64,000 bases of DNA from Blastococcus sp. CT_GayMR16 (GTDB lineage Bacteria > Actinomycetota > Actinomycetes > Mycobacteriales > Geodermatophilaceae): assembly GCF_004570875.1 (NCBI RefSeq), contig NZ_SPQK01000001.1:1-64000 (forward strand), in the 5' to 3' direction. Shown one piece after another: positions 1 through 64,000 of the stretch (positions are counted from its first letter, which is position 1; each line of letters opens with the position of its first letter). The notes below the pieces were generated by a model that was given only the letters and a program-made list of their open reading frames with translations, searched no databases and was not told where the DNA came from. A program made the translations under genes and the position numbers.

Positions 1-188
1 AGAGCGACAGCGGCCCGGTCCGCCAGGAGCCGGCGCCCGCCCCCGCCACCGGGCCGCCCGCGACCCGCCGCCGCCGGCGCTTCAAGCGTCGCTGGGTCGT
101 CGTGCCGGTACTGGTCACCGTGCTGATCGTGCTGCTCGTCCTCGTCGGGATCGGTCTGCTCGTCGCGGCCGCTCTCGGCCTGCTCTGA
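1..188 (+). CDS. C-terminal end of a membrane-anchored protein (partial)
   Basis: Only the last 61 codons are inside the window, read in the frame starting at base 3 and ending at TGA 186-188. The visible part is a proline/alanine-rich stretch, then a cluster of arginines and lysines (RRRRRFKRR), then one long hydrophobic segment of about 27 residues rich in V and L that runs to the end of the protein. This is the layout of a protein with a soluble N-terminal part held in the membrane by a C-terminal helix, with the basic cluster on the cytosolic side. The domain that would name it lies upstream of the window. Confidence 0.6.
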   Translation, partial: SDSGPVRQEPAPAPATGPPATRRRRRFKRRWVVVPVLVTVLIVLLVLVGIGLLVAAALGLL

Positions 189-197
189 GCTCGGTCG

Positions 198-320
198 TCA
201 GCCGACCGGTTCGGCGTGCCGGCGCAGGTGCATCCGCTGGTGGTGCACCGCCGCCCGCGCCCGCGTCGAGAAGTCGGTCCCCACGACGACCCGTGGTCCG
301 CGCACGCCCTCCTCGGTCAT
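198..320 (-). CDS. Truncated universal stress protein N-terminus (40 aa)
   Basis: Forty codons that read like the first strand and helix of a UspA domain (RVVVGTDFST followed by an amphipathic helix), after which the frame stops. Normal UspA domains are about 140 residues and carry a C-terminal ATP-binding GxxG-x9-G(S/T) loop, which is missing. The ATG overlaps the stop codon of the upstream stress-protein gene (ATGA), so the two would be translated together. It may be a decayed second domain rather than a working protein. Confidence 0.4.
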   Translation of the reverse strand: MTEEGVRGPRVVVGTDFSTRARAAVHHQRMHLRRHAEPVG

Positions 321-652
321 GGCGCCACCTCCTCCGCACCCATGACCAGCAGTTCGGCACCCGTCTGGACGGCGACGTCGGCGACGGTGACCGGGTAGGT
401 GAGCGCCGCGACGCGGGTCCGGCCGTGCACGCCGGTCTCCTCGACGGCGCGCTCGACCATCGCGGTGAGCGCCTGTTCCATCTCCGCCCGGCCGTCGTCG
501 GGCTGCGCCGGGTCGCCGGGCCACACGGTGACGGCCAGCAGCACCGCGTCCCGCCGCTCGGCCTCGACCAGGGCCCAGAGCAGCGCCTGGAAGCCGCACG
601 CGGACGGGCGGACGTCGACGAGCACCAGCGGCCGGACGGTCGGCTCCGTCAT
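317..652 (-). CDS. Universal stress protein-like protein, C-terminally short
   Basis: A 111-residue protein with the alternating strand/helix pattern of the UspA family: strand 1 around residues 9-14, a long acidic helix at about 55-75, and a late strand ending in LLVMGA. In the family this last strand leads into the GxxG-x9-G(S/T) nucleotide loop and two further elements, but here the frame ends four residues later. The family binds ATP or AMP and helps survival under starvation, oxidative or hypoxic stress; without the loop nucleotide binding is doubtful. The start at 652 was chosen as the first ATG giving a complete strand 1. It overlaps the next short stress-protein fragment by four bases. 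Confidence 0.6.
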   Translation of the reverse strand: MTEPTVRPLVLVDVRPSACGFQALLWALVEAERRDAVLLAVTVWPGDPAQPDDGRAEMEQALTAMVERAVEETGVHGRTRVAALTYPVTVADVAVQTGAELLVMGAEEVAP

Positions 653-702
653 GCGGCCAGCGTGCTCCTTCCCCGGGCGGGCGGGAAGTGTCCTTCGGCG
701 CG

Positions 703-1809
703 CTATGCCAGCAATCGTGGGACCACGCAGGCGGCCAGGTCGGCCAGCAGCCGCTCCGGCTCGGCCCGGCAGTGCGCGACGTCCGGATCGACCTCGGTCA
801 GCGCGTGCGCGGCGGTGAAGCCGGCGCCGCTCAGCCGGTCCCCGCCCAGCGCCACGACGCCGGCCAGGGCGAGGCACGGCACGCCGGCGGCACGTGCCCG
901 GGCGGCGACCTCGGCCGGGGCCTTGCCGGACAGGGTCTGCTCGTCGAGGGCTCCCTCGCCGGTGATCACCAGGGCCGCGCCCCCGATCGCCGGGGAGAGG
1001 CCGACGAGGTCGCAGACCAGGGCCGCACCCGAGACCAGGCGGGCGCCCAGCGCCAGCGCACCCGCCGCCGTCCCGCCCGCGCCACCCGAGCCGGGGACGT
1101 CGGCGACCTCGATCCCGAGGTCGCGTCGCAGGATCGCTGCGTACCGGGCGAGGGCGGCGTCCAGCGTCAGCACGTCAGCGGGCGAGGCGCCCTTCTGCGG
1201 CCCGAACACCGCGGCCGCACCGGACGGCCCGGTGAGCGGGTTGGTGACGTCGGTGGCCACGACGATCTCCACGCCGGCCAGCCGGGGGTCGACGTGTGCG
1301 GCGTCCGCCCGCGCCAGCCGGGCGAGCCCGGCGCCACCGGGCGGGATGTCGCGGCCGTCGGCGTCCAGCAGCCGGACGCCGAGGGCCTGCAGCATCCCGG
1401 CCCCGCCGTCGGTGGTGGCGCTGCCACCGATGCCGAGGACGAGTCGCCGGGCACCGCTGTCGAGGGCGGCCAGCAGCAGGTCGCCGACCCCGCGGGTGGA
1501 GGCCGTCGACGCCGCCGGCGCGGCGAGCGCGAGACCGGCGGCCGACGCGAGCTCGACGACGGCCGTCCCGTCGTCCGTGGCGAACGTGGCATCCACCGGC
1601 CGCCCGTCGGGACCGCTGACCCGGGCGGCCCGCGGCGAGTACCCGGCCCGCAGCGCGGCCGCGACCGTGCCTTCGCCGCCGTCGGCGACCGGCCGCAGGA
1701 CGACCTCCGCCGTCGGGACGGCGCGGGCGACGCCGGTCGCGATCGCCTCCGCTGCCCGGTCAGCGGCGAGAGACCCCTTGAAGGAGTCGGGGGCGACCAC
1801 GATGCGCAC
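703..1809 (-). CDS. glxK: Glycerate kinase (GlxK/GarK family)
   Basis: 368 residues, the usual size of GlxK-type glycerate kinases, which phosphorylate D-glycerate with ATP (to 2-phosphoglycerate in the bacterial GarK/GlxK class) and so channel glyoxylate-derived carbon into glycolysis. Visible signatures are the N-terminal PDSFKGS (about residues 7-13), ADGGEGT (about 40-46), GGSATTDGG (about 128-136) and ATDVTNPL further on. The GTG at 1809 was chosen because it places the first strand (RIVVAPDSF) directly at the N-terminus as in the family; longer in-frame extensions run through the divergent neighbour. It is transcribed away from the DinB-like gene with only about 30 bases between start codons. 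Confidence 0.9.
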   Translation of the reverse strand: MRIVVAPDSFKGSLAADRAAEAIATGVARAVPTAEVVLRPVADGGEGTVAAALRAGYSPRAARVSGPDGRPVDATFATDDGTAVVELASAAGLALAAPAASTASTRGVGDLLLAALDSGARRLVLGIGGSATTDGGAGMLQALGVRLLDADGRDIPPGGAGLARLARADAAHVDPRLAGVEIVVATDVTNPLTGPSGAAAVFGPQKGASPADVLTLDAALARYAAILRRDLGIEVADVPGSGGAGGTAAGALALGARLVSGAALVCDLVGLSPAIGGAALVITGEGALDEQTLSGKAPAEVAARARAAGVPCLALAGVVALGGDRLSGAGFTAAHALTEVDPDVAHCRAEPERLLADLAACVVPRLLA

Positions 1810-1839
1810 GCCAGCAGCATGCCGCGGCACGATGTCGGC

Positions 1840-2346
1840 ATGCGCAGCAACGACCTGCTCCTCTACGCCTACGAGCAGATCCAGGTGACGCTCCGCCGGG
1901 CGGTCGAGGGGCTGACCCCGGAGCAGCTGACCCGCCGGCTGGGTCCCGAGGCGAACACCATCGCCTGGCTGGCCTGGCACCTGGCCCGCGTCCAGGACGA
2001 CCACATCACCGACGTCGCGGGGGGCGAACAAGTCTGGACGGCGGAGGGCTGGGACGCCCGGTTCGGCCTGCCGTTCCCGCGCGGGGCCACCGGCTACGGG
2101 TTCAGTCCCGACGAGGTGGCGCAGGTGCGGGTGCCGGCGGACCTGCTGCTCGGCTACGCCGCCGCCGTCCACACCCGCTCCGCGGACTACCTGCGCGGAC
2201 TCTCGGACGACGATCTCGACCGGGTCGTCGATACTCGCTGGGATCCGCCGGTCACCCTCGGCGTCCGGCTGGTCAGCGTGCTCTCCGACGACCTGCAGCA
2301 CGTGGGTCAGGCGGCCTTCGTCCGGGGACTGCTCACCGCCGGCTGA
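1840..2346 (+). CDS. DinB/DUF664-like four-helix protein
   Basis: 168 residues predicted as a helical bundle. It carries the DinB-superfamily signature WHLARVQDDH near residue 47 (first metal-binding histidines) and a late DDLQHVGQ near residue 153 (third histidine). Actinobacterial members include metal-dependent thiol (mycothiol or bacillithiol) transferases, but many are uncharacterised. An ATG at 1819 would add seven residues; 1840 is preferred because the first helix starts there. It lies head to head with glycerate kinase with almost no intergenic space. The exact substrate cannot be read from sequence. Confidence 0.7.
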   Translation: MRSNDLLLYAYEQIQVTLRRAVEGLTPEQLTRRLGPEANTIAWLAWHLARVQDDHITDVAGGEQVWTAEGWDARFGLPFPRGATGYGFSPDEVAQVRVPADLLLGYAAAVHTRSADYLRGLSDDDLDRVVDTRWDPPVTLGVRLVSVLSDDLQHVGQAAFVRGLLTAG

Positions 2347-2389
2347 CCACGGCGAGCGGAAGTCGCCGGGCGCCCATAGCGTCCTGTCC

Positions 2390-3577
2390 GTGAGTGAGCC
2401 GAGCACCGACTTCTACGCCATCGAGGAGCTCCTGGAGCCCGAGGAGATCGCCGTCCGCGACAAGGTGCGGGCCTTCTGCGCGACGGAGGTCACCCCGCGG
2501 ATCAACGATTACTGGGAGCGCGCGGAGTTCCCGTTCGAACTGGTCCCCAAGATCGCCGAGCTCGGTATCTCCGGCGGCACGGTCGAGGGCTACGGCTCCC
2601 CCGGCATGAGCGCCGTCGCCGCCGGCCTGGTCGCGGCCGAGTGGGCGCGGGCCGACGGCAGCGTCGGCACGTTCTACGGCGTGCACAGCTTCCTGGCGAT
2701 GCAGTCGATCGCCCTGCTCGGCAGCGAGGAGCAGCGCGAGCGGTGGCTGCCGGCGATGGCCCGCATGGAGAAGATCGGCGCCTTCGGGCTCACCGAGCCC
2801 CAGCACGGCTCGGACGCCGTCGGCCTGGAGACCTCCGCGCGCCTCGACGGCGACGCCTACGTGCTCAACGGGCAGAAGAAGTGGATCGGCAACGGCTCGA
2901 TCGCCGACTACGTGATCATCTGGGCCCGCGGGACGGACGGCGCGGTCGGCGGGTACGTCGTCGAGAAGGGCACCCCCGGCTACGAGGCGACCGTGATGAC
3001 CGGGAAGACGGCGCTGCGGGCGGTCTGGCAGGCCGAGATCACGCTGACCGACGTCCGGGTGCCCGCGGAGAACAAGCTCGCCGAGTGCCACTCCTTCAAG
3101 GACGTGTCGCGGGTACTCGACCGCACCCGGTACACCGTCGCGTGGCGGGCCCTGGGTCTGGCGACGGCGTCCTACGAGCTGGCGCTGGCCCACGCGCTGC
3201 GGCGGGAGCAGTTCGGCCAGCCGATCGCCGGCTACCAGCTGGTGCAGGACAAGCTGGCCCGGATGCTCGCCGAGATCACCTCGATGCAGCTCATGTGCTG
3301 GCGGCTGTCCAAGCTCGCCGACGCCGACCGGATGACCGCCGCGATGGCGTCGCTGGCCAAGATGAACCACGCGGCCAAGGCCCGGGCCATCGTCGCCGAC
3401 GCCCGCGACATCCTCGGCGGCGACGGGATCCTGCTGGACAACCACGTCGCGCGGCATCACGCCGACATGGAGGCGATCTTCACCTTCGAGGGCACCGACT
3501 CGGTGCAGGCGCTGATCGTCGGCCGCGAGATCACCGGGCTCTCGGCGATCAGCGGTCGCAAGCCGTCCCGCTCCTGA
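2390..3577 (+). CDS. Acyl-CoA dehydrogenase, glutaryl-CoA dehydrogenase-like
   Basis: 395 residues, GTG start. This flavoprotein family removes two hydrogens at the alpha-beta position of acyl-CoA and passes electrons to electron-transfer flavoprotein. Visible landmarks: the FAD/substrate segment GAFGLTEPQHGSD (about residues 127-139), the W-I-G-N motif at about 164-167, the RYTVAW helix, and the catalytic glutamate in FTFEGTDSVQ at about residue 367. The C-terminal position of the glutamate and the downstream ALIVGREITG resemble glutaryl-CoA dehydrogenases, so a short dicarboxyl-CoA substrate is possible. No other gene of lysine or tryptophan breakdown is next to it, so the substrate remains open. 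Confidence 0.88.
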   Translation: MSEPSTDFYAIEELLEPEEIAVRDKVRAFCATEVTPRINDYWERAEFPFELVPKIAELGISGGTVEGYGSPGMSAVAAGLVAAEWARADGSVGTFYGVHSFLAMQSIALLGSEEQRERWLPAMARMEKIGAFGLTEPQHGSDAVGLETSARLDGDAYVLNGQKKWIGNGSIADYVIIWARGTDGAVGGYVVEKGTPGYEATVMTGKTALRAVWQAEITLTDVRVPAENKLAECHSFKDVSRVLDRTRYTVAWRALGLATASYELALAHALRREQFGQPIAGYQLVQDKLARMLAEITSMQLMCWRLSKLADADRMTAAMASLAKMNHAAKARAIVADARDILGGDGILLDNHVARHHADMEAIFTFEGTDSVQALIVGREITGLSAISGRKPSRS

Positions 3578-3593
3578 ACGGCCGCGTGCCGGC

Positions 3594-3917
3594 CTAGCGC
3601 GCTGACGTCAGGGGCTTCGTCACCGCGGAGATGCGCTGGCAGTCGGGGCAGGCCGTCCGGCCGATGCCCACGCGGTGCCACTTCTGGGATCCCCAGACCT
3701 GGACGATGGCCCCGCACACGGCGAGTTCGACCTCCCCGTCGAGCTCCGCCGGGGGGCGGTGCGCCTCCACGGCGTGCCACGGGAAGGTGTGCTCCGCCGG
3801 CTGCCCCCGGGACCACCGGTCGGGTCGGGCGAAACCTACGGCATAGCTGTCCACGACCAACCTGTGCCCCGCGTCACAAGCGCCCAACCACCGCGTTTGG
3901 GCGAATTCGGCCGACAT
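3594..3917 (-). CDS. Conserved-looking hypothetical protein with CxxC
   Basis: Up to 107 residues from ATG 3917. I do not recognise the family. It has several tryptophans, a beta-rich middle part (VELAVCGAIVQVWG) and a final TACPDCQRI segment, so one cysteine pair plus an earlier cysteine could bind zinc. A GTG at 3854 (VDSYAVGF) is an alternative start that would remove 21 residues and may be closer to the truth because the first 20 residues look less constrained. Convergent with the acyl-CoA dehydrogenase, with 16 bases between the stops. Confidence 0.5.
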   Translation of the reverse strand: MSAEFAQTRWLGACDAGHRLVVDSYAVGFARPDRWSRGQPAEHTFPWHAVEAHRPPAELDGEVELAVCGAIVQVWGSQKWHRVGIGRTACPDCQRISAVTKPLTSAR

Positions 3918-4005
3918 CGGTCCGTCTGCACCACGCCGGACGGCCCCACGGGGGTTGCCCCGCCGCGTTACCGTCGAGGGCGGTCGAACCGGAGGGAGCG
4001 CGGGC

Positions 4006-4311
4006 ATGGAGCCGATCAGCCTGCTGGTGGGTGGCGTGCTGCTGGCGGCCGGTTTCGTCGCCGGCCGGCTCGGACGGCGCCCCCCTCCTCCTCCCCCGCC
4101 GATGACGCCCCTCTGCGGCTGCGGGCACGCCCTCAGCCAGCACGACCGGGAGACCTCGACCTGCTACGCCGAGCTGCGCCGCGACACCTTCGACAGGCGG
4201 GGACGCTGGTCCGGGCACAGCTGGGTGCCCTGCACCTGCCGGCAGTACGTCGGTCCCCGGCCGATCGACGAGGTCTTCGCTCCCCGACTGCTGCCGCCGT
4301 CGATCGACTGA
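4006..4311 (+). CDS. Small membrane-anchored zinc-ribbon-like protein
   Basis: 101 residues with a clear ribosome-binding site (GGAGGGAG about 10 bases before ATG 4006). Residues 4-20 form one hydrophobic helix, followed by arginines and a run of seven prolines. The rest is a cysteine/histidine-rich module: CGCGH at 37-41, H46, C53, H71 and CTC at 76-78, spacing that fits one or two metal sites. This suggests a membrane-tethered metal-binding or protein-binding module facing the cytosol. Family and partner are not recognised. Confidence 0.65.
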   Translation: MEPISLLVGGVLLAAGFVAGRLGRRPPPPPPPMTPLCGCGHALSQHDRETSTCYAELRRDTFDRRGRWSGHSWVPCTCRQYVGPRPIDEVFAPRLLPPSID

Positions 4312-4400
4312 GCACGACCGGCGGGCTCCCGTCCGAGTGCCGCCGCCGAACGCGGGCATCACCGGAGAGCAACGCCGAACCCACAGCCCTCGGAGACTCC

Positions 4401-5189
4401 GTGACCGCACGCCCCGAACCGCGCTCCCCCCGACGCCGCGTCGTCCTGGCGGCGACCGAACCGGCCCGCACCCTGGTGAGCGCCGGCGCACTGGCCGCGG
4501 GCCTGCCCCTGCTCACCCGGGCGCCCCGGGGCGAGCCGCATCCCGTGCTCGTCCTGCCCGGGCTCATGGCGTCGGACGTGTCCACGCGGGCCCTGCGTAC
4601 CTGGCTGGGCCGGCTCGGGTATCCCGTCGTCGGCTGGGCGCTCGGTCGCAACCGCGGCCCCACCGAGGAGGTGGTCAGCGAACTCCCGCTGCTGGTGGAC
4701 CGGCTGGCCCGCGAGCACGGGACGTCGGTGAGCATCGTCGGCTGGAGCCTCGGTGGCATCTACGCCCGCCGGCTCGCGCGACGGGCGCCCCGGCAGGTGC
4801 GCCAGGTGATCTCGCTCGGCTCCCCGTTCGGGCTGGCCGAGCGCGGCGCCGACCGCAGCCCCGGCGGCCGGGCCTACCGGCGGCTGGCGCCGGTCTCCGC
4901 GAACGGCCGGATCTCCGCCTCACGGACGTCGCTCGCCCGGGGTCTGCCGGTGCCGAGCACCGCCGTCTACTCGAAGTGGGACGGCGTCGTGGACTGGCAG
5001 GCCTGCCGTCAGGAGCCCGGGCCGCGCAGTGAGAACGTCGCGGTGCGCAGCAGCCACCTCGGACTGGGCCACGACCCCGCGGTGCTCTGGATCGTCGCCG
5101 ACCGGCTGGCCCAGCCGCGCCACGAGTGGCGGCCCTTCGAGCGGCCCACCCGGTTCGGGCTCGGCACCCTCTTCCCGCCGGAGGACTGA
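4401..5189 (+). CDS. Alpha/beta hydrolase (lipase/PGAP1-like)
   Basis: 262 residues from GTG 4401. A short strand (HPVLVLPGLM) leads to the oxyanion region, and the nucleophile elbow GWSLGG (about residues 113-118) matches G-x-S-x-G. An aspartate in SKWDGVVDW and a late histidine in SSHLGLGHDP complete a plausible Ser-Asp-His triad. The fold and the SLGSPFG segment resemble bacterial triacylglycerol lipase or PGAP1-type esterases. No signal peptide or membrane helix is evident beyond a mildly hydrophobic N-terminal stretch, so it may be cytosolic. The natural ester is unknown. Confidence 0.75.
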   Translation: MTARPEPRSPRRRVVLAATEPARTLVSAGALAAGLPLLTRAPRGEPHPVLVLPGLMASDVSTRALRTWLGRLGYPVVGWALGRNRGPTEEVVSELPLLVDRLAREHGTSVSIVGWSLGGIYARRLARRAPRQVRQVISLGSPFGLAERGADRSPGGRAYRRLAPVSANGRISASRTSLARGLPVPSTAVYSKWDGVVDWQACRQEPGPRSENVAVRSSHLGLGHDPAVLWIVADRLAQPRHEWRPFERPTRFGLGTLFPPED

Positions 5190-5224
5190 CTGCCGGCCGG
5201 TGCGCGGGAAACTAGGCTCCCGCC

Positions 5225-5791
5225 ATGGCTGAGCTGCTGTTGTTCCACCATGCCCAGGGGCTGACGAGCGGATGTCTCGCCCTCGCCGAGAAGATCCGTT
5301 CCGCGGGGCACGTCGTGCACACGCCCGATCTGTACGCGGGAAAGACCTTCGCCGACCTCACCGACGGCATCGCGCACGCACAGCAGATCGGCTTCGACAC
5401 CGTCCTGGAGCGCGGTCGGCTCGCCGCCGAGGGCCTTCCGGAGGACGTCGTCTACGCCGGCATCTCACTGGGGGTCATGCCGGCACAGCTGCTGGCCCAG
5501 ACGCGAGCCGGTGCGCGAGGAGCCGTGCTCATCAGCGGCTGCGTGCCGCCGTCGGAGTTCGGCACGGCCTGGCCGCAGGGCCTGCCGCTGCAGATCCACA
5601 CGATGGAGGACGACGACATGGGCGACGTCGAGGTCGCCCGGGAGATCGTCGGGACGGTCGGGAGCGCCGAGCTGTTCGTCTACGCCGGCGACCAGCACCT
5701 GTTCGCCGACGACAGCCTGCCTGCCTACGACGAGCAGGCCGCGACGCTGGTCGAGAGCCGGGTGCTCGGCTTCCTCGACAGGGTGGCGTAG
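5225..5791 (+). CDS. Dienelactone hydrolase family protein
   Basis: 188 residues, the short form of the DLH family. It begins directly with the first strand (AELLLFHHAQGL), contains YAGISLGVMPAQ (nucleophile position about 79-84, here a serine rather than the cysteine of classical dienelactone hydrolase), and ends with the acid/histidine part DQHLFADDSLPAYDE. Proteins of this type hydrolyse small lactones or esters; the actinobacterial serine variants are poorly characterised. The start codon follows the previous gene by 36 bases, so the two hydrolases could share a transcript. Confidence 0.72.
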   Translation: MAELLLFHHAQGLTSGCLALAEKIRSAGHVVHTPDLYAGKTFADLTDGIAHAQQIGFDTVLERGRLAAEGLPEDVVYAGISLGVMPAQLLAQTRAGARGAVLISGCVPPSEFGTAWPQGLPLQIHTMEDDDMGDVEVAREIVGTVGSAELFVYAGDQHLFADDSLPAYDEQAATLVESRVLGFLDRVA

Positions 5792-5795
5792 CGGC

Positions 5796-7037
5796 TCAGC
5801 CCGCCGGCTGGTCGGTCAGGTCCGGCCCCCCGATGATCCCGTCCGCGGCCAGGGCCGTCAGCTCCTGAGCAGTCAGTCCCAGGTCCGCCAGCACGCCGGT
5901 CGTGTGCTGGCCGACCGAGGGCGCCGGGCCTCGGGGCGCGATGTCCGCTCCGGAGATCCGGATGGGGCTCGCCACGGTGCGGAACGTGCCGGCCTCCGGG
6001 TGGTCGATGGTCGGATACAGGCCGTCGACCTCCGCCTGGGCGTCGGCGGCGAACTCCGCCACCGTCGAGCCGGGCCCCCAGATGAACCCCTCCGCGTCGA
6101 AGAGCCGCCCCCACTCCTCGAGTGTCCGCGTGGCGAAGACGCCGTCCAGCAGAACGGTCAGCTCGGCCATGTTCTGGGCGCGCCCGGCGTAGGAGGCGAA
6201 GCGCGGGTCCTCGGCCCACTCCGGTCGCTGCACGGCGGCGCAGAACCGCGGCCACCAGTGCGGTTCCGGCATGAACAGCAGCAGCCAGCGGCCGTCGGAG
6301 CAGCGGAACCCGCCGTGCAGCGCGTGCGGGCGGGCCCGTCGGCCGCCCTGTGGGGGGTTCTGACCGTCGACCAGCGTCGCGGCCAGGTCGGTGGCCATGG
6401 TCCAGGCGGCGGCCGACAACAGGCTGACGTCCAGCCGCTGCCCCTTCCCGGTGGTCTCGACGAGGCGGAGCGCGGCGAGGATGGACGCCAGCAGCGCGAG
6501 TGCGGCCGTGTGGTCCCCCTGGGCCGGACGCAGCCGCGGTGGTGCCGGGTTGTCGGGCTCCGCCATGGCGTGCAGGACGGCGCCCCGCCCGAAGAAGGCG
6601 GTGAGGTCGTATCCCGGCCGCGTCGCATCGGGACCGCCCAGCCCGTAACCGGTGAGGGTGGCGTGGACCAACCGGGGGTTGAGCGCGAGCAGGGTGTCGG
6701 CGTCGAGGCGGAACTTCGCCTGGCGGCCGGGCATCAGGTTGCACACGAAGACGTCGGCCCGGGCGGCGAGCCGGCGCACGAGGTCGGTCCCCTCGGGCCG
6801 ATTGAGCGCGACGGCGACGCCGCGCTTGCCGCGGTTGTCCATCTGGAAGGAGGCGTCCAGTGGAGCGACGCCGGGCGGCATCGCCGGCTGCCGGGTCGCC
6901 TGCCGCATCGCGTCACCGCGCAGCGGCTCGACCTTGACGACCTCGGCGCCCATGTCTGCCATGAGCGCGGCCGCACCCGGCCCCGCCATCCAGTTGGCCA
7001 CCTCGACGACGCGGATGCCCTCGAGCGGAGCGACCAC
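5796..7037 (-). CDS. CaiB/BaiF family CoA transferase
   Basis: 413 residues, typical for family III CoA transferases, which move CoA between carboxylic acids through an aspartyl-CoA thioester. The N-terminal GIRVVEVANWMAGPGAA and ADMGAEVVKVEP are family signatures, and GYDLTAF places the catalytic aspartate at about residue 144. It is the last gene of a minus-strand set with the acetoacetate decarboxylase-like and 3-hydroxyacyl-CoA dehydrogenase genes, so it probably activates or recovers the CoA ester of the acid handled by that set. The acid itself cannot be named from the sequence. Confidence 0.88.
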   Translation of the reverse strand: MVAPLEGIRVVEVANWMAGPGAAALMADMGAEVVKVEPLRGDAMRQATRQPAMPPGVAPLDASFQMDNRGKRGVAVALNRPEGTDLVRRLAARADVFVCNLMPGRQAKFRLDADTLLALNPRLVHATLTGYGLGGPDATRPGYDLTAFFGRGAVLHAMAEPDNPAPPRLRPAQGDHTAALALLASILAALRLVETTGKGQRLDVSLLSAAAWTMATDLAATLVDGQNPPQGGRRARPHALHGGFRCSDGRWLLLFMPEPHWWPRFCAAVQRPEWAEDPRFASYAGRAQNMAELTVLLDGVFATRTLEEWGRLFDAEGFIWGPGSTVAEFAADAQAEVDGLYPTIDHPEAGTFRTVASPIRISGADIAPRGPAPSVGQHTTGVLADLGLTAQELTALAADGIIGGPDLTDQPAG

Positions 7038-7068
7038 CGGTATCTCCTTTCCGGCCCCGCAGAGGGGC

Positions 7069-7806
7069 TCAGTCCGCGAGGTAGTCGAAGACGAGACCGG
7101 CCCGCCCGAGGGTGAGGTCGGTGACGATGTGGCTGGCCGACACGATCTCGCGCACCGGCAGGTCGGCCAGCGGCGCCAGCGCGTGCTCGAACAGCTGCAG
7201 GCGCGCGGGCCCGGTCCACGCCCCCCGGATCGTGATGTCGGTGATCTGGCTCCGCACCAGTTCCAGGATCCGCGGCCGGCGGTCGTAGCCCGGCAGCATC
7301 TTGAGCCCGAACGTGGGCTGCCCGATCTCGGCGCGTGCGTCGTCCTCGCTCATCGGTGCGTGCTTGAAGCCCATCGTCGCCGTGGCTACGCGCAGCGACC
7401 CGTAGTCGAGGGTCCCCACCAGGGTGTCGGTGTCCACGTAGAGCGCGGGCGTGCCGAACTTCTTGGGAAAGGCGCTGATCTCCCGGCCGCTCGCGATCGA
7501 CGGCAGGCTGTCGACGTACATCGCGTGCAGGTAGTCGGCCGGCTCCCCCTCGTACTCGACGCGGAGGACCTGTCCCGACTCGGTGAAGGAGCCCAGCCCG
7601 GTGACGTCCGGCATCCGCATCACCTCGAACCGGACCAGCGGTTCGGCGACGGTCAGGGGCTCGGGAACCACCCGCCGCATCGCCTCGGCATCGGTGCGGT
7701 ACAGGATGTTGAGGTACTCGCGACCGGTGAACCGGTAGCGGCCCGCGGGATAGGCCGGCGCGCCGAGCGGTGTCGTGGACTGGCGCCGCACCTCCTCGAT
7801 GTTCAC
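7069..7806 (-). CDS. Acetoacetate decarboxylase family protein
   Basis: 245 residues from GTG 7806. The family forms a Schiff base between a lysine and a beta-keto acid and releases CO2. The active-site pair K115-K116 is present in SAFPKKFG at the same residue numbers as in the clostridial enzyme, and the preceding GREIS supplies the usual conserved arginine and glutamate. Not all family members are decarboxylases; some catalyse aldol or hydratase reactions on pyruvate-like substrates. The gene overlaps the upstream 3-hydroxyacyl-CoA dehydrogenase gene by four bases (GTGA), so the product of that dehydrogenase, a 3-keto acid, is a natural candidate substrate. Confidence 0.85.
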   Translation of the reverse strand: MNIEEVRRQSTTPLGAPAYPAGRYRFTGREYLNILYRTDAEAMRRVVPEPLTVAEPLVRFEVMRMPDVTGLGSFTESGQVLRVEYEGEPADYLHAMYVDSLPSIASGREISAFPKKFGTPALYVDTDTLVGTLDYGSLRVATATMGFKHAPMSEDDARAEIGQPTFGLKMLPGYDRRPRILELVRSQITDITIRGAWTGPARLQLFEHALAPLADLPVREIVSASHIVTDLTLGRAGLVFDYLAD

Positions 7807-8750
7807 CCGTCGCCCTCCCCGCGGGCAGCCTCGCGAGCGGCGAGGACGGCGAGCTGCGCGCGGTCGCGTGCTTCGGTCATCTCGTCGTAGCGGCGGTCGC
7901 GGAAGCGCTCCTCCACCTGGCCGGAGATGGTCTCGATGGTCTCGGGCGTGAGCTCCGGCTGCCCCAGGCTCTTCCACCGGCGCGACATGCCGGGGCCGAG
8001 ATGCTCGAAGAGATGGCGGAGCCCTCCCGGACCGCCGCCCAGGTGCATGCTCTCGAACGGTCCCTGCGTCGACCAGCGGAGACCGATCGACTCGGTGACG
8101 ACCTCGTCCAGCTCGGCCACGTCCACCACACCCTCGAGCACGAGGTGCACGCACTCCTTGAAGATCGCCGACTGCAGGCGATTGGCGACGAACCCGGGCA
8201 CCTCCCGGTGCAGCACCACCGGCTTCTTGCCCAGCCCCCGGTAGAACTCGACCGCGGCGTCGACCGCCCACTGCTCGGTGCGCTCCCCCGGGACGATCTC
8301 CACCAGCGGCAGCACGTGCGGCGGGTTGAACGGGTGCCCGACCAGCAGCCGCCCGGGCGTCCGCATGTCCCGGCTCAGCTCGGTGGGCATCAGGCCCGAG
8401 GTGGACGAGAGGATCAACGCCTCGGCCGGGGCCGCCTCTTCGACGCGCGCGAACAGCTCCCGCTTGAGCTCGATCCGCTCCGGACCGTTCTCCTGGACGA
8501 CGTCGACGCCGGACACTGCCGCCTCGAGGTCGGGCGCGACCTCGATCCGGCCGAGGAGTTCCTCGGCGTCCCGGGGTCCGCCGGGGAGGGTCCGGGCGAA
8601 CTGCCGCACCGACTCCTCGAGGACCTGCCGGACGTCGGGCCGCGGATCGGTCAGCCGGACCTGCAGCCCGTGCGCCGCGAACACCGTTGCCCAGGACAGG
8701 CCGATGGTGCCTGCCCCGATGACCGCCACGCTGCGGCTGTTCTCACTCAC
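7803..8750 (-). CDS. 3-hydroxyacyl-CoA dehydrogenase family oxidoreductase
   Basis: 315 residues from GTG 8750, chosen because the Rossmann strand starts nine residues later. Glycine-rich NAD site GAGTIG (about residues 13-18), ENGPE, SSTSGL, and the catalytic-histidine region GHPFNPPHVLPLVEIV are all visible. The single-Rossmann, 310-320-residue form is shared with L-carnitine dehydrogenase and L-gulonate 3-dehydrogenase as well as true beta-oxidation enzymes. Its overlap with a decarboxylase gene rather than a thiolase gene argues for a free hydroxy acid substrate, oxidised to a keto acid and then decarboxylated. Confidence 0.85.
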   Translation of the reverse strand: MSENSRSVAVIGAGTIGLSWATVFAAHGLQVRLTDPRPDVRQVLEESVRQFARTLPGGPRDAEELLGRIEVAPDLEAAVSGVDVVQENGPERIELKRELFARVEEAAPAEALILSSTSGLMPTELSRDMRTPGRLLVGHPFNPPHVLPLVEIVPGERTEQWAVDAAVEFYRGLGKKPVVLHREVPGFVANRLQSAIFKECVHLVLEGVVDVAELDEVVTESIGLRWSTQGPFESMHLGGGPGGLRHLFEHLGPGMSRRWKSLGQPELTPETIETISGQVEERFRDRRYDEMTEARDRAQLAVLAAREAARGEGDG

Positions 8751-8835
8751 GGCCAACCCCCAGGCGTTCCGCCGCGCCAGGCTGCGATCGGACCACACCT
8801 GGTGGCGGTCGGCGAGCTGTAGCGACCGGAGCGGT

Positions 8836-9294
8836 TCAGTCCTCCGCTCGGGCCAGGTCCGCCAGTGCCCGGGCGAGGCTCGCGACGCGGTCGACACCCA
8901 GCGACGTCGCCAGGGCCGACTCGTGCGCCTGCACCAGCGCCTGCAGCCGGGAGAGGCGGGTGCGGCCCAGGTCCGAGAGGTGGACGACGACCTTCCGCCC
9001 GTCGTCGGGGTCGGGGAGCCGGTAGGCGAGGGCCGCGTCGACGGCGCCGTCGACGAGGCGGGTGAGCGTCGGTGCCGGCAGGTGCAGGGCGGCGACGAGC
9101 TCACCCATCGAGCGCCCGGAACCCCACGCGAGCGAGCGCAGCAGGCGGTAGCCGTCCAGCGTGGCGCCGTCCTCGGCCAGGACGGCGGCGACGCCCCGGG
9201 AGACCCGCCGCTGGGTGACCGTCAGGAGCTCGACGAGGTCGTCCGGCACACGAACGGGTTGCGCGGCGGCTGCGGCATCTGCGCCCGGCACCAT
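8836..9294 (-). CDS. MarR-family transcriptional regulator
   Basis: 152 residues with the MarR layout: an N-terminal dimerisation helix, then a winged helix-turn-helix (about residues 40-105, recognition helix in HLPAPTLTRLVDG and wing in PDPDDGRKVVVHLSDLG), and a long C-terminal helix. Members usually repress nearby genes and let go when a phenolic or acidic ligand binds. It sits 85 bases upstream of the minus-strand dehydrogenase-decarboxylase-CoA transferase set and could control it; it is also divergent from the AmiC-like gene with only 20 bases between start codons, too little for two separate promoters. Confidence 0.85.
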   Translation of the reverse strand: MVPGADAAAAAQPVRVPDDLVELLTVTQRRVSRGVAAVLAEDGATLDGYRLLRSLAWGSGRSMGELVAALHLPAPTLTRLVDGAVDAALAYRLPDPDDGRKVVVHLSDLGRTRLSRLQALVQAHESALATSLGVDRVASLARALADLARAED

Positions 9295-9314
9295 GGCCGC
9301 ACCATACTCATCGC

Positions 9315-10358
9315 GTGCCCAGCCAGCCCGGACTCCTGGACCCGTGGGAGGTCCTGCTCACCGGCCCGCGCCCGGACGTCGTCCGCGTGGGGCTGGCCGT
9401 ACCGCTGTCCGGGCCCCTGGCGATGACGGCGCCCTCGGCCCTCGATCTCGCCGGGCTCGCCGCCGACGAGATCAACGCCGCAGGAGGGGTCGCCGGACGG
9501 CCGGTCGAGCTGGTCGGCGTGGACTCCGGCCGTGCGCCGGAGGTGGTCGCGGCGGAGGCGGCGGCGCTGCACCGGGCCGGCGCGTTCGAGCTCCTGGTCG
9601 GGTTCCACACCAGCGACGTGCACCGCGCCCTGGAGCGCGCCCTGCCGCCGGAGGCCCGCTACGTCTTCACCCCGCCGCACGAGGGCGGCGCCCGTCGTCC
9701 CGGCGTCGTGCGGATCGGTCAGTCACCGCTCGAGCAGCACGCCGCCGCGCTGACCTGGCTGGTCCGGCACCGGCGGGCGCGGCGCTGGGTGCTGCTGGGC
9801 ACCGACTACGTGTGGCCGCGCGCGGTGCACCGCGCCGCCCGGCGCGTGCTGGCCGAGGTCGGCGGCGAGGTCGTCGGCGAGGCCTTGGTGCCCTTCGGGC
9901 CGGCCGACCCCGGCCCGCTGCTGGACCTGGTCCGCCGCAGCCGAGCCGACGCCGTGCTGCTCAGCCTGGTGGGCCGCGACCTGGTGGCCTTCAACCGGGA
10001 GTTCGCCCGCGCCGGGCTCGACCGCCGCGTCGTCCGGCTGTCCGGAGCCCTGGAGGAGAACGGCCTCTACGCCCTCGGCGGCGACGCCACCGGGGAGTTG
10101 TTCGCCTGCATGCCGTCGTTCGCCGCGGCCGACGGCGGCGCCGACGAGCACCAGCTGGCCCTGGAGGAGCGCCACTCGCGCCGGTCGGGGCCCGGGGCAC
10201 CGGTCGTCTGCGCCTACGCGCGCGGTGTCTACGACGGGGTCCGGCTGGCCGCTGCGCTGGCCGGCGGGCGGGCGCTGCGGGGACGCCGATCGGCGCCGCG
10301 GCTGGCGCGCGCGGACGGCCTCGCGTTCCGTGAATTAACAGAGACGCACTGCGCCTGA
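9315..10358 (+). CDS. Periplasmic-binding-protein-fold sensor, AmiC-like, no signal peptide
   Basis: 347 residues from GTG 9315. The body is a type I periplasmic-binding fold as in branched-chain amino acid, urea or amide binding proteins: VRVGLAVPLSGPLA, DEINAAGGVAGRPVELV, LVGFHTSDVHRALE, and later DAVLLSLVGRDLVAFNREF. There is no N-terminal signal peptide or lipobox, so the protein should stay in the cytosol. Pseudomonas AmiC is such a cytosolic amide sensor controlling an amidase. Here the gene is followed by an APC permease and an acetamidase/formamidase, so a ligand-sensing regulatory role is inferred rather than transport. Confidence 0.75.
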   Translation: MPSQPGLLDPWEVLLTGPRPDVVRVGLAVPLSGPLAMTAPSALDLAGLAADEINAAGGVAGRPVELVGVDSGRAPEVVAAEAAALHRAGAFELLVGFHTSDVHRALERALPPEARYVFTPPHEGGARRPGVVRIGQSPLEQHAAALTWLVRHRRARRWVLLGTDYVWPRAVHRAARRVLAEVGGEVVGEALVPFGPADPGPLLDLVRRSRADAVLLSLVGRDLVAFNREFARAGLDRRVVRLSGALEENGLYALGGDATGELFACMPSFAAADGGADEHQLALEERHSRRSGPGAPVVCAYARGVYDGVRLAAALAGGRALRGRRSAPRLARADGLAFRELTETHCA

Positions 10359-10365
10359 ATCGTTA

Positions 10366-10379
10366 CTTCCACATGGAAG
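10366..10379. promoter_or_regulatory. Inverted repeat CTTCCA-CA-TGGAAG, candidate operator
   Basis: A perfect 6-base palindrome with a 2-base centre lies 62 bases before the permease start, just after the AmiC-like gene. It is in the right place to be an operator or activator site for the permease-amidase operon. The binding protein is not known; the MarR-type or a distant regulator are possible. Confidence 0.45.
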
Positions 10380-10441
10380 CAGTTGGCTCTAGTCTCCACC
10401 CGGCCCGGCTCAGCGCCGGAGGCAGAGACGTAGGAGTCGTC

Positions 10442-11890
10442 ATGAGCGAACCCCGTACCACCAACGACCCCGCCGGTCCCGTGCCCGGCGCCGCACCCGG
10501 CCCCATCCCAGCCACGGGTGACCCCGGCGTGGAGGCCTTCGGCTACCGCCAGGAGCTGAAGCGCTCGCTCACCTTCACCGACCTGCTGGTCTACGGCCTG
10601 GTCTTCATGGTGCCGATCGCGCCGTTCGGCATCTTCGGTGGCGTCTTCCAGGCCTCGGGCGGGATGGTCGCGCTCGCCTATGCCATCGGCGGACTGGCGA
10701 TGGCCTTCACCGCGGCCTCGTACTCGCAGATGTCGCGGGCCTTCCCGATGGCCGGCTCCGTCTACACCTACGCAGGTCGTGGCATCGCCCAGCCGGTCGG
10801 GTTCATCGCCGGCTGGATGATCCTGCTCGACTACGTGCTGGTGCCCGCGCTGCTCTACTTGATCGCCGCGATCGCGATGAACTCGATCTACTCGTCGGTG
10901 CCGGTGCTGGTGTGGCTGATCGGGTTCGTCCTGCTCAACACCATCGTGAACTTCTTCGGCATCGAGTTCACCGCCCGGGTGAACAAGGTCATGCTGGTCG
11001 GCGAGCTGATCGTGCTCGCGATCTTCCTCGTGATCGGCGTGGTCGCGCTCGCCTCCGGCGAGGGCCGCGGCTTCGACTTCTCCCCCATCTACGACGCCGA
11101 CACCTTCTCGCTGGAACTGGTCTTCGGCGCCGTCTCCATCGCGGTGCTGAGCTTCCTCGGCTTCGACGGGATCTCCACCCTGGCGGAGGAGAACAAGGAA
11201 TCGGCGCGCATGATCGGCAAGTCGATGATCGCCGCGCTCGCGCTGGCCGGCGTCCTGTTCATCGTGCAGACGTGGGTCGCCGCCCTGCTCGTGCCCGACC
11301 CCGACACCCTGATCGCCGAGGGCGACGCCGCGGGCACTGCCTTCTACGACGCCGCAGGCGTGGCCGGTGGCGCGTGGCTAGCCACCCTGACCGCGGTCGC
11401 GACGGCGATCGCCTGGGGTTTCGCCAACTCCCTCGTCGCCCAGGCAGCGACCTCGCGGCTGCTGTTCGCGATGGCGCGCGACCGGCAGCTGCCCAGCTTC
11501 CTGGCCCAGGTGCACCCGACCCGTCGCGTGCCGGTCAACGCCACTCTCGTGGTCGCCGTCATCTCCCTGGTCCTCGGCTGGTACATGACGACGCGGGACG
11601 ACGGCATCACCCTGCTCTCGACCCTGGTCAACTTCGGTGCGCTCTCGGCGTTCCTGCTGCTGCACGTCGCGGTCGTGGTGCACTTCATCGTCCGGCAGAA
11701 GAGCACCGACTACTTCCGCCACCTCGTCGTCCCGGTGCTCGGCTTCGCGATCCTGGCCTACGTCGTCTACAACGCGCAGGTCGCCGCCCAGCGGCTCGGC
11801 TTCGTGTGGCTGGGCGTCGGCCTCGTCCTCATGGGCATCCTCCTGGCCATGGGGCGCAAGCCGGAGCTCAAGGCGGAGGAGCACCTGTGA
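10442..11890 (+). CDS. APC-superfamily amino acid/amide permease
   Basis: 482 residues, chosen start ATG 10442 with TAGGAG eight bases before it. Twelve hydrophobic segments are visible. The first begins at about residue 50 with the APC-type opening SLTFTDLLVYGLVFMVPIAP, and later segments contain GFDGISTLAEENKES, the conserved helix 6 glycine/acidic region. These are cytoplasmic-membrane symporters or exchangers for amino acids, amines and related small molecules. The stop overlaps the start of the acetamidase gene by four bases, so the likely cargo is a short amide or an amide-bearing amino acid used by that enzyme. Confidence 0.85.
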   Translation: MSEPRTTNDPAGPVPGAAPGPIPATGDPGVEAFGYRQELKRSLTFTDLLVYGLVFMVPIAPFGIFGGVFQASGGMVALAYAIGGLAMAFTAASYSQMSRAFPMAGSVYTYAGRGIAQPVGFIAGWMILLDYVLVPALLYLIAAIAMNSIYSSVPVLVWLIGFVLLNTIVNFFGIEFTARVNKVMLVGELIVLAIFLVIGVVALASGEGRGFDFSPIYDADTFSLELVFGAVSIAVLSFLGFDGISTLAEENKESARMIGKSMIAALALAGVLFIVQTWVAALLVPDPDTLIAEGDAAGTAFYDAAGVAGGAWLATLTAVATAIAWGFANSLVAQAATSRLLFAMARDRQLPSFLAQVHPTRRVPVNATLVVAVISLVLGWYMTTRDDGITLLSTLVNFGALSAFLLLHVAVVVHFIVRQKSTDYFRHLVVPVLGFAILAYVVYNAQVAAQRLGFVWLGVGLVLMGILLAMGRKPELKAEEHL

Positions 11891-12921
11891 GCGATCTGAC
11901 GGTCGTCGCCCTGACGCCGGAGCCGGATCAGCTGCGCTACACCTTCGGCGGCGGCGAGCCGTTGATCACGGTGCCGCCGGGCACGGTCGTGGAGCTCACC
12001 ACCGAGGACTGCTTCGGCGGGCGCGTCCGCAGCGCCGACGACCTGCCGAGCCAGGTGTGCGAGTTCCCCTACCTCAACCCGGTCACCGGGCCGATCGCCG
12101 TCGAGGGCGCCGAGCCCGGCGACACCCTCGCGGTGCACCTGGTCGAGATCGCCCCCGCCCGCGACTGGGCGGTGTCGGCCACGTTCCCGCACTTCGGGGC
12201 GCTGACCGCCACGCACAGCACGGCGATGCTGCACGACCCGCTGGAGGAGCTCGTCTGGGTCTACGAGGTCGACCGGGAGCGGGGCACGTGCCTGTTCCGG
12301 CCGCGGCGCGGCGGCCCGGAGGTCGAGCTGCCGCTCGACCCGATGCACGGGACGATCGGGGTCGCGCCCGCCGGAGGTGAGGTGTTCGCGAGCATCACCC
12401 CCGGCGCCCACGGCGGGAACATGGACACCCCCGAGATGCGGGCAGGGACGACGGCGTACTTCGGCGTCAACGTGCCCGGCGGGCAGCTCTCGCTCGGCGA
12501 CGGGCACTGCCGTCAGGGTGAGGGCGAGGTGTGCGGCACCGCGGTGGAGGCCGCGATGCGCACCGTCGTCGTCGTCGACCTCATCAAGGGCGGCGGGCCT
12601 GCAGCCCCACTAGCATGGCCTCGGATCGAGAGCGACGAGTTCCTCATGTCGACCGGCTCGACCCGGCCACTGGAGGACGCCTACCGGGTCAGCCAGCACG
12701 ACCTGGTCACCTGGGCCGCCGAGCTCACCGGCTGGGCGAAGCTCGACGCCTACCAGCTGGTCAGCCAGGCCGGGCTGGCGCCGGCAGGCAACGTCGTGGA
12801 CACCAACTACACGATGGTGGCCAAGCTGGCGAAGCGGTACCTGGGCTCGGACGTCGTGGCCGCCGACGGCGTGCACGGCCGGCTGCGGGCGACGGCCGCC
12901 GCCTACCTCGCCGAGCGCTGA
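11887..12921 (+). CDS. Acetamidase/formamidase family amidohydrolase
   Basis: 344 residues from GTG 11887, overlapping the permease stop (GTGA). It matches the FmdA/AmdA family, which hydrolyses formamide, acetamide or similar short amides to the acid and ammonia. Landmarks: the N-terminal half with TEDCFGG, EGAEPGDTL near residue 75, the central PLDPMHGTIGVAP and TPGAHGGNMDTPEM segments, DGHCRQGEGEVCGTA, and the C-terminal GNVVDTNYTMVAKL. Together with the upstream permease and AmiC-like sensor it forms an amide nitrogen-acquisition locus. Confidence 0.88.
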   Translation: MSDLTVVALTPEPDQLRYTFGGGEPLITVPPGTVVELTTEDCFGGRVRSADDLPSQVCEFPYLNPVTGPIAVEGAEPGDTLAVHLVEIAPARDWAVSATFPHFGALTATHSTAMLHDPLEELVWVYEVDRERGTCLFRPRRGGPEVELPLDPMHGTIGVAPAGGEVFASITPGAHGGNMDTPEMRAGTTAYFGVNVPGGQLSLGDGHCRQGEGEVCGTAVEAAMRTVVVVDLIKGGGPAAPLAWPRIESDEFLMSTGSTRPLEDAYRVSQHDLVTWAAELTGWAKLDAYQLVSQAGLAPAGNVVDTNYTMVAKLAKRYLGSDVVAADGVHGRLRATAAAYLAER

Positions 12922-12928
12922 GGGACAC

Positions 12929-13546
12929 TCACGGCCGCTTGCGGGCTCGCAGGACGGCGTCGTGGACGGTGATGTCGTGGCCCTCGTGGACGGCGGCCGG
13001 GCGCGGCCGGGCCTCCGCGACGACGACGTCCCACCCGTCGTCGAGCGACTCGGCGATCTCCGCGGCGGTGAAGAAGCGCTCGGGCTCCGGCGGCCGGTGC
13101 GCGCCCGCGGCGACGTCGCTGAAGTCGTGCCCGACGACGAGCAGCGTCCCGCCCGGCGCGACCGCCGCCGCCAGCCGGGCGAACAGCTGTCGCCGAGGTT
13201 CGGGCGGCAGGTGCATGAACTGCGCGGAGATCAGGTCGAACTCCGCGCCCGGCACCTCTGCGGTGACATCGGCATAGACCCAGCGGATCCGCCCGGCGAT
13301 CTCGGCGCCGAGCGTCTCCGCGTGCGCCCGGCCGCGCTCCAGCGCGGTGCGGGCAAAGTCCACGGCCGTCACCTGCCACCCGCGCTCCGCGAGCCAGATG
13401 GCGTCGGCTCCCTCGCCGCAGCCGACGTCCAGGGCAGACCCCGGCGGCAGGTCGGCGGCCTCCCGGACGAGCTGTGTGTTGGGCCGGCCGCTCCACAGCG
13501 CGTCGGTGGCGCGGTACCGCTCCTCGAAGGACTGCTCGTCGAACAT
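12929..13546 (-). CDS. SAM-dependent methyltransferase (class I)
   Basis: 205 residues with a Rossmann methyltransferase fold: motif I LDVGCGEGADA at about residues 39-49, motif II acidic residue in VTAVDFA, and LLVVGHDF late in the core. The N-terminal YRATDALWSGRPN is common in small actinobacterial methyltransferases of the TehB/Methyltransf_25 type, some of which methylate metalloids or thiols. The ATG at 13546 overlaps the stop of the upstream flavoprotein gene by one base, so both come from one transcript. The substrate is not evident. Confidence 0.82.
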   Translation of the reverse strand: MFDEQSFEERYRATDALWSGRPNTQLVREAADLPPGSALDVGCGEGADAIWLAERGWQVTAVDFARTALERGRAHAETLGAEIAGRIRWVYADVTAEVPGAEFDLISAQFMHLPPEPRRQLFARLAAAVAPGGTLLVVGHDFSDVAAGAHRPPEPERFFTAAEIAESLDDGWDVVVAEARPRPAAVHEGHDITVHDAVLRARKRP

Positions 13547-14505
13547 CAGCGGGCCCCCGCCAAGGCCCGGGCCTCGACGGCGCGGCGGGTGTCCTCGGCG
13601 ATGAGGTCGGCGTTGATCATGGCCGCGGTATTCAGGCCGGCTGCGGCCGCCGAGATCACCTGCGCCCGGAGGTCCGCAACGTTGCCGGCCACCCAGACCC
13701 CCGGGACGGCCGTGGCACCGGTGGGATCCGCGGCGACGTAGCTGCCGAAGACGTGCCCGTTCAGCTCCATCGGCACCGCCTCCAGGCCGAGCGAGGTCAG
13801 CGCCACGGCGCGGGCGGTGAACCGCGGCGACACGACCAGCGCCCGCCGGGCGACGACCTCCCCGCCGGCGAGCCGCACCCCGGAGAGCCGGCCACCCTCG
13901 CGCTCCAGGCCCTCCACGGTCCCGGTCACGACCGCGATATCACGGGCGGCCAGCTGCTCGCGCTCCTCGGCGGTGGGCGCCGGTCCGGTGTGCTGGAAGA
14001 GCGTCACGTCGGCGCTCCACTGCCGCCACATCAGTGCCTGGTGCACGCCGAAGGGGCCGCCGAGGACGCCGATCGCTGCGTCCCGGACCTCCCAACCGTG
14101 GCAGTAGGGGCAGTGCAGGACGTCGCTGCCGAACAGCTCCGCCACACCCGGGACGTCGGGCAGCTCGTCCACCAGCCCGGTCGTGACGAGCAGCCGCCGC
14201 GCGGACACGAACTCACCGCTTTCCAGAACGACGCGGAAGCCGTCGTCCTCCTGCTCGGCGCGGGCGACCCGGCCGTCGACGAACTGCCCGCCGTAGCCGG
14301 CCACCTCCGCGCGGCCCGAGGCGAGCAGCTCGGCCGGGGTGGCTCCCTCACGACCGAGATAGTTGTGCACGTGGCCGGCCGGGGCGTTGCGCGGCGCCCC
14401 GTCGTCCACCACCAGGACCGACCTCCGGGCCCGCGACAGTGCAAGCGCACCGCTCAGGCCGGCGGCCCCTCCACCGATCACCACTACGTCGTACCGGTCG
14501 TCCAT
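13546..14505 (-). CDS. Thioredoxin reductase-like NAD(P)/FAD oxidoreductase
   Basis: 319 residues from ATG 14505. FAD site GGGAAG at residues 11-16, redox pair C132-P-Y-C135 in HCPYCHGWEV, NAD(P) region GVLGGPFGVHQA, and the final FAD motif GVWVAGNVAD are present. This is the low-molecular-weight thioredoxin reductase fold; CPYCHG variants often act with partners other than thioredoxin, for example in small-molecule disulfide formation. It is paired with a methyltransferase gene and faces an XRE-cupin regulator across a palindrome-rich 77-base gap, so it is probably controlled by that regulator. Confidence 0.85.
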   Translation of the reverse strand: MDDRYDVVVIGGGAAGLSGALALSRARRSVLVVDDGAPRNAPAGHVHNYLGREGATPAELLASGRAEVAGYGGQFVDGRVARAEQEDDGFRVVLESGEFVSARRLLVTTGLVDELPDVPGVAELFGSDVLHCPYCHGWEVRDAAIGVLGGPFGVHQALMWRQWSADVTLFQHTGPAPTAEEREQLAARDIAVVTGTVEGLEREGGRLSGVRLAGGEVVARRALVVSPRFTARAVALTSLGLEAVPMELNGHVFGSYVAADPTGATAVPGVWVAGNVADLRAQVISAAAAGLNTAAMINADLIAEDTRRAVEARALAGAR

Positions 14506-14560
14506 CGTCTGCTCCGCTCGTCGTCGTTCGATGAGGACGACTGTCGACCGATCCGAGTGG

Positions 14561-14593
14561 AACAGCAAGTATCGTTGCTGTTATGGCAACGAT
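14561..14593. promoter_or_regulatory. Two overlapping perfect palindromes at the XRE-cupin start codon
   Basis: AACAGCAA (14561-14568) and TTGCTGTT (14575-14582) form one 8-base dyad; ATCGTTGC (14571-14578) and GCAACGAT (14586-14593) form a second that shares the middle arm and runs past the ATG at 14583. The site would let the regulator block both its own start and the divergent flavoprotein promoter. The two dyads are mutually exclusive as RNA hairpins. Confidence 0.7.
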
Positions 14594-15170
14594 GAACTCG
14601 GACGACGACGTCCTCGCCGGCGTGGGTCCACGGCTCCGGGCGCTCCGTCAGCAGCGTGGGATCGCGCTCAGCGAGCTGGCGGCGACCACCGGCATCTCAG
14701 TGAGCACGCTCTCCCGTCTGGAGTCCGGCCAGCGCCGCCCCACGCTGGAGCTGCTGCTTCCCCTCGCCCGCGTCCACCAGGTGCCGCTGGACGAACTCGT
14801 CGACGCCCCGGCCACCGGCGACCCGCGGATCCACGGGCGGCCATTCGAGCGCCGCGGCGTCACGATCGTCCCGCTGACCCGGCGTCCCGGCGGCCTGCAG
14901 GCGTTCAAGCAGCTCTACCCGCCGCAGTGGCCCGGCGGGGAACCCGAGCAGCAGTCGCACGAGGGCTACGAGTGGCTCTACGTGCTCTCCGGCCGGTTAC
15001 GGCTGCTGCTGGGCGAACACGACGTCCTGCTGAAGCCCGGCGAGGTCGCGGAGTTCGACACCCATGTGCCGCACGCGTTCGCGACGGGCGCCGAGGCGGC
15101 CGAGGTGCTGTGCCTCTTCGGTCCGCAGGGCGAGCGGCTGCACGTCCGGGCGGCTCCCGCGGGAAGGTGA
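14583..15170 (+). CDS. XRE-family regulator with C-terminal cupin
   Basis: 195 residues. Residues 14-68 are a classic helix-turn-helix (LRALRQQRGIALSELA then GISVSTLSRLESGQRRP), and about 100-185 form a cupin barrel with HEGYEWLYVLSGRLRLLLG and PGEVAEFDTHVPH. This architecture is a one-component regulator in which the cupin binds a small ligand. An in-frame ATG at 14592 could also be used, giving a product three residues shorter. The start lies directly against one palindrome arm and inside another, so autorepression is likely, and the divergent flavoprotein-methyltransferase pair is the obvious target. Confidence 0.88.
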   Translation: MATMNSDDDVLAGVGPRLRALRQQRGIALSELAATTGISVSTLSRLESGQRRPTLELLLPLARVHQVPLDELVDAPATGDPRIHGRPFERRGVTIVPLTRRPGGLQAFKQLYPPQWPGGEPEQQSHEGYEWLYVLSGRLRLLLGEHDVLLKPGEVAEFDTHVPHAFATGAEAAEVLCLFGPQGERLHVRAAPAGR

Positions 15171-15174
15171 ACGG

Positions 15175-15756
15175 TCAGGGCTCGAGCTGACGCACCACGC
15201 GGGCCGGATTGCCGACGGCGACGACGTTCGCCGGGAGGTCGCGGGTCACCACCGCGCCCGCGCCGACGACCGTGTTCGCGCCGATCGACACCCCGGGGCA
15301 GACGATGACGCCGCCGCCCAGCCACACGTTGTCGCCGATCGTGATCGGCTCCGCGGCCTCCCACTTGTCGCGGCGGGGCCCGGGCTCCACCGGGTGGGTG
15401 GGGGTGAGCAGCTGGACGTTGGGGCCGATCTGGACGTCGTCCCCGATGGTGATCGCGGCGACGTCGAGGGCGACGAGCCCGAAGTTGGCGAACGACCGCG
15501 CCCCGATCGAGAGGTTCGTGCCGTAGTCGACGTACAGCGGAGGCCGGATCTCGGTGCCCTCGCCGACCGATCCCAGGAGCTGCTCCAGCAACTGGCGGCG
15601 CAGCGGGGCCTGCCGCACGCTCGTCGCGTTGTACGCGGCCATGAAGTCCAGCGCGACCGCGCTGTCCTCGGCCAGCTCGGGGTCGTCGGCGATGTAGAGG
15701 TCACCGGCGAGCATCCGCTCGCGCATCGACCGGCGGTCCGTCTGCTCCGTCGTCAC
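15175..15756 (-). CDS. Maltose O-acetyltransferase-like hexapeptide acetyltransferase
   Basis: 193 residues from GTG 15756 (an ATG at 15777 would add seven). The N-terminal helical part RMLAGDLYIADDPEL is the Mac domain found in maltose/galactoside acetyltransferases, followed by a left-handed beta-helix of hexapeptide repeats with YGTNLSIG, HPVEPG and VVGAGAVV. The catalytic histidine is in TPTHPVE. The family uses acetyl-CoA to acetylate a sugar hydroxyl, often to dispose of excess or non-metabolised sugar. Convergent with the XRE-cupin gene, four bases apart. Confidence 0.87.
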   Translation of the reverse strand: MTTEQTDRRSMRERMLAGDLYIADDPELAEDSAVALDFMAAYNATSVRQAPLRRQLLEQLLGSVGEGTEIRPPLYVDYGTNLSIGARSFANFGLVALDVAAITIGDDVQIGPNVQLLTPTHPVEPGPRRDKWEAAEPITIGDNVWLGGGVIVCPGVSIGANTVVGAGAVVTRDLPANVVAVGNPARVVRQLEP

Positions 15757-15785
15757 GTCGGCGAACCTACCGAGCACCCGTCCGG

Positions 15786-16796
15786 TCAGAGGCGCAGGGA
15801 CCAGGACGACAGGTGCCCGACCGGCCGGAAGCCGAGGGCCTCGTTGACCGCGACCATCGGCAGGTTGCTGTCGGAGTTGTATGTGCTGATGCGGCGCACC
15901 TGGGGCATCGTCGCCGTCAGCTCGCGGAGCACGGCGGCCTTCAGAAGTGCTCCCAGCCGGTGGCCGCGGTGTTCGCGCAGGACCAGCGTGCCCGCCTGCT
16001 GCGCCCGCTCCGGCTGCGCCAGCGGGACCTGCAGGTCGGTGAAGGCGACCAGGCGGCCGTCCCTCACGGCCCCCGCGGAGAGGACCGTGCGTCCGCGGGC
16101 GACGTGGGCCGCCTCGTACTCCCGGATCCGCTCGCCGTCCCAGTGCTCCTCCTCCACCGGCAGCTCACCGTGCGGGGCGTCGGTGGTCATCCGCCGCTCG
16201 AGCACAGCCCGGTCGTCGAGCAGGTCGTCCGGGGTCCGGTCCCGCCAGGTGATCAGCTCGTAGCCGACGCTGGCGCTCCTCGCCTCGGCCTCGAGGGCGG
16301 CCAGGGCCTGCTCGTCCGGCGGCAGCAGGAGGTCGCGCCGGGTCTCCAGCAGGTCGCACGTCCAGCCGTGCCGCAGGGCGAACTCCCGGCCCGGGGTGCC
16401 GGGCGCCGGCTCGTCGATCTCCGCGATGAGGTCCGTTCGCCCGGCGGCCGCAGCGAGCCGGAGCCCCTCCGCGAGGAGCGTCCCGCCGATGCCGCGCCGG
16501 CGGTGCTCCGGGTGCACTGCGACGTCGACGACGGCGACCGTCGGGTTGTCCTTCGTGGGCAGCAGCAGCCGCAGGGCACCGACGACTCCGCCGTCGACGA
16601 CCGCGGCACGATGCGTGCCGTCCCGGGATCCGCCCGGGGACACGAGCTGGCGGCCCAGGGCGACGTGGTCCGACGCCGGTCGCGGAGACTCGTCGGGACG
16701 GTCGGCACGCTCGGTTGCGGCCCAGACCTCGCACCAGGCGGCGAAGAGGCCGTCGTCGGGGCCGAGTTCTACGAGCTCGAGCGCGGGGGAAGGCAC
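15786..16796 (-). CDS. Two-domain GNAT acetyltransferase
   Basis: 336 residues, about twice one GNAT domain. The N-terminal domain is clear, with the acetyl-CoA pyrophosphate loop in HRRRGIGGTLL at about residues 99-109 after strand VAVVDVAVHP. The second half has a weaker copy (AGTLVLREHRGHRLGALL and an asparagine-rich YNSDSNLPM). This layout resembles actinobacterial double-GNAT enzymes such as mycothiol synthase, but the mycothiol-synthase hallmarks are not evident and the acceptor is unknown. Likely cytosolic; no operon partner. Confidence 0.8.
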   Translation of the reverse strand: MPSPALELVELGPDDGLFAAWCEVWAATERADRPDESPRPASDHVALGRQLVSPGGSRDGTHRAAVVDGGVVGALRLLLPTKDNPTVAVVDVAVHPEHRRRGIGGTLLAEGLRLAAAAGRTDLIAEIDEPAPGTPGREFALRHGWTCDLLETRRDLLLPPDEQALAALEAEARSASVGYELITWRDRTPDDLLDDRAVLERRMTTDAPHGELPVEEEHWDGERIREYEAAHVARGRTVLSAGAVRDGRLVAFTDLQVPLAQPERAQQAGTLVLREHRGHRLGALLKAAVLRELTATMPQVRRISTYNSDSNLPMVAVNEALGFRPVGHLSSWSLRL

Positions 16797-16864
16797 CCCC
16801 CAGTCCTACCGTCCGGGGCAACGGCTTTTCCGCACGTCCCGTCCGAATGGCCGTGGCCCGCGGA

Positions 16865-17110
16865 TCACTCCGCCGGGGCGTGCGCGAGCATCCGGCCGAC
16901 CGTCTCCACCCAGGCCGCCCGCACCTCCTGCGGCTTGTCGAGCACGGCGTTCGCCACCTCGGCTTCGACGCCGCGGCCGCCACCGACCATTGCTTCGAAG
17001 GCGAGGCGGAACAGGAGGGTCCTGATCTGTTCCACGTCGAGCCCGGCGTCGACCAGGGGCTGGATGACCCAGTACGGCTGCTCGCGTGCGACCAACTCCA
17101 CGCCGATCAT
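16865..17110 (-). CDS. Small hypothetical protein
   Basis: 81 residues from ATG 17110 (an in-frame ATG at 17140 would add ten). Mostly helical, with GLDVEQIRTLLFRLAFEAM and a C-terminal helix WVETVGRMLAH. It reads a little like the ligand-binding C-terminus of a TetR-type regulator but has no DNA-binding part, so I make no functional call. It lies 51 bases after the SRPBCC gene on the same strand and could be co-transcribed. Confidence 0.4.
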   Translation of the reverse strand: MIGVELVAREQPYWVIQPLVDAGLDVEQIRTLLFRLAFEAMVGGGRGVEAEVANAVLDKPQEVRAAWVETVGRMLAHAPAE

Positions 17111-17161
17111 TCGCGACCGGACGCCGCTCCGGATGCACACGTGGCCGGGAAGGTGGCCCCG

Positions 17162-17590
17162 TCAGCCCGCTTCGACGGTCTTCTTGACGCCGTCCAGGAG
17201 CGCCGTCCACATGCCCGTCGAGTGCTCCGCCTCGTCGGGGGTGGCGTTGTTGTCCTGGCTGAGCGTCAGGTGCGTCCCCGCACCGCGACCCTCGAGCTGA
17301 TACGTCAGGGTGTGGTAGTTCTCCGGCACGTCCGGCTGACCGCTCATCGGGCTGTAGTGGGTGACCACCAGGCGCTCCCCGGGCTCGATCGCGACGATCT
17401 CTCCCTTGTCCTCGTACGCCCGGCCCTCGTGGACGCCCCGCCAGACGATCGGGCTCCCGACCCGCCAGTCGGTCTCCACGTCCGACCCGAACATGAACTT
17501 CTTGATCTGCACCGGGTCGACCAGGGCCGCCCACACCTGGGCCGGTGCGGCGTCGATGTCGATCTCTGCCGTGGCCACGAGGCCGGTCAT
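17162..17590 (-). CDS. SRPBCC/AHSA1-type domain protein
   Basis: 142 residues with GGAGGA about 10 bases before ATG 17590. It opens with the helix-grip pattern of the START/AHSA1 family (EIDIDAAPAQVWAALVDPVQIKKFMFG), continues with SPIVWRGVHEGRAYEDKGEIVAIEPGERL and ends in a long helix. These domains form a deep hydrophobic pocket; bacterial members bind lipids or small ligands or act as polyketide-like cyclases. No partner gene indicates which. Confidence 0.82.
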   Translation of the reverse strand: MTGLVATAEIDIDAAPAQVWAALVDPVQIKKFMFGSDVETDWRVGSPIVWRGVHEGRAYEDKGEIVAIEPGERLVVTHYSPMSGQPDVPENYHTLTYQLEGRGAGTHLTLSQDNNATPDEAEHSTGMWTALLDGVKKTVEAG

Positions 17591-17764
17591 GCGTGGCTCC
17601 TCCGTCCTACTGGTCCGTCTCCTACCGGCCACCGTAGGGCGGATCGACCGGGCCGTAGTGGAGAAAGACGTCACTGTTCTTCGGCAGGAAGCCGGTCGGA
17701 TTTGTTTCGATCTCCACGGCGGCTCACATAGAGAGGAGGGGGGTTCACCGGAGAGGCAGAGCGC

Positions 17765-18856
17765 GTGACCGAGACGGTTCCCGACCGCACGAGGACGCCG
17801 ACGCTGCGGATCGCGTCGGTGCCGGAGGACCACGTGTACGTGCGGCACCTCGGAGCCGTGGATGGTTCCGACTCGACTCGCAGACTGCCCGACCCGCCAC
17901 CGGACGACCCCGATGCGTTCCCCGGCCAGTGGTGGCCGCCCCGGATGCTCTCGCCGGACTGGGTGCGCGAGCACCGCGCCGAGTTCGACGTCATGCATGT
18001 GCAGTTCGGCTTCGACGCGCAGTCCGCCCAGACGCTCGCCTCGCTCGTGGCGGAACTGCGGCGATGGGACAAGCGGCTCGTGTACACCGCTCATGACCTC
18101 CGCAATCCGCACCACATCGACCGGCGGGCGCACGACGAGCACCTGGACGTGCTGATCCCCCAGGCCGACGAGGTGGTCACCCTCACCTCCGGTGCCGCAG
18201 CCGAGATCGAGCGTCGCTGGGGCCGGCGGCCCGTCGTCCTTCCGCACCCCCATGTCATCGAGTTCGAACGATTCGGCCGACGGCCCGCCGGTGGAGACGG
18301 GTGGACGGTCGGCGTGCACGCCAAGAGCGTGCGCGCGAGCATGGTCCCGCTGCCGGTGATCGCTGCGATCGCTGATGTCGTGCGCGAGCTGCCCGGCGCG
18401 CGCCTGCAGGTCAACGTCCACCACGACGTCGCCGACGCCGAGGGCCTCCGGCACGACCCGGCGCTGATGCGGTGGCTGCGGGAGGCGGCGTCCGACGGAG
18501 TCCTGGACCTGTTCGTCCACGACTGCTTCAGCGACGAAGAGCTGTGGCAGTACCTCGAGTCGCTGGATCTGTCGGTCCTTCCCTATCGGTTCGGGACGCA
18601 TTCGGGCTGGCTGGAGGCCTGCTTCGACCTGGGTACGACGGTGCTGGCGCCGACGTGCGGCTTCATCGCCCAGCAGCGGCCGTGCCTCACCTACCGGCAC
18701 GACGAGCGGGGACTGGACGTGTCGTCCTTGCAGGCGGCCGTCCGGACCGCCTACGAGCAGCGTCCGCTGTGGCAGGCGAGCCTCGCGGACCGGCGACAGG
18801 AGCGGGCCGAGCTGGCGGCCGCCCACCGCACGATCTACGAGGCGGTCCTGCGGTGA
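17765..18856 (+). CDS. Glycosyltransferase, GT4-like
   Basis: 363 residues from GTG 17765 (GGAGAGG ten bases upstream). Two Rossmann-like halves are visible: FDVMHVQFGFDAQ and LVYTAHDLRNPHH in the first, and DGWTVGVHAKS, LSVLPYRFGTHSGWLEACFDLG in the second, where the GT-B family binds the nucleotide sugar. The usual E-x7-E motif is degenerate (HSGWLEAC). It is the first of four glycosyltransferase genes in one direction with overlapping ends, so it probably adds one sugar of a short glycan made on the cytosolic side. Confidence 0.8.
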   Translation: MTETVPDRTRTPTLRIASVPEDHVYVRHLGAVDGSDSTRRLPDPPPDDPDAFPGQWWPPRMLSPDWVREHRAEFDVMHVQFGFDAQSAQTLASLVAELRRWDKRLVYTAHDLRNPHHIDRRAHDEHLDVLIPQADEVVTLTSGAAAEIERRWGRRPVVLPHPHVIEFERFGRRPAGGDGWTVGVHAKSVRASMVPLPVIAAIADVVRELPGARLQVNVHHDVADAEGLRHDPALMRWLREAASDGVLDLFVHDCFSDEELWQYLESLDLSVLPYRFGTHSGWLEACFDLGTTVLAPTCGFIAQQRPCLTYRHDERGLDVSSLQAAVRTAYEQRPLWQASLADRRQERAELAAAHRTIYEAVLR

Positions 18857-19923
18857 CGCCGCCCTCGCGGATCGCGATCATCGGGTCAGTGCGCCATCCG
18901 ATCCGCGAACCGTTCGCCGGTGGGCTGGAGGCACACACGTGGGGCCTCGCGCGTGCCCTCCGCGAGCGAAGTCATGACGTGACGGTCTTCGCGGGGCCGG
19001 GCTGCGACCCCGCGCTCGACGTGCAGGAGATACCGGTCCGGTGGCCACGGATCAGCGCGGCCGCTCGCGCCGACGTGAGCATGACCGCGGACGCGTGGCT
19101 CGAGGAGCACCACGCCTACCTCACGCTCATGCTCGAACTGTCCCGGACCCGCCAGTTCGACGTGGTGCACAACAACTGCCTCCACCACCTGCCCATCGCG
19201 ATGGCCCCGGCCCTCCCCACCCCGATGGTGACGACGCTGCACACGCCGCCCACGCCCTGGCTCGAGTCCGCGATACAGACGGGACCCAGCGCGGTCACGT
19301 TCGTGGCCGTCAGCGAGCACACCGCCCGCGCGTGGCGGCCCAGCACCGCGGCGCAGGTGATCCGGAACGGCGTGGACCTCGACCTGTGGCCATGGGGGCC
19401 GGGCGGCGGGTCCGCCATCTGGTTCGGGCGCCTGGTCCCCGAGAAGGGCGCCGATCTCGCGATCCGGGCGGCCCAGGCGGCAGGCCTGGCTCTCGACCTC
19501 GTCGGACCGATCGCCGACCGCCGCTACTTCGTGGACCACATCAGTCCGCGCCTGGGACCGCAGGTCCGCTACCTCGGGCATCTCGACCGCGCGGCCCTCG
19601 CCGAGCGGGTGGGCGCGGCCTCGGTCACCCTCGTGACGCCGCGGTGGGACGAGCCCTACGGCCTCGTCGTCGCCGAGTCACTCGCCTGCGGCACCCCGGT
19701 CGCCGCGTTCGATCGTGGCGCGGTGTCCGAGGTGCTCGACCGGGACTGCGGCGTGCTGGTCGGGGCCGACGACGTCCCCGCCCTCGCTGACGCCGCGGAG
19801 CGCGCCCGTTCCCTGTCCCGCGCCGCCGCCCGTGACCAAGCCGTTCGCCATTGCTCGCTGGCCCGCATGATCGACGACTACGAGAGCCTGTACGCGCGCC
19901 TCGCGGGGCGGGACGTCGCATGA
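18853..19923 (+). CDS. Glycosyltransferase family 4 protein
   Basis: 356 residues from GTG 18853, overlapping the previous stop (GTGA). The N-terminal glycine-rich acceptor loop is in PFAGGLEAHTWGLARAL, the hinge in VIRNGVDLDLW, and the donor site in WFGRLVPEKGADLAI with the retaining-GT E-x7-E motif in DEPYGLVVAESLACGTPVAAF (about residues 270-290). These features are textbook GT4. The donor and acceptor sugars are not readable. Second gene of the four-gene glycosyltransferase operon. Confidence 0.9.
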   Translation: MTPPSRIAIIGSVRHPIREPFAGGLEAHTWGLARALRERSHDVTVFAGPGCDPALDVQEIPVRWPRISAAARADVSMTADAWLEEHHAYLTLMLELSRTRQFDVVHNNCLHHLPIAMAPALPTPMVTTLHTPPTPWLESAIQTGPSAVTFVAVSEHTARAWRPSTAAQVIRNGVDLDLWPWGPGGGSAIWFGRLVPEKGADLAIRAAQAAGLALDLVGPIADRRYFVDHISPRLGPQVRYLGHLDRAALAERVGAASVTLVTPRWDEPYGLVVAESLACGTPVAAFDRGAVSEVLDRDCGVLVGADDVPALADAAERARSLSRAAARDQAVRHCSLARMIDDYESLYARLAGRDVA

Positions 19924-20927
19924 TCGGCTACTACGTCCACCACGTCGGGCGCGGTCACCTCCGCAACGCGATGTGCATTGCCTCAGCCCTCGACCACGAG
20001 GTGACCGGGCTGTCCTCCGTGCCCCGGCCGGCCGAGTGGACGGGTCCGTGGATCGACCTCGAGCGCGACGACCAGGGCCACCCCGTCCGGGACCCGAGCG
20101 CGCACGGCCGACTGCACTGGGCTCCGGCGCACGACGTCGGCCTGGCCGCCCGGATGGCCCGCATCGCGGAGTGGATCAACACCGCGCGTCCCGCTGCGCT
20201 GGTCGTGGACGTCTCCGTCGAGGTCGCCGTCTTCGGACGCCTCATGGGGGTACCGGTCATCATGACGGCGCTACCCGGCGACCGCTCCGACGCCGCCCAT
20301 CAGCTGGGCTACTCGGTGGCCGACGCGATCCTCGCGGCCTGGCCGTCGGACCTGGGCGCCATGGATCGCGACCTGCACCGATGGGCCGACCGAACCCACC
20401 ACGTCGGTGGGCTCTCGCGGTTCGCCGGCCGCTCCACGACTGCGCCGCCACGCGCCCGACGCCGTGTCCTCGTCCTGCAGGGCAGCGGCGGCACGAGCAT
20501 TCGTCAGGCCGACATCGGGGCCGCTGCCGCTGCCACGCCCGAGTGGGACTGGCACCGCCTCGGGCCCGGCGCGTGGTCCGAGGACCCCTGGCCCGAGCTG
20601 TGCGCGGCCGATGTGGTGGTCACCCACGCCGGGTTGGGTGCCCTCGCCGACGTCGCCGCGGCGGGCCGCCCCGCAGTGGTCATTCCCGAGGACCGCCCGC
20701 ACGACGAGCAACGCGCGACCGCCCGCGCCCTCGCCGACGCCGGCCCGGTCGTCACCTCGGGACACTGGCCGGAGGACCACCAGTGGCCGGACCTGCTCGC
20801 GCGCGCTCTCGTCGTCGGCGGATCCGGCTGGCAACGCTGGCGCACGGACGGCGCCGCCGAACGCGCCGCCCGGGTCATCGGAGCCGTGGCCGGCCAGCAC
20901 GCGCGGGAGTCTGCGTCGTGCGCGTAG
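19920..20927 (+). CDS. MurG-like GT-B glycosyltransferase
   Basis: 335 residues from ATG 19920, overlapping the previous stop (ATGA). The opening HHVGRGHLRNAMCIASAL matches the GxGH acceptor loop of MurG/MGD-type enzymes, and the C-terminal half has LVLQGSGGTS and VVVTHAGLGALADVAAAGRPAVVIPEDRPHDEQ, the conserved GT28 donor-binding segment. MurG itself is usually in the dcw cluster and more conserved, so this is a paralogue for another glycan or a secondary metabolite. Third gene of the operon. Confidence 0.85.
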   Translation: MIGYYVHHVGRGHLRNAMCIASALDHEVTGLSSVPRPAEWTGPWIDLERDDQGHPVRDPSAHGRLHWAPAHDVGLAARMARIAEWINTARPAALVVDVSVEVAVFGRLMGVPVIMTALPGDRSDAAHQLGYSVADAILAAWPSDLGAMDRDLHRWADRTHHVGGLSRFAGRSTTAPPRARRRVLVLQGSGGTSIRQADIGAAAAATPEWDWHRLGPGAWSEDPWPELCAADVVVTHAGLGALADVAAAGRPAVVIPEDRPHDEQRATARALADAGPVVTSGHWPEDHQWPDLLARALVVGGSGWQRWRTDGAAERAARVIGAVAGQHARESASCA

Positions 20928-21754
20928 CGGTGATCACGCCCGTCGCGGGTCGGCACCGGCATCTGAGCGTGCAACGACGAGGTCTGCGGCGCAGCACCGC
21001 GCCGGTCGGCTCCCACGTCGTCGTCTGCATGGGTGACCCCGCCGCCGCTGACGTGGCCGCCGCTCGGGCCGGGCCGCCACTGGCCGCGGTCCACGTCGAC
21101 GTTCCCGACTCCCGCTTGCCGCTGGCCCGCGCCCGCAATGCGGGCGCCGAGAGGGCGATCGAGTCCGGCGCGGACCTGCTGGTCTTCCTGGACGTCGACT
21201 GCGTACCCGCACCCGGCATGGTGCGGCGCTACGTGGAGTGCGCTGGCGAGGACCGGGCTCCGCGACTGCTCTGCGGACCGGTCGCCTATCTGCCTCCTCC
21301 GCCGCCGGCCGGCTACGACCTTGATCGGCTCAGCGAGCTGGCTGACCCGCATCCGGCCCGTCCGCACCCGGGCGAGAACGAGACCCTGGAGAACGGGGAT
21401 CCGCGGCTGTTCTGGTCGCTGTCCTTCGCCGTCCGTCCCGCCGTCTGGGAACGGATCGGCGGCTTCTGCGAGGAGTACCGCGGCTACGGCGGCGAGGACA
21501 CGGACTTCGGTCAGTGCGCCGCGGCTGCCGGTGTCCGCCTGGACTGGACCGGCGGCGCTGTCGCCCACCACCAGTTCCATCCGGTGAGCGACCCGCCGGT
21601 CGAGCACGTGGACGACGTCGTTGCCAACGCACGGATCTTCTTCCGGCGATGGGGGTGGTGGCCGATGTCCGGCTGGCTGACCGAGTTCCAGCGCCTGGGC
21701 CTGGCCCATTTCGACCCCGCCGACGGCTGGCGACACGGTCCGTCCGGCGACTGA
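20918..21754 (+). CDS. Glycosyltransferase family 2-like protein
   Basis: 278 residues from GTG 20918, overlapping the previous gene by ten bases. GT-A fold features: first strand RVAVITPVAGR, LPLARARNAGAE, the metal-binding DVDC (D-x-D type) at about residues 90-93, and GGEDTDFGQ (about 193-201), the galactosyltransferase-like GGED motif of GT2/GT27 C-terminal regions. An inverting transferase using a UDP-sugar is likely. Last gene before the tRNA fragment, so the operon ends at the edge of the inserted DNA. Confidence 0.85.
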   Translation: MRVAVITPVAGRHRHLSVQRRGLRRSTAPVGSHVVVCMGDPAAADVAAARAGPPLAAVHVDVPDSRLPLARARNAGAERAIESGADLLVFLDVDCVPAPGMVRRYVECAGEDRAPRLLCGPVAYLPPPPPAGYDLDRLSELADPHPARPHPGENETLENGDPRLFWSLSFAVRPAVWERIGGFCEEYRGYGGEDTDFGQCAAAAGVRLDWTGGAVAHHQFHPVSDPPVEHVDDVVANARIFFRRWGWWPMSGWLTEFQRLGLAHFDPADGWRHGPSGD

Positions 21755-21804
21755 CGCGCCGACGCCCGGCCGGCCGCATCGTCGGACCCGTGACGGGGAG
21801 ATCG

Positions 21805-21841
21805 CTCCCCCGAGTGGACTCGAACCACCAACCCTGCGATT
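21805..21841 (-). other. 3' half of a tRNA (tRNA-Asn-like), integration site remnant
   Basis: Read on the minus strand, 37 bases match the 3' part of a tRNA: anticodon-stem remainder AATCGCA, variable loop, T arm GGTGG-TTCGAGT-CCACT (five pairs, one of them G-U), acceptor strand CGGGGGA and discriminator G. The acceptor and discriminator fit tRNA-Asn of actinobacteria. No D arm or anticodon is present beyond the boundary, so it is not a working tRNA. This is the usual footprint of a tyrosine integrase that recombines at the anticodon loop, and its polarity puts the inserted DNA at higher coordinates. Confidence 0.7.
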
Positions 21842-21978
21842 GGTCGGGTTGGATTCTCCGCTACTGACCCTTGGATGCCGCAGGTGGCCTTTGGGCTGCT
21901 GTTTCACCGCAACATCGGGACCCCTGGAGCCCTTTCAGACCGGCCCCTGCCTCTGAATTCTGGGAGTAAAATGGGGTT

Positions 21979-23124
21979 ATGGCGGGGCGCATGGCGCGCC
22001 CACCATTGGAGCTCGGCACCCACGGTGCCATCCGCTGCTACAAGACCGCCACGGGCTATCGGGCACGGACCCTGGCCCGGGGCTACGACGGTCAAGTCCG
22101 AGGGATCGAGCGTCGCGCGAAGAGCAAGGCAGCCGCCGAGCGGTCCCTGAAACTGGCCCTGCGTGACCGGTCCCGAATCCAGTCGCACGGCGACATCACC
22201 GCGGACACTCGGGTCAGTGTTGGCCGAGGCCTGGTACGCCGGCTGAAGGACCTCCCCCATCACCATGCAGGCCTACCGCGACCGCCCCGACCGGCAGATC
22301 CTGCCGGGACTCGGACAACTCCGCGTACGCGAGCTGACCATTGGCGTCCTCGACCGGCACCTGCGGCTGATCGTCGCCAGGCACGGCACGTCGACGGCCA
22401 CGATGTGCCGATCCGTCTTCTCCGGACTGTGCACGCTGGCCGCCCGCCACGAGGCGCTCGAGCGCAATCCGGTCCGAGCACTCGGACCGGTCAGCGCGAA
22501 GGCCAAGAGGGCGCCGCGGGCAATGACCGTGCCCGAGCTGCGGCAGCTGCGCGCCGCCCTCAGCTACGACGAGCAGGCCATCGCCCGCGACCTAACCGAT
22601 CTCGTCAGCTTCATGGTGTCCACCGGGCTACGCATTGGAGAGGCAACCGGCCTGGCCTGGGACCGTCGACCTCGAGCTCGGCACCGTCGACGTGCGCCCC
22701 GCCGCGATCCGGGTGAAAGGCCAGGGGCTGATCATCAAGACCACCAAGACCGACGCCGGCACCAGAACGCTCGTCCCCCCAGTGGCGCATCACGATGCTG
22801 AGGCGCCGGGCCGCGACCACCATCCTCCGCGAGGACAGCGGGAAGGGACAGCCAGTGTTTCCGGCACCCCTCGGCGGCTGGCGCGACCCGTCCAACACGC
22901 AGGCCGACCTACGCCAGGCCTTCACGAACGCGGGCTTTGACTGGGTGACCTCCCACGTCTTCGGCAAGACCGTAGCCACCGTGATGGACCAGGCCGGCCT
23001 TTCCTCGCCAGCGGCCGCCGACCAGCTCGGCCACGCCAACATCTCCATGACGAGCGACGTCTACTTCGGCCGGAAAGTTCTCCTCACCGGTGCAGCCGCC
23101 GTACTGGAGATCATCGACACCTGA
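21979..23124 (+). pseudogene. int: Tyrosine site-specific integrase, frameshifted
   Basis: A phage/ICE-type integrase of about 380 residues can be pieced together from three frames. The N-terminal segment (GYRARTLARGYDG) is at 21979-22215, SAM-like and core parts at 22265-22665 (catalytic arginine in TGLRIGEATGLAW), then 22660-22790, then the C-terminal part from about 22795 to TGA 23124 with GHANISMTSDVYFGRK containing the histidine and nucleophile tyrosine. At least four frame changes (near 22215, 22240, 22665 and 22795) break it. In addition the box II H-x-x-R reads HVFGKT, so the second catalytic arginine has become glycine. It is dead twice over. It sits 137 bases from the tRNA remnant, as expected for int next to an att site. 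Confidence 0.85.
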
Positions 23125-23398
23125 GCCCATACGGAAACTCGCACGGCTGCGCGAGGACGAGCGACGGAACGCATCTCCCCCTCGGCCTCCAGCCTTCGGC
23201 CATTGGTCTCTGATCGTTCACGGAACTGCGTTCCTGCCGGTCAGCCTCGGTAGGGGACAGCTGAGGACGGTCGGGACGGCCCCGGCCAAGGGCGGGTAGT
23301 GGTCACATAACGCCCGCGGGGCCTGACGCATGATCCCGTTCTCCGCTCCCTGCGGGTATCGACGCACGCTTGCGTTCTCGACAGGCCGTTACCGGCAC
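23125..23398. other. No gene seen between integrase relic and ATPase relic
   Basis: Frames on both strands show only biased low-information peptides. Given its neighbours this is probably decayed mobile DNA; the piece nearest 23399 may be the unreadable C-terminus of the P-type ATPase relic. Confidence 0.5.
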
Positions 23399-23640
23399 TG
23401 GTCGCGATACCTCCAACGGCGTGCGCCCTCGGCCGGAGCGTCGTTGACGCCGTCTCCGATCATCGCCACCGGCCGCCCCTGCAAGGGCGGGACCTTCTCG
23501 CTCGTGCTCCCCGCCGCGCCCGCGGCGAACACCTGACCGGGCTCGGCCGCGATCGCGCGGGCCACCGGCTCGACGTCTCCAGACCTCGACCTCGACCTCC
23601 ACGCCCAGGCGTGCAGGCCGTCGACCGCCTCACGGACGTC
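23399..23640 (-). pseudogene. Heavy-metal P-type ATPase fragment
   Basis: On the minus strand about 80 codons keep one frame and match the P domain of CopA/CtpV-type ATPases in order: DVREAVDGLHA, EPVARAIAAE, SEKVPPLQGRPVAM and the signature GDGVNDAPAEGAR. The TGD phosphatase loop and the nucleotide domain are lost, the reading frame ends at TAA 23401-23399, and no start or membrane segments are present. It is a leftover of a cargo gene of the old element, unrelated in frame or place to the intact metal ATPase at 57471-59531. Confidence 0.75.
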
Positions 23641-23968
23641 CGTCCCCGGCCTTCCACCGGCGGGCCGAACTTTGCGCAGGCGACGGCCCTTGCTCGTCGC
23701 GTACGTACTCAGAGTTCCTACCGAGACGTCTCATCGGATTATCAGCTAGCGCCTGGGACCGTGCGCAGACAAGAACGTCCAGGCCAACCAGGGAGTCATG
23801 ATGGACCGTCCGGCGACCTCTGGTCGAGGCGCTGTCAATCGACCCTTTCGTCCATGACCGGCCCCGTTTCGATGTGGCGTTCGTCGGAACCGTGACACCG
23901 TCCATCGCCGTTCGTCGTGGGCACCCGTCTGCACCGTGGCTCCACGACACCATGCCCCGCCGACGGTC

Positions 23969-24421
23969 ATGAGTGACAGCAGCTCGGCCGGGACGATCGG
24001 TCGGAGTCGTCCCGACCCCTGCTCTCCCCCGTGGTTCACCCGGCCCAGGGGCCTCCTGGCCGTCGTCCTCGACGATTCTGATGAGGCCCGCCGGGCCGTC
24101 ACGGCCCTGCGGAGAGCCGGATTCGGCGCGCAGGCAGTGAAGGTCTACGCCGGCAAGCAAATCATCGATGACTACCGGCGCTACATCGAGCAGCGGGGCG
24201 TGGTCCGGCGGATGGTCCGCGCCTTGATGGTGGACGAGGAAAGCATCAATCTGTACTTGGCATACGCCCGCGACGGTTGCTCAGCTGTCTGGATCCGCGT
24301 CCCGGACCACGATGCGGCCAACCGTGCGGTACGCCACCTCGCCGGATGTCATTCGCTCCACTTCCGGTATTTCGGTCACCGCCGCGAACGCGCGATCATC
24401 CTTCGCCGTCCAACATCCTGA
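23969..24421 (+). CDS. Hypothetical protein, about 150 aa
   Basis: 150 residues from ATG 23969 (a longer in-frame start at 23936 is less likely). The core LLAVVLDDSDEARRAVTALRRAGFGAQAVKVYAG is a beta-alpha-beta unit like those of small stress-related or ferredoxin-like domains, followed by a basic helix (DYRRYIEQRGVVRRMVRALM) and a second strand-helix pair with a histidine/arginine-rich end (HFRYFGHRRERAI). No catalytic motif is visible. It survives intact between two relics, so it may be under selection. Family not recognised. Confidence 0.55.
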   Translation: MSDSSSAGTIGRSRPDPCSPPWFTRPRGLLAVVLDDSDEARRAVTALRRAGFGAQAVKVYAGKQIIDDYRRYIEQRGVVRRMVRALMVDEESINLYLAYARDGCSAVWIRVPDHDAANRAVRHLAGCHSLHFRYFGHRRERAIILRRPTS

Positions 24422-24683
24422 GCCCTGCAGGGCCGGAAAGTCCCCCGGATGGCGCGCTGTCGCCCGCCAAACGCGTCAGTGGCCAGGAGATGCCGGGCAG
24501 CCCGGCGGCGCGCAACAGCCGCTGCACGGGGCAGCGAGCCGCCGGATGGCGCTGCCGGTGCAGCTCGGCGTGGACTCTACGGCCCCGTAGATGCCGACGT
24601 CGTCGGCATGGATGTGCTCGATCAGCGCCGCGGTGGCCGCGTACCTGAGGCCAGACCGGCCCGATCAATGGAGGATCACAAGC

Positions 24684-24758
24684 GTGACGGAGGGATACGT
24701 CGAGCTCGCAGCCGCGCGGCTCCAGCCCGCCGCGGCCTCTAGCGCAGAGCCCCCGTGA
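24684..24758 (+). CDS. 24-codon upstream ORF coupled to the membrane protein gene
   Basis: GTG 24684 follows GGAGG by nine bases, and the 24-codon frame (VTEGYVELAAARLQ to PP) ends at a TGA that overlaps the GTG of the next gene. It could be a translational coupling leader or chance. Confidence 0.3.
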   Translation: MTEGYVELAAARLQPAAASSAEPP

Positions 24759-25819
24759 CCGGACAAGAGGCGGGCAAGCGACGGGTGACGCCGCATCGAG
24801 CAATACGGCTCGCCCTCGGGCTGGGCGCGCTGGCCCTCGGTGTGCACCTGGTCGCAGCGCAGGTCGCTGGGCTCACCGAGACCGGCGAACGGCTCGCCGC
24901 CGCACGCTGGTGGCTGCCCGTGCTGGTGCTACTGCTCGAAGCTGCGAGCCTCCTTGCCTACGGCGAACTCGTCATGGCTGTGCTGCGTCGTACGCGGACC
25001 CATGCGCCGCGAGCCTTGATACAGCGCTGCGTGGTGGTGGGACTCGCGTTGGGGCGCACACTGCCCGCCGGCAACGCCGCCGCCATGGCGGTGACCGTCG
25101 CCGCGCTACGTCGAGCCGGCACCGAACCCGTGGCTGCGACCACGGGGTTGGCCACCAGCGGTCTTCTGTCCTCGATCGTCCTGGCTGGGCTGTTGCCCAT
25201 CGGGGTCGTGCTCACATGGACGACCGGACGTCTGAGTGGGATCGCGGTCTCGGCTGCCGTTGCCGCAGGCGCGCTGCTCGTTGCTGCCGCGCTGATTCCT
25301 GTCGCAACCCGCCGCCCCGCCGCTGTGGGCGCGCGCGCCGCCAACCTCACGGCCTCCGTGGCTCGCGGTCCGCTCCGCCGCCTGGACCCCGTCGCGGTCG
25401 GCGAGGCCGTCCGGCTCGGAGTCGAGGGGGTGCGGGATCTTGCCCGCGACCGTCGCACCGTGAGCAAGGGGGCGGCGTGGGCAGCCGCCAACTGGCTGCT
25501 CGATGCCGCCGTCGTCGTCAGTCTGGCCCTGACCATCGGCCACGGCACGCCACTGGCGCCCATCCTGCTCGCCTACATCGTCGCTCAACTCGCTGCCGCC
25601 ATCCCACTGACCCCCGGAGGGGTTGGCATCGTCGAGACCGCCATGATCGGCTTCCTCGTCACAGCGGGGGCGCCCGCGGCAGCCGCGACAACGACGGTCC
25701 TGGGCTGGCGTCTGATCAGCCACTGGCTACCGATCCTCGTCGGCCTGGCGCTCCTGCCCACTCTCAGAGTCGGCAGCCGTATTCGAAGGCATCGAGGTGA
25801 CACCCGGAACGCTCGATGA
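24755..25819 (+). CDS. MprF-flippase-like integral membrane protein (UPF0104 / LPG_synthase_TM)
   Basis: 354 residues with eight or more hydrophobic helices. It matches the membrane half of MprF and the AglD/UPF0104 family: ALGRTLPAGNAAAMAVTVAALRRAG (about residues 93-117) and the hallmark AAIPLTPGGVGIVETAMIGFLV (about 283-304). In MprF this half moves aminoacylated lipid to the outer leaflet; stand-alone members may move other lipid or polyprenyl-linked substrates. There is no soluble DUF2156 synthase domain here; that activity is encoded separately at 34581-36335. GTG 24755 overlaps a short upstream ORF. Confidence 0.82.
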   Translation: MTGQEAGKRRVTPHRAIRLALGLGALALGVHLVAAQVAGLTETGERLAAARWWLPVLVLLLEAASLLAYGELVMAVLRRTRTHAPRALIQRCVVVGLALGRTLPAGNAAAMAVTVAALRRAGTEPVAATTGLATSGLLSSIVLAGLLPIGVVLTWTTGRLSGIAVSAAVAAGALLVAAALIPVATRRPAAVGARAANLTASVARGPLRRLDPVAVGEAVRLGVEGVRDLARDRRTVSKGAAWAAANWLLDAAVVVSLALTIGHGTPLAPILLAYIVAQLAAAIPLTPGGVGIVETAMIGFLVTAGAPAAAATTTVLGWRLISHWLPILVGLALLPTLRVGSRIRRHRGDTRNAR

Positions 25820-25960
25820 ACGGAGCCGCATCTACCGGCTTCTTTCCCGTCCGCACGGTGATTCGCCGTACAGGGGCTTGCGCCCGAAGCAGGCATCACA
25901 CATGCCGATCACGTCCCCAACCGTGACCCGCCGCTCAGCAACCTGGAGTCGCGGGGGGCG

Positions 25961-25980
25961 TGCAGCGTCGAGCTGCTGAC
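25961..25980. repeat. Direct repeat copy 1 (left of integrase relic 2)
   Basis: TGCAGCGTCGAGCTGCTGAC, matched at 26250-26269 with one mismatch. The second copy is coding (C-terminal part of the metallophosphoesterase), so this copy is probably a piece of a duplicated phosphatase 3' end left beside the integrase relic. Confidence 0.6.
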
Positions 25981-25983
25981 GGT

Positions 25984-26166
25984 CGAATACGCAGGCCGAC
26001 CTGTCAGGCCTTCCCGAACGCGGACTTCGACTGGGTGACGTTCCTGATCCTCCGCGAGACGGCCGCCAAGCCGATGGACCACGCGCGCCTCACTTCATGC
26101 CCGGCGGCCGACCAGCTCAGCCACGCCGACGTCTCCATGACCCGGGAACCGGAGGTCACCTGCTGA
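25984..26166 (+). pseudogene. Second tyrosine integrase relic (C-terminal end)
   Basis: From about 25984 the sequence follows the C-terminal part of the first integrase (22888-23070) at both DNA and protein level: ACGCAGGCCGACCT, then FDWVTF, then ADQLSHADVSMT corresponding to ADQLGHANISMT. One frame change near 26000 and loss of the segment with the nucleophile tyrosine show it is dead. It is a different copy, since box II here still has an arginine (ILRET). The end overlaps the 3' end of the convergent metallophosphoesterase gene by 11 bases. Confidence 0.75.
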
Positions 26167-27067
26167 TCCGGAAGCTGTCAACGAGCTGACCTGATTGATC
26201 GATCGCCCGCCCCTCGATGCGGTCGTCGTAGACGAGCAGGTCCAAGAAATGCAGCGTCGAACTGCTGACCGCCGTGAAGTCCTCGTGACCGACGGTGCGG
26301 GTCTTCGCCCCAGCTCCGGAGACCACATAGGTGACGCCGTCCTGCGGGGTGGTCCGCTCGTAGTCGTGGTCGTGCCCCGCGAGCACCAGCGGCACCTGTG
26401 CCGCTGCGAACAACGGCCCCCATGTCCGCCGCACCTCCATGTCCGAGCCGTGATGACCGGCGGAATAGGCAGGATGGTGCATCCCCACGATCGTCCAGGA
26501 ACCGGGTGGCTGCGGCTCGACGAGCGTGGCTCTGAGCCATCGGGTCTGGGCGGCGTCCCGCAGGCGATTGGAGTCCAGGACCACGACGCGAACCGAGCCG
26601 ACTCGTTCCACGTACCAGGGATTGTCACGTCCGAGCGCGTCCAGGATGGCTTCCTGCTCACCGCTGCGGTAGTCGTGGTTACCGAGCACCGGGAGCAATT
26701 GGGCTCCGCCCTCGACGAGGGGCGCGAACGGCTGGGTCACCACGCGGTCGACGAGAGCCGCGTCTCCCTCCTCGTAGACGAGGTCGCCGAGCAGAAGCAG
26801 CGCGTCATATGGGCGGCTCTCCCCCTCTATGTCCATGCGCTCGGCAGTGGCCTGTTCCGCGCCGCTGCCGGTTCCGGTGTCCCCCGTGATGGCAACCCTG
26901 ATAACGGGCTTTCCTTCGATCGGCGGAACAGCCTCGCCCGCGACCGGCGAAGCGACGTCTCCTGTTATGACCGAGGACAGGAACGCGGGCGGTGACACCA
27001 TCAGATACGCGACGAGCCCTGCGACGACGACAGAACAGACGAGTGCCGCCCATCGCCAGCGTGACAT
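26156..27067 (-). CDS. Membrane-anchored metallophosphoesterase
   Basis: 303 residues: an N-terminal signal anchor (about 7-24), then an exported calcineurin-like domain. All metal motifs are present: GDTGTG (62-67), GDLVY (94-98), GNHD (129-132), GMHH (195-198) and GHDHDYER (231-238). The last motif and the size are like purple acid phosphatase/alkaline phosphatase-type enzymes that cleave phosphomonoesters or diesters outside the membrane. A tandem CTCAG-type repeat sits just upstream, including a copy three bases before the ATG, linking it to the envelope regulon proposed here. Its 3' end abuts the integrase relic but the domain is complete. Confidence 0.88.
   Translation of the reverse strand: MSRWRWAALVCSVVVAGLVAYLMVSPPAFLSSVITGDVASPVAGEAVPPIEGKPVIRVAITGDTGTGSGAEQATAERMDIEGESRPYDALLLLGDLVYEEGDAALVDRVVTQPFAPLVEGGAQLLPVLGNHDYRSGEQEAILDALGRDNPWYVERVGSVRVVVLDSNRLRDAAQTRWLRATLVEPQPPGSWTIVGMHHPAYSAGHHGSDMEVRRTWGPLFAAAQVPLVLAGHDHDYERTTPQDGVTYVVSGAGAKTRTVGHEDFTAVSSSTLHFLDLLVYDDRIEGRAIDQSGQLVDSFRISR
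26250..26269. repeat. Direct repeat copy 2 (inside phosphoesterase gene)
   Basis: TGCAGCGTCGAACTGCTGAC, 19 of 20 bases identical to 25961-25980. It encodes the VSSSTLH part of the metallophosphoesterase, so this copy is the parent sequence. Confidence 0.6.
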
Positions 27068-27069
27068 CC

Positions 27070-27106
27070 GCTGAGAATGCTCGCCGCTTCCTGAGAGGAC
27101 GCTGAA
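27070..27106 (-). promoter_or_regulatory. CTCAG-type direct repeat upstream of the metallophosphoesterase
   Basis: On the minus strand: TTCAGC-GTCCT-CTCAGG (27106-27090), an 11-base period, plus a third copy CTCAGC at 27075-27070 directly before the start codon. The third copy is 20 bases from the pair, the same spacing as upstream of the lipoprotein gene at 46413-46449. Confidence 0.7.
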
Positions 27107-27185
27107 TTCGACGGCGTCCGTGTAGCGCGTCGAACCTCGCCTGCTAGGAAGCCGCCGTCCTCGACCGTGCCGGTGAGGCCGACGT

Positions 27186-27216
27186 ACCGCCCGGCCGGAG
27201 GGGCCGGCCGGGCGGT
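27186..27216 (-). terminator. Hairpin terminator after the COG4705-like gene
   Basis: ACCGCCCGGCCGG (27186-27198) pairs perfectly with 27204-27216 around a five-base loop; 13 GC-rich pairs, without a T run, as usual in high-GC actinobacteria. It lies 43 bases past the stop of the minus-strand gene. Confidence 0.7.
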
Positions 27217-27258
27217 GCCCTACCTGGGCCAGGAGCGATGTCGAACCGCGCCCTCAGC

Positions 27259-28092
27259 TCACGTACCGAGCCGGCCCGGGACCGCCGAACCCTTCGAGGC
27301 GGCAGCGACCAGCTCGGGGGGCGTCTGATCCCGTCGGGTGACGGCGAGGTACGCAACCAGGACGAGAATCGTCCCGAGGAAGATCAAGCTGGTCACGGTG
27401 GTCCCGAGACCCAGTCCCCCGTCCGCGCGGGGCTGGGAGAAGCCGTCACCCAGCGAGGCGCCCAACGGCCGGGTGAGCACATAGGCGATCCAGAACGTCA
27501 GAATCGCATTGGCCTTGAAGACCAGGTGACTCACCGCGACTGCAGCGATCAGCGCCGCGAAGAGCACGGCGGACAGCCAGTATCCGACACCGAGCCGTTC
27601 GGCGACGAGGTCCCCAGCCGCGGTGCCCAGGGCGAAGGTGAACAGGATCGCCGTCCAGTAGAAACCCTCCCGGCGCCGGGTGACGATGCTGTGGATGGAC
27701 AGCGTCCGCTCCTTTGCGAACCAGACGGCGAAAGTGACGGCCAGAGCAACGGTGAACAGAGCGGTCGAGACCTCGAGCGGCACACCGAGGTTGTCGGTGA
27801 GGTTGTCGGTGATCAGCGTGCCGACCACGCTGATCAGCACGACAGTGGACCAGTAGAGGGGCGGGACATACCGGCGGGCGCGGAACTGTGCGGCCAGCAC
27901 TGCCAGGAACAGGACACCGACCACCAGTGTGGTACCGGTCAAGCCGAGGCCCAGCGTGGCGTTCAGGTAGTCCGCGGCAGTCTCGCCGACCGTCGTGGCG
28001 AGGATCTTGATCACCCAGAAGAAGACGGTGACCTCGGGAACCTTGTTCAACAGGGTGCGCCCGATCGCCGGGCGAGATCGTGTGGTGTCCAT
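27259..28092 (-). CDS. COG4705-like integral membrane protein
   Basis: 277 residues with about eight hydrophobic helices arranged as two related halves. The N-terminal KVPEVTVFFWVIKILATTVGETAADYL and the later TFWIAYVLTRPLGASLGDGF are recurring signatures of the uncharacterised COG4705 family, found in many proteobacteria and actinobacteria, often beside two-component systems. Conserved acidic residues inside helices (GETAADY, LITDNLTDN, GTAAGDL) suggest ion or metal translocation, but no substrate is established. It is divergent from a response regulator gene, and a CTCAG-type repeat precedes it. Confidence 0.8.
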   Translation of the reverse strand: MDTTRSRPAIGRTLLNKVPEVTVFFWVIKILATTVGETAADYLNATLGLGLTGTTLVVGVLFLAVLAAQFRARRYVPPLYWSTVVLISVVGTLITDNLTDNLGVPLEVSTALFTVALAVTFAVWFAKERTLSIHSIVTRRREGFYWTAILFTFALGTAAGDLVAERLGVGYWLSAVLFAALIAAVAVSHLVFKANAILTFWIAYVLTRPLGASLGDGFSQPRADGGLGLGTTVTSLIFLGTILVLVAYLAVTRRDQTPPELVAAASKGSAVPGRLGT

Positions 28093-28114
28093 GCCCGGAG
28101 GGTGACCCGGCGAT

Positions 28115-28131
28115 CCTGCACACGGCCTGAA
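28115..28131 (-). promoter_or_regulatory. CTCAG-type direct repeat (variant) upstream of COG4705-like gene
   Basis: Minus strand TTCAGG-CCGTG-TGCAGG, 11-base period, 23 bases before the start codon. One half deviates (TGCAGG). Confidence 0.5.
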
Positions 28132-28183
28132 CGGTTTTCAGCGCTGACGCCCGGGCTCTTGTCCGAGCGGTCATCATGGCGCC

Positions 28184-28873
28184 GTGGTGATCGCAGAATC
28201 GGCCCGGATCCTCGTCGTCGAGGACGACGCGGCGCTGCGAGACCTGCTCGCCCGGGGACTGCGAGAACACGGGTGGACGGTGGCGACGGCCCGAGACGGC
28301 GCCAGCGCCTTGCGGGCGGCCGGACCGGGGCCGGCCGCCGCATTCGATGCCGTCGTACTCGACATCGGCCTGCCCGACTCCGACGGTCGGGACGTGTGCC
28401 AGGCCATGCGTGCGAGAGGGCTCTCGACGCCGGTGCTGTTCCTCACCGCGCGGGATCAGCTGCACGACGTCCTCTCCGGGTTCGCCGCCGGAGCCGACGA
28501 CTACCTGGCCAAGCCGTTTCACCTCAACGAACTCATCGCCCGACTGACGGTCGCACTCCGGCGGGCCACACCCCCACGCGCTGCGGAGGCCAGCACGCTG
28601 ATCTTGGATCCCGGTGGCCACGCCCTATTGGGTCCCGCCGGCTCCCAGCGGCTCACTCCCACCGAGTACCGGGTCCTGGCCACGTTGATGGCCTCACCGG
28701 GCCAGGTCGTGCGACGCCACTCCCTCCTGGCGGCCGGTTGGCCGCACGGCGCCCAGGTCGCGGACAACACCCTGGACCAGTACCTCGCCCGTTTACGCCG
28801 CAAGTTGGACGCCGCCGGGGAAGCGGGCCGGTCCATCACGACCGTTCACGGCGTCGGATACACGTTCACGTGA
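28184..28873 (+). CDS. OmpR/PhoB-family response regulator
   Basis: 229 residues from GTG 28184. Receiver domain with the acidic pocket EDD (about 14-16), phosphoacceptor D60 in AVVLDIGLP, T88 region FLTA and K110 in DDYLAKPF. The C-terminal winged helix has LTPTEYRVLATLMASPGQVVRR, the recognition helix VADNTLDQYLARLRRKLD and the wing VHGVGYTF. The kinase gene overlaps its stop by four bases, so the pair is a complete two-component system. The sequence between it and the divergent membrane protein gene holds only a variant CTCAG-type repeat reading the other way. Confidence 0.92.
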   Translation: MVIAESARILVVEDDAALRDLLARGLREHGWTVATARDGASALRAAGPGPAAAFDAVVLDIGLPDSDGRDVCQAMRARGLSTPVLFLTARDQLHDVLSGFAAGADDYLAKPFHLNELIARLTVALRRATPPRAAEASTLILDPGGHALLGPAGSQRLTPTEYRVLATLMASPGQVVRRHSLLAAGWPHGAQVADNTLDQYLARLRRKLDAAGEAGRSITTVHGVGYTFT

Positions 28874-30246
28874 CTGAGCACTCGGTAGCAGCCACTTCGA
28901 GCTTGCGCAGCCGACTGTCCTGGTCTGCAAGCGCGGTGGTCGCTGTCTGGGTGCTGCTGCTGGCCCTGGGCGCCAACGTCCTGCTGGCCGCGGTGCTGGC
29001 CGGGGAGGCCGGCGGCGTTCTCCGGGCCCGAGCCGAAGCGGCTGCGTCCACAGTGCAGGTTGCCGCCGACGGGACGGTGACCGTGCTCGATGTCCGCGAC
29101 GATCAGGCCCTGGACGTCGGCACATGGATTTTCGACGCACGGGGCTCCGTCGTCGAGCGCCCACCGGGAGGCACCCCCGCGCTGGAGGACGCTGCTGCGC
29201 GCCTCGCGCTAGGGGGCGAAGGAACCGGGGAGCTGGGTGGCGTGAATCCGGTCCGGCTACTCGCCCTACCCGTCGTAGACGGCGGCGAGCGGGTCGCGGT
29301 TGTGGTCACGAGCACGTCACTGGCGCCGTACCAGCAGGTTGAACGGCTGGCGGTCATCGGCAGCATCGGTGCGGCCGTGCTGCTCATCACGATGGTCCAT
29401 CTGGTGCTGCGGGCCAACGTCACCCGCGCGCTGCGCCCGGTGCAGCAGATGAGCGCCCAGGCCGGACGGTGGAGCGCCGACGATGTCGAGCGCAGGTTCG
29501 GGGTTCAGCCTCGCCCCGCAGAGCTGGCCGAGCTGGCCGGCACGCTAGACCAGTTGCTGGACCGCTTGTCCGCAGTGCTCCGGCACGAACGCCGCTTCGC
29601 CGAAGAGCTGTCCCATGAACTGCGAACCCCGTTGGCGCAGATTCAGGCGGAGGTGGACCTGCTGTCAGCGCGCCCGCGCAGCGTGACGGAACTCCGGGCC
29701 GCCCACGCCGCCATTGACCGGGCAGCTGCCGGTATGCGGTCGACGCTCGACACGCTGATGTCGACGGCACGCAGCGGCAGCATCGTGCCTCCGGGCAGAT
29801 CGTTCGTCGCGCCGGTCCTCAGGTCCCTGGCAACCGCCCGAGACGGGCAAACCGCTCGTCCGGACGGGGACAAGCGGGACGTCGTGATGGACGTCGCCGT
29901 TCCGGAAGACCTGGTGGCCGGGGTAGAGGCGGATGTCCTTCTTCGGGTGTTGTCCCCCATCGTCGAGAACGCCGTCCGGTACGCCAGCGCAGAAGTGCGG
30001 CTCTCCGCCAGCAACCGGGGGGGTCGAGTGGCGGTGGTGGTGACCGATGACGGCCCGGGGATGACCCCGGACGTAGCAGCCCGAGCGTTCGACCCGGGCT
30101 TCCGGGGGGACGCTGCCGACGGCCACGACGGGGCGGGACTCGGCCTGGCCCTGGTTCGAAGGCTGGTCCTGGCCATCGGCGGCCGTGTGGAGGCGAAACC
30201 TTCCACCCACGGCGGTCACGTCGAGCTGGTCCTGCCGGCGGCATGA
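28870..30246 (+). CDS. Sensor histidine kinase
   Basis: 458 residues from GTG 28870. Two membrane helices (about 20-44 and 161-180) flank a 115-residue extracytoplasmic sensor region; then HAMP (about 180-235), the phosphorylation helix with H249 in ELSHELRTPLAQ, and an ATPase domain with N box IVENAVRYA, G1 DDGPGM and G2 GAGLGLALVRR. The sensor region has no known small-molecule motif. Co-translated with the response regulator at 28184. Confidence 0.92.
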   Translation: MTEHSVAATSSLRSRLSWSASAVVAVWVLLLALGANVLLAAVLAGEAGGVLRARAEAAASTVQVAADGTVTVLDVRDDQALDVGTWIFDARGSVVERPPGGTPALEDAAARLALGGEGTGELGGVNPVRLLALPVVDGGERVAVVVTSTSLAPYQQVERLAVIGSIGAAVLLITMVHLVLRANVTRALRPVQQMSAQAGRWSADDVERRFGVQPRPAELAELAGTLDQLLDRLSAVLRHERRFAEELSHELRTPLAQIQAEVDLLSARPRSVTELRAAHAAIDRAAAGMRSTLDTLMSTARSGSIVPPGRSFVAPVLRSLATARDGQTARPDGDKRDVVMDVAVPEDLVAGVEADVLLRVLSPIVENAVRYASAEVRLSASNRGGRVAVVVTDDGPGMTPDVAARAFDPGFRGDAADGHDGAGLGLALVRRLVLAIGGRVEAKPSTHGGHVELVLPAA

Positions 30247-30275
30247 CCCGCCCGGCACCACCTGGCAGCGTGCGG

Positions 30276-30887
30276 TCAGGCGGCCCGACGGCTGCGTAGG
30301 CCCTCAATCGCGATGGGCACGAGTGACAGGACGACGACTCCGACGATGAACAACTCCACGTGGTTGCGGACCAGCGGTACATGGCCGAGCCAGAAGCCGA
30401 GCATCGTGACACCGGCGGTCCACGCGATACCCCCGATCACGGAGTAGAGAGCGAATCGGCGGAAGTCCATCCGTGCGGCGCCGGCCATCACGGTCGCGAA
30501 GGTCCGGACCACGGGCACGAAGCGGGCGAGGACGATGGCGCGGGCACCGTTGCGCTCGAAGAAGGCGCTGGCGCGATCCACGTGCCGGGCCTTGAAGAAT
30601 CGCGAGTCGGGCCGGTCGAACACCGCCGGACCCGCGGTGCGGCCGATCCACCAGCCCATCAGATTGCCGGCAACAGCGGCGATCGGAAGAACCAGCAGCA
30701 ACACCCAGAGCGGGGCCACCAGCCCGCCGGCTACCAGCAGGCCGCCGGCGAACAGCAGGGAGTCGCCGGGCAGGAAGAAGCCCAGCAGCAGTCCGCACTC
30801 TGCGAACAGGATGGCCATCATTCCGGCCAGCCCGAACGTGTTGATCAGATGCGTGGGATCGAGAAGGCCGCTCACAGTCCGCACCAT
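30276..30887 (-). CDS. DedA family membrane protein
   Basis: 203 residues with about five hydrophobic segments. The family signatures are present: ECGLLLGFFLPGDSLLFAGGLL (about 30-51), NLMGWWIGRTAG, and the arginine motif ARFVPVVRTFATVMAGAARMDFRRF (about 121-145). DedA proteins are cytoplasmic-membrane transporters, several now shown to return undecaprenyl phosphate or phospholipids across the membrane and to protect against envelope stress. A strict CTCAG-type repeat lies 12 bases upstream of its start. A second DedA gene is at 50450-51064. Confidence 0.9.
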   Translation of the reverse strand: MVRTVSGLLDPTHLINTFGLAGMMAILFAECGLLLGFFLPGDSLLFAGGLLVAGGLVAPLWVLLLVLPIAAVAGNLMGWWIGRTAGPAVFDRPDSRFFKARHVDRASAFFERNGARAIVLARFVPVVRTFATVMAGAARMDFRRFALYSVIGGIAWTAGVTMLGFWLGHVPLVRNHVELFIVGVVVLSLVPIAIEGLRSRRAA

Positions 30888-30898
30888 AGGGAGCGTCA

Positions 30899-30915
30899 GC
30901 TGAGAGCAACCTGAG
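30899..30915 (-). promoter_or_regulatory. CTCAG-type direct repeat upstream of DedA gene
   Basis: Minus strand CTCAGG-TTGCT-CTCAGC, 11-base period, 12 bases before the start codon of the DedA gene. Both halves fit the consensus. Confidence 0.7.
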
Positions 30916-30974
30916 TGTCTTGACAGCCGTCACCGATGGGCAGCGGCGTCGGGTGCCCGGCCCGATGCGGCCGA

Positions 30975-32405
30975 TCAGACCGTGGGATGTGGACGATCCG
31001 GGTCGGACAGGGGAATGCTCAGCTGCAGGTGGGCGCCTCCGTCGTGATCTACCACCGACAGCTCTCCGCCGTGCGCACGAGCGATCTCGCGCGCGATCGC
31101 CAGACCGAGGCCCGTGCCGCCGGCCCCGCGCTGACGGCTGGGGTCGAGTCGGACGAAGCGCTCGAAGACGCGCTCCCGAACGGGGGCGGGAATGCCAGGC
31201 CCGTCGTCGATGACGTCGATGACGGCCTCAGCGCCCTGCCGGCTGACCCGGAGCTCGACCCGATCGGTCGCGTGCCTGGCGGCGTTGTCGGTGAGGTTGC
31301 GTAGTGCCCGGGCGAGCTGGTGGCGGTCACCGACCACCCGCACCGGCGTCTCCTGCACGACTATGCGCAAGCCGGTCGTACGCCGGAGCCGGCCTGCCTC
31401 GGCGGACAGCAGATCGTCCAGGTCCACGTCCTCAGGCGTGGACCTCGGGCCGTGCTCGTCCGAACGCGCCAGGAAGAGCAGGTCGTCCACCAGTCGCTCC
31501 AGGCGTTGTACCTCGGCCAGCACGTCGGCGTGGACGACCGCCCAGTCTGTGACCTCGGGGTGCACCACCGCGATCTCATGCGCCGCCCGGATAGTGGCCA
31601 GTGGACTCCGCAGCTCGTGCGAGGCGTCGGCAACGAATCGGCGTTGTGCGTCGGCGGCGTCGCCGAGCCGGTCGAGCATGGCGTTCATCGTGGTCGCCAG
31701 CTGCGCGACCTCGTCTAGCGAGGGGGGCACCGGTACCCGCGCGGTCAGGTCAGTGGCCGTGATGCCAGCTACCCGCCGGCGCATGGCCTCGACCGGTGCA
31801 AGCGCACGCCCCGTGAGCCAGTACGACGTCCCGGCAACGAGCAACAGCAGGATCGGATAGCCCAGTGCCAGGAGGCGGATCAGCACCTCGGTGGCCCGCT
31901 GGGCGGTCTCCAGGCTCTGGGCGCTGATGACCACCGCCTCGCCATCCGGGCCTTCGACGCCACGCACGACAACCGCGAAGGCCTCCTCCTCGACCGGGAG
32001 CGTGCCGGCGCGCAGCACGACGATCTGTCCCGGCGCCGGGCGGTCGCCGACCATGGGCGGCTCCCCCGCGATGCTGGGGCTCGACACCACCACGTCGCCG
32101 TCACGGGTCAGTACCTGGACCAGCGCCCGCTCACTGCGCCCGGCAGGTGTGACGTCGGCCGACGCGGCTCCGTTGCGCGCCACGTCGGCGGCCACGGCTG
32201 CGGCCTGCTGCGCGGCGACGTCGCTCAACGTCGCCTCGAGCTGGCGACGCTGCAGCACGACGAAGGCAACGGCGGAGATGGCCAGGATGAGTGCGACGAC
32301 GATCGTCGCCGCGAGGGCCGCGCGCACCCGTACACCGCCGAGCCGATCGAGGACCGCCCGTCGGCGGGTCGGTGGTTCCCGCGTGCGGAGGGCGGCCTCA
32401 GCCAC
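30975..32405 (-). CDS. Sensor histidine kinase
   Basis: 476 residues from GTG 32405, overlapping its response regulator gene by eight bases. Helices at about 30-52 and 175-197 bracket an extracytoplasmic domain of about 120 residues, followed by HAMP (about 198-250), the histidine H263 in DASHELRSPLATIRAA, and the ATPase domain with LTDNAARHA, DDGPGIP and GTGLGLAIAREIA. The layout resembles CutS/MprB-type envelope sensors of actinobacteria. Since its operon promoter carries the CTCAG-type repeat shared with a dozen envelope genes, it is a prime candidate for the kinase that drives them. Confidence 0.92.
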   Translation of the reverse strand: MAEAALRTREPPTRRRAVLDRLGGVRVRAALAATIVVALILAISAVAFVVLQRRQLEATLSDVAAQQAAAVAADVARNGAASADVTPAGRSERALVQVLTRDGDVVVSSPSIAGEPPMVGDRPAPGQIVVLRAGTLPVEEEAFAVVVRGVEGPDGEAVVISAQSLETAQRATEVLIRLLALGYPILLLLVAGTSYWLTGRALAPVEAMRRRVAGITATDLTARVPVPPSLDEVAQLATTMNAMLDRLGDAADAQRRFVADASHELRSPLATIRAAHEIAVVHPEVTDWAVVHADVLAEVQRLERLVDDLLFLARSDEHGPRSTPEDVDLDDLLSAEAGRLRRTTGLRIVVQETPVRVVGDRHQLARALRNLTDNAARHATDRVELRVSRQGAEAVIDVIDDGPGIPAPVRERVFERFVRLDPSRQRGAGGTGLGLAIAREIARAHGGELSVVDHDGGAHLQLSIPLSDPDRPHPTV

Positions 32406-33075
32406 CCCCGGCCGCCAGCCGGTACCCCACGCCGCGGACTGTCTCGATGGCGTGCCTCCCGTACGGCTGGTCGATCTTGCGCCGCAGGTAGCCGACGTAG
32501 ACCTCGACGACATTGTCGTCGCCCTCGTAGTTGGCGTCCCACACCGACTCGAGGATGTCGGTCTTGGACACCACATCACCGCGATGGCGCAGGAGGAAGT
32601 GCAGCAGCCCGAACTCCCGCGGCGTCAGCACTACCTCCTCCTCCCCCCTGCGCACCGTGCGGGTCGACGGGTCCAGAGTCAGGTCGCCCGCGGCGAGGAC
32701 CGCCGGGCGCGCCGGAGCGCCTCGGCGGACCAGCGACCGAAGCCGCGCGACGAGAACAAGGAAGGAGAACGGCTTGGTCAGATAGTCGTCGGCACCGAGG
32801 TCGAAGGCGTCTACCTGGTCGTACTCGCCGTCCTTGGCCGTCAACATCAACACCGGCGTCCAGATGCCAGCCGCGCGCATCCGCCGGCACACCTCGTAGC
32901 CGTTGAGTCCGGGCAGCATGATGTCCAGGACGACGACGTCGTAGGTGTTGATCTCCGCGTTGAACAGACCCTCGGTCCCGTCGTGCACGACATCGACGAC
33001 GAACCCCTCGGCCGCCAGTCCCCTACGGACGTTCTCGGCCAGCCGGACCTCGTCTTCAACCAGCAGCACCCTCAT
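32398..33075 (-). CDS. OmpR/PhoB-family response regulator, candidate regulon master
   Basis: 225 residues from ATG 33075. Receiver with VEDE (6-9), phosphoacceptor D51 in VVLDIMLPGLNGYEV, MLTA (77-80) and K101 in DDYLTKPF. The winged helix holds LTPREFGLLHFLLRHRGDVVSK and the recognition helix DDNVVEVYVGYLRRKID, then RGVGYRL. Proteins of this class bind direct repeats with an 11-base period. Its own promoter has such a repeat (CTCAGC-N5-CTCAGG, 33131-33115), which suggests autoregulation and links it to the other copies between 27 and 54 kb. Operon with the kinase at 30975-32405. Confidence 0.92.
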   Translation of the reverse strand: MRVLLVEDEVRLAENVRRGLAAEGFVVDVVHDGTEGLFNAEINTYDVVVLDIMLPGLNGYEVCRRMRAAGIWTPVLMLTAKDGEYDQVDAFDLGADDYLTKPFSFLVLVARLRSLVRRGAPARPAVLAAGDLTLDPSTRTVRRGEEEVVLTPREFGLLHFLLRHRGDVVSKTDILESVWDANYEGDDNVVEVYVGYLRRKIDQPYGRHAIETVRGVGYRLAAGGG

Positions 33076-33114
33076 TGCACACACCCTCCGTCCGAACGAG
33101 TGTGCCCAGCCGTT

Positions 33115-33131
33115 CCTGAGTCTCGGCTGAG
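33115..33131 (-). promoter_or_regulatory. CTCAG-type direct repeat upstream of response regulator/kinase operon
   Basis: Minus strand CTCAGC-CGAGA-CTCAGG, 11-base period, 40 bases before the regulator start codon. Both halves fit the consensus; candidate autoregulatory site. Confidence 0.72.
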
Positions 33132-33150
33132 AGGCGTCCGGCTCCTGGTG

Positions 33151-33167
33151 CTCAGCCGGCTCACAGG
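33151..33167 (+). promoter_or_regulatory. CTCAG-type direct repeat (CACAG second half) upstream of esterase gene
   Basis: CTCAGC-CGGCT-CACAGG on the plus strand, 11-base period, 45 bases before ATG 33212. Same form as the site before the second PepSY gene (53419-53435). It shares the intergenic region with the oppositely oriented site at 33115-33131. Confidence 0.6.
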
Positions 33168-33211
33168 AACCAGACTCCAGCCTGGCGTCGTGCCACATGA
33201 AGGGGGCGGCC

Positions 33212-34531
33212 ATGTTGGAGGTGTCGCTCGTCAGCGGAGCCGTGCCGGTGGTGGTCCTCGCCGCCGGGCTGGCCTCGCTGATCGCCCTGACAGCTCGGCG
33301 GGACCGTCGCTGGTGGACGCGTGCGGTTCCACTGGCAGTCCTGGGAGGCGTGCTGTCCGCCGCCTTGGCAGCGCTGGTCGTCGACGTCTTGTGGCGTCCG
33401 TTCCCGGATCCCCTTCCCCTCGTCACGCTGCTGTGGACCGGGCTGAGCGTCCTATCGGTGACTCTGGCCGTGCTACGCGTCCGATCGGCCCCTCGCCCAT
33501 GGGGGATCGCCTCCCGTGTGCTGCCTTTCGTCGCCGTGGGCATCGTGCTGATCACCGCCGTGGCGCAGGTGAACCAGCTGTACTACGCCTACCCGACACT
33601 GCATTCGGCGTTGGGAATGACACCTCCGCAGCAGGTGCCCTTCGCCCACGTTGCCCCGCCTGCATCGCGGGTGGTGACAGCGCAGCCGGGCGTTCCCTTC
33701 ACCGACGCGTGGGCACCCCCGGCGGACATGCCCACCACGGGAGCTGTCACCGAGGTACCCATTCCCGGCACGGTGTCGCGCTTCGCTGCCCGCCCGGCCT
33801 GGGTGTACTTCCCTCCCGCCTACCTGAGCTCACCCCGGGCGGTCCTTCCGGTGCTCGTCCTGGTCGCCGGTCAACCGGGAACTCCTCGCGACTGGTTGGA
33901 CGGCGGCCGTCTCGTGGCGACGATGGACGCTTTCGCCGCTGCGCACTCCGGGCTCGCTCCGGTGGTCGTCGTCCCCGATTCGCTCGGCAGCCAACTCGCG
34001 CAGACTCTGTGTGTGGACTCGGCGCGAGGCCATGCGTTCACGTACCTGACGGTCGATGTGCCCTCCTGGATCAGGAGCAGCCTGCAAGTCGACGCCGACC
34101 CCGCGCACTGGGCGATCGGTGGCGTGTCCGCGGGCGGCACCTGCGCCCTGCAGTTGGCCGTCAATGCGCCGTCCGTCTACCCGACGTTCCTGGACCTGTC
34201 CGGCCCAGCGGCCCCGACCATCGGCTCCGAACGGCAAACGGTGGCCGACTTCTTCCGTGGCGATCAGGCCGCGTATCGGCAGGTGAATCCGCTGGAAGTC
34301 CTGGCCTCGGGTCGGCTTCCGACGGCGGCGATCGCCGGGGCGGTGGTCGTCGGCGTGGACGACTCGCGGTACGGCCCGGACGGACGCCGGGTTCGCGACG
34401 CACTCTCCGCGGCAGGGATGGACATCCGGTACCTGGAGCTGCCGGGCGGGCACTCATGGCAGGTCTGGGCCGAAGCGCTTCGGAGACTGGTGCCCTTTGT
34501 CGCCGTCCGCGAAGGGCTGGTGGCTCGGTGA
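33212..34531 (+). CDS. Membrane-anchored esterase (antigen 85/EstD-like alpha/beta hydrolase)
   Basis: 439 residues. The ATG at 33212 follows GAAGGGGG at a better spacing than the ATG at 33197. Residues 1-130 contain four hydrophobic helices; the rest is an extracytoplasmic alpha/beta-hydrolase with PVLVLVAGQPGTPRDWLDGG, the nucleophile elbow GGVSAGGTCALQLA and a late histidine in LPGGHSWQVW. It is 49 bases before an MprF-like aminoacyl-lipid synthase gene. Pairing of such synthases with a hydrolase that removes the amino acid from the lipid is known in actinobacteria and enterococci, so that role is inferred. Confidence 0.82.
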   Translation: MLEVSLVSGAVPVVVLAAGLASLIALTARRDRRWWTRAVPLAVLGGVLSAALAALVVDVLWRPFPDPLPLVTLLWTGLSVLSVTLAVLRVRSAPRPWGIASRVLPFVAVGIVLITAVAQVNQLYYAYPTLHSALGMTPPQQVPFAHVAPPASRVVTAQPGVPFTDAWAPPADMPTTGAVTEVPIPGTVSRFAARPAWVYFPPAYLSSPRAVLPVLVLVAGQPGTPRDWLDGGRLVATMDAFAAAHSGLAPVVVVPDSLGSQLAQTLCVDSARGHAFTYLTVDVPSWIRSSLQVDADPAHWAIGGVSAGGTCALQLAVNAPSVYPTFLDLSGPAAPTIGSERQTVADFFRGDQAAYRQVNPLEVLASGRLPTAAIAGAVVVGVDDSRYGPDGRRVRDALSAAGMDIRYLELPGGHSWQVWAEALRRLVPFVAVREGLVAR

Positions 34532-34580
34532 CAGGCAACCGGAGCCGGCGGCTGCGCTGTGTTCGGACCAGGAGAAGGTT

Positions 34581-36335
34581 GTGACGGTTGTTGACGCGGG
34601 CGACCCGACGAGCGCGGAGCCACCGGCGATCTCGGGCGCGCTGTCGGTGCGCCTGTCGCGCGCTCGCCGTCGCCTGATCCCCGCCGCAGTGGTCGCCATC
34701 ACCGGCGTGCTCGCCGTGCTCGGGGGCTTAGCGCCGCGCGCGCTGCTCGAGCTCACTGAGGTCTCCGCACCGTCGACTGCGGCTCGACTCCTGACCGGCC
34801 GTGCACTGCTGCTCGAGCTCGGAGTCCTGCTGCTCATCATCAGCCGCCAGCTGGCCAGAGGCTCCCGGGGCGCATGGACGGCCGCGATGCTGGCCAGTGC
34901 CGGGGTCCTGCTCGTAGAGCTGCTGCGGGAGCGGCTGGGGCTCGTCACCGCCCTCGCGACGCTGTCGGTGCTGGCTCTCGCCGTCACCCGGTCAGCCTTC
35001 CGCCTGAGATTCCAGGAAGGTCGCAACGCGCGTCGACTGTTCGTGCCCCTGGGCCTATGGATCGCACTGCTGGCGTACGCACTGACCGCCTACATCCGCA
35101 TCGATGCCTTACGAGCCGAGACCTTCTGGTCCCGACTCGCGCAGATCGCGCGCACCGGGATCGGCGCCCCCGGCGGGATCGACGTGGAACAGGCCCTCGT
35201 CGAGGCGTATGTCTGGTCGCTGCGGATCGGTCTGATCGTCGTCGTCCTGGCGCTGCTGTGGGCGGTGCGTCGCCGGGCCCCGCAGCAGGACGCCGACACC
35301 ACCGTGGCCGTCGAGCTCGCCCGACGGTACGGACGATCGTCGGCAGCCCCCTTGATCGCGCTTCCGGACAACGGCCGGTTGTCGCTGTGTGACGGGCGAG
35401 CGCTCGCTGGGACGGCGGTGCGCAACGGGACCTCGATCAGCCTCGGCCTACCGGTCGCGCCGGACGGGCTGGAAGCAGAGGCCCTCACCGAGTTCGTCTC
35501 CGCCTGCGAGACCGCCGGCTGGACCCCGGCCCTGCTCGCTCTCGATGAGGCTCAGCGCGCGCTCGCCACCGCCGCTGGTTTCTCGTCGCTCAAGATCGGT
35601 GAGGAGGCGTTCCTGGACGTCGCCGAGTTCAGCACCGGCGGCAAGCGTCTGGCGAATGTCCGCCATACGGTGACGCGGGCGCGCAAGGACGGCGTGACGG
35701 TCATCCGCTACGACGAGGAGACCCGGACGTCACGCCGCGACGATCAGCTCAGCGCCATCTCCGCCGCCTGGCTCGCGGGCAAGGGCGGCCCCGAGCTCGG
35801 GTTCACGCTCGGCCGGTTCGACCTCGACCGGCTTGACGACCAGGAGGTCTATGCCGCGGTGACCTCCGAGGGGACGACCGAAGAGCGAGTCGTGGGATTC
35901 GTGACCTGGCTTCCCTACGAGGGCGGTGACGCGGCCGTCCTGGACCTGATGCGCCGCGGCGAAACATGCCCACCCGGTGTCATGGAGTGCCTCATCGTGG
36001 ACTCGGTGGCCGATTTCGCGCGCCGGGGGCGACGCACCGCCAGCCTCGGCGGGGTTCCACTGGCTGCCACGACCGAACGCACCGACCGTGTTCAGCGGCT
36101 GCTCGGCTGGCTCTACGAACACGGCGGCTCCGTGTACGCCGCCAAGGGGCTGTTCCGCTTCAAGGACAAGTTCGCACCGCGCTGGGAACCGATGTACCTC
36201 GCCTACCCCAAGGCGGCCGATCTGCCCAGGATCGCAATGGCGGCCCTGCACGCCTTCCTCCCGCCGGGTGCCGTCCGCGAACTCCTGACTCACCCGTCCG
36301 CCGCCGCCCGACCGGCACCCACGACAGCGGCGTGA
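34581..36335 (+). CDS. MprF-like aminoacyl-phospholipid synthase (DUF2156)
   Basis: 584 residues from GTG 34581 (GGAG six bases before). The N-terminal half has about six membrane helices; the C-terminal half (from about residue 260) is the GNAT-like DUF2156 synthase domain with VRHTVTRARKDGV, PPGVMECLIVDSV, SLGGVPLA and the hallmark FRFKDKFAPRWEPMYLAYP. This domain takes an amino acid from charged tRNA and attaches it to phosphatidylglycerol or diacylglycerol, lowering surface charge and sensitivity to cationic peptides. The helices before it are fewer than in full MprF, and a stand-alone flippase-like protein is encoded at 24755. Probably in one transcript with the esterase upstream. Confidence 0.87.
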   Translation: MTVVDAGDPTSAEPPAISGALSVRLSRARRRLIPAAVVAITGVLAVLGGLAPRALLELTEVSAPSTAARLLTGRALLLELGVLLLIISRQLARGSRGAWTAAMLASAGVLLVELLRERLGLVTALATLSVLALAVTRSAFRLRFQEGRNARRLFVPLGLWIALLAYALTAYIRIDALRAETFWSRLAQIARTGIGAPGGIDVEQALVEAYVWSLRIGLIVVVLALLWAVRRRAPQQDADTTVAVELARRYGRSSAAPLIALPDNGRLSLCDGRALAGTAVRNGTSISLGLPVAPDGLEAEALTEFVSACETAGWTPALLALDEAQRALATAAGFSSLKIGEEAFLDVAEFSTGGKRLANVRHTVTRARKDGVTVIRYDEETRTSRRDDQLSAISAAWLAGKGGPELGFTLGRFDLDRLDDQEVYAAVTSEGTTEERVVGFVTWLPYEGGDAAVLDLMRRGETCPPGVMECLIVDSVADFARRGRRTASLGGVPLAATTERTDRVQRLLGWLYEHGGSVYAAKGLFRFKDKFAPRWEPMYLAYPKAADLPRIAMAALHAFLPPGAVRELLTHPSAAARPAPTTAA

Positions 36336-36438
36336 CGCCGGCGCGGTCAGGGTCGTAGCGGGCACCCGCGGTTCGAGCCCGCCGTGACCACGGGCCGCCG
36401 AGGAGAGCCAGAGGCCGCGCGTCCTCCAGGCGTCGGCA

Positions 36439-36455
36439 CTCAGCGTTCGCTCAGC
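36439..36455 (+). promoter_or_regulatory. CTCAG-type direct repeat upstream of the orphan receiver gene
   Basis: CTCAGC-GTTCG-CTCAGC, identical halves with an 11-base period, 51 bases before ATG 36506 of the receiver-dprE operon. Confidence 0.75.
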
Positions 36456-36505
36456 GGTCACGACTGAGCATGTGGAGACCGACACCGGTCGCCAGGGAGG
36501 TCACC

Positions 36506-36940
36506 ATGGCCGCAACCATCCGAGTTCTCGTCGTCGACGACCATCCGATGGTGCGTTCATCCGTCGTCGACCTGCTGAGCGACGCCGAAGGCATCGTTGT
36601 CGTCGGGGAAGCAGCCGACGGACGAGAGGCCGTCGATCTGACCGCGACGCTGTGCCCGCACGTCGTCCTGATGGACGTGAACATGCCCGGCATCTCCGGG
36701 CCGGAGGCCACGCACCTCGTGATGCGGCAAGGCCGCGGTGTTGCGGTCCTGATGCTGAGCGCTGACGTCCGCTGCGACGTCTTACGTAGAGCACGCGACG
36801 CCGGAGCGATGGGCTTCCTGCCCAAGGGCAGCTCCGGAGCCGACATCGTCCAGGCGATCAGAGCGGTGAACGCAGGTGAAACGGCCTGGCCTACCGGCCG
36901 GGGCGGGTCCGCGTTCCGACCACATGGGAGTACCCGATGA
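36506..36940 (+). CDS. Receiver-only response regulator (no output domain)
   Basis: 144 residues from ATG 36506 (GGGAGG upstream). A NarL-type receiver with VVDDH (9-13), phosphoacceptor D57 in VVLMDVNMPG, MLSAD and K107 in GFLPKGSS. In NarL/LuxR proteins a helix-turn-helix follows at about residue 150; here the chain stops after a 20-residue tail (WPTGRGGSAFRPHGSTR), and no helix-turn-helix remains in the other frames because the next gene starts at once (ATGA overlap). It may act as a phosphate sink or protein-protein switch, or be a truncated regulator kept as a leader for dprE1. Confidence 0.85.
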   Translation: MAATIRVLVVDDHPMVRSSVVDLLSDAEGIVVVGEAADGREAVDLTATLCPHVVLMDVNMPGISGPEATHLVMRQGRGVAVLMLSADVRCDVLRRARDAGAMGFLPKGSSGADIVQAIRAVNAGETAWPTGRGGSAFRPHGSTR

Positions 36941-38319
36941 CCGGGACGAGCACGATCACCACGTTCGCCCGATCGATGTCGTCGCGGTCCGCACTGGTCC
37001 AGCCCAGCGACGAGGAGCACTGGCTACGTCTGCTCGACCATCCAGGCCCGCGCGGAGTCACGGTGCGTGGGGCCGGAGCCGGCTACTCCGACGCCGCACT
37101 CAACAGCGGCGGCACGATCGCAACCACGCACGGGAACCACCGCATCCGGGCGTGGGACGACCGGGCGGGAGTGGTCGATGTGGACGCCGGCCTCTCCGTG
37201 GCCGACCTGTGCGCGTTCACCGTCCCCCGGGGCTGGCTGCTGCCGGTCGTGCCCGGCACCGGGCGCGTCACGATCGGGGGTGCGCTGGCTGCCGACGTCC
37301 ACGGAAAGAATCACCCCCGCAGGGGGTCGCTCGCTCAGCACGTGGTCGGCGCCCGGCTGCTCACCCCGGGCGCGGGTGTGCTGCAGATCGGGCCGGACCG
37401 GGAATCCGATGTCTTCTGGGCGACAGCCGGGGGTCTGGGGCTGACCGGTGTCGTGCTGGCCACGCAACTTCGGCTGGCACGCATCAGCACCAGCTGGCTG
37501 GCCACCGAAGAGCACACGTGCGCAGACCTCGACGACGTGCTCGCCACCATGCGGGCGTGCGAGCCGTCGCACGAGTATGTCGTGGCGTGGCTTGACGGCC
37601 TTGCCACCGGGGCCGCCACCGGCCGTGGCGTCGTCTCTACTGCTGTCCACCTGACCGCGGACGAACTGCCAGCATCCCTGATCGGACGTCCGTTGGCGTT
37701 CCGGTCCGCTGGCCCGTCGGCGCCGTTGCCGGCGGGCCCTCGCCTGATCCGGACGCCGGTCATGCGGGCGGCGAACGCGGCCCGATTCGCCGCGGCACGG
37801 CGGGCGAGGGGGGTGCGGCTCAAGGGGATCACGGCCGCCCTGCATCCGCTCGATGCCACCCTCGACTGGACGGCCGCCTACGGCCGGCGTGGGCTGATCC
37901 AGTACCAGTTCTCGGTACCCGACGGGCAGGAGCAGGTGCTGGAGGCCGCACTCGTGGCCCTGTCGGCCGCCCGCTGCTGGCCGACGCTCGCCGTCCTCAA
38001 GCGGCTGGGTGATGCCGCGCCGGGGCCGCTGTCCTTCCCGTCGCCGGGGTGGACCCTGGCGCTGGACCTGCCGACGGCGGCCGCGACGGCCGCGGCGTCG
38101 GTGCTGGATCGCCTCGACGACCTCGTGCTGGCCGCGGGCGGCCGGGTGTACCTGGTCAAGGACTCACGACTCCGGAGCTGCATGGTGCCGGCGATGTATC
38201 CACGGCTGGACGAGTGGCGACGACTGCGGAACGCCCTGGACCCGTCCGGCGTGCTGACCTCAGACCTGGATCGCCGGCTGGATCTCAGCGGGCGGCACGG
38301 CGGTGACCGGCAATGCTGA
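36937..38319 (+). CDS. dprE1: Decaprenylphosphoryl-beta-D-ribose 2-oxidase-like flavoenzyme
   Basis: 460 residues of the VAO/GMC-type FAD family. Features match DprE1: GAGAGYSDAALN (46-57) in the FAD domain, PVVPGTGRVTIGGALAADVHGKNHPRRGSL (about 103-132) with the HGKNH motif, and a C-terminal YLVKDSRL, the segment carrying the substrate-phosphate lysine. DprE1 oxidises the 2-hydroxyl of polyprenylphosphoryl ribose; DprE2, encoded next with an overlapping start, reduces the keto product, giving polyprenylphosphoryl arabinose, the donor for cell-wall arabinan. ATG 36937 overlaps the receiver gene stop. Confidence 0.87.
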   Translation: MTGTSTITTFARSMSSRSALVQPSDEEHWLRLLDHPGPRGVTVRGAGAGYSDAALNSGGTIATTHGNHRIRAWDDRAGVVDVDAGLSVADLCAFTVPRGWLLPVVPGTGRVTIGGALAADVHGKNHPRRGSLAQHVVGARLLTPGAGVLQIGPDRESDVFWATAGGLGLTGVVLATQLRLARISTSWLATEEHTCADLDDVLATMRACEPSHEYVVAWLDGLATGAATGRGVVSTAVHLTADELPASLIGRPLAFRSAGPSAPLPAGPRLIRTPVMRAANAARFAAARRARGVRLKGITAALHPLDATLDWTAAYGRRGLIQYQFSVPDGQEQVLEAALVALSAARCWPTLAVLKRLGDAAPGPLSFPSPGWTLALDLPTAAATAAASVLDRLDDLVLAAGGRVYLVKDSRLRSCMVPAMYPRLDEWRRLRNALDPSGVLTSDLDRRLDLSGRHGGDRQC

Positions 38320-39068
38320 ACTCGCTGGGGCATCCGGACACCCTGCTGCTGGTCGGCGGTACGTCAGAGATCGCTGCGAGCATCGCCGCCACGATGGCGC
38401 GTCGGCGGCCGCTGCATGTCGTCCTCGCCGCCCGTCCGAGCAGTCGCCGCTCCGCCGCCGCCAACGTGCTCACCGGCCTGGGGGCGAGCGTCGAGGTGGT
38501 GGACTTCGACGCCACCGACATCCCCCGGGCACTCGAGGATCTCAGGTCCCTCCTCGCCCGCACGGAGATCGATGTCGCGGTCGTCGCACAGGGCCGCCTG
38601 CCCCGGCAGTCCGATCTCGAGAACGATCCGGTGCTGGCCGTGGAGACATGCACCATCAACTACACCGCGGCGGTCGCCGTCGGCCTGCTGCTCGCCCGGC
38701 AGATGCGCGAGCAGGGACACGGCGTCATCGTCGCGCTCTCCTCGTTGGCGGCCATCCGGCCTCGGCGAGCCAACTTCGTGTACGGGTCGAGCAAGGCCGG
38801 GCTCGACGCCTTCTACACGGGTCTCCGCGACCAGCTGCGCGGGAGTGGGGTCCGGGTTCTGGTGGTCCGGCCGGGCTTCGTCCACTCCCGGATGACCCGC
38901 GGGCTGAAGCCGGCACCTCTGGCCGTCACGCCCCAGGACGTCGCCGACGCGGTCGTCGCAGCGGTACCGACCGGCAACGGCACCGTGTGGGTCCCGCGGG
39001 CGGCGCGGCCGCTGATGCTTCTCGTCCGGACGATGCCCGGCCCGGTGTTCCGTCGCGTCGGACTGTGA
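38313..39068 (+). CDS. dprE2: Decaprenylphosphoryl-2-keto-ribose reductase-like SDR
   Basis: 251 residues from ATG 38313, overlapping dprE1 by seven bases. Short-chain dehydrogenase with GGTSEIA (15-21) as the cofactor loop, the catalytic serine in ALSSLAAIRP, and Y-x3-K in YGSSKAGLDAF (about 154-164). Sequence and context fit DprE2, the NADH-dependent second half of the ribose-to-arabinose epimerisation at the cytoplasmic membrane. The C-terminal TMPGPVFRRVGL is hydrophobic and basic as in mycobacterial DprE2. Confidence 0.87.
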   Translation: MLNSLGHPDTLLLVGGTSEIAASIAATMARRRPLHVVLAARPSSRRSAAANVLTGLGASVEVVDFDATDIPRALEDLRSLLARTEIDVAVVAQGRLPRQSDLENDPVLAVETCTINYTAAVAVGLLLARQMREQGHGVIVALSSLAAIRPRRANFVYGSSKAGLDAFYTGLRDQLRGSGVRVLVVRPGFVHSRMTRGLKPAPLAVTPQDVADAVVAAVPTGNGTVWVPRAARPLMLLVRTMPGPVFRRVGL

Positions 39069-39199
39069 GCGTCCCCCTGCGGACGCTCATCCTCTCAGCG
39101 TCCTCTTGGCCGGCCGGGACCAGCATGTGCGCCATGAGGGGCTCGCGGACAGCCCAGCCGGTGGACGCTGCGGAGGCCCCCGGATCGGAGGACAGCCTG

Positions 39200-40375
39200 A
39201 TGACCACCCTGTTGTCGCCGCCCGCGCCACCACCGACCGAACCGGGCAGCGGATCTCCCGGTGGGCGGCGCCGCCCGCGCAGATCTGTCCGCCGGTTGGT
39301 GATGGTGGCGCTCATCCTGCTGATGCTCTTTCCTGCGACCTCCTACACGCAGGCGCTCGCCGCTCCCGGCGGGGGCGGCTGGCAGGTGCAGTCGGTGGAG
39401 TGGGTCCGCGACCATGGCGGGGCGCCGCTGGTCAACACGATCGAGAACTGGTGGTACAGCCGTCAGGCGCCCTCCACCGGCAGCCCGACCCCCGGCTCCA
39501 TTCCGCAGCTTCCGGCGGGCGGCGCGAAGCAGCTGCCGGGTGCCACGGCACCGACTGGGCTCGCTCCCCTCGCCGGCTCCCCGCCGCTTCCCGGGGAGGG
39601 CCGCTGGGTGCCCGGTCGCACCGACCCGTCAGGCGCACCGGCGATCTACACCACCTTCGTCCGCCCCGACCCCTCACATCCCAGCGTGGTCGCGGGCGTC
39701 TCCTGGATCCGGACCGGGGACACCACCGCCCACCTCGTCGCCGGCCTCCAGCAGCCGGGCGGGTCGGGCTGGGCCGACGGAGCTCGCGTGCCGGCGGCCG
39801 ACGTCCCGTCCCTCGTGGCCACCTTCAACTCGGGCTGGAAGTTCCGCGACATCGACGGCGGCTTCTACCTCGACGGGCGTACCGCTTCCCCGCTGAGGAA
39901 CGGGGAAGCATCGGTCGTCATCGACGACCAGGGACGGGTGACCGTCGGGCAGTGGGGCCGCGACGTCACGATGGGCCCGCACGTACGAGCCGTCCGGCAG
40001 AACCTCGGTCTCGTGATCGACCAGGGGAAGCCGGTTCCCGGGCTGGCGGACAACGGCAACGGACGCTGGGGCAGCTCGCACAACCAGCTCCAGTTCACCT
40101 GGCGGTCGGGACTCGGGACGGACGCCCAAGGGAATCTGCTCTACGTCGCGGGGAACGGGCTGACCTTGCGCACTCTGGCCGACGCCATGGTCCAGGCGGG
40201 CATCCAGCGCGGTATGGAGCTGGACATCCACTCCCGCATGGTCGATTTCGCGTCGTGGCAACCCGGTCCCGCCGGTTCCCTCACGCCCACGAAGCTGCTG
40301 CCGGACATCCCCGTCCCCGCCGACCGCTACCTGAGTCCTGACCAGCGTGACTTCTTCTACCTGACCCTGCGCTGA
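39200..40375 (+). CDS. Exported phosphodiester glycosidase-like protein
   Basis: 391 residues from ATG 39200 with GGAGGA about ten bases before. A basic N-terminus and one hydrophobic segment (about 33-53) anchor or export it; a proline/glycine-rich linker follows; the C-terminal two thirds resemble the NAGPA/phosphodiester glycosidase fold (FNSGWKF, DGGFYLDG, VTVGQWGRDV, LGLVIDQGKPVP, LDIHSRMVDF). Such proteins cleave or handle sugar-1-phosphodiesters in exopolysaccharide or teichoic-acid-like polymers. It sits between dprE2 and the DPPR synthase gene, so a role in trimming the arabinose-linked envelope glycan is inferred. A weak CTCAGC half-site is at 39094. Confidence 0.72.
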   Translation: MTTLLSPPAPPPTEPGSGSPGGRRRPRRSVRRLVMVALILLMLFPATSYTQALAAPGGGGWQVQSVEWVRDHGGAPLVNTIENWWYSRQAPSTGSPTPGSIPQLPAGGAKQLPGATAPTGLAPLAGSPPLPGEGRWVPGRTDPSGAPAIYTTFVRPDPSHPSVVAGVSWIRTGDTTAHLVAGLQQPGGSGWADGARVPAADVPSLVATFNSGWKFRDIDGGFYLDGRTASPLRNGEASVVIDDQGRVTVGQWGRDVTMGPHVRAVRQNLGLVIDQGKPVPGLADNGNGRWGSSHNQLQFTWRSGLGTDAQGNLLYVAGNGLTLRTLADAMVQAGIQRGMELDIHSRMVDFASWQPGPAGSLTPTKLLPDIPVPADRYLSPDQRDFFYLTLR

Positions 40376-40394
40376 GCGCCTGACGGGAGCGACC

Positions 40395-41327
40395 GTGACC
40401 GCCACCGAGAGACCCCCGTCCACCCCGCCGATGGCTGTTCGGGCGCGTCATGCGGGCGCCGGCTTCGGCGCCGCGGTCCTCGCGACGGCCCGGCCCCGGC
40501 AGTGGCCGAAGAACATCCTGGTCTTCGCGGCACCGGCGGCCGCCGGCGTCCTCCTGCAGCCGGCCGCGGCCGCGGCCGCCGTCTGGGCGGCGGGGGTGTT
40601 CGTGCTGGCGTCGGCGAGCACCTACTTCATCAACGACGCCCGGGACGTCGAAGCGGACCGACTGCACCCCGTCAAGCGCCGGCGGCCGGTCGCCGCGGGA
40701 CGGCTGGGGGTGCGGACTTCCTACGGGATCGGCTTGGGCCTCGCCGTCCTCGCAGCGGTGGTAGCGCTGCCGCTCGGTCCGGCGATGGTCGGTGTCGTGG
40801 TGCTCTACCTCGCCCTGACGATGGGCTACAGCCTGTGGCTCAAAGACCAGCCGGTAGTCGAGCTGCTCGCCGTCGCCTCCGGTTTCGTGCTGCGCGCTGT
40901 CGCCGGTGGGACCGCGGCGGGCGTCCCGCTGTCGAACTGGTTCCTGCTCGTGGCCCTGTTCGGATCACTGTTCCTGGTGACGGCGAAACGCTCGGCCGAG
41001 GCGCGGAACTCCCTTGCCCGTGGCACGACCCGGCCGGTGCTGGACGGATACCCATCCGCCTGGCTGCAGCAGATCCTCACCGTGTCCCTGACCGGCACGG
41101 TCCTGGCCTACGCCTCCTGGGCGCTGCAGTACGTCGGCCGGGACGTCGCCCTACCCGTGCTGGCGCTGTCGGTCGTGCCCTTCCTGGCCGTCATGCTGCG
41201 CTACAGCCTGCTCGTCGCTCGAGGCGACGGGGAGGCGCCGGAGGACGTCGTGTTCTCCGACCGGTTCCTGCTCGTCGCCGGCATTCTCTGGGCCGCGCTG
41301 GTCGGCGGCGCTCTCTACCTGGCCTGA
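40395..41327 (+). CDS. ubiA: Decaprenyl-phosphate phosphoribosyltransferase-like UbiA prenyltransferase
   Basis: 310 residues with eight or nine membrane helices. The first UbiA aspartate motif reads NDARDVEADRLHPVKRRRP (80-98), and the second is near DGYPSAWLQQ. The HP-x-KR-x-RP extension and RPRQWPKN near the N-terminus are typical of DPPR synthase, which transfers 5-phosphoribose from PRPP to polyprenyl phosphate. That is the step before DprE1/DprE2 (after dephosphorylation), so genes for three steps of the polyprenylphosphoryl-arabinose route lie within 4.4 kb. A dedicated phosphatase is not in this operon, but two PAP2 genes lie at 52 and 54 kb. Confidence 0.85.
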   Translation: MTATERPPSTPPMAVRARHAGAGFGAAVLATARPRQWPKNILVFAAPAAAGVLLQPAAAAAAVWAAGVFVLASASTYFINDARDVEADRLHPVKRRRPVAAGRLGVRTSYGIGLGLAVLAAVVALPLGPAMVGVVVLYLALTMGYSLWLKDQPVVELLAVASGFVLRAVAGGTAAGVPLSNWFLLVALFGSLFLVTAKRSAEARNSLARGTTRPVLDGYPSAWLQQILTVSLTGTVLAYASWALQYVGRDVALPVLALSVVPFLAVMLRYSLLVARGDGEAPEDVVFSDRFLLVAGILWAALVGGALYLA

Positions 41328-41742
41328 GGCCGGTGCCGGGACGGCGGGGGTCTGCGGGCGGGCCCTCGAGCGCCAGCCCGGTCGCACGGCGGCAAGGTCT
41401 CGAACTCGCGGCTGTAGCAGTGCCTGTCCGCGACCACCGCGGATCCGGCCCACGCCGCCACCTGTCGTAGGCCGCCGCCGTTTCCTATCGGGGTAGACCT
41501 CCACGATCAGCACCACAGTGACGGTCGCTCCTCGCCAGCTCACATCACCACCAGCTCGTCGTGACCCTAGGCGCGGAGCTTGCTGGCCGCAGCCCGAGGA
41601 CCCTCGGTTGGGTCATCCAGCCGCGGCGCCAGGCGCGCTCGGCTCATGCCGGTAACCGTCCCGAGGTCGTTCTACGCGGGGACCGATCACCGGCGTCCGG
41701 GTAGCCCCGCCGGCTGCGCGACAGAGGGATCGCGCCCTGCGG
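41328..41742. other. 415 bases without a gene
   Basis: Between the convergent ends of the DPPR synthase gene and the ABC permease gene. No frame on either strand gives a recognisable protein; no hairpin terminator or repeat was seen. It could be a decayed gene. Confidence 0.5.
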
Positions 41743-44415
41743 TCAGCCCTCCCGGAGGAGGCTCACGGGTGCCCGGCGCGCCCACCACAGAGCGACGCCA
41801 CAGGCGACCGCGATGCTGGCGACCACCGCCGCAGCGAGTACGGCCAGGTACGTCCAGGGCACGGCCAACGAGCTGGGCGGCGGGTCGAACACGCCCGACA
41901 GGACAGCGACCAGGACACGGGCGAGTGCCGCACCGAGGGCCGCACCAAGAACGAGGCCCAGGACGACCACCGTCGCCGCCTCGCCGACGACGAATGCCGC
42001 GGCCTGACGGGGTCGGGCGCCCAACGCCCGGAGGACGGCAAAGTTGCGGCGTCGTTCGGCCATGCCGAGGGCGAGCACCAGGCCGCCCGCGGCCGCGCCG
42101 AAGGCGAAGGCGAAGCCCAGCTCCAGCAGGGTCAGCCCATGCAGGTCGATGGAGGCGAGACTGGATCCGATGGTTGCCACGGCGGCCGACAGTGGCGTGA
42201 CCGTCGCGGCCGGACCAGCCGCCTGGCGCAGGGCTGCGGTCACCGCGGGGGTGTCCTGCCCCCCGGTGTCGACGAGGAAGGCGCCGACGGTGTCGTCGGC
42301 GGTCACCTTCGTCAGGTAGTCGGCGTTGGCCACCAGGAAGCTGTCTTTGGGCGCGGTGGGGAACTCGTTGGCGACACCTACGTAGTGGAACGGCGCGGTG
42401 ACCGGTGCGCCACCGGCTGCGGTCTGCACGCGCAGTTGCACGGCGTCGCCGAGGGAGAGCTGGTAGTCGGTCACCGTCTCGGCGGAGACCAGTATCCCGT
42501 CAGGGGTGGCGGCGAGCGCGGCCATCATCTGGTCGGCGGTGCCCCCGGTGAACCAGCTGTCCTGCAGCGAGGTGGCCGCGGCCACGGTGTCCGGCCGAAC
42601 CCCGTAGAGGTCCTGCAGGTCGGCGCCGACGTAGGCGAACCGGTGTTGCAGCGGCTCGACGGCGCGAACCCCGGGTACGGCCGCCAGAGCGTCGGCCCCC
42701 GACGGCGGCACGCGGGCACCCGGAGCCTCGGTCACCGCCACGTCCGACCCGTTGGTGAGCCGCGCGTCGACGAGCGCCTGCTGCTGGTAGGTGGCGTTGA
42801 AGACGGCCGTGGAGACGGCGAAGGCCACGGCCAGGGCGAGGACCACCGCGGCCCGCGTCACCAGTGCCCGGGAACGGCCGAGGCCGGCGGCGACGATGCC
42901 GGCCAGTGGTCCGGCCACCGGCCGCAGGGCCGCGGTCAGGAGGCGCTGCCCGCGGCCGAGCAGCAGGTCCGCCAGCCGCCAGCACAGCAGGCCTCCGCCG
43001 GCCCACAGCAGCGCGGGGCCCAGGAACGCCCAGTAGTCCACCGAGATGGTGGCCACGCCCTCCGGTGCCAGCACGAGCGCGTATCCGACCCTGCTGGTCG
43101 CGCTGATGACTGCTGCGGCGCCGGCGAGGGCGAGAAGGTCCAGGCCCAGGCGCGCCCACAGCGGCCGCTTCGGTGGGGGCAGGGCTCCCGCGTCGACGAC
43201 CCGGCCGGCCCGCCAGGCACGCTCGGCGGGCAGCAGGATGGTGGCCAGGGCCACCGCGAATCCGGCGGCCGCTGCGACCGCGGCCCATCCGGCTGCCGCG
43301 GACGGGGTGCTACCGAATGCGGGCGAACCGAAGGCGAGGCGGCCGAGGAGCGCGGCCAGGCCCAGTCCGGCCAGCACCCCGACGACTCCGATGATGGTCG
43401 CCTCGGCGGCCGCGAGAGCCAGCGCCTGCCGGTGGGTCGCCCCGCGGGTGCGGAGCAGTGCCTGTTCCCGCTGCCGGCGCTGGCGTCCGGCGCCGGCAAC
43501 CGAGGTGGTCAGCAGTCCGGCGAGTACTGCCCCCGGCAGCCCGAGGAAGAGGAAGAGGATCTGCGCGTAGAGCGCGTCTTCCCGGGCGGCGCCGAGGGTG
43601 GCCGCGAGGTTGTCCCCGACGATTCCGGCGCCGGTCAGCGTGAGTTCGGTGTTGCGGGCGCCACCGCCCTCGGTGACGTAGGCGGCGGCGGGGTCGGCGG
43701 GAAGGGGGGCATCGCGTCCGACGTGCACCTGGCTGCTGATCAGGTCCGGCCGGCCGGCCGCGAGGGGGTCGAAGAGCTGCCGCCACAGGGGTTGGGGCAG
43801 CAGCAGCACGTTGTCCGGCGGGGCGGTGGGCTGGGCACCGGCCGGCGCGCCGACGGTCTGGAAGAGGGTGTCCGCCTGGGGAAGGTCGACGACGCCCTCC
43901 ACGGTGACAGTCGCATCGGGCAGCCCCGGGCGCACGACGGAGACGACGTCACCGACCCCGACGTGGAGGTTCGCCGCGGTCTGCTGCGCCACCAGCACGC
44001 CGGTATCGCTGCCGGCGAGGGTGCGCAGCTGGCCGGGGAAGTCCGCGAGGTAGTTCGGCGGCAGGCCCAGCACCTGCGCGGCACCGGTGGTCTGCGTGGT
44101 CGCGGGCGCGCCGGGCGCCGCGGTCGTGGCCGCCAGGCCGGGAAGGGAGGCGAACCCGACGACGTCGGTGACCCTCGTACCGGGCTGAGCCGCAACGGTG
44201 GAGGCGACCTGGGCGGGGTCGGCCCCGGCAGCCACCTGTACCTGCCAGTCGACGGCTACCCGGGCGATCGCACGGTCGGTCATCGTCGCCTTGCTCGAGA
44301 CGAGGAAGGCCCCGATCGCGGCCAGCAGTGCGACCGCCGTGACCACCCCCGTCGCCACAGCGGCCATGCGGCCGGCCCGGTGCCGCAGGAGCCCGGACAA
44401 CCATCGGATGATCAT
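41743..44415 (-). CDS. ABC transporter permease, FtsX/MacB type, large
   Basis: 890 residues. A signal-anchor helix (about 13-38) is followed by a large extracytoplasmic domain of about 240 residues, a three-helix FtsX bundle (about 275-395), further helices (420-540), a second extracytoplasmic domain and a final FtsX bundle (about 740-880). This duplicated layout is that of actinobacterial permeases which pull lipoproteins, peptides or drugs from the membrane rather than transport through it (MacB-like mechanotransmission). Its ATG overlaps the ATPase gene stop. It is co-transcribed with two ATPases and a lipoprotein. Confidence 0.87.
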   Translation of the reverse strand: MIIRWLSGLLRHRAGRMAAVATGVVTAVALLAAIGAFLVSSKATMTDRAIARVAVDWQVQVAAGADPAQVASTVAAQPGTRVTDVVGFASLPGLAATTAAPGAPATTQTTGAAQVLGLPPNYLADFPGQLRTLAGSDTGVLVAQQTAANLHVGVGDVVSVVRPGLPDATVTVEGVVDLPQADTLFQTVGAPAGAQPTAPPDNVLLLPQPLWRQLFDPLAAGRPDLISSQVHVGRDAPLPADPAAAYVTEGGGARNTELTLTGAGIVGDNLAATLGAAREDALYAQILFLFLGLPGAVLAGLLTTSVAGAGRQRRQREQALLRTRGATHRQALALAAAEATIIGVVGVLAGLGLAALLGRLAFGSPAFGSTPSAAAGWAAVAAAAGFAVALATILLPAERAWRAGRVVDAGALPPPKRPLWARLGLDLLALAGAAAVISATSRVGYALVLAPEGVATISVDYWAFLGPALLWAGGGLLCWRLADLLLGRGQRLLTAALRPVAGPLAGIVAAGLGRSRALVTRAAVVLALAVAFAVSTAVFNATYQQQALVDARLTNGSDVAVTEAPGARVPPSGADALAAVPGVRAVEPLQHRFAYVGADLQDLYGVRPDTVAAATSLQDSWFTGGTADQMMAALAATPDGILVSAETVTDYQLSLGDAVQLRVQTAAGGAPVTAPFHYVGVANEFPTAPKDSFLVANADYLTKVTADDTVGAFLVDTGGQDTPAVTAALRQAAGPAATVTPLSAAVATIGSSLASIDLHGLTLLELGFAFAFGAAAGGLVLALGMAERRRNFAVLRALGARPRQAAAFVVGEAATVVVLGLVLGAALGAALARVLVAVLSGVFDPPPSSLAVPWTYLAVLAAAVVASIAVACGVALWWARRAPVSLLREG

Positions 44416-45095
44416 CGTGCTCCGACCTGGGGCGCCGGCTCTCGTCGTCGCCCGTCAGCCATGGCCCAGCGGACGTCGAGACGGTCGGCGACCTCGGGAT
44501 CATGGGTGCTGACCACCAGTGCCGCCCCCAGTGACCCGACGGTGGCCAGGAGAACGTCGAGGACGTGCGTCGCGGTGCGCCGGTCCAGCTGGCCCGTGGG
44601 CTCGTCGGCGATGACGAGGGCGGGCTCGGCGGCCAGCACCCGGGCGATGGCCACCCGCTGCGCCTGCCCACCGGAGAGCTCCTCGGGCGTCGAGCTGGCC
44701 AGTCCCGTCAGCCCCAGGCGGTCCAGCGCCTGTTCCGCGCGGAGCCGCGCCTCGCTGCGCGGGACGTCGGCCAGCAGCAGCGGCAGCGCCACATTGTCGG
44801 TCACGTCCAGGGCCGGGAGCAGGCTCGGTGCCTGGAACACGACCCCGATCCCCAGCGGCCGACCGGCCCGCATCGTCAGCCCCGGCCAGGTCACCGTGCC
44901 GGAGGTCGGGGTGTCCAGCCCGGCCATCAGGTGCAGCAGGGTCGACTTCCCGGAACCGGACTCGCCGGTCACCGCGATGCGCTGCCCGTGACGCACCTGG
45001 CCGTTGACGTCGCGGACCGCGGCGACCTCCGCCTCTCCCTTGCCGAACAACCGGGTCAGACCGCGGCAGTCCACGAGAGTCTCGACCCCGGTCAT
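44412..45095 (-). CDS. ABC transporter ATP-binding protein (MacB/LolD type)
   Basis: 227 residues from ATG 45095. Walker A GESGSGKST (about 37-45), Q loop in GVVFQAPSLLPALDV, signature LSGGQAQRV, Walker B ALVIADEP and switch histidine in VVSTHDPEVA are all intact. The sequence class is that of ATPases partnering FtsX-type permeases. Its ATG overlaps the stop of the upstream ATPase gene, and its own stop overlaps the permease start, so a fixed ratio of the three products is likely. Confidence 0.92.
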   Translation of the reverse strand: MTGVETLVDCRGLTRLFGKGEAEVAAVRDVNGQVRHGQRIAVTGESGSGKSTLLHLMAGLDTPTSGTVTWPGLTMRAGRPLGIGVVFQAPSLLPALDVTDNVALPLLLADVPRSEARLRAEQALDRLGLTGLASSTPEELSGGQAQRVAIARVLAAEPALVIADEPTGQLDRRTATHVLDVLLATVGSLGAALVVSTHDPEVADRLDVRWAMADGRRREPAPQVGAR

Positions 45096-45811
45096 GCCGC
45101 CACCGCCACTTCGGCCGCGACCCACCGGCCGTCGGTCAGGCGGAGGACACGGTCGGCGCCGGCGGCGACCTCCGCGCTGTGACTGGCCACGACCACCGCG
45201 GCCCCCTCGGCGGCAACGAGCCGGATCAGGTCCAGCACGCGATGCTCGGTGGCCAGGTCCAGCTCGCCGGTCGGCTCGTCGGCGATCAGCACCGCGGGAT
45301 CTCCCGCGAGTGCCACGGCAAGGCCCGCCCGGGCGAGCTCACCGCCGGAAAGGGTCCCTGGCATGGCTCGGGCGCGGTGGCCGAGACCGACGAGTTCCAG
45401 CAGGTCCGGAACCGTCCGGCGCGGGGTCGTCCCCCGCCCCCGGAGGCTCTGTACCAGGGCGACGTTGGTCCGGACGTCCAGGTGCTCCACCAGATTGCCC
45501 GACTGCCGGAGTACGCCGACCAGCCGTCGGCGAACCAGGGTCCGCTGGGCCTCGGGAAGGTGGCTGATGCGCTCACCCGCGAGCCGGACCGACCCTCCGT
45601 CCGGCTCGTCCAGACCGGCGAGCAGGGCCAGGACTGTTGATTTCCCCGACCCGGAAGGACCCGTGACTGCGACGACCTCGCCACCGTGGACAGTGAGGGA
45701 GATGCCGCGCAGCGCGAGCGTCTCCTCATCGCCGGCGCGGTAGAACCGGTAGAGGTCGAGTGCCTGCACCGCCGGGACGGCGGACGCCGGATGGGCTGTC
45801 TGCATCGTCAT
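45092..45811 (-). CDS. ABC transporter ATP-binding protein (MacB/LolD type), second
   Basis: 239 residues from ATG 45811 (GTG 45823 and ATG 45805 are possible). Walker A GPSGSGKST, signature LSGGELARA, Walker B VLIADEP and H loop VVVASHSAEVA are present. The Q-loop region VLRQSGNLVEHLDVRTNV and the signature differ from the neighbour ATPase, so the two are not recent duplicates and may form a heterodimer under the single large permease. The start follows the lipoprotein stop by two bases. Confidence 0.9.
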   Translation of the reverse strand: MTMQTAHPASAVPAVQALDLYRFYRAGDEETLALRGISLTVHGGEVVAVTGPSGSGKSTVLALLAGLDEPDGGSVRLAGERISHLPEAQRTLVRRRLVGVLRQSGNLVEHLDVRTNVALVQSLRGRGTTPRRTVPDLLELVGLGHRARAMPGTLSGGELARAGLAVALAGDPAVLIADEPTGELDLATEHRVLDLIRLVAAEGAAVVVASHSAEVAAGADRVLRLTDGRWVAAEVAVAA

Positions 45812-45813
45812 GG

Positions 45814-46410
45814 TCAGAGCCACGCGAACGACGTGCTGACCATCCGCCAGGCGTCCACGTCGTCGGCACCCTGGGGGCCGCTGAGGGTCAGCAGCACCTC
45901 GGTGCCGTTGCGCCAGAACACGTAGAGCTCGACGTCGTCCTTCGTCACCTTCCCGGTGACCGGGTCGGCGGCGGAATCCGCGGTGTAGGTGCCGTGGACG
46001 ACGTTGCCGGCGGGCAGCCTCAGCGTCTCGACCGGCCCGAGGGTCACGTTGTTCCCGTTGGTGACCAGGTCGGTCAGGACACCGCCGAGCACCGTGTCCT
46101 GGTTGGGCTCCGGCTGGCCGTCGAGCTGCTGGACGGTGACGGTGTTGAGCTTGTCGGTGAACGAGACGCCGTTGGTCGCGTCGGTACGCGCCCAGCCCTC
46201 CGGCACCTTCACCGAGAACGATCCGTCGGCGGGGCTGTAGGGGACGTACACCTGGTTGTCAGGGATGTCGCCCAGCGGGCTCTGCTCGCTGGGCGAGGCC
46301 GCCGCGCTCCCGGCGGCCGGACCTGGAGACGGCGCCCCACCACCGCAGCCGGCGACGAGGAGAGCCGCCAGTGCGGCGGGTACGAGGAGCAGCGCTCGGG
46401 ACCGTGTCAT
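45814..46410 (-). CDS. Exported lipoprotein, first gene of the ABC exporter operon
   Basis: 198 residues from ATG 46410. A basic start, a hydrophobic h-region and the lipobox VAGC with acylation at C22; then a serine/proline linker and a globular part (YVPYSPADGSFSVKVPEGWARTD to WRMVSTSFAWL) resembling PsbP/LpqN-like lipoproteins that bind lipids or act as chaperones in actinobacteria. Leading an operon with two ATPases and an extractor permease, it is likely a periplasm-side partner of the transporter. Three CTCAG-type half-sites precede it. Confidence 0.85.
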   Translation of the reverse strand: MTRSRALLLVPAALAALLVAGCGGGAPSPGPAAGSAAASPSEQSPLGDIPDNQVYVPYSPADGSFSVKVPEGWARTDATNGVSFTDKLNTVTVQQLDGQPEPNQDTVLGGVLTDLVTNGNNVTLGPVETLRLPAGNVVHGTYTADSAADPVTGKVTKDDVELYVFWRNGTEVLLTLSGPQGADDVDAWRMVSTSFAWL

Positions 46411-46412
46411 GC

Positions 46413-46449
46413 GCTGAGGTTGACACCGGGCCGCTGAGAGGGCGCTGAG
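46413..46449 (-). promoter_or_regulatory. CTCAG-type direct repeat upstream of the lipoprotein/ABC operon
   Basis: Minus strand CTCAGC-GCCCT-CTCAGC (46449-46433), 11-base period, and a third CTCAGC at 46418-46413 directly before the ATG, 20 bases from the pair. The same 11 + 20 arrangement occurs before the metallophosphoesterase gene. Confidence 0.78.
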
Positions 46450-46507
46450 CGAACTTCCCGTCTCCTCCCGTCCGCCTGCCCCGGAAGAAGACCCGGTACG
46501 GCGTCAA

Positions 46508-46538
46508 CCGGGCCCGGGCCGGCAGGCCCGGGACCCGG
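46508..46538 (-). terminator. Hairpin terminator of the GT2-GT39 operon
   Basis: CCGGG-CCCGGGCC (46508-46520) pairs with GGCCCGGG (46525-46532) and, past a one-base bulge, CCCGG (46534-46538); four-base loop. It lies 42 bases past the stop of the minus-strand glycosyltransferase. Confidence 0.65.
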
Positions 46539-46579
46539 ACGGAGTCGACCCCGCACCTTCCCGCGGAGCGCGGCTACTG

Positions 46580-48646
46580 CTACTGGCCGCCGGCAGACGC
46601 AGCGGACAGGTCGACCAGGACCCAGCCGCCGACCGTGGTCGAGGGGTAGGCACCGAGGGCCCAGTACGCGATCTGCTCGGTCGGCGAGCCGTGCGCGGAA
46701 CCGCGGCTGGTCAGAACGAGGTAGTGCACGCGTGAAGCGGCGACAGCAGCGCGGAAGTCGCTGAGCGTGGGATGCGGGTCCCGGCCGGCGAATCCGCCCA
46801 GCGCCCACACGGATGCGCCACTGGCCAGCTGCAGGTCCGCGGCCCGGCGGCCGACGGCGGCGGCCGCCCAGTCGTAGCCCGGCGCGCCGGCACGCAGGCG
46901 GTCTGCCAGGGCGGTCGGCAGCCGGACGTTGGTGGTTCCGCCCGGACTCATGCCGGCCGGCGTGTGCACCGAGGTGACGCCTGGCCCGGCGTAGACGTTC
47001 GCCCCTCGGTGCACAGCCTGCGCGGTGGCCGCCGACCACGCCGCGGGGCCGGCGAGCACCGCGATGAGGAGAGCCGCACTCACGACCCGGCGGCCGCGGA
47101 ACCTCCCGGGGACCGGTCGCTGGATCCCTGCACCGGACGGCTCACGCTGCGGCGCCTCCCCGGCGGCGAGCGACCGGTCACCGATCGTCCACACGCCACG
47201 GACCGCTACCGCCCCCGCGACCAGGACGACCGGCGCGGCGAGCAGCGGCCACCCCGGACGGCTCGCCAGCAGACCGACCGACCACAGCGCGGTGAGGGCG
47301 ACCGTGGCTGCCAGCACCCGCCGAGCCCGTACCCCGTCGTCCTCGCGCGACTTCTCCCAGAGCAGCATGCCGCCGAGCGCCACGGCGCCGGCGATGGCGG
47401 GGGCTAGCTGGACCGCGTAGTAGCTGTGCGAGATGCCCCGCAACGAACTCAGCACCGTGCCCGCGACCAGCAGCCAGCTTCCCCAGAGAAGCAGCCCTGC
47501 CCGCGCCACATCCCGGCGGTCCCGGCCGCGGGTCAGCACCCATCCCGCGACGAGTGCGATGAGTGCTGCGGGGAGCAGCCAACCCGCCTCTGGCGCCCAC
47601 GAGCCGAACAACCGTCCCCACGACCCGGGCCGCGCGACGTCGGCCGCTCCCCCACCGCTCTCCTGCCCGGTCAGGCGGCCCAGGCCGTTGTAGCCCAACG
47701 CGAGGTCGATGACGCTGTTGGTCTGCGTGCCGCCGATCCACGGCCGGGAACCGGCGGGAGTCAGCTGGACGGCGAGCACCCACCAGCCGGCGGCGGCGGC
47801 CATCGCCGTTCCCGCGACGGCCACCCGCCCCAGCCGTCGCCAGACCGGGCCGGCCCCGGCCACCAGGGCCACCACGACGAATGCCGGCACGATCAGCCAC
47901 GCCTGCAACAGCTTGGTCAGGAAGGCCAGTCCGAGCAGGGCCCCGCAGGCCATCAGCCACCCGCCGCCACCTCGCGTCGCGCCGAGGGACCGGACCAGCG
48001 CGTAGGACGCCGCCACGGAGAGCAGCACCATCAGCGCGTCGGGGTTGTCGTAGCGGGCCATGAGCGTGACCACGGGCGTCAGCGCCAGGACGGCGCCGGC
48101 GATCAGACCGGTCGCCGCAGCACGGGCTTCGGCTCTGGATTCGACTCCTCGGCCGGCAGACAGATTCAGGGCCTGTCGTCGCACGGTGCCGTAGAGGAGC
48201 GCGACCGCGGCGACGCCGCACAGCGCCTGCGGCAACAGCAATGCCGGTGTGGACAATCCGAACAGCCGGACGGAGAGACTGGTCAGCCACAGCGCCGCCG
48301 GCGGCTTGTCGACGGTGATGCCGCCGGCTGGGTCCAGTCCGCCGAAGAAGAACGCCTGCCAGCTGAGCGCGCCCGCCTGCGCGGCTGCGGAGTAGTAGGC
48401 GTTCGCCCACCCACTGCCCGACAACCCCAGCGAGTAGAGCAGTCCGGCCACCGTCATCAGCGCGCCGAGTGCGACGCGGCGTCCCGCGGCTGTCGCCAGG
48501 CCGAGGGGGTGACCCCGCCCGGTGGCCGGGCCAGGCGCCGTCCCCGGCAACGGCAGAGGTCCCGCGATCATCGACTCCGCCGCGCTCGGCCGGCTCGTGC
48601 CGGCGTCCCCGCCGCTCGTCGTGCTCGGGGCGGCCAGCGGCGTCAC
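46580..48646 (-). CDS. GT39/ArnT-like membrane glycosyltransferase
   Basis: 688 residues from GTG 48646, overlapping the GT2-GtrA gene by four bases. About eleven membrane helices; the first periplasmic loop carries the expected acidic/lysine motif GGITVDKPPAALWL (about residues 110-123), and the segment MARYDNPDALMVLL is typical of ArnT/YkcB-type GT-C enzymes. The C-terminal 150 residues form a soluble extracytoplasmic domain ending in LVDLSAASAGGQ. Such enzymes move a sugar from a polyprenyl phosphate carrier to an envelope acceptor. The GT2-GtrA protein next to it would make and deliver that carrier. Confidence 0.87.
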   Translation of the reverse strand: MTPLAAPSTTSGGDAGTSRPSAAESMIAGPLPLPGTAPGPATGRGHPLGLATAAGRRVALGALMTVAGLLYSLGLSGSGWANAYYSAAAQAGALSWQAFFFGGLDPAGGITVDKPPAALWLTSLSVRLFGLSTPALLLPQALCGVAAVALLYGTVRRQALNLSAGRGVESRAEARAAATGLIAGAVLALTPVVTLMARYDNPDALMVLLSVAASYALVRSLGATRGGGGWLMACGALLGLAFLTKLLQAWLIVPAFVVVALVAGAGPVWRRLGRVAVAGTAMAAAAGWWVLAVQLTPAGSRPWIGGTQTNSVIDLALGYNGLGRLTGQESGGGAADVARPGSWGRLFGSWAPEAGWLLPAALIALVAGWVLTRGRDRRDVARAGLLLWGSWLLVAGTVLSSLRGISHSYYAVQLAPAIAGAVALGGMLLWEKSREDDGVRARRVLAATVALTALWSVGLLASRPGWPLLAAPVVLVAGAVAVRGVWTIGDRSLAAGEAPQREPSGAGIQRPVPGRFRGRRVVSAALLIAVLAGPAAWSAATAQAVHRGANVYAGPGVTSVHTPAGMSPGGTTNVRLPTALADRLRAGAPGYDWAAAAVGRRAADLQLASGASVWALGGFAGRDPHPTLSDFRAAVAASRVHYLVLTSRGSAHGSPTEQIAYWALGAYPSTTVGGWVLVDLSAASAGGQ

Positions 48647-49929
48647 GCCGCTACCGCCGTCGTGGAGGACCGTAGCGCCGCCGGACGGGAGGCGTCGCCG
48701 GACGGTCGCTCGGACCGGAAGACCCAGCCACGGAAGAGCACGAAGCGGGCTACGGTCGCCATCGCGGTGGCCGCGATCAGCACCCCCACCTCCACCAGCC
48801 GCGGCGCCACCGGGGCCACGCTGTGCAGGAGAACGAGCGCGCCACTCGTCACGGCCAGGCCCACGGCGAACACGAGCAGGCCCTGCAGCTGGGCCCGGGC
48901 CGCCCCGGCCCTGCCGCGCACTCCGAACGTCAGGCGCCGGTTCGCGGCCGTGTTGCCGAATGCGGTGATCAACAGCGCCCCGAAGTTGGCCTCCTGGGCC
49001 GTGCCGATCCCCCGCAGCAGCACGAACAGCAGCAGGTAGGCGAGCGTCGACAGCACCCCGATGACCCCGAAGGCGGCCAGCTGGCCCCACGCGGTCGAGG
49101 GCGCGCCGCCCGGGCCGGCCAGCGGTCCGCGTCCGATCCGGTTCCGCAGCTCGTCCAACGGCCGCCGACCGGTGATCCGGCTCCGCCGGAGTCGGACGAT
49201 GCCGGCCAGGTCGGCCCGGGCGGTGGCGACGATGTCCACACGGCTGTCGGGGTCATCGACCCAGTCGACCGGCACCTCGTGAATGCGCAGCCCGACGCGC
49301 TCGGCCAGCCAGAGCAGTTCGGTGTCGAAGAACCACCCGTCGTCCTCGACCAGCGGTAGCAGTCGCTCCGCGGCGTCGGCGCGGATCGCCTTGAAGCCAC
49401 ACTGTGCGTCGGACAGCGTCGTCGTCCCCGTGATCCGCAGCAGCAAGTTGTAGGTGCGGGAGATCAGCTCCCGTTTCGGTCCGCGGACCACCCGGGAGGA
49501 CTTGCTCAGGCGGCTGCCGATCGACAGGTCGGAGTGCCCGCTGATCAGCGGGGCGACCAGTGGGAGCAGGGCCGCGAGATCGGTGGACAGGTCGACGTCC
49601 ATGTAGGCCAGGACGGGGGCGTCGGACGCCAGCCACGCCGTCCGCAGTGCCCGGCCCCGGCCCGGCTCGGGCAGCACGAGAACGTCGATGCCGGGCAGCT
49701 CGGCGGCGATCCGGCGGGCGACCTCGACCGTGCCGTCGGTGCTGGCGTTCTCCGCAACGGTGATCCGGAAGGAGTACGGGAACGAGTCGGTGAGATGGGC
49801 GTGCAGACGGCGCAGGGACGCCTCCAGCCCGGCCTGCTCGTTGTGCACGGGGACGACGACGTCGAGAACCGGTGGCGGCAGCGAGACGAGCACCGGGAAC
49901 GCGTCCGCGGTCAGCAGGCTGGTGTCCAT
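48643..49929 (-). CDS. GT2 polyprenyl-phosphate sugar synthase fused to GtrA
   Basis: 428 residues. Residues 20-245 form a DPM1-like GT2 domain: VVVPVHNEQAGLE, ENASTDGT, the D-x-D in YMDVDLSTD, SIGSRL and AQCGFKAIR. Residues 285-415 hold four hydrophobic helices of a GtrA domain with FGVIGVLSTLAYLLL and FGNTAANRRLTF. The GT2 part joins a nucleotide sugar to polyprenyl phosphate; GtrA domains help flip the product. The gene overlaps the GT39-like gene, forming a YkcC/YkcB-like pair. An exact double CTCAGC repeat lies 60 bases upstream. Confidence 0.88.
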   Translation of the reverse strand: MDTSLLTADAFPVLVSLPPPVLDVVVPVHNEQAGLEASLRRLHAHLTDSFPYSFRITVAENASTDGTVEVARRIAAELPGIDVLVLPEPGRGRALRTAWLASDAPVLAYMDVDLSTDLAALLPLVAPLISGHSDLSIGSRLSKSSRVVRGPKRELISRTYNLLLRITGTTTLSDAQCGFKAIRADAAERLLPLVEDDGWFFDTELLWLAERVGLRIHEVPVDWVDDPDSRVDIVATARADLAGIVRLRRSRITGRRPLDELRNRIGRGPLAGPGGAPSTAWGQLAAFGVIGVLSTLAYLLLFVLLRGIGTAQEANFGALLITAFGNTAANRRLTFGVRGRAGAARAQLQGLLVFAVGLAVTSGALVLLHSVAPVAPRLVEVGVLIAATAMATVARFVLFRGWVFRSERPSGDASRPAALRSSTTAVAA

Positions 49930-49988
49930 GAAAGTCTCCGATCCAGCTCCGCGGAGGGGAGCCGTCGATCGGACAGTGGCCCGGGCCG

Positions 49989-50005
49989 GCTGAGGCGCTG
50001 CTGAG
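49989..50005 (-). promoter_or_regulatory. CTCAG-type direct repeat upstream of GT2-GtrA operon
   Basis: Minus strand CTCAGC-AGCGC-CTCAGC, identical halves, 11-base period, 60 bases before the start codon. A mirror-oriented site serves the divergent operon at 50028-50044. Confidence 0.75.
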
Positions 50006-50027
50006 AGCCGGGCGCCCGGGCTGCGGG

Positions 50028-50044
50028 CTCAGCATCTTCTCAGC
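50028..50044 (+). promoter_or_regulatory. CTCAG-type direct repeat upstream of YggT-DedA operon
   Basis: CTCAGC-ATCTT-CTCAGC on the plus strand, identical halves, 11-base period, 56 bases before ATG 50100. Confidence 0.75.
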
Positions 50045-50099
50045 ACAGCGGGCCGACGCTGGGTCCGGCGGGCCGACCGGCCCGAACCGGAGGTGCTCC

Positions 50100-50384
50100 A
50101 TGTCGACCGTCCTCGGCCTCGTTGCGGCCGCGATCACCGTCGTCCAGTTGGTGCTGCTCGCGCGGATCGTCAGCAGCTGGGTACTCGTCCTGGCCGGACC
50201 GGGCGGCCGCCATCCGGGCGTCGTCCGCGTCGACACGGCGCTCGCCCGCCTCACCGAGCCGATCCTGGCGCCGGTGCGGCGGGTGATCCCTCCGCTGCGA
50301 CTGGGATCGGTCGCCCTCGACCTGTCCATTCCGGTGGTGCTGCTCGCGCTGAGCCTCGTGGCGGCGCTGCTTCCCGGCGCCTGA
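50100..50384 (+). CDS. YggT family small membrane protein
   Basis: 94 residues with GGAGG just upstream. Two hydrophobic helices (about 5-30 and 70-92) flank a loop with LTEPILAPVRRVIPPLRLGSVALDLS, the signature of YggT/YlmG proteins, which support membrane organisation, cell division sites or osmotic tolerance. Most actinobacterial YggT genes lie near ftsZ/sepF; this copy is instead in an envelope-stress setting before a DedA gene. Confidence 0.85.
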   Translation: MSTVLGLVAAAITVVQLVLLARIVSSWVLVLAGPGGRHPGVVRVDTALARLTEPILAPVRRVIPPLRLGSVALDLSIPVVLLALSLVAALLPGA

Positions 50385-50449
50385 TCGCCACGGCCGCGAC
50401 CGAGCTAGGCGCCCCGACACGACCGACTTGACCAGCACGGAGAAGGCAC

Positions 50450-51064
50450 ATGACAACGCTGATCGACCGGATAGTCGCCGTGCCGGCCCCCTGGGCGTAC
50501 GTGATCATCGCCGTCCTGGTCTTTGCCGAGGCCGCGTTCTTCGTCGGCTTCGTCCTGCCGGGAGAGACCGCGGTCGTGCTCGGTGGGGTACTCGCGGCCA
50601 CAGGCCGACTGTCCGTGGCCGCACTGCTGGTACTGGTCGTGTTCGCCGCCGTGGCCGGGGACAGCGTGGGCTACGAGGTGGGTCGCCACTTCGGGCCGCG
50701 CATCCTGGTGACCCGACCACTGCGTCGCCACGCCGGTCGACTCGCCCGCGCTCAGGGCACGCTGCGCGAACGCGGCGGCTGGGCGGTTTTCCTCGCCCGG
50801 TTCGCCGCCTTCCTTCGTGCCGTGATGCCGGCGCTGGCCGGTGCCAGTCGGATGCCCTACCGGCGCTTCCTCGCGTTCAACGCGGCTGGCGCGCTGGTCT
50901 GGGGCGTCGGCGTCGTCCTGCTGGGCTTCTTCGCCGGACACTCCTACGCGGCGGCCGAGCGCGCGCTCGGACGTACCAGTGCCGTCCTCCTGGCCGCCGT
51001 GGTGCTCGCGCTGGCCGTCGGGGTGCTGGTGCGCCGCCGGCGGCGGCACCAGTCACTCGGCTGA
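50450..51064 (+). CDS. DedA family membrane protein (second)
   Basis: 204 residues, about five hydrophobic segments. ETAVVLGGVLAATGRLS and GDSVGYEVGRHFG match the family, and the arginine motif is in LARFAAFLRAVMPALAGASRMPYRRF (about 122-147). DedA proteins recycle lipid carriers or phospholipids across the membrane. It is 65 bases behind the YggT gene and probably shares its promoter. Compared with the DedA at 30276 it is clearly a different subfamily, so two carrier recyclers may serve different polymers. Confidence 0.9.
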   Translation: MTTLIDRIVAVPAPWAYVIIAVLVFAEAAFFVGFVLPGETAVVLGGVLAATGRLSVAALLVLVVFAAVAGDSVGYEVGRHFGPRILVTRPLRRHAGRLARAQGTLRERGGWAVFLARFAAFLRAVMPALAGASRMPYRRFLAFNAAGALVWGVGVVLLGFFAGHSYAAAERALGRTSAVLLAAVVLALAVGVLVRRRRRHQSLG

Positions 51065-51119
51065 CGCGTACCGGACGCCGATCGCTGGCACAGCTGCGCC
51101 GGACTGCGGGCGTTTCAGT

Positions 51120-51136
51120 TTCAGCGTCTTCACAGC
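51120..51136 (+). promoter_or_regulatory. CTCAG-type direct repeat (variant) upstream of PepSY gene 1
   Basis: TTCAGC-GTCTT-CACAGC, 11-base period, 63 bases before GTG 51199. Second half is of the CACAG type. Confidence 0.6.
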
Positions 51137-51198
51137 GGGCGGTCCCCACAGTGGGTCGCCTGTGGGCGCCATCCGGCGCTCGACGGAGGAGGAGAACT

Positions 51199-51744
51199 GT
51201 GAACACGAAGCTGAGCAAGCACAAGCTGGCTGCCGCCGGCGTTCTGGCAGTCGTGCTGGTCGGCGGTGGGGCCTCGATCGCGGCCGCGTCGTCGTCGGAC
51301 AGCACCACCGCCGACCAGGAGCAGACCGACGGTGAGACCGCCGACGGTCCTGACGGCGGGCCGGGCAGCGACCAGGAGGGCGAGGACGCGTCGTTCACCG
51401 GCAGCGTGGCGGCCCCGGCGGAGACCGAGCAGCCCGACGGGCAGGAAGCATCCGGCAACGAGGACCAGGAATCTGCCGCGCTGCAGGCTCTGGCCACCGT
51501 GACGCCTCAGCAGGCGGAGCAGGCTGCCGTGGCCGCCGTCCCCGGGACGGTCGGCGGGAGCGAGCTGGGCAACGAGAACGGCTTCGTCGTCTACAGCGTC
51601 GAGATCAAGGGGACCGACGGCAACGTGACCGAGGTCAAGATCGACGCCGGCAACGGCGCGGTTCTGGCCCAGGAGGCCGAGGACGGGCAGGAAGCGGCCG
51701 ACTCAGCCGACCAGCCGGAGGGGCCGAACGACGCGCAGGACTGA
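51199..51744 (+). CDS. Exported acidic PepSY-domain protein 1
   Basis: 181 residues from GTG 51199 (GGAGGAGGAG upstream). A lysine-rich start and hydrophobic stretch (about 9-29) form a signal peptide or anchor; residues 30-85 are a disordered acidic region of D, E, Q, G; residues 90-160 are a PepSY domain (QAEQAAVAAVPGTV then GFVVYSVEIKGTDGNVTEVKIDAGNGAVLAQ). PepSY domains inhibit peptidases or act as secreted modulators. A close paralogue with the same layout is at 53499. Both have CTCAG-type sites, so they look like outputs or feedback partners of the local two-component system. Confidence 0.85.
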   Translation: MNTKLSKHKLAAAGVLAVVLVGGGASIAAASSSDSTTADQEQTDGETADGPDGGPGSDQEGEDASFTGSVAAPAETEQPDGQEASGNEDQESAALQALATVTPQQAEQAAVAAVPGTVGGSELGNENGFVVYSVEIKGTDGNVTEVKIDAGNGAVLAQEAEDGQEAADSADQPEGPNDAQD

Positions 51745-51782
51745 CGTCCTGCCACCCTTCGCGGCGCGACTCGCCTGAGCAC

Positions 51783-51812
51783 GCGGCCCCCGGCCAGCCG
51801 GCCGGGGGCCGC
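51783..51812. terminator. Bidirectional hairpin terminator
   Basis: GCGGCCCCCGGCC (51783-51795) pairs perfectly with GGCCGGGGGCCGC (51800-51812), four-base loop. It lies between the convergent PepSY and PAP2 genes and can serve both. Confidence 0.75.
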
Positions 51813-51828
51813 CGTGCGTGCGGCCCGA

Positions 51829-52317
51829 TCACACGAAGGTCGACATGCGGCGACTGCGAACACCTGCCAGCCATCTCACGCCGATGACGGCCAGAACTCC
51901 CGCGCTCAGACCGATACCCAGACCGGCGATGACATCCTGGCTGTGGTGCACGTGAGCCGCGATCCGGGCCACGCCGATGAGAACTGCGCCCGCCCCGATC
52001 GCGACCCCCACCAGTCGCCTGTACGGGAAGAGGAGTGCGGCCAGCAGTCCGCCCGCTGCACTGTGGTCGGAGGGAAAACCGTTGTCGGCCGCGTGCGCGA
52101 ACAGCGCAGCCGACGACGGGTCGTGGACGAACGGGCGAGGATCGACGTGCAGTGCGCCGGCTACCCAGATGCCGACGCCCACCAGGGCGAGACCGACGAG
52201 CGACTGCGCGGCCAGCATGATCTTGTCGGTGCGAGGGCGGGTGAGCCAGACCAGGCCCGCGATAGCGGCCAGTACGTAGAGCAGGTACTGGGCCGTGGCG
52301 ACGATGAGTACGTTCAC
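51829..52317 (-). CDS. PAP2-family phosphatase, BcrC/UppP2-like
   Basis: 162 residues from GTG 52317, five hydrophobic helices. The PAP2 active-site motifs are visible: K32 in the first block (TDKIMLA), PSDHSA (about 82-87) with the second-block histidine, and RIAAHVHHSQD (about 117-127) with the third-block arginine, histidine and aspartate. Small five-helix members of this kind dephosphorylate undecaprenyl pyrophosphate or similar lipid phosphates on the outer face. It lies 24 bases after the PP2C gene, and a TTCAGG-N5-TTCAGG repeat overlaps the end of that gene. Confidence 0.85.
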   Translation of the reverse strand: MNVLIVATAQYLLYVLAAIAGLVWLTRPRTDKIMLAAQSLVGLALVGVGIWVAGALHVDPRPFVHDPSSAALFAHAADNGFPSDHSAAGGLLAALLFPYRRLVGVAIGAGAVLIGVARIAAHVHHSQDVIAGLGIGLSAGVLAVIGVRWLAGVRSRRMSTFV

Positions 52318-52341
52318 GTGCGCGGTGGAGGTGTCGGCATG

Positions 52342-53277
52342 TCATTCACGCTGCCCGGCGCCGCCTGAACATCGCCTGAACGTCTCGCACCCCGTTGTTT
52401 CCGGGGAGCCCACGCGCATGACAGGGTGGCTGACGCCGTCCGCAGCCACCACCACGTCAACGAGGACTGCCGTGACGTTGTCCCGCGTGGAGGCAGCCAG
52501 GGCCGCCCGCAACAGCCGGGACACGACACGGTCAGGCTCCCCCTCGTCCCCAAGGATGCGGTTGATCAGTTCGGGCTCGACCACCCCGGACAAACCATCG
52601 GAGCACACCAGCAGCCGGTCGCCGAGCTGCACCGGCACGGTGATGCTCTGGACGCCCGAGAGGTCGTCTGCTCGGCCGTGCAGGGCGGCCAGGAGCGTCG
52701 ACCTCAGCGGATGGGATCGCACCTGCGCGTCGGTGATGGTGCCGGCATCCTTGAGCGACTGCACGAGCGTGTGATCCCTGGTCAGCTGGACCAGTTCTCC
52801 AGCCCGGCACAAGTACAGCCGCGTATCGCCGACGTGCATCACATGGATGCATCCGTTCGTGCCCAGCGCGGCCGCTGTGAGGGTCGTAGCCATCCCCGTC
52901 AAGCCCGGTCGACGGGTCTTGGCCACCTGGAGGCAGCCGTTGGCGACCGCTGCGGCTCGGCGCAGTGCGTCGGGCTGATCTGCGCTCGGCCACGCCTCCG
53001 CCGTCCGTGCCAGCGAGTCGATCACCAGTGACGATGCGACCGCACCGCCGACCTTCCCGCCGACACCGTCCGCGACGGCTATGAGGGAAGCAGACGCCAG
53101 CGCGGCGTCCTGGTTGTCCGTGCGAGGCCCGACAATCGATCTGGCTGCTCCTTGGAACGCCAGGCGGTGCGCCCCGGCCCAGGCAGTGCCGGCAGCGGCC
53201 GGCGGGCTGACAGGTCCGGACACCCCTCCCGTCCGGGCGGCTGAGGTGTCGAGAACGAGGCCGAATGTGCTGGTCAT
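52342..53277 (-). CDS. PP2C-type serine/threonine phosphatase
   Basis: 311 residues from ATG 53277. All metal and core motifs are present: RTDNQDA (about 53-59), ADGVGGKVGG, TGMATTLTAAAL, HVGDTRLYL, LTRDHTLVQ, CSDGLSG and RDNVTAVLVDV. It is a soluble PPM phosphatase reversing Ser/Thr phosphorylation. No serine/threonine kinase or anti-sigma gene is nearby, so its partner is elsewhere. The final 25 residues after VVVAADGVSHPV are poorly conserved and contain the next promoter-like repeat. A CTCAG-type repeat precedes the gene. Confidence 0.9.
   Translation of the reverse strand: MTSTFGLVLDTSAARTGGVSGPVSPPAAAGTAWAGAHRLAFQGAARSIVGPRTDNQDAALASASLIAVADGVGGKVGGAVASSLVIDSLARTAEAWPSADQPDALRRAAAVANGCLQVAKTRRPGLTGMATTLTAAALGTNGCIHVMHVGDTRLYLCRAGELVQLTRDHTLVQSLKDAGTITDAQVRSHPLRSTLLAALHGRADDLSGVQSITVPVQLGDRLLVCSDGLSGVVEPELINRILGDEGEPDRVVSRLLRAALAASTRDNVTAVLVDVVVAADGVSHPVMRVGSPETTGCETFRRCSGGAGQRE
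52364..52380 (-). promoter_or_regulatory. CTCAG-type direct repeat upstream of PAP2 gene
   Basis: Minus strand TTCAGG-CGATG-TTCAGG, identical halves, 11-base period, 47 bases before the PAP2 start, inside the last codons of the PP2C gene. Confidence 0.62.
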
Positions 53278-53298
53278 GACACCAGGTTCCGCGTCGTG

Positions 53299-53315
53299 GC
53301 TGAGAGGCGATTGAG
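53299..53315 (-). promoter_or_regulatory. CTCAG-type direct repeat (variant) upstream of PP2C gene
   Basis: Minus strand CTCAAT-CGCCT-CTCAGC, 11-base period, 22 bases before the start codon. One half has CTCAAT. Confidence 0.6.
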
Positions 53316-53418
53316 AGACGACCGGGATACCGCTCCGAAGCACGGTGAGGACCGACCCCCTCGGATTCACGTGGTCACTCCGGGCGGGCTTCCCCTTCGC
53401 TGAGCAGGCTCTCAGCGG

Positions 53419-53435
53419 CTCAGCCGCGACACAGG
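53419..53435 (+). promoter_or_regulatory. CTCAG-type direct repeat (variant) upstream of PepSY gene 2
   Basis: CTCAGC-CGCGA-CACAGG, 11-base period, 64 bases before ATG 53499; an extra CTCAGC is at 53411-53416. Same CACAGG second half as the site at 33151. Confidence 0.55.
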
Positions 53436-53498
53436 ATCGGCGCCGCATCGTGGTCATCACCGAGGCGCCACCCGGTGCCTGGTGTCAAGGAGGAAGAG

Positions 53499-54050
53499 AT
53501 GAACCTGCGTCGGAACAAGGCCAAGCTTGCCGCAGCCGGGCTGCTGGCAGCCGTCGTCGTCGGCGGCGGTGCGTCGATCGCGGCGGCGGCCGGCCCCAGT
53601 TCGTCCACGATCTCAGCGGACCAGCAGCAGACCGACGGCGAGCACGCCGACGGTCCCGATGGCGGCGCCGGGAGCGCACAGGAGGCTTCCGACCCCACCT
53701 TCACCGGCACGGTTCCGGCCCCGGCTGAGACCGAGCAGCCCGACGGACAGGAGAACTCGGGCAGCGACGGTCAGGAGCAGGCAGCGTTGCAGAAGCTGGC
53801 CACCCTGTCCCAGACACAGGCGGAGCAGGCAGCCCTGACCGCCGTGCCCGGCTCCGTCGCCGAGACGACGCTCGACGCCGAGAACGGCTTCGTGGTCTAC
53901 AGCGTCGAGGTCAACGGTGCCGACGGCACGGTGACCGAGATCCTGGTGGACGCCGGCAACGGGACGATCCTCGCTCAGCAGGCACAGGATTCCGGTGACC
54001 CGGCCGACGTGGCCGACCAGCCGGAGCAGGCCGGCGACCAGCAGGACTGA
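53499..54050 (+). CDS. Exported acidic PepSY-domain protein 2
   Basis: 183 residues from ATG 53499 with AAGGAGGAAG upstream. Signal peptide (about 8-28), acidic linker (30-85) and PepSY domain (TQAEQAALTAVPGSV, then GFVVYSVEVNGADGTVTEILVDAGNGTILAQQ). It is paralogous to the protein at 51199 throughout: same linker blocks (EQTDG/QQTDG, AETEQPDGQE) and same domain, yet separated by two oppositely oriented genes. Duplication with retention of the promoter element suggests dosage or specialisation within the same response. Confidence 0.85.
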   Translation: MNLRRNKAKLAAAGLLAAVVVGGGASIAAAAGPSSSTISADQQQTDGEHADGPDGGAGSAQEASDPTFTGTVPAPAETEQPDGQENSGSDGQEQAALQKLATLSQTQAEQAALTAVPGSVAETTLDAENGFVVYSVEVNGADGTVTEILVDAGNGTILAQQAQDSGDPADVADQPEQAGDQQD

Positions 54051-54061
54051 CCGAGTCAGCT

Positions 54062-54092
54062 GGTTCCGGTGCCGCCTTGCGGCACCGGAACC
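54062..54092 (+). terminator. Strong hairpin terminator after PepSY gene 2
   Basis: GGTTCCGGTGCCG (54062-54074) pairs perfectly with 54080-54092; 13 pairs, five-base loop, 12 bases past the stop. Confidence 0.8.
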
Positions 54093-54157
54093 GGCCGCCC
54101 TCGCCGCGACCAGAAGGCTGCCAGCTCGTGCACAGCTTCACGACCGACCCTGATCCC

Positions 54158-54832
54158 ATGCCGATGTCAGCCCTCGCCCCGGTCCGCCGGCCGAGGGCAC
54201 TCGCTGCCCGGCTCTGGACCGTCACCGGCCTCCTCGGTTTCGCCGCGCTGCTCACCATGGTGCTCACGACCGAGGGGGTCGCCGAGGGCGACCGCCCCGT
54301 GCTGCGCTGGCTGATCGACCACCGCACCGGCTGGTTGTCCCGAGCCCTCGAGGTTGTCAGCAGTCCCGCCATCGCGGTCGGCGTCCCGGCACTTGCCTTC
54401 GTCGGAGCGCTGACTGTCGGGCTGGTCCGCCGCAGGTGGCGCCCGTTGGCCACCCTGGCGGTCGCCTTCTGTGGTGGTGCGCTGCTCAGCACCGGACTCA
54501 AGTTGGTGATCGGCCGGGCCCGGCCTTCGACAGCCTCGATGTTCGGGACTCAAGCATCGGGCTGGAGTTTCCCCTCCGGACACACGCTGCTGACCTCCGT
54601 GCTCCTGGGCGCGCTCGTCCTGCTCGCCTGGCCGCACCTCCGCACGAGAGCACGCCGTTTCCTGGCATGCGCCGGGGCCGCCACGGCTGCGGCGGTCATG
54701 GGACTCAGCCGCCTGTACCTAGGCGACCACTGGCTGACCGACGTGCTGGCCTCCTACGCCCTGGCTGCGATCGTCCTGGGCGCCACTGCTTGGTTGACCG
54801 CCCGCACGACCAGAGGAGAGGAACAGTCATGA
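54158..54832 (+). CDS. PAP2-family lipid phosphatase
   Basis: 224 residues from ATG 54158 (ATG 54164 is an alternative). Six hydrophobic helices with complete PAP2 motifs: KLVIGRARP (first block), SFPSGHTLLT (second) and GLSRLYLGDHWLTDVLAS (third, with SR-x5-H-x3-D). It should remove phosphate from lipid (pyro)phosphates at the outer membrane face, for example undecaprenyl pyrophosphate, phosphatidate or the phosphoribosyl lipid of the arabinose route. Its stop overlaps the next gene (ATGA). The strong terminator upstream means it needs its own promoter. Confidence 0.9.
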   Translation: MPMSALAPVRRPRALAARLWTVTGLLGFAALLTMVLTTEGVAEGDRPVLRWLIDHRTGWLSRALEVVSSPAIAVGVPALAFVGALTVGLVRRRWRPLATLAVAFCGGALLSTGLKLVIGRARPSTASMFGTQASGWSFPSGHTLLTSVLLGALVLLAWPHLRTRARRFLACAGAATAAAVMGLSRLYLGDHWLTDVLASYALAAIVLGATAWLTARTTRGEEQS

Positions 54833-55287
54833 CCGCAGTGCCCGACGCCAGCAACGACGCAATCGGATCGCACACCCCGCCGCGCGTGCGCGCGTCGGAC
54901 ACCGACCGAGCGGCAGTCGCGGCCCTCCTGCAAGAAGCCGTGGCGCGTGGCCTGCTCACCCACGACGAGGGAGGAGAGCGGCTGTCCACCGCGTTCGCTG
55001 CCCGCTTCGTCGACGAACTGCCGCCGTTGACCGCGGACCTGCCACCGACGCCCGAACCGATCCCTGCCTCTCCGGTCGGCTGGCTGCGGCTGGGGTCGAC
55101 TCTGGCGGCGCAGCTGCGCTATGAGGTCCAGACCAGCGTGGCGTCCGGCGTGCGCTCGCGACGGTTCGTCGTCATGCTCCTCGCTGCCGTGCTCCTGATC
55201 GGGATGCTCGTCACGGTCGGAGTCCTGGCCGCGCACGGACTTCTCGACGGCGGATACGAGCATCACCTCGACATCGATCGACGTTGA
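54829..55287 (+). CDS. DUF1707-domain membrane protein
   Basis: 152 residues. Residues 17-65 form a DUF1707 domain (RVRASDTDRAAVAALLQEAVARGLLTHDEGGERLSTAFAAR), an actinobacteria-typical small helical module; a proline-rich linker and a basic segment (SGVRSRRF) lead into one membrane helix at about 115-138, with a short outside tail. It has no enzyme motif and may scaffold or regulate the PAP2 phosphatase with which it is translationally coupled. Confidence 0.82.
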   Translation: MTAVPDASNDAIGSHTPPRVRASDTDRAAVAALLQEAVARGLLTHDEGGERLSTAFAARFVDELPPLTADLPPTPEPIPASPVGWLRLGSTLAAQLRYEVQTSVASGVRSRRFVVMLLAAVLLIGMLVTVGVLAAHGLLDGGYEHHLDIDRR

Positions 55288-55662
55288 GTTCCGCCGCTGT
55301 GCTACCTCGCCGTCACCTCCTGGGATGTGACCGTGCTGGGCACGGCAACAGCCGGCGTCTGCGTGGTCGACCCGGCGTCGGTCCGGCCGCTGCTCTTTGT
55401 TGTCGGTGAGGGACTGCAGCCTGATCCCCGCTCCGTGCGGGGCGACGAGTAGGAGGGCTCGGGCTCCCGCCCGTTCAGCGTGGACGGCACGGTCCGTGGC
55501 GCTCGTCGTCCTGACCGTGGTCCTCGGGCCTCACCAGAGTTCGTCGACAACGATGGCTTCCTCACATCGGTGCTGCTCCACCTCGCACCGACCATCCGGG
55601 TCCGCCGAGGGACGACATCCGGTGATGACAGAAGGGGGTGCGCCCGCCGTGGACCCCGGTAA
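55288..55662. other. 375 bases without a convincing gene
   Basis: No frame gives a recognisable protein. The right edge runs into the DtxR/IdeR-type box and must hold the promoter of the iron permease. Confidence 0.5.
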
Positions 55663-55681
55663 TTAGGGCAGGCTAACCTCC
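55663..55681. promoter_or_regulatory. DtxR/IdeR-type iron box
   Basis: TTAGGGCAGGCTAACCTCC aligns with the 19-base consensus TTAGGTTAGGCTAACCTAA at 15 of 19 positions, with the right-hand core AGGCTAACCT exact. It lies 27 bases before the FTR1 start, where a DtxR/IdeR-Fe complex would block transcription when iron is plentiful. Confidence 0.75.
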
Positions 55682-55708
55682 AGCCACCCTAGTCGGAGGA
55701 GCTCCCCG

Positions 55709-56557
55709 GTGATCGCCAACTACTTGATCGGCCTACGCGAAGGTCTCGAGGCCGCCCTCGTGGTCAGCATCCTGGTGGCCTACCTGGTGAAATCCAACCG
55801 CCGGGACCGGCTTGGCCCGGTGTGGATCGGCATCGGCGTGGCGGTCGTCCTCAGCCTTGGGTTCGGTGCGCTGCTGACCTTCACCTCCAGTCAGCTCAGC
55901 TTCCAGGCGCAAGAGACGTTCGGCGGCATCCTGTCGATCATCGCGGTGGGCTTCGTGACGTGGATGGTGTTCTGGATGCGCCGCACCGCGCGATCGCTGA
56001 AGGCTGAGCTCGGCGGCCGACTGGACGCCGCACTGGCGATGGGCACCGGCGCGCTGGTGCTGACCGCGTTCCTGGCCGTCGGCCGCGAAGGGCTGGAGAC
56101 GGCGTTGTTCATCTGGTCGGCGGTAGAGGCGACCGGCCAGAACACCCAGCCGGTCGCCGGTGCCGCGCTCGGGCTGGGCACCGCGGTGGTTCTCGGCCAC
56201 CTGTTCTACCGGGGAGCGTTGCGGATCAACCTGGCCACGTTCTTCCGCTGGACCGGCGCGATCCTGATCGTCGTAGCTGCCGGCGTGCTGTCCCACGGCG
56301 TCCACGACCTACAAGAGGCGGGGATCCTGCCCGGCCTCAACACCGTGGCGTTCGACGTCTCCGGAGCGGTGCCGCCGGACAGCTGGTACGGGACCTTGCT
56401 GCGCGGCACGGTCAACTTCACCCCGGTCACGACTTGGCTGCAGGCGATCGCGTGGCTGGCGTACATAATGCCGGTCTTTGTCCTCTTCCTGCGGCCTACG
56501 CGGCGTCCTGCACCTGCGGCCACCACGTCCTTGGTGACTGCTTCGCCTGCTCGCTGA
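55709..56557 (+). CDS. efeU: FTR1/EfeU-family iron permease
   Basis: 282 residues from GTG 55709 with CGGAGGAG upstream. Seven hydrophobic helices; both iron-transfer R-E-x-x-E motifs are present, REGLEA (10-15) in helix 1 and GREGLET (about 126-132) in helix 4. FTR1 proteins move ferric iron delivered by an oxidase. The usual bacterial partners EfeO and EfeB are not next to it. A multicopper oxidase, the partner in yeast, is encoded 4 kb downstream, but in a different, metal-detoxification context. Iron control is indicated by the DtxR-type box. Confidence 0.87.
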   Translation: MIANYLIGLREGLEAALVVSILVAYLVKSNRRDRLGPVWIGIGVAVVLSLGFGALLTFTSSQLSFQAQETFGGILSIIAVGFVTWMVFWMRRTARSLKAELGGRLDAALAMGTGALVLTAFLAVGREGLETALFIWSAVEATGQNTQPVAGAALGLGTAVVLGHLFYRGALRINLATFFRWTGAILIVVAAGVLSHGVHDLQEAGILPGLNTVAFDVSGAVPPDSWYGTLLRGTVNFTPVTTWLQAIAWLAYIMPVFVLFLRPTRRPAPAATTSLVTASPAR

Positions 56558-56692
56558 CTTTCTCCTCGGACCTCCAACCAGCGCCAAGAAACACCCACTA
56601 TCTCGACGACGACGCCGGCCGGTGTTCAGCCGCGACCGCCTGCGGTGTCACCACCGCGTTCGTCGCATGGCTTGCCCGTACGGTCCCCGGCC

Positions 56693-57150
56693 ATGCGCGT
56701 CCGTCTGCTGTGGCTCCTCACCCTGCTCATGGTGGCTGCCTGCTCCCGCAAGGACGGGTCCGCAGTCCGTGCGGACTCCACCACACCAGCGGAAGTGACC
56801 GGCGCCAGACCGGCCAACACCCTCACGCATGTGTTGTGCTCGACGGCCCGACGAACGGCTGCGGAGACGAACAGATCACCGTCGAGGTCGGCAGTGGAGC
56901 ACCGCAGCGCCCGACGGCGGCCGTGGTCGGCTCGACATTCTCTGGATTCGACTGCGCCTTCCAGTTCGACATAGAGGTGCCTGTCCTGCCCTGCTACGAG
57001 GTCGCAATCGATGGAGCGCCGATAGGTCGCTATCCAGGAAACGGCGCTCCGGAGCGGCTCGACATCGGGCTCATCGACTCGGACAACGTCTTCGGCACGG
57101 AGGGTGGCTGCGTTCCACCGACGCCGTACAGCGACAGCGAATACTGCTGA
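56693..57150 (+). pseudogene. Small lipoprotein gene interrupted by a frameshift
   Basis: ATG 56693 starts a lipoprotein signal (RVRLLWLLTLLMVAACSRKD, lipobox VAAC with C17). Around 56825-56835 the protein-like sequence moves to another frame, where it continues as VVLDGPTNGCGDEQITVEVGS and ends in a cysteine-rich tail to TGA 57150 (DCAFQF, VLPCYEVA, GGCVPPTP, EYC). Each frame alone gives half a protein: one with the signal but a basic nonsense tail, the other with the domain but no start. A real frameshift mutation or a sequencing error would both explain it. Function unknown. Confidence 0.55.
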
Positions 57151-57258
57151 TCGCAACCGCCCGGACGTCACTCGACCGAACCCACCTGGAACTGCTCGAC
57201 GAAGCTTGTCACCGTCTCAGGCGATCGACAGCGCTGGGCGCCCGTCCAGTCCCGGGGC

Positions 57259-57471
57259 TCACCCGAACCGCCGGCCATCAGGACGTCCCTGAGCCAGGGC
57301 AGCGTCGAGATCGACGGCGAGCCGGACTCGGCCGTCAGCCCCGACGAGGCGTGCTGCTGTCGCCGTCGGCCTTCTTGCCTCGACGTGGCTCCCACGCCGG
57401 AGTTGGCGAGCGGGGCAGCTCTGGCAGCGGGGGGTGGAGCGGCAGCACGTGATCTGCTTGCGGTGGGCCAT
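57259..57471 (-). CDS. Small cysteine-rich protein after the metal ATPase
   Basis: 70 residues; the ATG overlaps the TGA of the P-type ATPase gene by one base (TGATG), which favours translation. The N-terminus MAHRKQITCCRSTPRCQSCP has the CC-x4-C-x2-C cluster seen in short actinobacterial proteins of unknown role; it could bind a metal. The remainder is low in information. Called mainly from the overlap and cysteine cluster. Confidence 0.4.
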   Translation of the reverse strand: MAHRKQITCCRSTPRCQSCPARQLRRGSHVEARRPTATAARLVGADGRVRLAVDLDAALAQGRPDGRRFG

Positions 57472-59531
57472 CAGGCCTTCGCGGCCGGCGCGGTCTCGTG
57501 GACATGGGCGGACGCCGCGCCGCCATGCTCGAACCGCCCGGCCCCCGCACCGGCGCGGCGCCAGGCTGCGCCCCGCAGCAGGCGTAGTCCGTTGAGTCCC
57601 ACCACGATCGTGGATCCTTCGTGGCCGGCCACGCCGAGCGGCAGCGGCAGGATCCAGATGAGGTCCCAGGTGACCAGGACCGTGATGACGGTCGCGGCAA
57701 AGACCAGGTTGGCCTTCACGACCCGGTGGGCCCGTCCGGACAGGTCGATGATCTTCGGCAGGATGGCCAACTCGTCGCGCACGATGACGGCGTCGGAGGT
57801 CTCCAGCGCCAGGTCCGAGCCGTGCCGCCCCATCGCCACCCCGAGGTCGGCAGCGGCCATCGCGGGAGCGTCGTTGACGCCGTCGCCGACCAGTAGCACT
57901 CGGTGACCCGCCGCCTGCAGCCCCCTGACCTGTTCGACCTTGTCGGCGGGCAGCAGTCCGGCGCGGACGTCGGGGATCCCGACCTCCTCCGCCAACCCGC
58001 GCGCGGCGCCGCGGTTGTCGCCGGTGAGCAGGACCGGGGTGGTGCCGGTCAAGGCGGTCAGCGCGGCCACGGTGGCACGGGCGTCGGGTCGCAGCCGGTC
58101 GGCCAGTCCGAGAACACCGACGGGCAGGTCATCGAGCACGACGACGACTGCGGTGCGCCCGGATGCCTCCAGATCGGCGACGGCCTTCCGAGCGCGTTCA
58201 GGCGCCTCGTCTGCGGTGAGGACGGCTGGATTGGTGAGCAGTGCCGGGGAGCCCACCCGGACGACGCGGCCCTCGACGGTGGCGGTGACCCCGCGGCCCG
58301 GGGCGGAGGTGAAGTCCTGTGCCTGGGGCAGGTTCAGGCCCCGGTCGTGGGCTGCGGCCACGACGGCGCGGGCCAACGGGTGCTCACTGGGTCGCTCCGC
58401 CGCGGCGGCGAACCGCAGTAAAGCGTCGCCGTCGATGCCGGTGTGACCCAGCGGGGTCACCTCGGCGACCCGGGGCGTGCCCTCGGTGAGGGTGCCGGTC
58501 TTGTCGAACGCGACGACGGTGACGTCGCGGAACTTCTCCATCACCACGGCGGACTTCACGAGCAGACCGTTGCGGCCGGCGTTGGCGATCGCCGACAGCA
58601 GCGGCGGCATGGTGGCCAGCACCACCGCGCAGGGGGACGCGACGATCATGAAGGTCATCGCCCGCAGCAGGGCTGGTTCGAACTCCGCCCCGAGCGTCAG
58701 CGGGACGCCGAAGATCAGCAGAGTGGCGACGACCATGCCGACGGAGTAGCGCTGTTCCACCTTCTCGATGAACAGCTGCGTTTGCGCCTTGGTGGCCGAG
58801 GCCTCCTCGACCATGGCCACGATCCGGGCCACCACCGAGTCGGCCGCGGCGCGGTCCACGCGGACCCGCAGGGCGCCGGTGCCGTTCAGGGTGCCGGCGA
58901 AGACCTCGTCGCCGGTCTGTTTGAGCACCGGCAGCGGCTCACCGGTGATCGACGCCTGGTCGACCTCGCTGGCGCCCTCCAGCACCTCCCCGTCGGCGCC
59001 GACGCGTTCGCCGGGGCGCACCAGGATCACGTCCCCGACGGCGAGGTCGGCGGTGCCCACGACATCCTCGGTGCCGTCGTCCCGGACCCGGGTGGCCTGC
59101 TCCGGGGCAAGGTCGAGCAGGGCTCGCACCGAGTCGGCGGTGCGGCGGGTCACGAAGGCCTCCAGCGCCCCCGAGGTGGCGAAGATGACGATGAGCAGCG
59201 CCCCGTCGAAGACCTGACCGATAGAGGCCGCCACCAGGGCCGCAACGATCATGAGGAGGTCGACGTCGAGGATCTTCTCCCGCAGCGCCTGCAACCCGGC
59301 CAGCGCCGGCTCCCACCCGCCGGTGACGTAGGCGCCCAGGTAACAGGCCCACCACACCGCCGTGGGGGCGCCGGCCAGCTGGAAGCCCCCGCCGACCGCG
59401 AACAGCACGGTGGCGGCGGCCGCCCAACGCACCTCGGCCATCGACAACAGCCCCCACAAGCCCGACCGCACCCCGCTCGCGGCGCCGCGCCGGACATCGG
59501 CGCCGGGCGGAGTGGACAGGGTCGAGGTCAT
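57471..59531 (-). CDS. P1B-type (P1B-4-like) metal-transporting ATPase
   Basis: 686 residues from ATG 59531, no N-terminal metal-binding domain. Motifs: SITGEPLPV (actuator), SPCAVVLATMPP in helix 6 (SPC instead of CPC), the phosphorylated aspartate in DKTGTLTEGTP, SEHPLA, TGDN and GDGVNDAP, and HEGSTIVVGLNGLRLL in the last helices. SPC plus HEGS mark the P1B-4 group (CtpD, CtpJ, CoaT), which exports cobalt, iron(II) or nickel rather than copper. The C-terminus adds a short histidine tail (HVHE). It is divergent from an ArsR-family sensor and shares a perfect palindrome with it. Confidence 0.9.
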   Translation of the reverse strand: MTSTLSTPPGADVRRGAASGVRSGLWGLLSMAEVRWAAAATVLFAVGGGFQLAGAPTAVWWACYLGAYVTGGWEPALAGLQALREKILDVDLLMIVAALVAASIGQVFDGALLIVIFATSGALEAFVTRRTADSVRALLDLAPEQATRVRDDGTEDVVGTADLAVGDVILVRPGERVGADGEVLEGASEVDQASITGEPLPVLKQTGDEVFAGTLNGTGALRVRVDRAAADSVVARIVAMVEEASATKAQTQLFIEKVEQRYSVGMVVATLLIFGVPLTLGAEFEPALLRAMTFMIVASPCAVVLATMPPLLSAIANAGRNGLLVKSAVVMEKFRDVTVVAFDKTGTLTEGTPRVAEVTPLGHTGIDGDALLRFAAAAERPSEHPLARAVVAAAHDRGLNLPQAQDFTSAPGRGVTATVEGRVVRVGSPALLTNPAVLTADEAPERARKAVADLEASGRTAVVVVLDDLPVGVLGLADRLRPDARATVAALTALTGTTPVLLTGDNRGAARGLAEEVGIPDVRAGLLPADKVEQVRGLQAAGHRVLLVGDGVNDAPAMAAADLGVAMGRHGSDLALETSDAVIVRDELAILPKIIDLSGRAHRVVKANLVFAATVITVLVTWDLIWILPLPLGVAGHEGSTIVVGLNGLRLLRGAAWRRAGAGAGRFEHGGAASAHVHETAPAAKA

Positions 59532-59575
59532 GCGACACCCCAGGGTGCCGAAGCGGTGAACACCCACCCACTCTA

Positions 59576-59597
59576 AGCATGAAGACGTGTTCATGCT
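59576..59597. promoter_or_regulatory. ArsR/SmtB operator between metal ATPase and sensor genes
   Basis: AGCATGAA-GACGTG-TTCATGCT: a perfect 8-base dyad with a six-base centre, 45 bases from the ATPase start and 22 bases from the sensor start. Its TGAA...TTCA core is typical of SmtB/ArsR operators, and the position allows control of both genes. Confidence 0.8.
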
Positions 59598-59618
59598 CTC
59601 TGGCGATATGCTGACCCG

Positions 59619-59972
59619 ATGAGCCACGGGCCAGAGGCACGCACACGCGCGGCTCGCCTGGATCTGGCCGCGGCGAAGGCTGTAGCCGAGACACTGCAGG
59701 CATTGGCCACGCCCAGCCGGCTCCTCATCCTCGGCCGGCTCCGGGAAGGCCCTGCCACGGTGAACCAGCTCGCCGCGGACGTAAAGATGGAGCAGTCCGC
59801 GGTCTCCCACCAACTGCGGCTACTGCGCCACCTCGGCCTGGTCGACGGGCAGCGTCACGGCCGGAGCATCACCTACGCCCTCTATGACGACCACGTCGCC
59901 CAGCTGCTCGACGAAGCCGTCTACCACGCAGAGCACCTCCGGCTCGGTGCACCCGACCGCAGCGCCGGCTGA
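59619..59972 (+). CDS. ArsR/SmtB-family metal sensor, NmtR/CzrA-like site
   Basis: 117 residues: winged helix-turn-helix with ATPSRLLILGRLREGPATVNQLA and recognition helix MEQSAVSHQLRLLRHLGLV. No CxC or CVC is present in helix 3, so this is not an arsenic/cadmium-type site. Helix 5 reads D-D-H then ten residues then H-x2-H (DDHVAQLLDEAVYHAEH), the exact D-x-H-x10-H-x2-H spacing of the alpha5 site in CzrA and NmtR, which sense zinc, cobalt or nickel. With a P1B-4 ATPase as divergent target, cobalt or nickel (or zinc) sensing is the best inference. Confidence 0.88.
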   Translation: MSHGPEARTRAARLDLAAAKAVAETLQALATPSRLLILGRLREGPATVNQLAADVKMEQSAVSHQLRLLRHLGLVDGQRHGRSITYALYDDHVAQLLDEAVYHAEHLRLGAPDRSAG

Positions 59973-59986
59973 CAGACCCACATCAG

Positions 59987-60376
59987 TCAGTCCTCGCGTG
60001 CCTCCGTGGGCATCGCGGGGGTCAACCGATCGTGCATCCCGCCCCGGTGGTAAGCCAGCCCCTGCGCTGGATAGCCCGCCCCCAACAGGCCCCGGATCGC
60101 GTTCGGCGACTGCGGGCACTGGGGGTCGTTGCAGAGCACAACGGACACCCGGCCCGGGTCGAGTTCGTCCCGGCGGTCGATGATCTGATCGTGGGGAATG
60201 TGCACCGAACGCGGGATCGTGCGCCCCCAGAAGGAGCCGCGGGTGTGGCCGTCGATCACGAGGGCGCCCTGCTCGACCATCTCGGTGAGTTCGAACTCGC
60301 CGACCGTCGGCACGCCGAGTCAGGCGTGCAGCCGTTGCAGCTCTGCGCGGTTCTTGGCGCCGGACCCGCCCTCCAC
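59987..60376 (-). pseudogene. Rhodanese-domain gene with an in-frame stop
   Basis: Reading from GTG 60376, 18 codons (VEGGSGAKNRAELQRLHA) run into TGA at 60322-60320, then the same frame continues as LGVPTVGEFELTEM and a rhodanese domain to 59987: RGSFWGRTIPRSVHIPHDQI, catalytic C-N-D-P-Q-C, SPNAIRGLLGAGYP. A GTG at 60313, seven bases after the stop codon, could restart translation and give a 108-residue protein with the whole catalytic loop. So the gene is either inactive or works as a shortened form. Rhodaneses move sulfane sulfur between thiols. Confidence 0.65.
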
Positions 60377-60416
60377 GTCGCATCCGTCCTCCTCGCTCCG
60401 GTGAGCGGGGGGCCAG

Positions 60417-61856
60417 TCAGGTCGCGGTCAGAACGCCCATCATGCCGTTGTCCTCGTGGTCGAGGATGTGACAGTGGTAGACGGTGCGGCCGGGGTAGCG
60501 GTCGAATGCGACGCGCACGGTCACCTGGCTGCCCGCGGGGATGTTGACGACGTCGCGCAACATGACCTCGTCGAGGGGCTTACCGCCCTCGGCGACGACC
60601 TGCATGGGCCAGACGTGCAGGTGCATCGGATGGTCCATGGACGAGGCGTTGGTCAGGGTCCACTCCTCCACGGTGCCCAGCTGCACGGCCTGGTCGACCC
60701 GTTCGGGATCGAACACCTTGCCGTCGATGGTGAACTGCACGCCCCCGCCGCCCATGCCCATGGCGAAGGTGAGGTCGCGCCGGCCGCCGACCGTCAGGCC
60801 GCGCAGGTCGCGCGCCGAGGGCTGCGTGGCGACGGGAGGAAGGGCGGCCACCGCGGCGCCCGTGACATCCAGGGTCGCCAGGGTGATCCCTGCGCCGTCG
60901 GACGACGTCGAGCCGGCCATCATGCCGCCCGTCCCGCCGCGGTCGTACGGCAACGCCTGCAGGACGCCGGAGCCCTCGTTGGCGGTGACGAGCAGGTCCG
61001 ACCGGTTGCCGGGGGCGAGGACGACTCCCTCGACGTCCCGTGGTTCTGGGTAGCGGCCGGAGTCGAGGCCGAGCAGCTGCAGCTGCTGCCCGTCCAGCCG
61101 CAGCCGCAGGTAGCGGGCCGAGCAGGCGTTGACGATCCGCCAGCGCTCCCGCTCGCCCGGTCGGGCGGTGAGCACCGGCCGCGACTGGCCGTTGATCAGG
61201 AGCAGCTCCCCCTCGCGGCCAGCCATCCGCGCCATCGCCGACGGCGCAGACACCCGGCCGGATCCGTCGAGGGTCAGATCGGAGATCACCAGCACCCTCT
61301 CGCGGGTCACCGCCACCGGCTCGGGGTCGCCGACGACGATCGCGCCGTAGAGACCGCCGAACACCTGGTCGGCGACCATGCCGTGGTGGTGCGGGTGGTA
61401 CCAGTACACGCCGGGGGGATGGTCGTCGGGCAGCTGATGGTCGTAGTCGAAAGACTCTCCCGGTTGCACGACGACGAACGCATTGTCGCCGTTGCCTGCC
61501 GGCGAGACGTACAGGCCGTGAACGTGCAGGTTGGTGGGGGCGTCGAGGTCGTTGACCAGCCGCACCTGCAGCCGGTCACCAGGCTGCAGGTACAGCGTCG
61601 GCCCGGGGAGGCCGCCGTTGTAGCTCAGCGTGGTCGAGTCTCGCCCGGCGACCCGGGTCGGCCCCTGGGCCGCTCGCAGGGTCACCTGGAGTCCGCCGCC
61701 GCTGCTGCGGAGCAGCTCGGGCTCGGTCAGCGCGAGACCCGGTGCGGTGTCGAATCCGGCGGCGGACTGCCACGTCAAGCCGGCGCCCCCGGCCACGGCG
61801 CTGAGCAGGCCTAGGCCGCCCAACTGAAGGGCGCGCCTGCGGCTGATCGGCTGCAC
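60417..61856 (-). CDS. Tat-exported multicopper oxidase
   Basis: 479 residues from GTG 61856, which overlaps the SHOCT gene stop. The twin-arginine signal SRRRALQLGG (5-14) precedes a hydrophobic stretch. Copper ligands are complete: HVHG (about 111-114), HPHHHG (about 154-159), HPMHLH (about 408-413) and HCHILDHEDNGMM (about 457-469; type 1 copper with methionine axial ligand). A methionine-rich GTGGMMAG loop resembles CueO. The enzyme oxidises Cu(I), Fe(II), Mn(II) or phenols with O2 outside the cell. Genomic position beside a metal ATPase suggests metal detoxification. Confidence 0.9.
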   Translation of the reverse strand: MQPISRRRALQLGGLGLLSAVAGGAGLTWQSAAGFDTAPGLALTEPELLRSSGGGLQVTLRAAQGPTRVAGRDSTTLSYNGGLPGPTLYLQPGDRLQVRLVNDLDAPTNLHVHGLYVSPAGNGDNAFVVVQPGESFDYDHQLPDDHPPGVYWYHPHHHGMVADQVFGGLYGAIVVGDPEPVAVTRERVLVISDLTLDGSGRVSAPSAMARMAGREGELLLINGQSRPVLTARPGERERWRIVNACSARYLRLRLDGQQLQLLGLDSGRYPEPRDVEGVVLAPGNRSDLLVTANEGSGVLQALPYDRGGTGGMMAGSTSSDGAGITLATLDVTGAAVAALPPVATQPSARDLRGLTVGGRRDLTFAMGMGGGGVQFTIDGKVFDPERVDQAVQLGTVEEWTLTNASSMDHPMHLHVWPMQVVAEGGKPLDEVMLRDVVNIPAGSQVTVRVAFDRYPGRTVYHCHILDHEDNGMMGVLTAT

Positions 61857-62110
61857 TACTCGTTCTCCCCCAGTGCGGTGAACCGCTCCCGGTACTCCTC
61901 GGTGGTCAGCTCGCCGCGGGCGTAGCGCTCGTCGAGCACTTCCCGCGCGCGGCTCCTACCCGACGGCCTGGCATCCGCGCGGGTCGAGTCGTCCTCGCGA
62001 CGGACGCCGCCGCCGAGCAGCCGGACCACCACCACGATCACCAGCACAATCCCGATGAGCATCAGCAGCCAGAAAATCCACCCCCAGCCCATGCCCGATC
62101 CGTAACCCAT
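61856..62110 (-). CDS. Small membrane protein with C-terminal SHOCT domain
   Basis: 84 residues; start ATG 62110 chosen for AGGAGGGA seven bases upstream. One membrane helix (about 9-33) after a glycine/methionine/tryptophan-rich start, a charged linker, and the SHOCT motif REVLDERYARGELTTEEYRERFTAL at the end. Such proteins are common companions of copper-resistance oxidases and may aid membrane oligomerisation. Its stop overlaps the oxidase start, so the two are co-translated. Confidence 0.82.
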   Translation of the reverse strand: MGYGSGMGWGWIFWLLMLIGIVLVIVVVVRLLGGGVRREDDSTRADARPSGRSRAREVLDERYARGELTTEEYRERFTALGENE

Positions 62111-62134
62111 CACGATGTCCCTCCTGGTCGACAC

Positions 62135-62479
62135 TCTTGGCCGTGTGCGGGCAGCCGCCCGTTACGGGGTCATCTCTCGCGGTCCGCGCCGGAACCGCCG
62201 TGGGCAGCGGATCGCCCCTCAGCGCCGGCGGTCGCGCGCCGATGGTGCTTCCGATCCCGGCCGGCTCGGCGCCATCGACCGGAGGAGTAGGAGATCAGCC
62301 AGGCGAGTCCGGGGGCAGGGTTCACCGCGAAGGCCACCACCCGCGCGGTGCTGCTCGACCAGCCACCGCCGACAAATGGCGGCCGTCGACCCTGGCCTCG
62401 ACGAGCCGACCGAAAGGACGTGGTGCGCGGTGCCGGCCATGGGTGCCGTCCTCCTTGTCATGTCGGTTGCCCGCTGGTC
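62135..62479. other. 345 bases without a recognisable gene
   Basis: Between the TSUP transporter end and the SHOCT gene start. Frames give only low-information peptides. It must hold the promoter of the SHOCT-oxidase operon; I see no clear operator palindrome. Confidence 0.45.
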
Positions 62480-63259
62480 TCAGCCGGTCGCCGACGGGTT
62501 GACCAGGGCCTGGACCACGACGAACGCTGCGACCGCGAACACGAGGTAGGCGAACCAGCGGCGAAGCCGTTCGGCCGGTAGCCGGGAGGCGAACTTCGCC
62601 GACGCAAGCGAGCCGACCACCGCGGCCAGGGTGAAGGCCGCCGCGATCCGGTAGTCCAGCGCGGCATCGCCCGCGTGCGCGGCGAACCCGGCCACCGAGT
62701 TGATCACGATAATGACCAGCGAGGTGCCGACGGCGACAGTCATCTCCAGCCCGAGCAGCAGAACCAGCGCGGGGATGATGAGGAAGCCGCCGCCGACCCC
62801 GAACAGCCCGGTCAGGAAGCCGACCACCACGCCGGATCCGATGGCCTTGGGCAGGCACCCGCGCCAGTTCACCCCGCCACCGGGAAGGGCGCAGTCCCCG
62901 CCGACCGCGGTCTGCTCACGCAGCATCCGCACCCCGGCGGCGACCATCAGCGCGGCGAACCCGATCAGCACGACCCGGGGGTCGAGCAGCCGGTTGACCG
63001 CGGCCCCGGCGAATGCGGCCCCCGCGCCCGCCGCCCCGAACACTCCGGCGATCCGCCAGGCAACCTGCCCCTGGCGCAGCCGCGGCAGAACGGCAGTGGC
63101 CGAGGAGACGCCGACGACGAGCAGGGACGTCGGGACGGCGACGGCCAGCGGAGTGCCCACGCCGTAGACCAGCGCGGGGACGGCGAGGATGGACCCACCC
63201 CCGCCGAGCAGCCCGAGCAGGATCCCGATGACCAGACCCAGGCCCAGCGCCGCGGCCAT
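62480..63259 (-). CDS. TSUP family (TauE/SafE) sulfur-anion transporter
   Basis: 259 residues with about eight membrane helices in two related halves, each opening with a glycine-rich signature: GLLGGGGSILAVPALVY (about 16-32) and GLFGVGGGFLIIPALVLL (about 150-167). TSUP proteins carry sulfite, thiosulfate, sulfoacetate or taurine-derived anions. With rhodanese-type genes on either side it probably exports or imports sulfite/thiosulfate formed in sulfide or persulfide detoxification. Confidence 0.9.
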   Translation of the reverse strand: MAAALGLGLVIGILLGLLGGGGSILAVPALVYGVGTPLAVAVPTSLLVVGVSSATAVLPRLRQGQVAWRIAGVFGAAGAGAAFAGAAVNRLLDPRVVLIGFAALMVAAGVRMLREQTAVGGDCALPGGGVNWRGCLPKAIGSGVVVGFLTGLFGVGGGFLIIPALVLLLGLEMTVAVGTSLVIIVINSVAGFAAHAGDAALDYRIAAAFTLAAVVGSLASAKFASRLPAERLRRWFAYLVFAVAAFVVVQALVNPSATG

Positions 63260-63287
63260 CAGCGTCCCTGCCCCCGCCCGTCGTCGG

Positions 63288-63878
63288 TCACGCCGCCCGC
63301 CGGCGTTCGGGCAGTTGGTCGATGACCTCGGCGGCGGTGCGCTGGTGGGGGCCGCGGTTGTGGGGCAGTGCGGCCAGGATCCGGCCCATGGTGCAGGTGT
63401 CGGTGAGCGCCGACAGGGTCAGGCCGGCGCCGACGCCACCGGCAAGAAGTGCTGCCTTGGGCGCGCGCAGACCCGCACCCACCCCGGCCACCACCAGCGA
63501 CCCGGCGACGAGGCGGACCTGCCGCTCCAGTGACCACCGCGTACGACCACGGATCACCTCGCCGCCGGCCGCGGCGTGCGCTGGGACGCCCCCGCCGAGC
63601 ACGTGCACGTTAGCCGCGCCGACACCGGTGAGACGCTGCTGCGCCTCGGCCGCCCGCGTCCCCGACTGGCACACCAGTACGACCTTGCGGTCCAGCCGTG
63701 CGGCGAGCTGGGCTGCGTGCTCGCCGAGCAGGTTCAGCGGAACGTTGTAGGAGCCGGCGATGTGCGCCGTCTCGTACTCCGCCGGGCTGCGGACGTCGAT
63801 CACGGTCACCGCGTCGGGGTCGCGCAGCCAGTCGAGCACGGTCGCCGCGTCGATACGGTCAGGGCTAGGGCTGTGCAT
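63288..63878 (-). CDS. Rhodanese fused to DUF2892 membrane segment (YgaP-like)
   Basis: 196 residues. An N-terminal rhodanese domain (about 10-105) with VTVIDVRSPAEYETAHIAGSYNVPL and catalytic cysteine in LVCQSGTRA; then a DUF2892 pair of hydrophobic helices (about 120-165; VRLVAGSLVVAGVGAG and a cysteine in TDTCTMGRIL). E. coli YgaP has this layout and shows membrane-bound thiosulfate:cyanide sulfurtransferase activity. It lies 28 bases before the TSUP gene on the same strand, forming a sulfur-handling operon. Confidence 0.9.
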   Translation of the reverse strand: MHSPSPDRIDAATVLDWLRDPDAVTVIDVRSPAEYETAHIAGSYNVPLNLLGEHAAQLAARLDRKVVLVCQSGTRAAEAQQRLTGVGAANVHVLGGGVPAHAAAGGEVIRGRTRWSLERQVRLVAGSLVVAGVGAGLRAPKAALLAGGVGAGLTLSALTDTCTMGRILAALPHNRGPHQRTAAEVIDQLPERRRAA

Positions 63879-63927
63879 GGATGTCCTTCTCGGATGCGTG
63901 GGTGAGTGTCGTCGGTCGAGGTGCTGG

Positions 63928-64000
63928 TCAGGCGGAGTCGGCCCGGTTATCGGCTTCTGCCGGCCGTTCCTCCAGGCCCGCCGTGCCGGCGTTGTCGTAG
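63928..64000 (-). CDS. C-terminal end of an unidentified gene (partial)
   Basis: The last 23 codons of a minus-strand frame ending at TGA 63930-63928 (YDNAGTAGLEERPAEADNRADSA). Spacing to the rhodanese gene (49 bases) and strand suggest it is the preceding gene of the sulfur operon. The piece is too short to name. Confidence 0.3.
   Translation of the reverse strand, partial: YDNAGTAGLEERPAEADNRADSA

Follow-up and report, generated by a model that had tools for sequence, protein, structure and literature searches.

Two mobile islands lie head to tail at a tRNA-Asn hotspot in Blastococcus sp. CT_GayMR16

The DNA analysed here opens onto a tandem array of two mobile islands, arranged head to tail at one tRNA-Asn hotspot. 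The window, by which we mean the whole 64,000-nucleotide stretch, is positions 1–64000 of a 480,694-base contig (NZ_SPQK01000001.1) of a 4.52-Mb genome, and its coordinates are those of the contig. A 38-nt core is present on this contig in three co-oriented copies, all on the minus strand: at 21804–21841, at 104422–104459 and within the intact tRNA-Asn at 211189–211262. The outermost fragment is separated from the intact tRNA-Asn by 189 kb, with the second bare tRNA piece in between, and a permissive search found no additional core between 21.8 and 211 kb. Element A (21.8–104.4 kb), whose integrase is dead, lies outside element B (104.4–211.2 kb). Intact tRNA and displaced 3′ fragments share orientation and replicon, as in tRNA-integrated islands, and each member of the array has its own fragment and its own tyrosine integrase, a relic beside the outer fragment for A and an intact gene beside the tRNA for B. 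The features of the window are as follows.

1–15170: conserved chromosome left of the hotspot; genes g1–g17 keep their order on the far side of the fragment or tRNA in G006, G009, G012, G015 and other genomes.
15175–21754: variable block left of the fragment, with two acetyltransferases, an AHSA1 protein and glycosyltransferases (Pfam).
21804–21841, minus strand: bare 3′ half of tRNA-Asn (nt 37–74), the outer attachment core of element A; 37/38 identity to the intact tRNA-Asn and to the fragment at 104422–104459.
21842–64000: left part of element A, running on to 104421; bounded by the two tRNA-Asn 3′ halves and filled with accessory cargo.
21979–23124, plus strand: tyrosine integrase A pseudogene, homologous start 21991; Pfam Phage_integrase match, pieces 65–84% identical to the intact copy in G015.
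23125–24750: decayed stretch with few convincing genes; low coding scores from our own gene caller and just short frames in the six-frame listing.
25982–26147, plus strand: second relic, the C-terminus of integrase A; 77% DNA and 58% protein identity.

The 3′ half in the window differs from the genome's own tRNA-Asn at one of 38 positions (E 1.7e-11). The mismatch is confined to the window copy, as the cores at 104422–104459 and in the tRNA-Asn are identical. Aligned without gaps, the best of the other 38-mers in the window still has 16 mismatches, so the match is evidently not due to chance. A preliminary description of the window, made from its letters alone, had reported a 37-base minus-strand tRNA-Asn 3′ half at 21805–21842; the half gene is real, but it is 38 nt long and its coordinates were one base off. 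The same description found neither an intact tRNA nor a second copy in the window, and here it was right on both counts: ARAGORN and Rfam returned no intact tRNA, as expected of a half gene, and nothing came closer than the 38-mer with 16 mismatches. It also reasoned from the 3′ polarity that an intact tRNA-Asn should lie to the right, past 64 kb. Searching for the core in that direction recovered both the copy at 104422–104459 and the tRNA-Asn at 211189–211262.

Integrase A runs on the plus strand to 23124 from one of two ATG codons, at 21979 and 21991, which lie 137 and 149 bases from the tRNA fragment. The second is likely the true start, to judge from the homologues, which begin there. The Pfam Phage_integrase match covers 22885–23064. 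Set against an intact homologue, the gene changes frame at least three times net (near 22214, 22660 and 22780) and carries an in-frame TGA near 22244; alternatively, a compensating pair of shifts at that place brings the frame changes to five. The motif that reads H-V-F-R in intact relatives is H-V-F-G here, and the active-site Tyr, the first Arg and the second His are retained. These results bear out what had been noted before about this gene: the 137-base spacing, as counted to the first ATG, the multiple frame changes and the change from H-x-x-R to H-x-x-G. The second relic, 2.9 kb to the right of the first integrase, is a badly decayed C-terminal piece; its DNA identity is to the window integrase, and its protein identity, over 48 residues, is to an intact relative.

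The cargo of element A comprises two-component systems, lipid and sugar enzymes and a copper/metal block. Related genomes that kept these genes in the same order without an insertion junction would argue against an insertion; for 33.2–41.3 kb, the part so compared, the genes as a block are absent from the 114 other genomes of the family, and this partial comparison does not contradict an insertion. Among the contents, a FAD-binding oxidase, a short-chain dehydrogenase and a UbiA prenyltransferase stand in a row at 36937–41327, inside the island, and resemble the DprE1/DprE2/UbiA arabinan pathway. The metal block (57000–103800, in the window from 57471) holds several P-type ATPases, a multicopper oxidase, cation efflux, DsbD, SCO1 and DUF305 proteins, with a transposase at its right end (103.2–103.8 kb). 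We also considered a prophage, but the proteins scanned with Pfam included no phage structural genes.

The region from 21.8 to 104.4 kb may be a patchwork and not one element, because the copper genes, which lie left of 104.4 kb here, are within element B in G015 (Blastococcus sp. CT_GayMR19), and because element A has no genes above 50% identity in common with the elements A of G015 and G017 except the integrase. A serious contender, if somewhat short of probable, is that element A is a composite of at least two decayed elements whose inner fragments have been lost. The second integrase A relic at 25982–26147 and the transposase at 103.2–103.8 kb would fit such a history, as would the matches of the copper genes (82–102 kb) to genes within element B of G015 and of the 57–86 kb genes to DNA adjoining the tRNA of another genome, G004. 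Against it, no further core was found within 21.8–104.4 kb, even by permissive search.

Element B is ICE-like. Its intact integrase (416 aa) starts 111 bp from the tRNA-Asn and is of the same broad type as integrase A, at about 40–46% identity. The element encodes an 1869-aa fusion protein (TrwC relaxase, helicase and DnaG-type primase), a coupling protein of the TraD/TraG type (TraG-D_C / TrwB_AAD_bind) with an M23 peptidase, and Tad-like genes (a TadA-like T2SSE, two T2SSF and a SAF/CpaB-like protein); relaxase, coupling protein and Tad-like genes span 152643–202468. Defence genes lie at 159785–186468, namely Wadjet-type genes and a DNA methylase adjoining a type III restriction-type protein. 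Both ends of element B, the left (fragment, then g121–g122) and the right (g193–g209, then tRNA), recur in G015 and G009.

Judged as a T4SS-type ICE, element B has the relaxase and the coupling protein, and the VirB4-type ATPase profile AAA_10 (PF12846), the one profile searched genome-wide, had no match in the whole genome at E 0.001. A set of Tad-like genes alongside a relaxase and a coupling protein, but with no VirB4 match, is the sole feature that we could not match to a described system. Element B might conceivably transfer DNA by the TrwC relaxase and coupling protein via a Tad-type pilus machine that replaces the VirB4-type T4SS, a proposal that we consider unlikely. We found no description of relaxase and coupling protein transfer via a Tad-type machine in the searchable literature, and a Cutibacterium acnes plasmid with tad and conjugation genes has a VirB4-type ATPase (PMC5696575).

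Conserved chromosome borders the array on both sides with variable DNA between, which upholds the original reading of the tRNA piece and broken integrase as the left edge of inserted DNA. The right flank of the tRNA is kept in 14 of the 16 genus genomes searched, our own counted, and the other two are incomplete. The left backbone (window 1–15.2 kb) lies across the tRNA-Asn region in G002, G006, G007, G009, G011, G012 and G015. Relatives thus share the flanks and hold different or little DNA between them, from about 10 kb in G007 (contig C103) to more than 130 kb in G015. At least one bare 3′ half is present in nine of the 16 genomes. The same array recurs in G015, in the order fragment, intact integrase A, fragment, element B genes, integrase B, tRNA-Asn, and G017 offers a simple 42-kb case of fragment, integrase A and tRNA-Asn. 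No perfectly empty site was found among these genomes; the nearest is the region of about 10 kb in G007, with a truncated integrase beside the tRNA. In G010, the tRNA and the left backbone are on separate contigs. The record 'Bacillus sp. AZ43' (SPQJ01000007.1, marked unverified) groups with Blastococcus (G006), and its name looks wrong.

The variable region also reaches about 6.6 kb to the left of the fragment, with backbone from about 15.2 kb. DNA at 17.2–21.75 kb has no good match in the same genus, and the glycosyltransferase part of the variable block matches G018 and G029 at 66–70%. The insertion had been described as perhaps reaching from 21842 beyond 64000, unless its right end had been lost. 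It does run on, as far as the tRNA-Asn at 211 kb, but it consists of two elements, and variable DNA extends left to about 15.2 kb.

The best explanation of the array, in which we have high confidence, is repeated site-specific integration at the anticodon region of tRNA-Asn. Element A would have come first: integrase A would have inserted it into the tRNA-Asn by exchanging strands close to the anticodon loop. Its own 3′ half would have restored the tRNA gene and the original 3′ half would have been displaced to 21804–21841, leaving integrase A at the outer end of the element, about 150 bp from the core. The restored tRNA would later have received element B, with its own related integrase, and a second 3′ half would thereby have moved to 104422–104459. 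Element A would then have decayed, losing the integrase frame and a catalytic residue and gaining one mismatch in its core. Two considerations suggest that the outer element is the older: newcomers insert at the tRNA, and it is this element whose core and integrase have decayed.

Element B may well still be mobile. The earlier conclusion that the island is fixed is too strong, since the intact integrase beside the tRNA is broadly of the same type, the cores still match, and tandem elements in Frankia excise both singly and jointly (PMC3218068); joint excision of A and B might still occur. A single large island from 21.8 to 211.2 kb, acquired in one event and with the 104.4-kb fragment as an internal relic or duplication, seems most improbable. 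The outermost fragment and the tRNA do enclose all 189 kb, and from outside a joint unit would be indistinguishable. Yet a fragment and an integrase belong to either half, and in G015 and G009 the 104.4–211.2 kb half is found again, with the end genes and a fragment as here but flanked by other neighbours. Two successive integrations remain our preferred account.

The association of integrase and tRNA extends well beyond this genome. We searched for integrase A in 115 genomes of the family and examined 21 loci (about 56% identity or more). At 20 of these, the opposite strand carries a bare tRNA 3′ half, 130–210 bp upstream where the start is intact; the exception, L069, has none. The targets are tRNA-Asn at ten loci, Lys-TTT at four, Thr-TGT at four and Lys-CTT at two, and the ten include one weak match (L061, 76%), next to a gene without its N-terminus. 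The part common to the fragments begins at about nt 36–37, and all four tRNA types have TAATC at positions 36–40, right after the second base of the anticodon. On a tree built from 18 integrases, five changes of target are needed, where the minimum for four targets is three. Close relatives of integrase B occupy the opposite end and have an intact tRNA-Asn about 80–110 bp upstream on the same strand in 26 of 28 cases. A lone fragment minus its 5′ half is what a deletion would leave, but the chance that the 38 bases are a deletion-truncated tRNA gene or a random match unrelated to the integrase is negligible given the E-value of 1.7e-11 and the 16 mismatches of the next-best match in the window, and we discarded this origin because the same 3′ half (from nt 36–37) adjoins the same integrase family in many genomes as a recurring module.

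These results show where Blastococcus has a large and recurrent insertion hotspot, and they account for about 190 kb of the contig, most of the window included, as accessory DNA (metal resistance, defence, metabolism). They also make integration-site switching testable, as one integrase family with similar core spacing uses tRNA-Asn, tRNA-Lys and tRNA-Thr genes that share TAATC. Our literature search returned nothing on tRNA-Asn islands in Blastococcus. Tandem tRNA islands, integration at anticodon sites and tRNA switching are already known, and the Blastococcus array is a further example. How island ends are marked, the anticodon class of insertion sites and tandem arrays are all treated in the Islander paper (PMC4383910). 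Similar to the islands described there, ours show a restored tRNA, a co-oriented displaced 3′ fragment, a tyrosine integrase, an anticodon-type site and a tandem arrangement; unlike them, element A has a dead integrase, which is found by the fragment and not by the tRNA. For actinobacteria, PMC3218068 reports elements in tandem within a single tRNA gene as well as related integrases with different tRNA targets. Compared to the T4SS-type ICEs of Actinobacteria treated in that paper, element B has the integrase, TrwC relaxase and T4CP, yet it lacks an AAA_10 match and carries Tad-like T2SSE, T2SSF and SAF genes. The tandem AICEs Fean5518 and Fean5534 of Frankia (PMC3218068) likewise form a pair with related integrases that share a single actinobacterial tRNA gene, tRNA-Lys. 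However, the Frankia pair excises and is small, at about 32 kb in all, whereas the array described here covers 189 kb and has one broken integrase.
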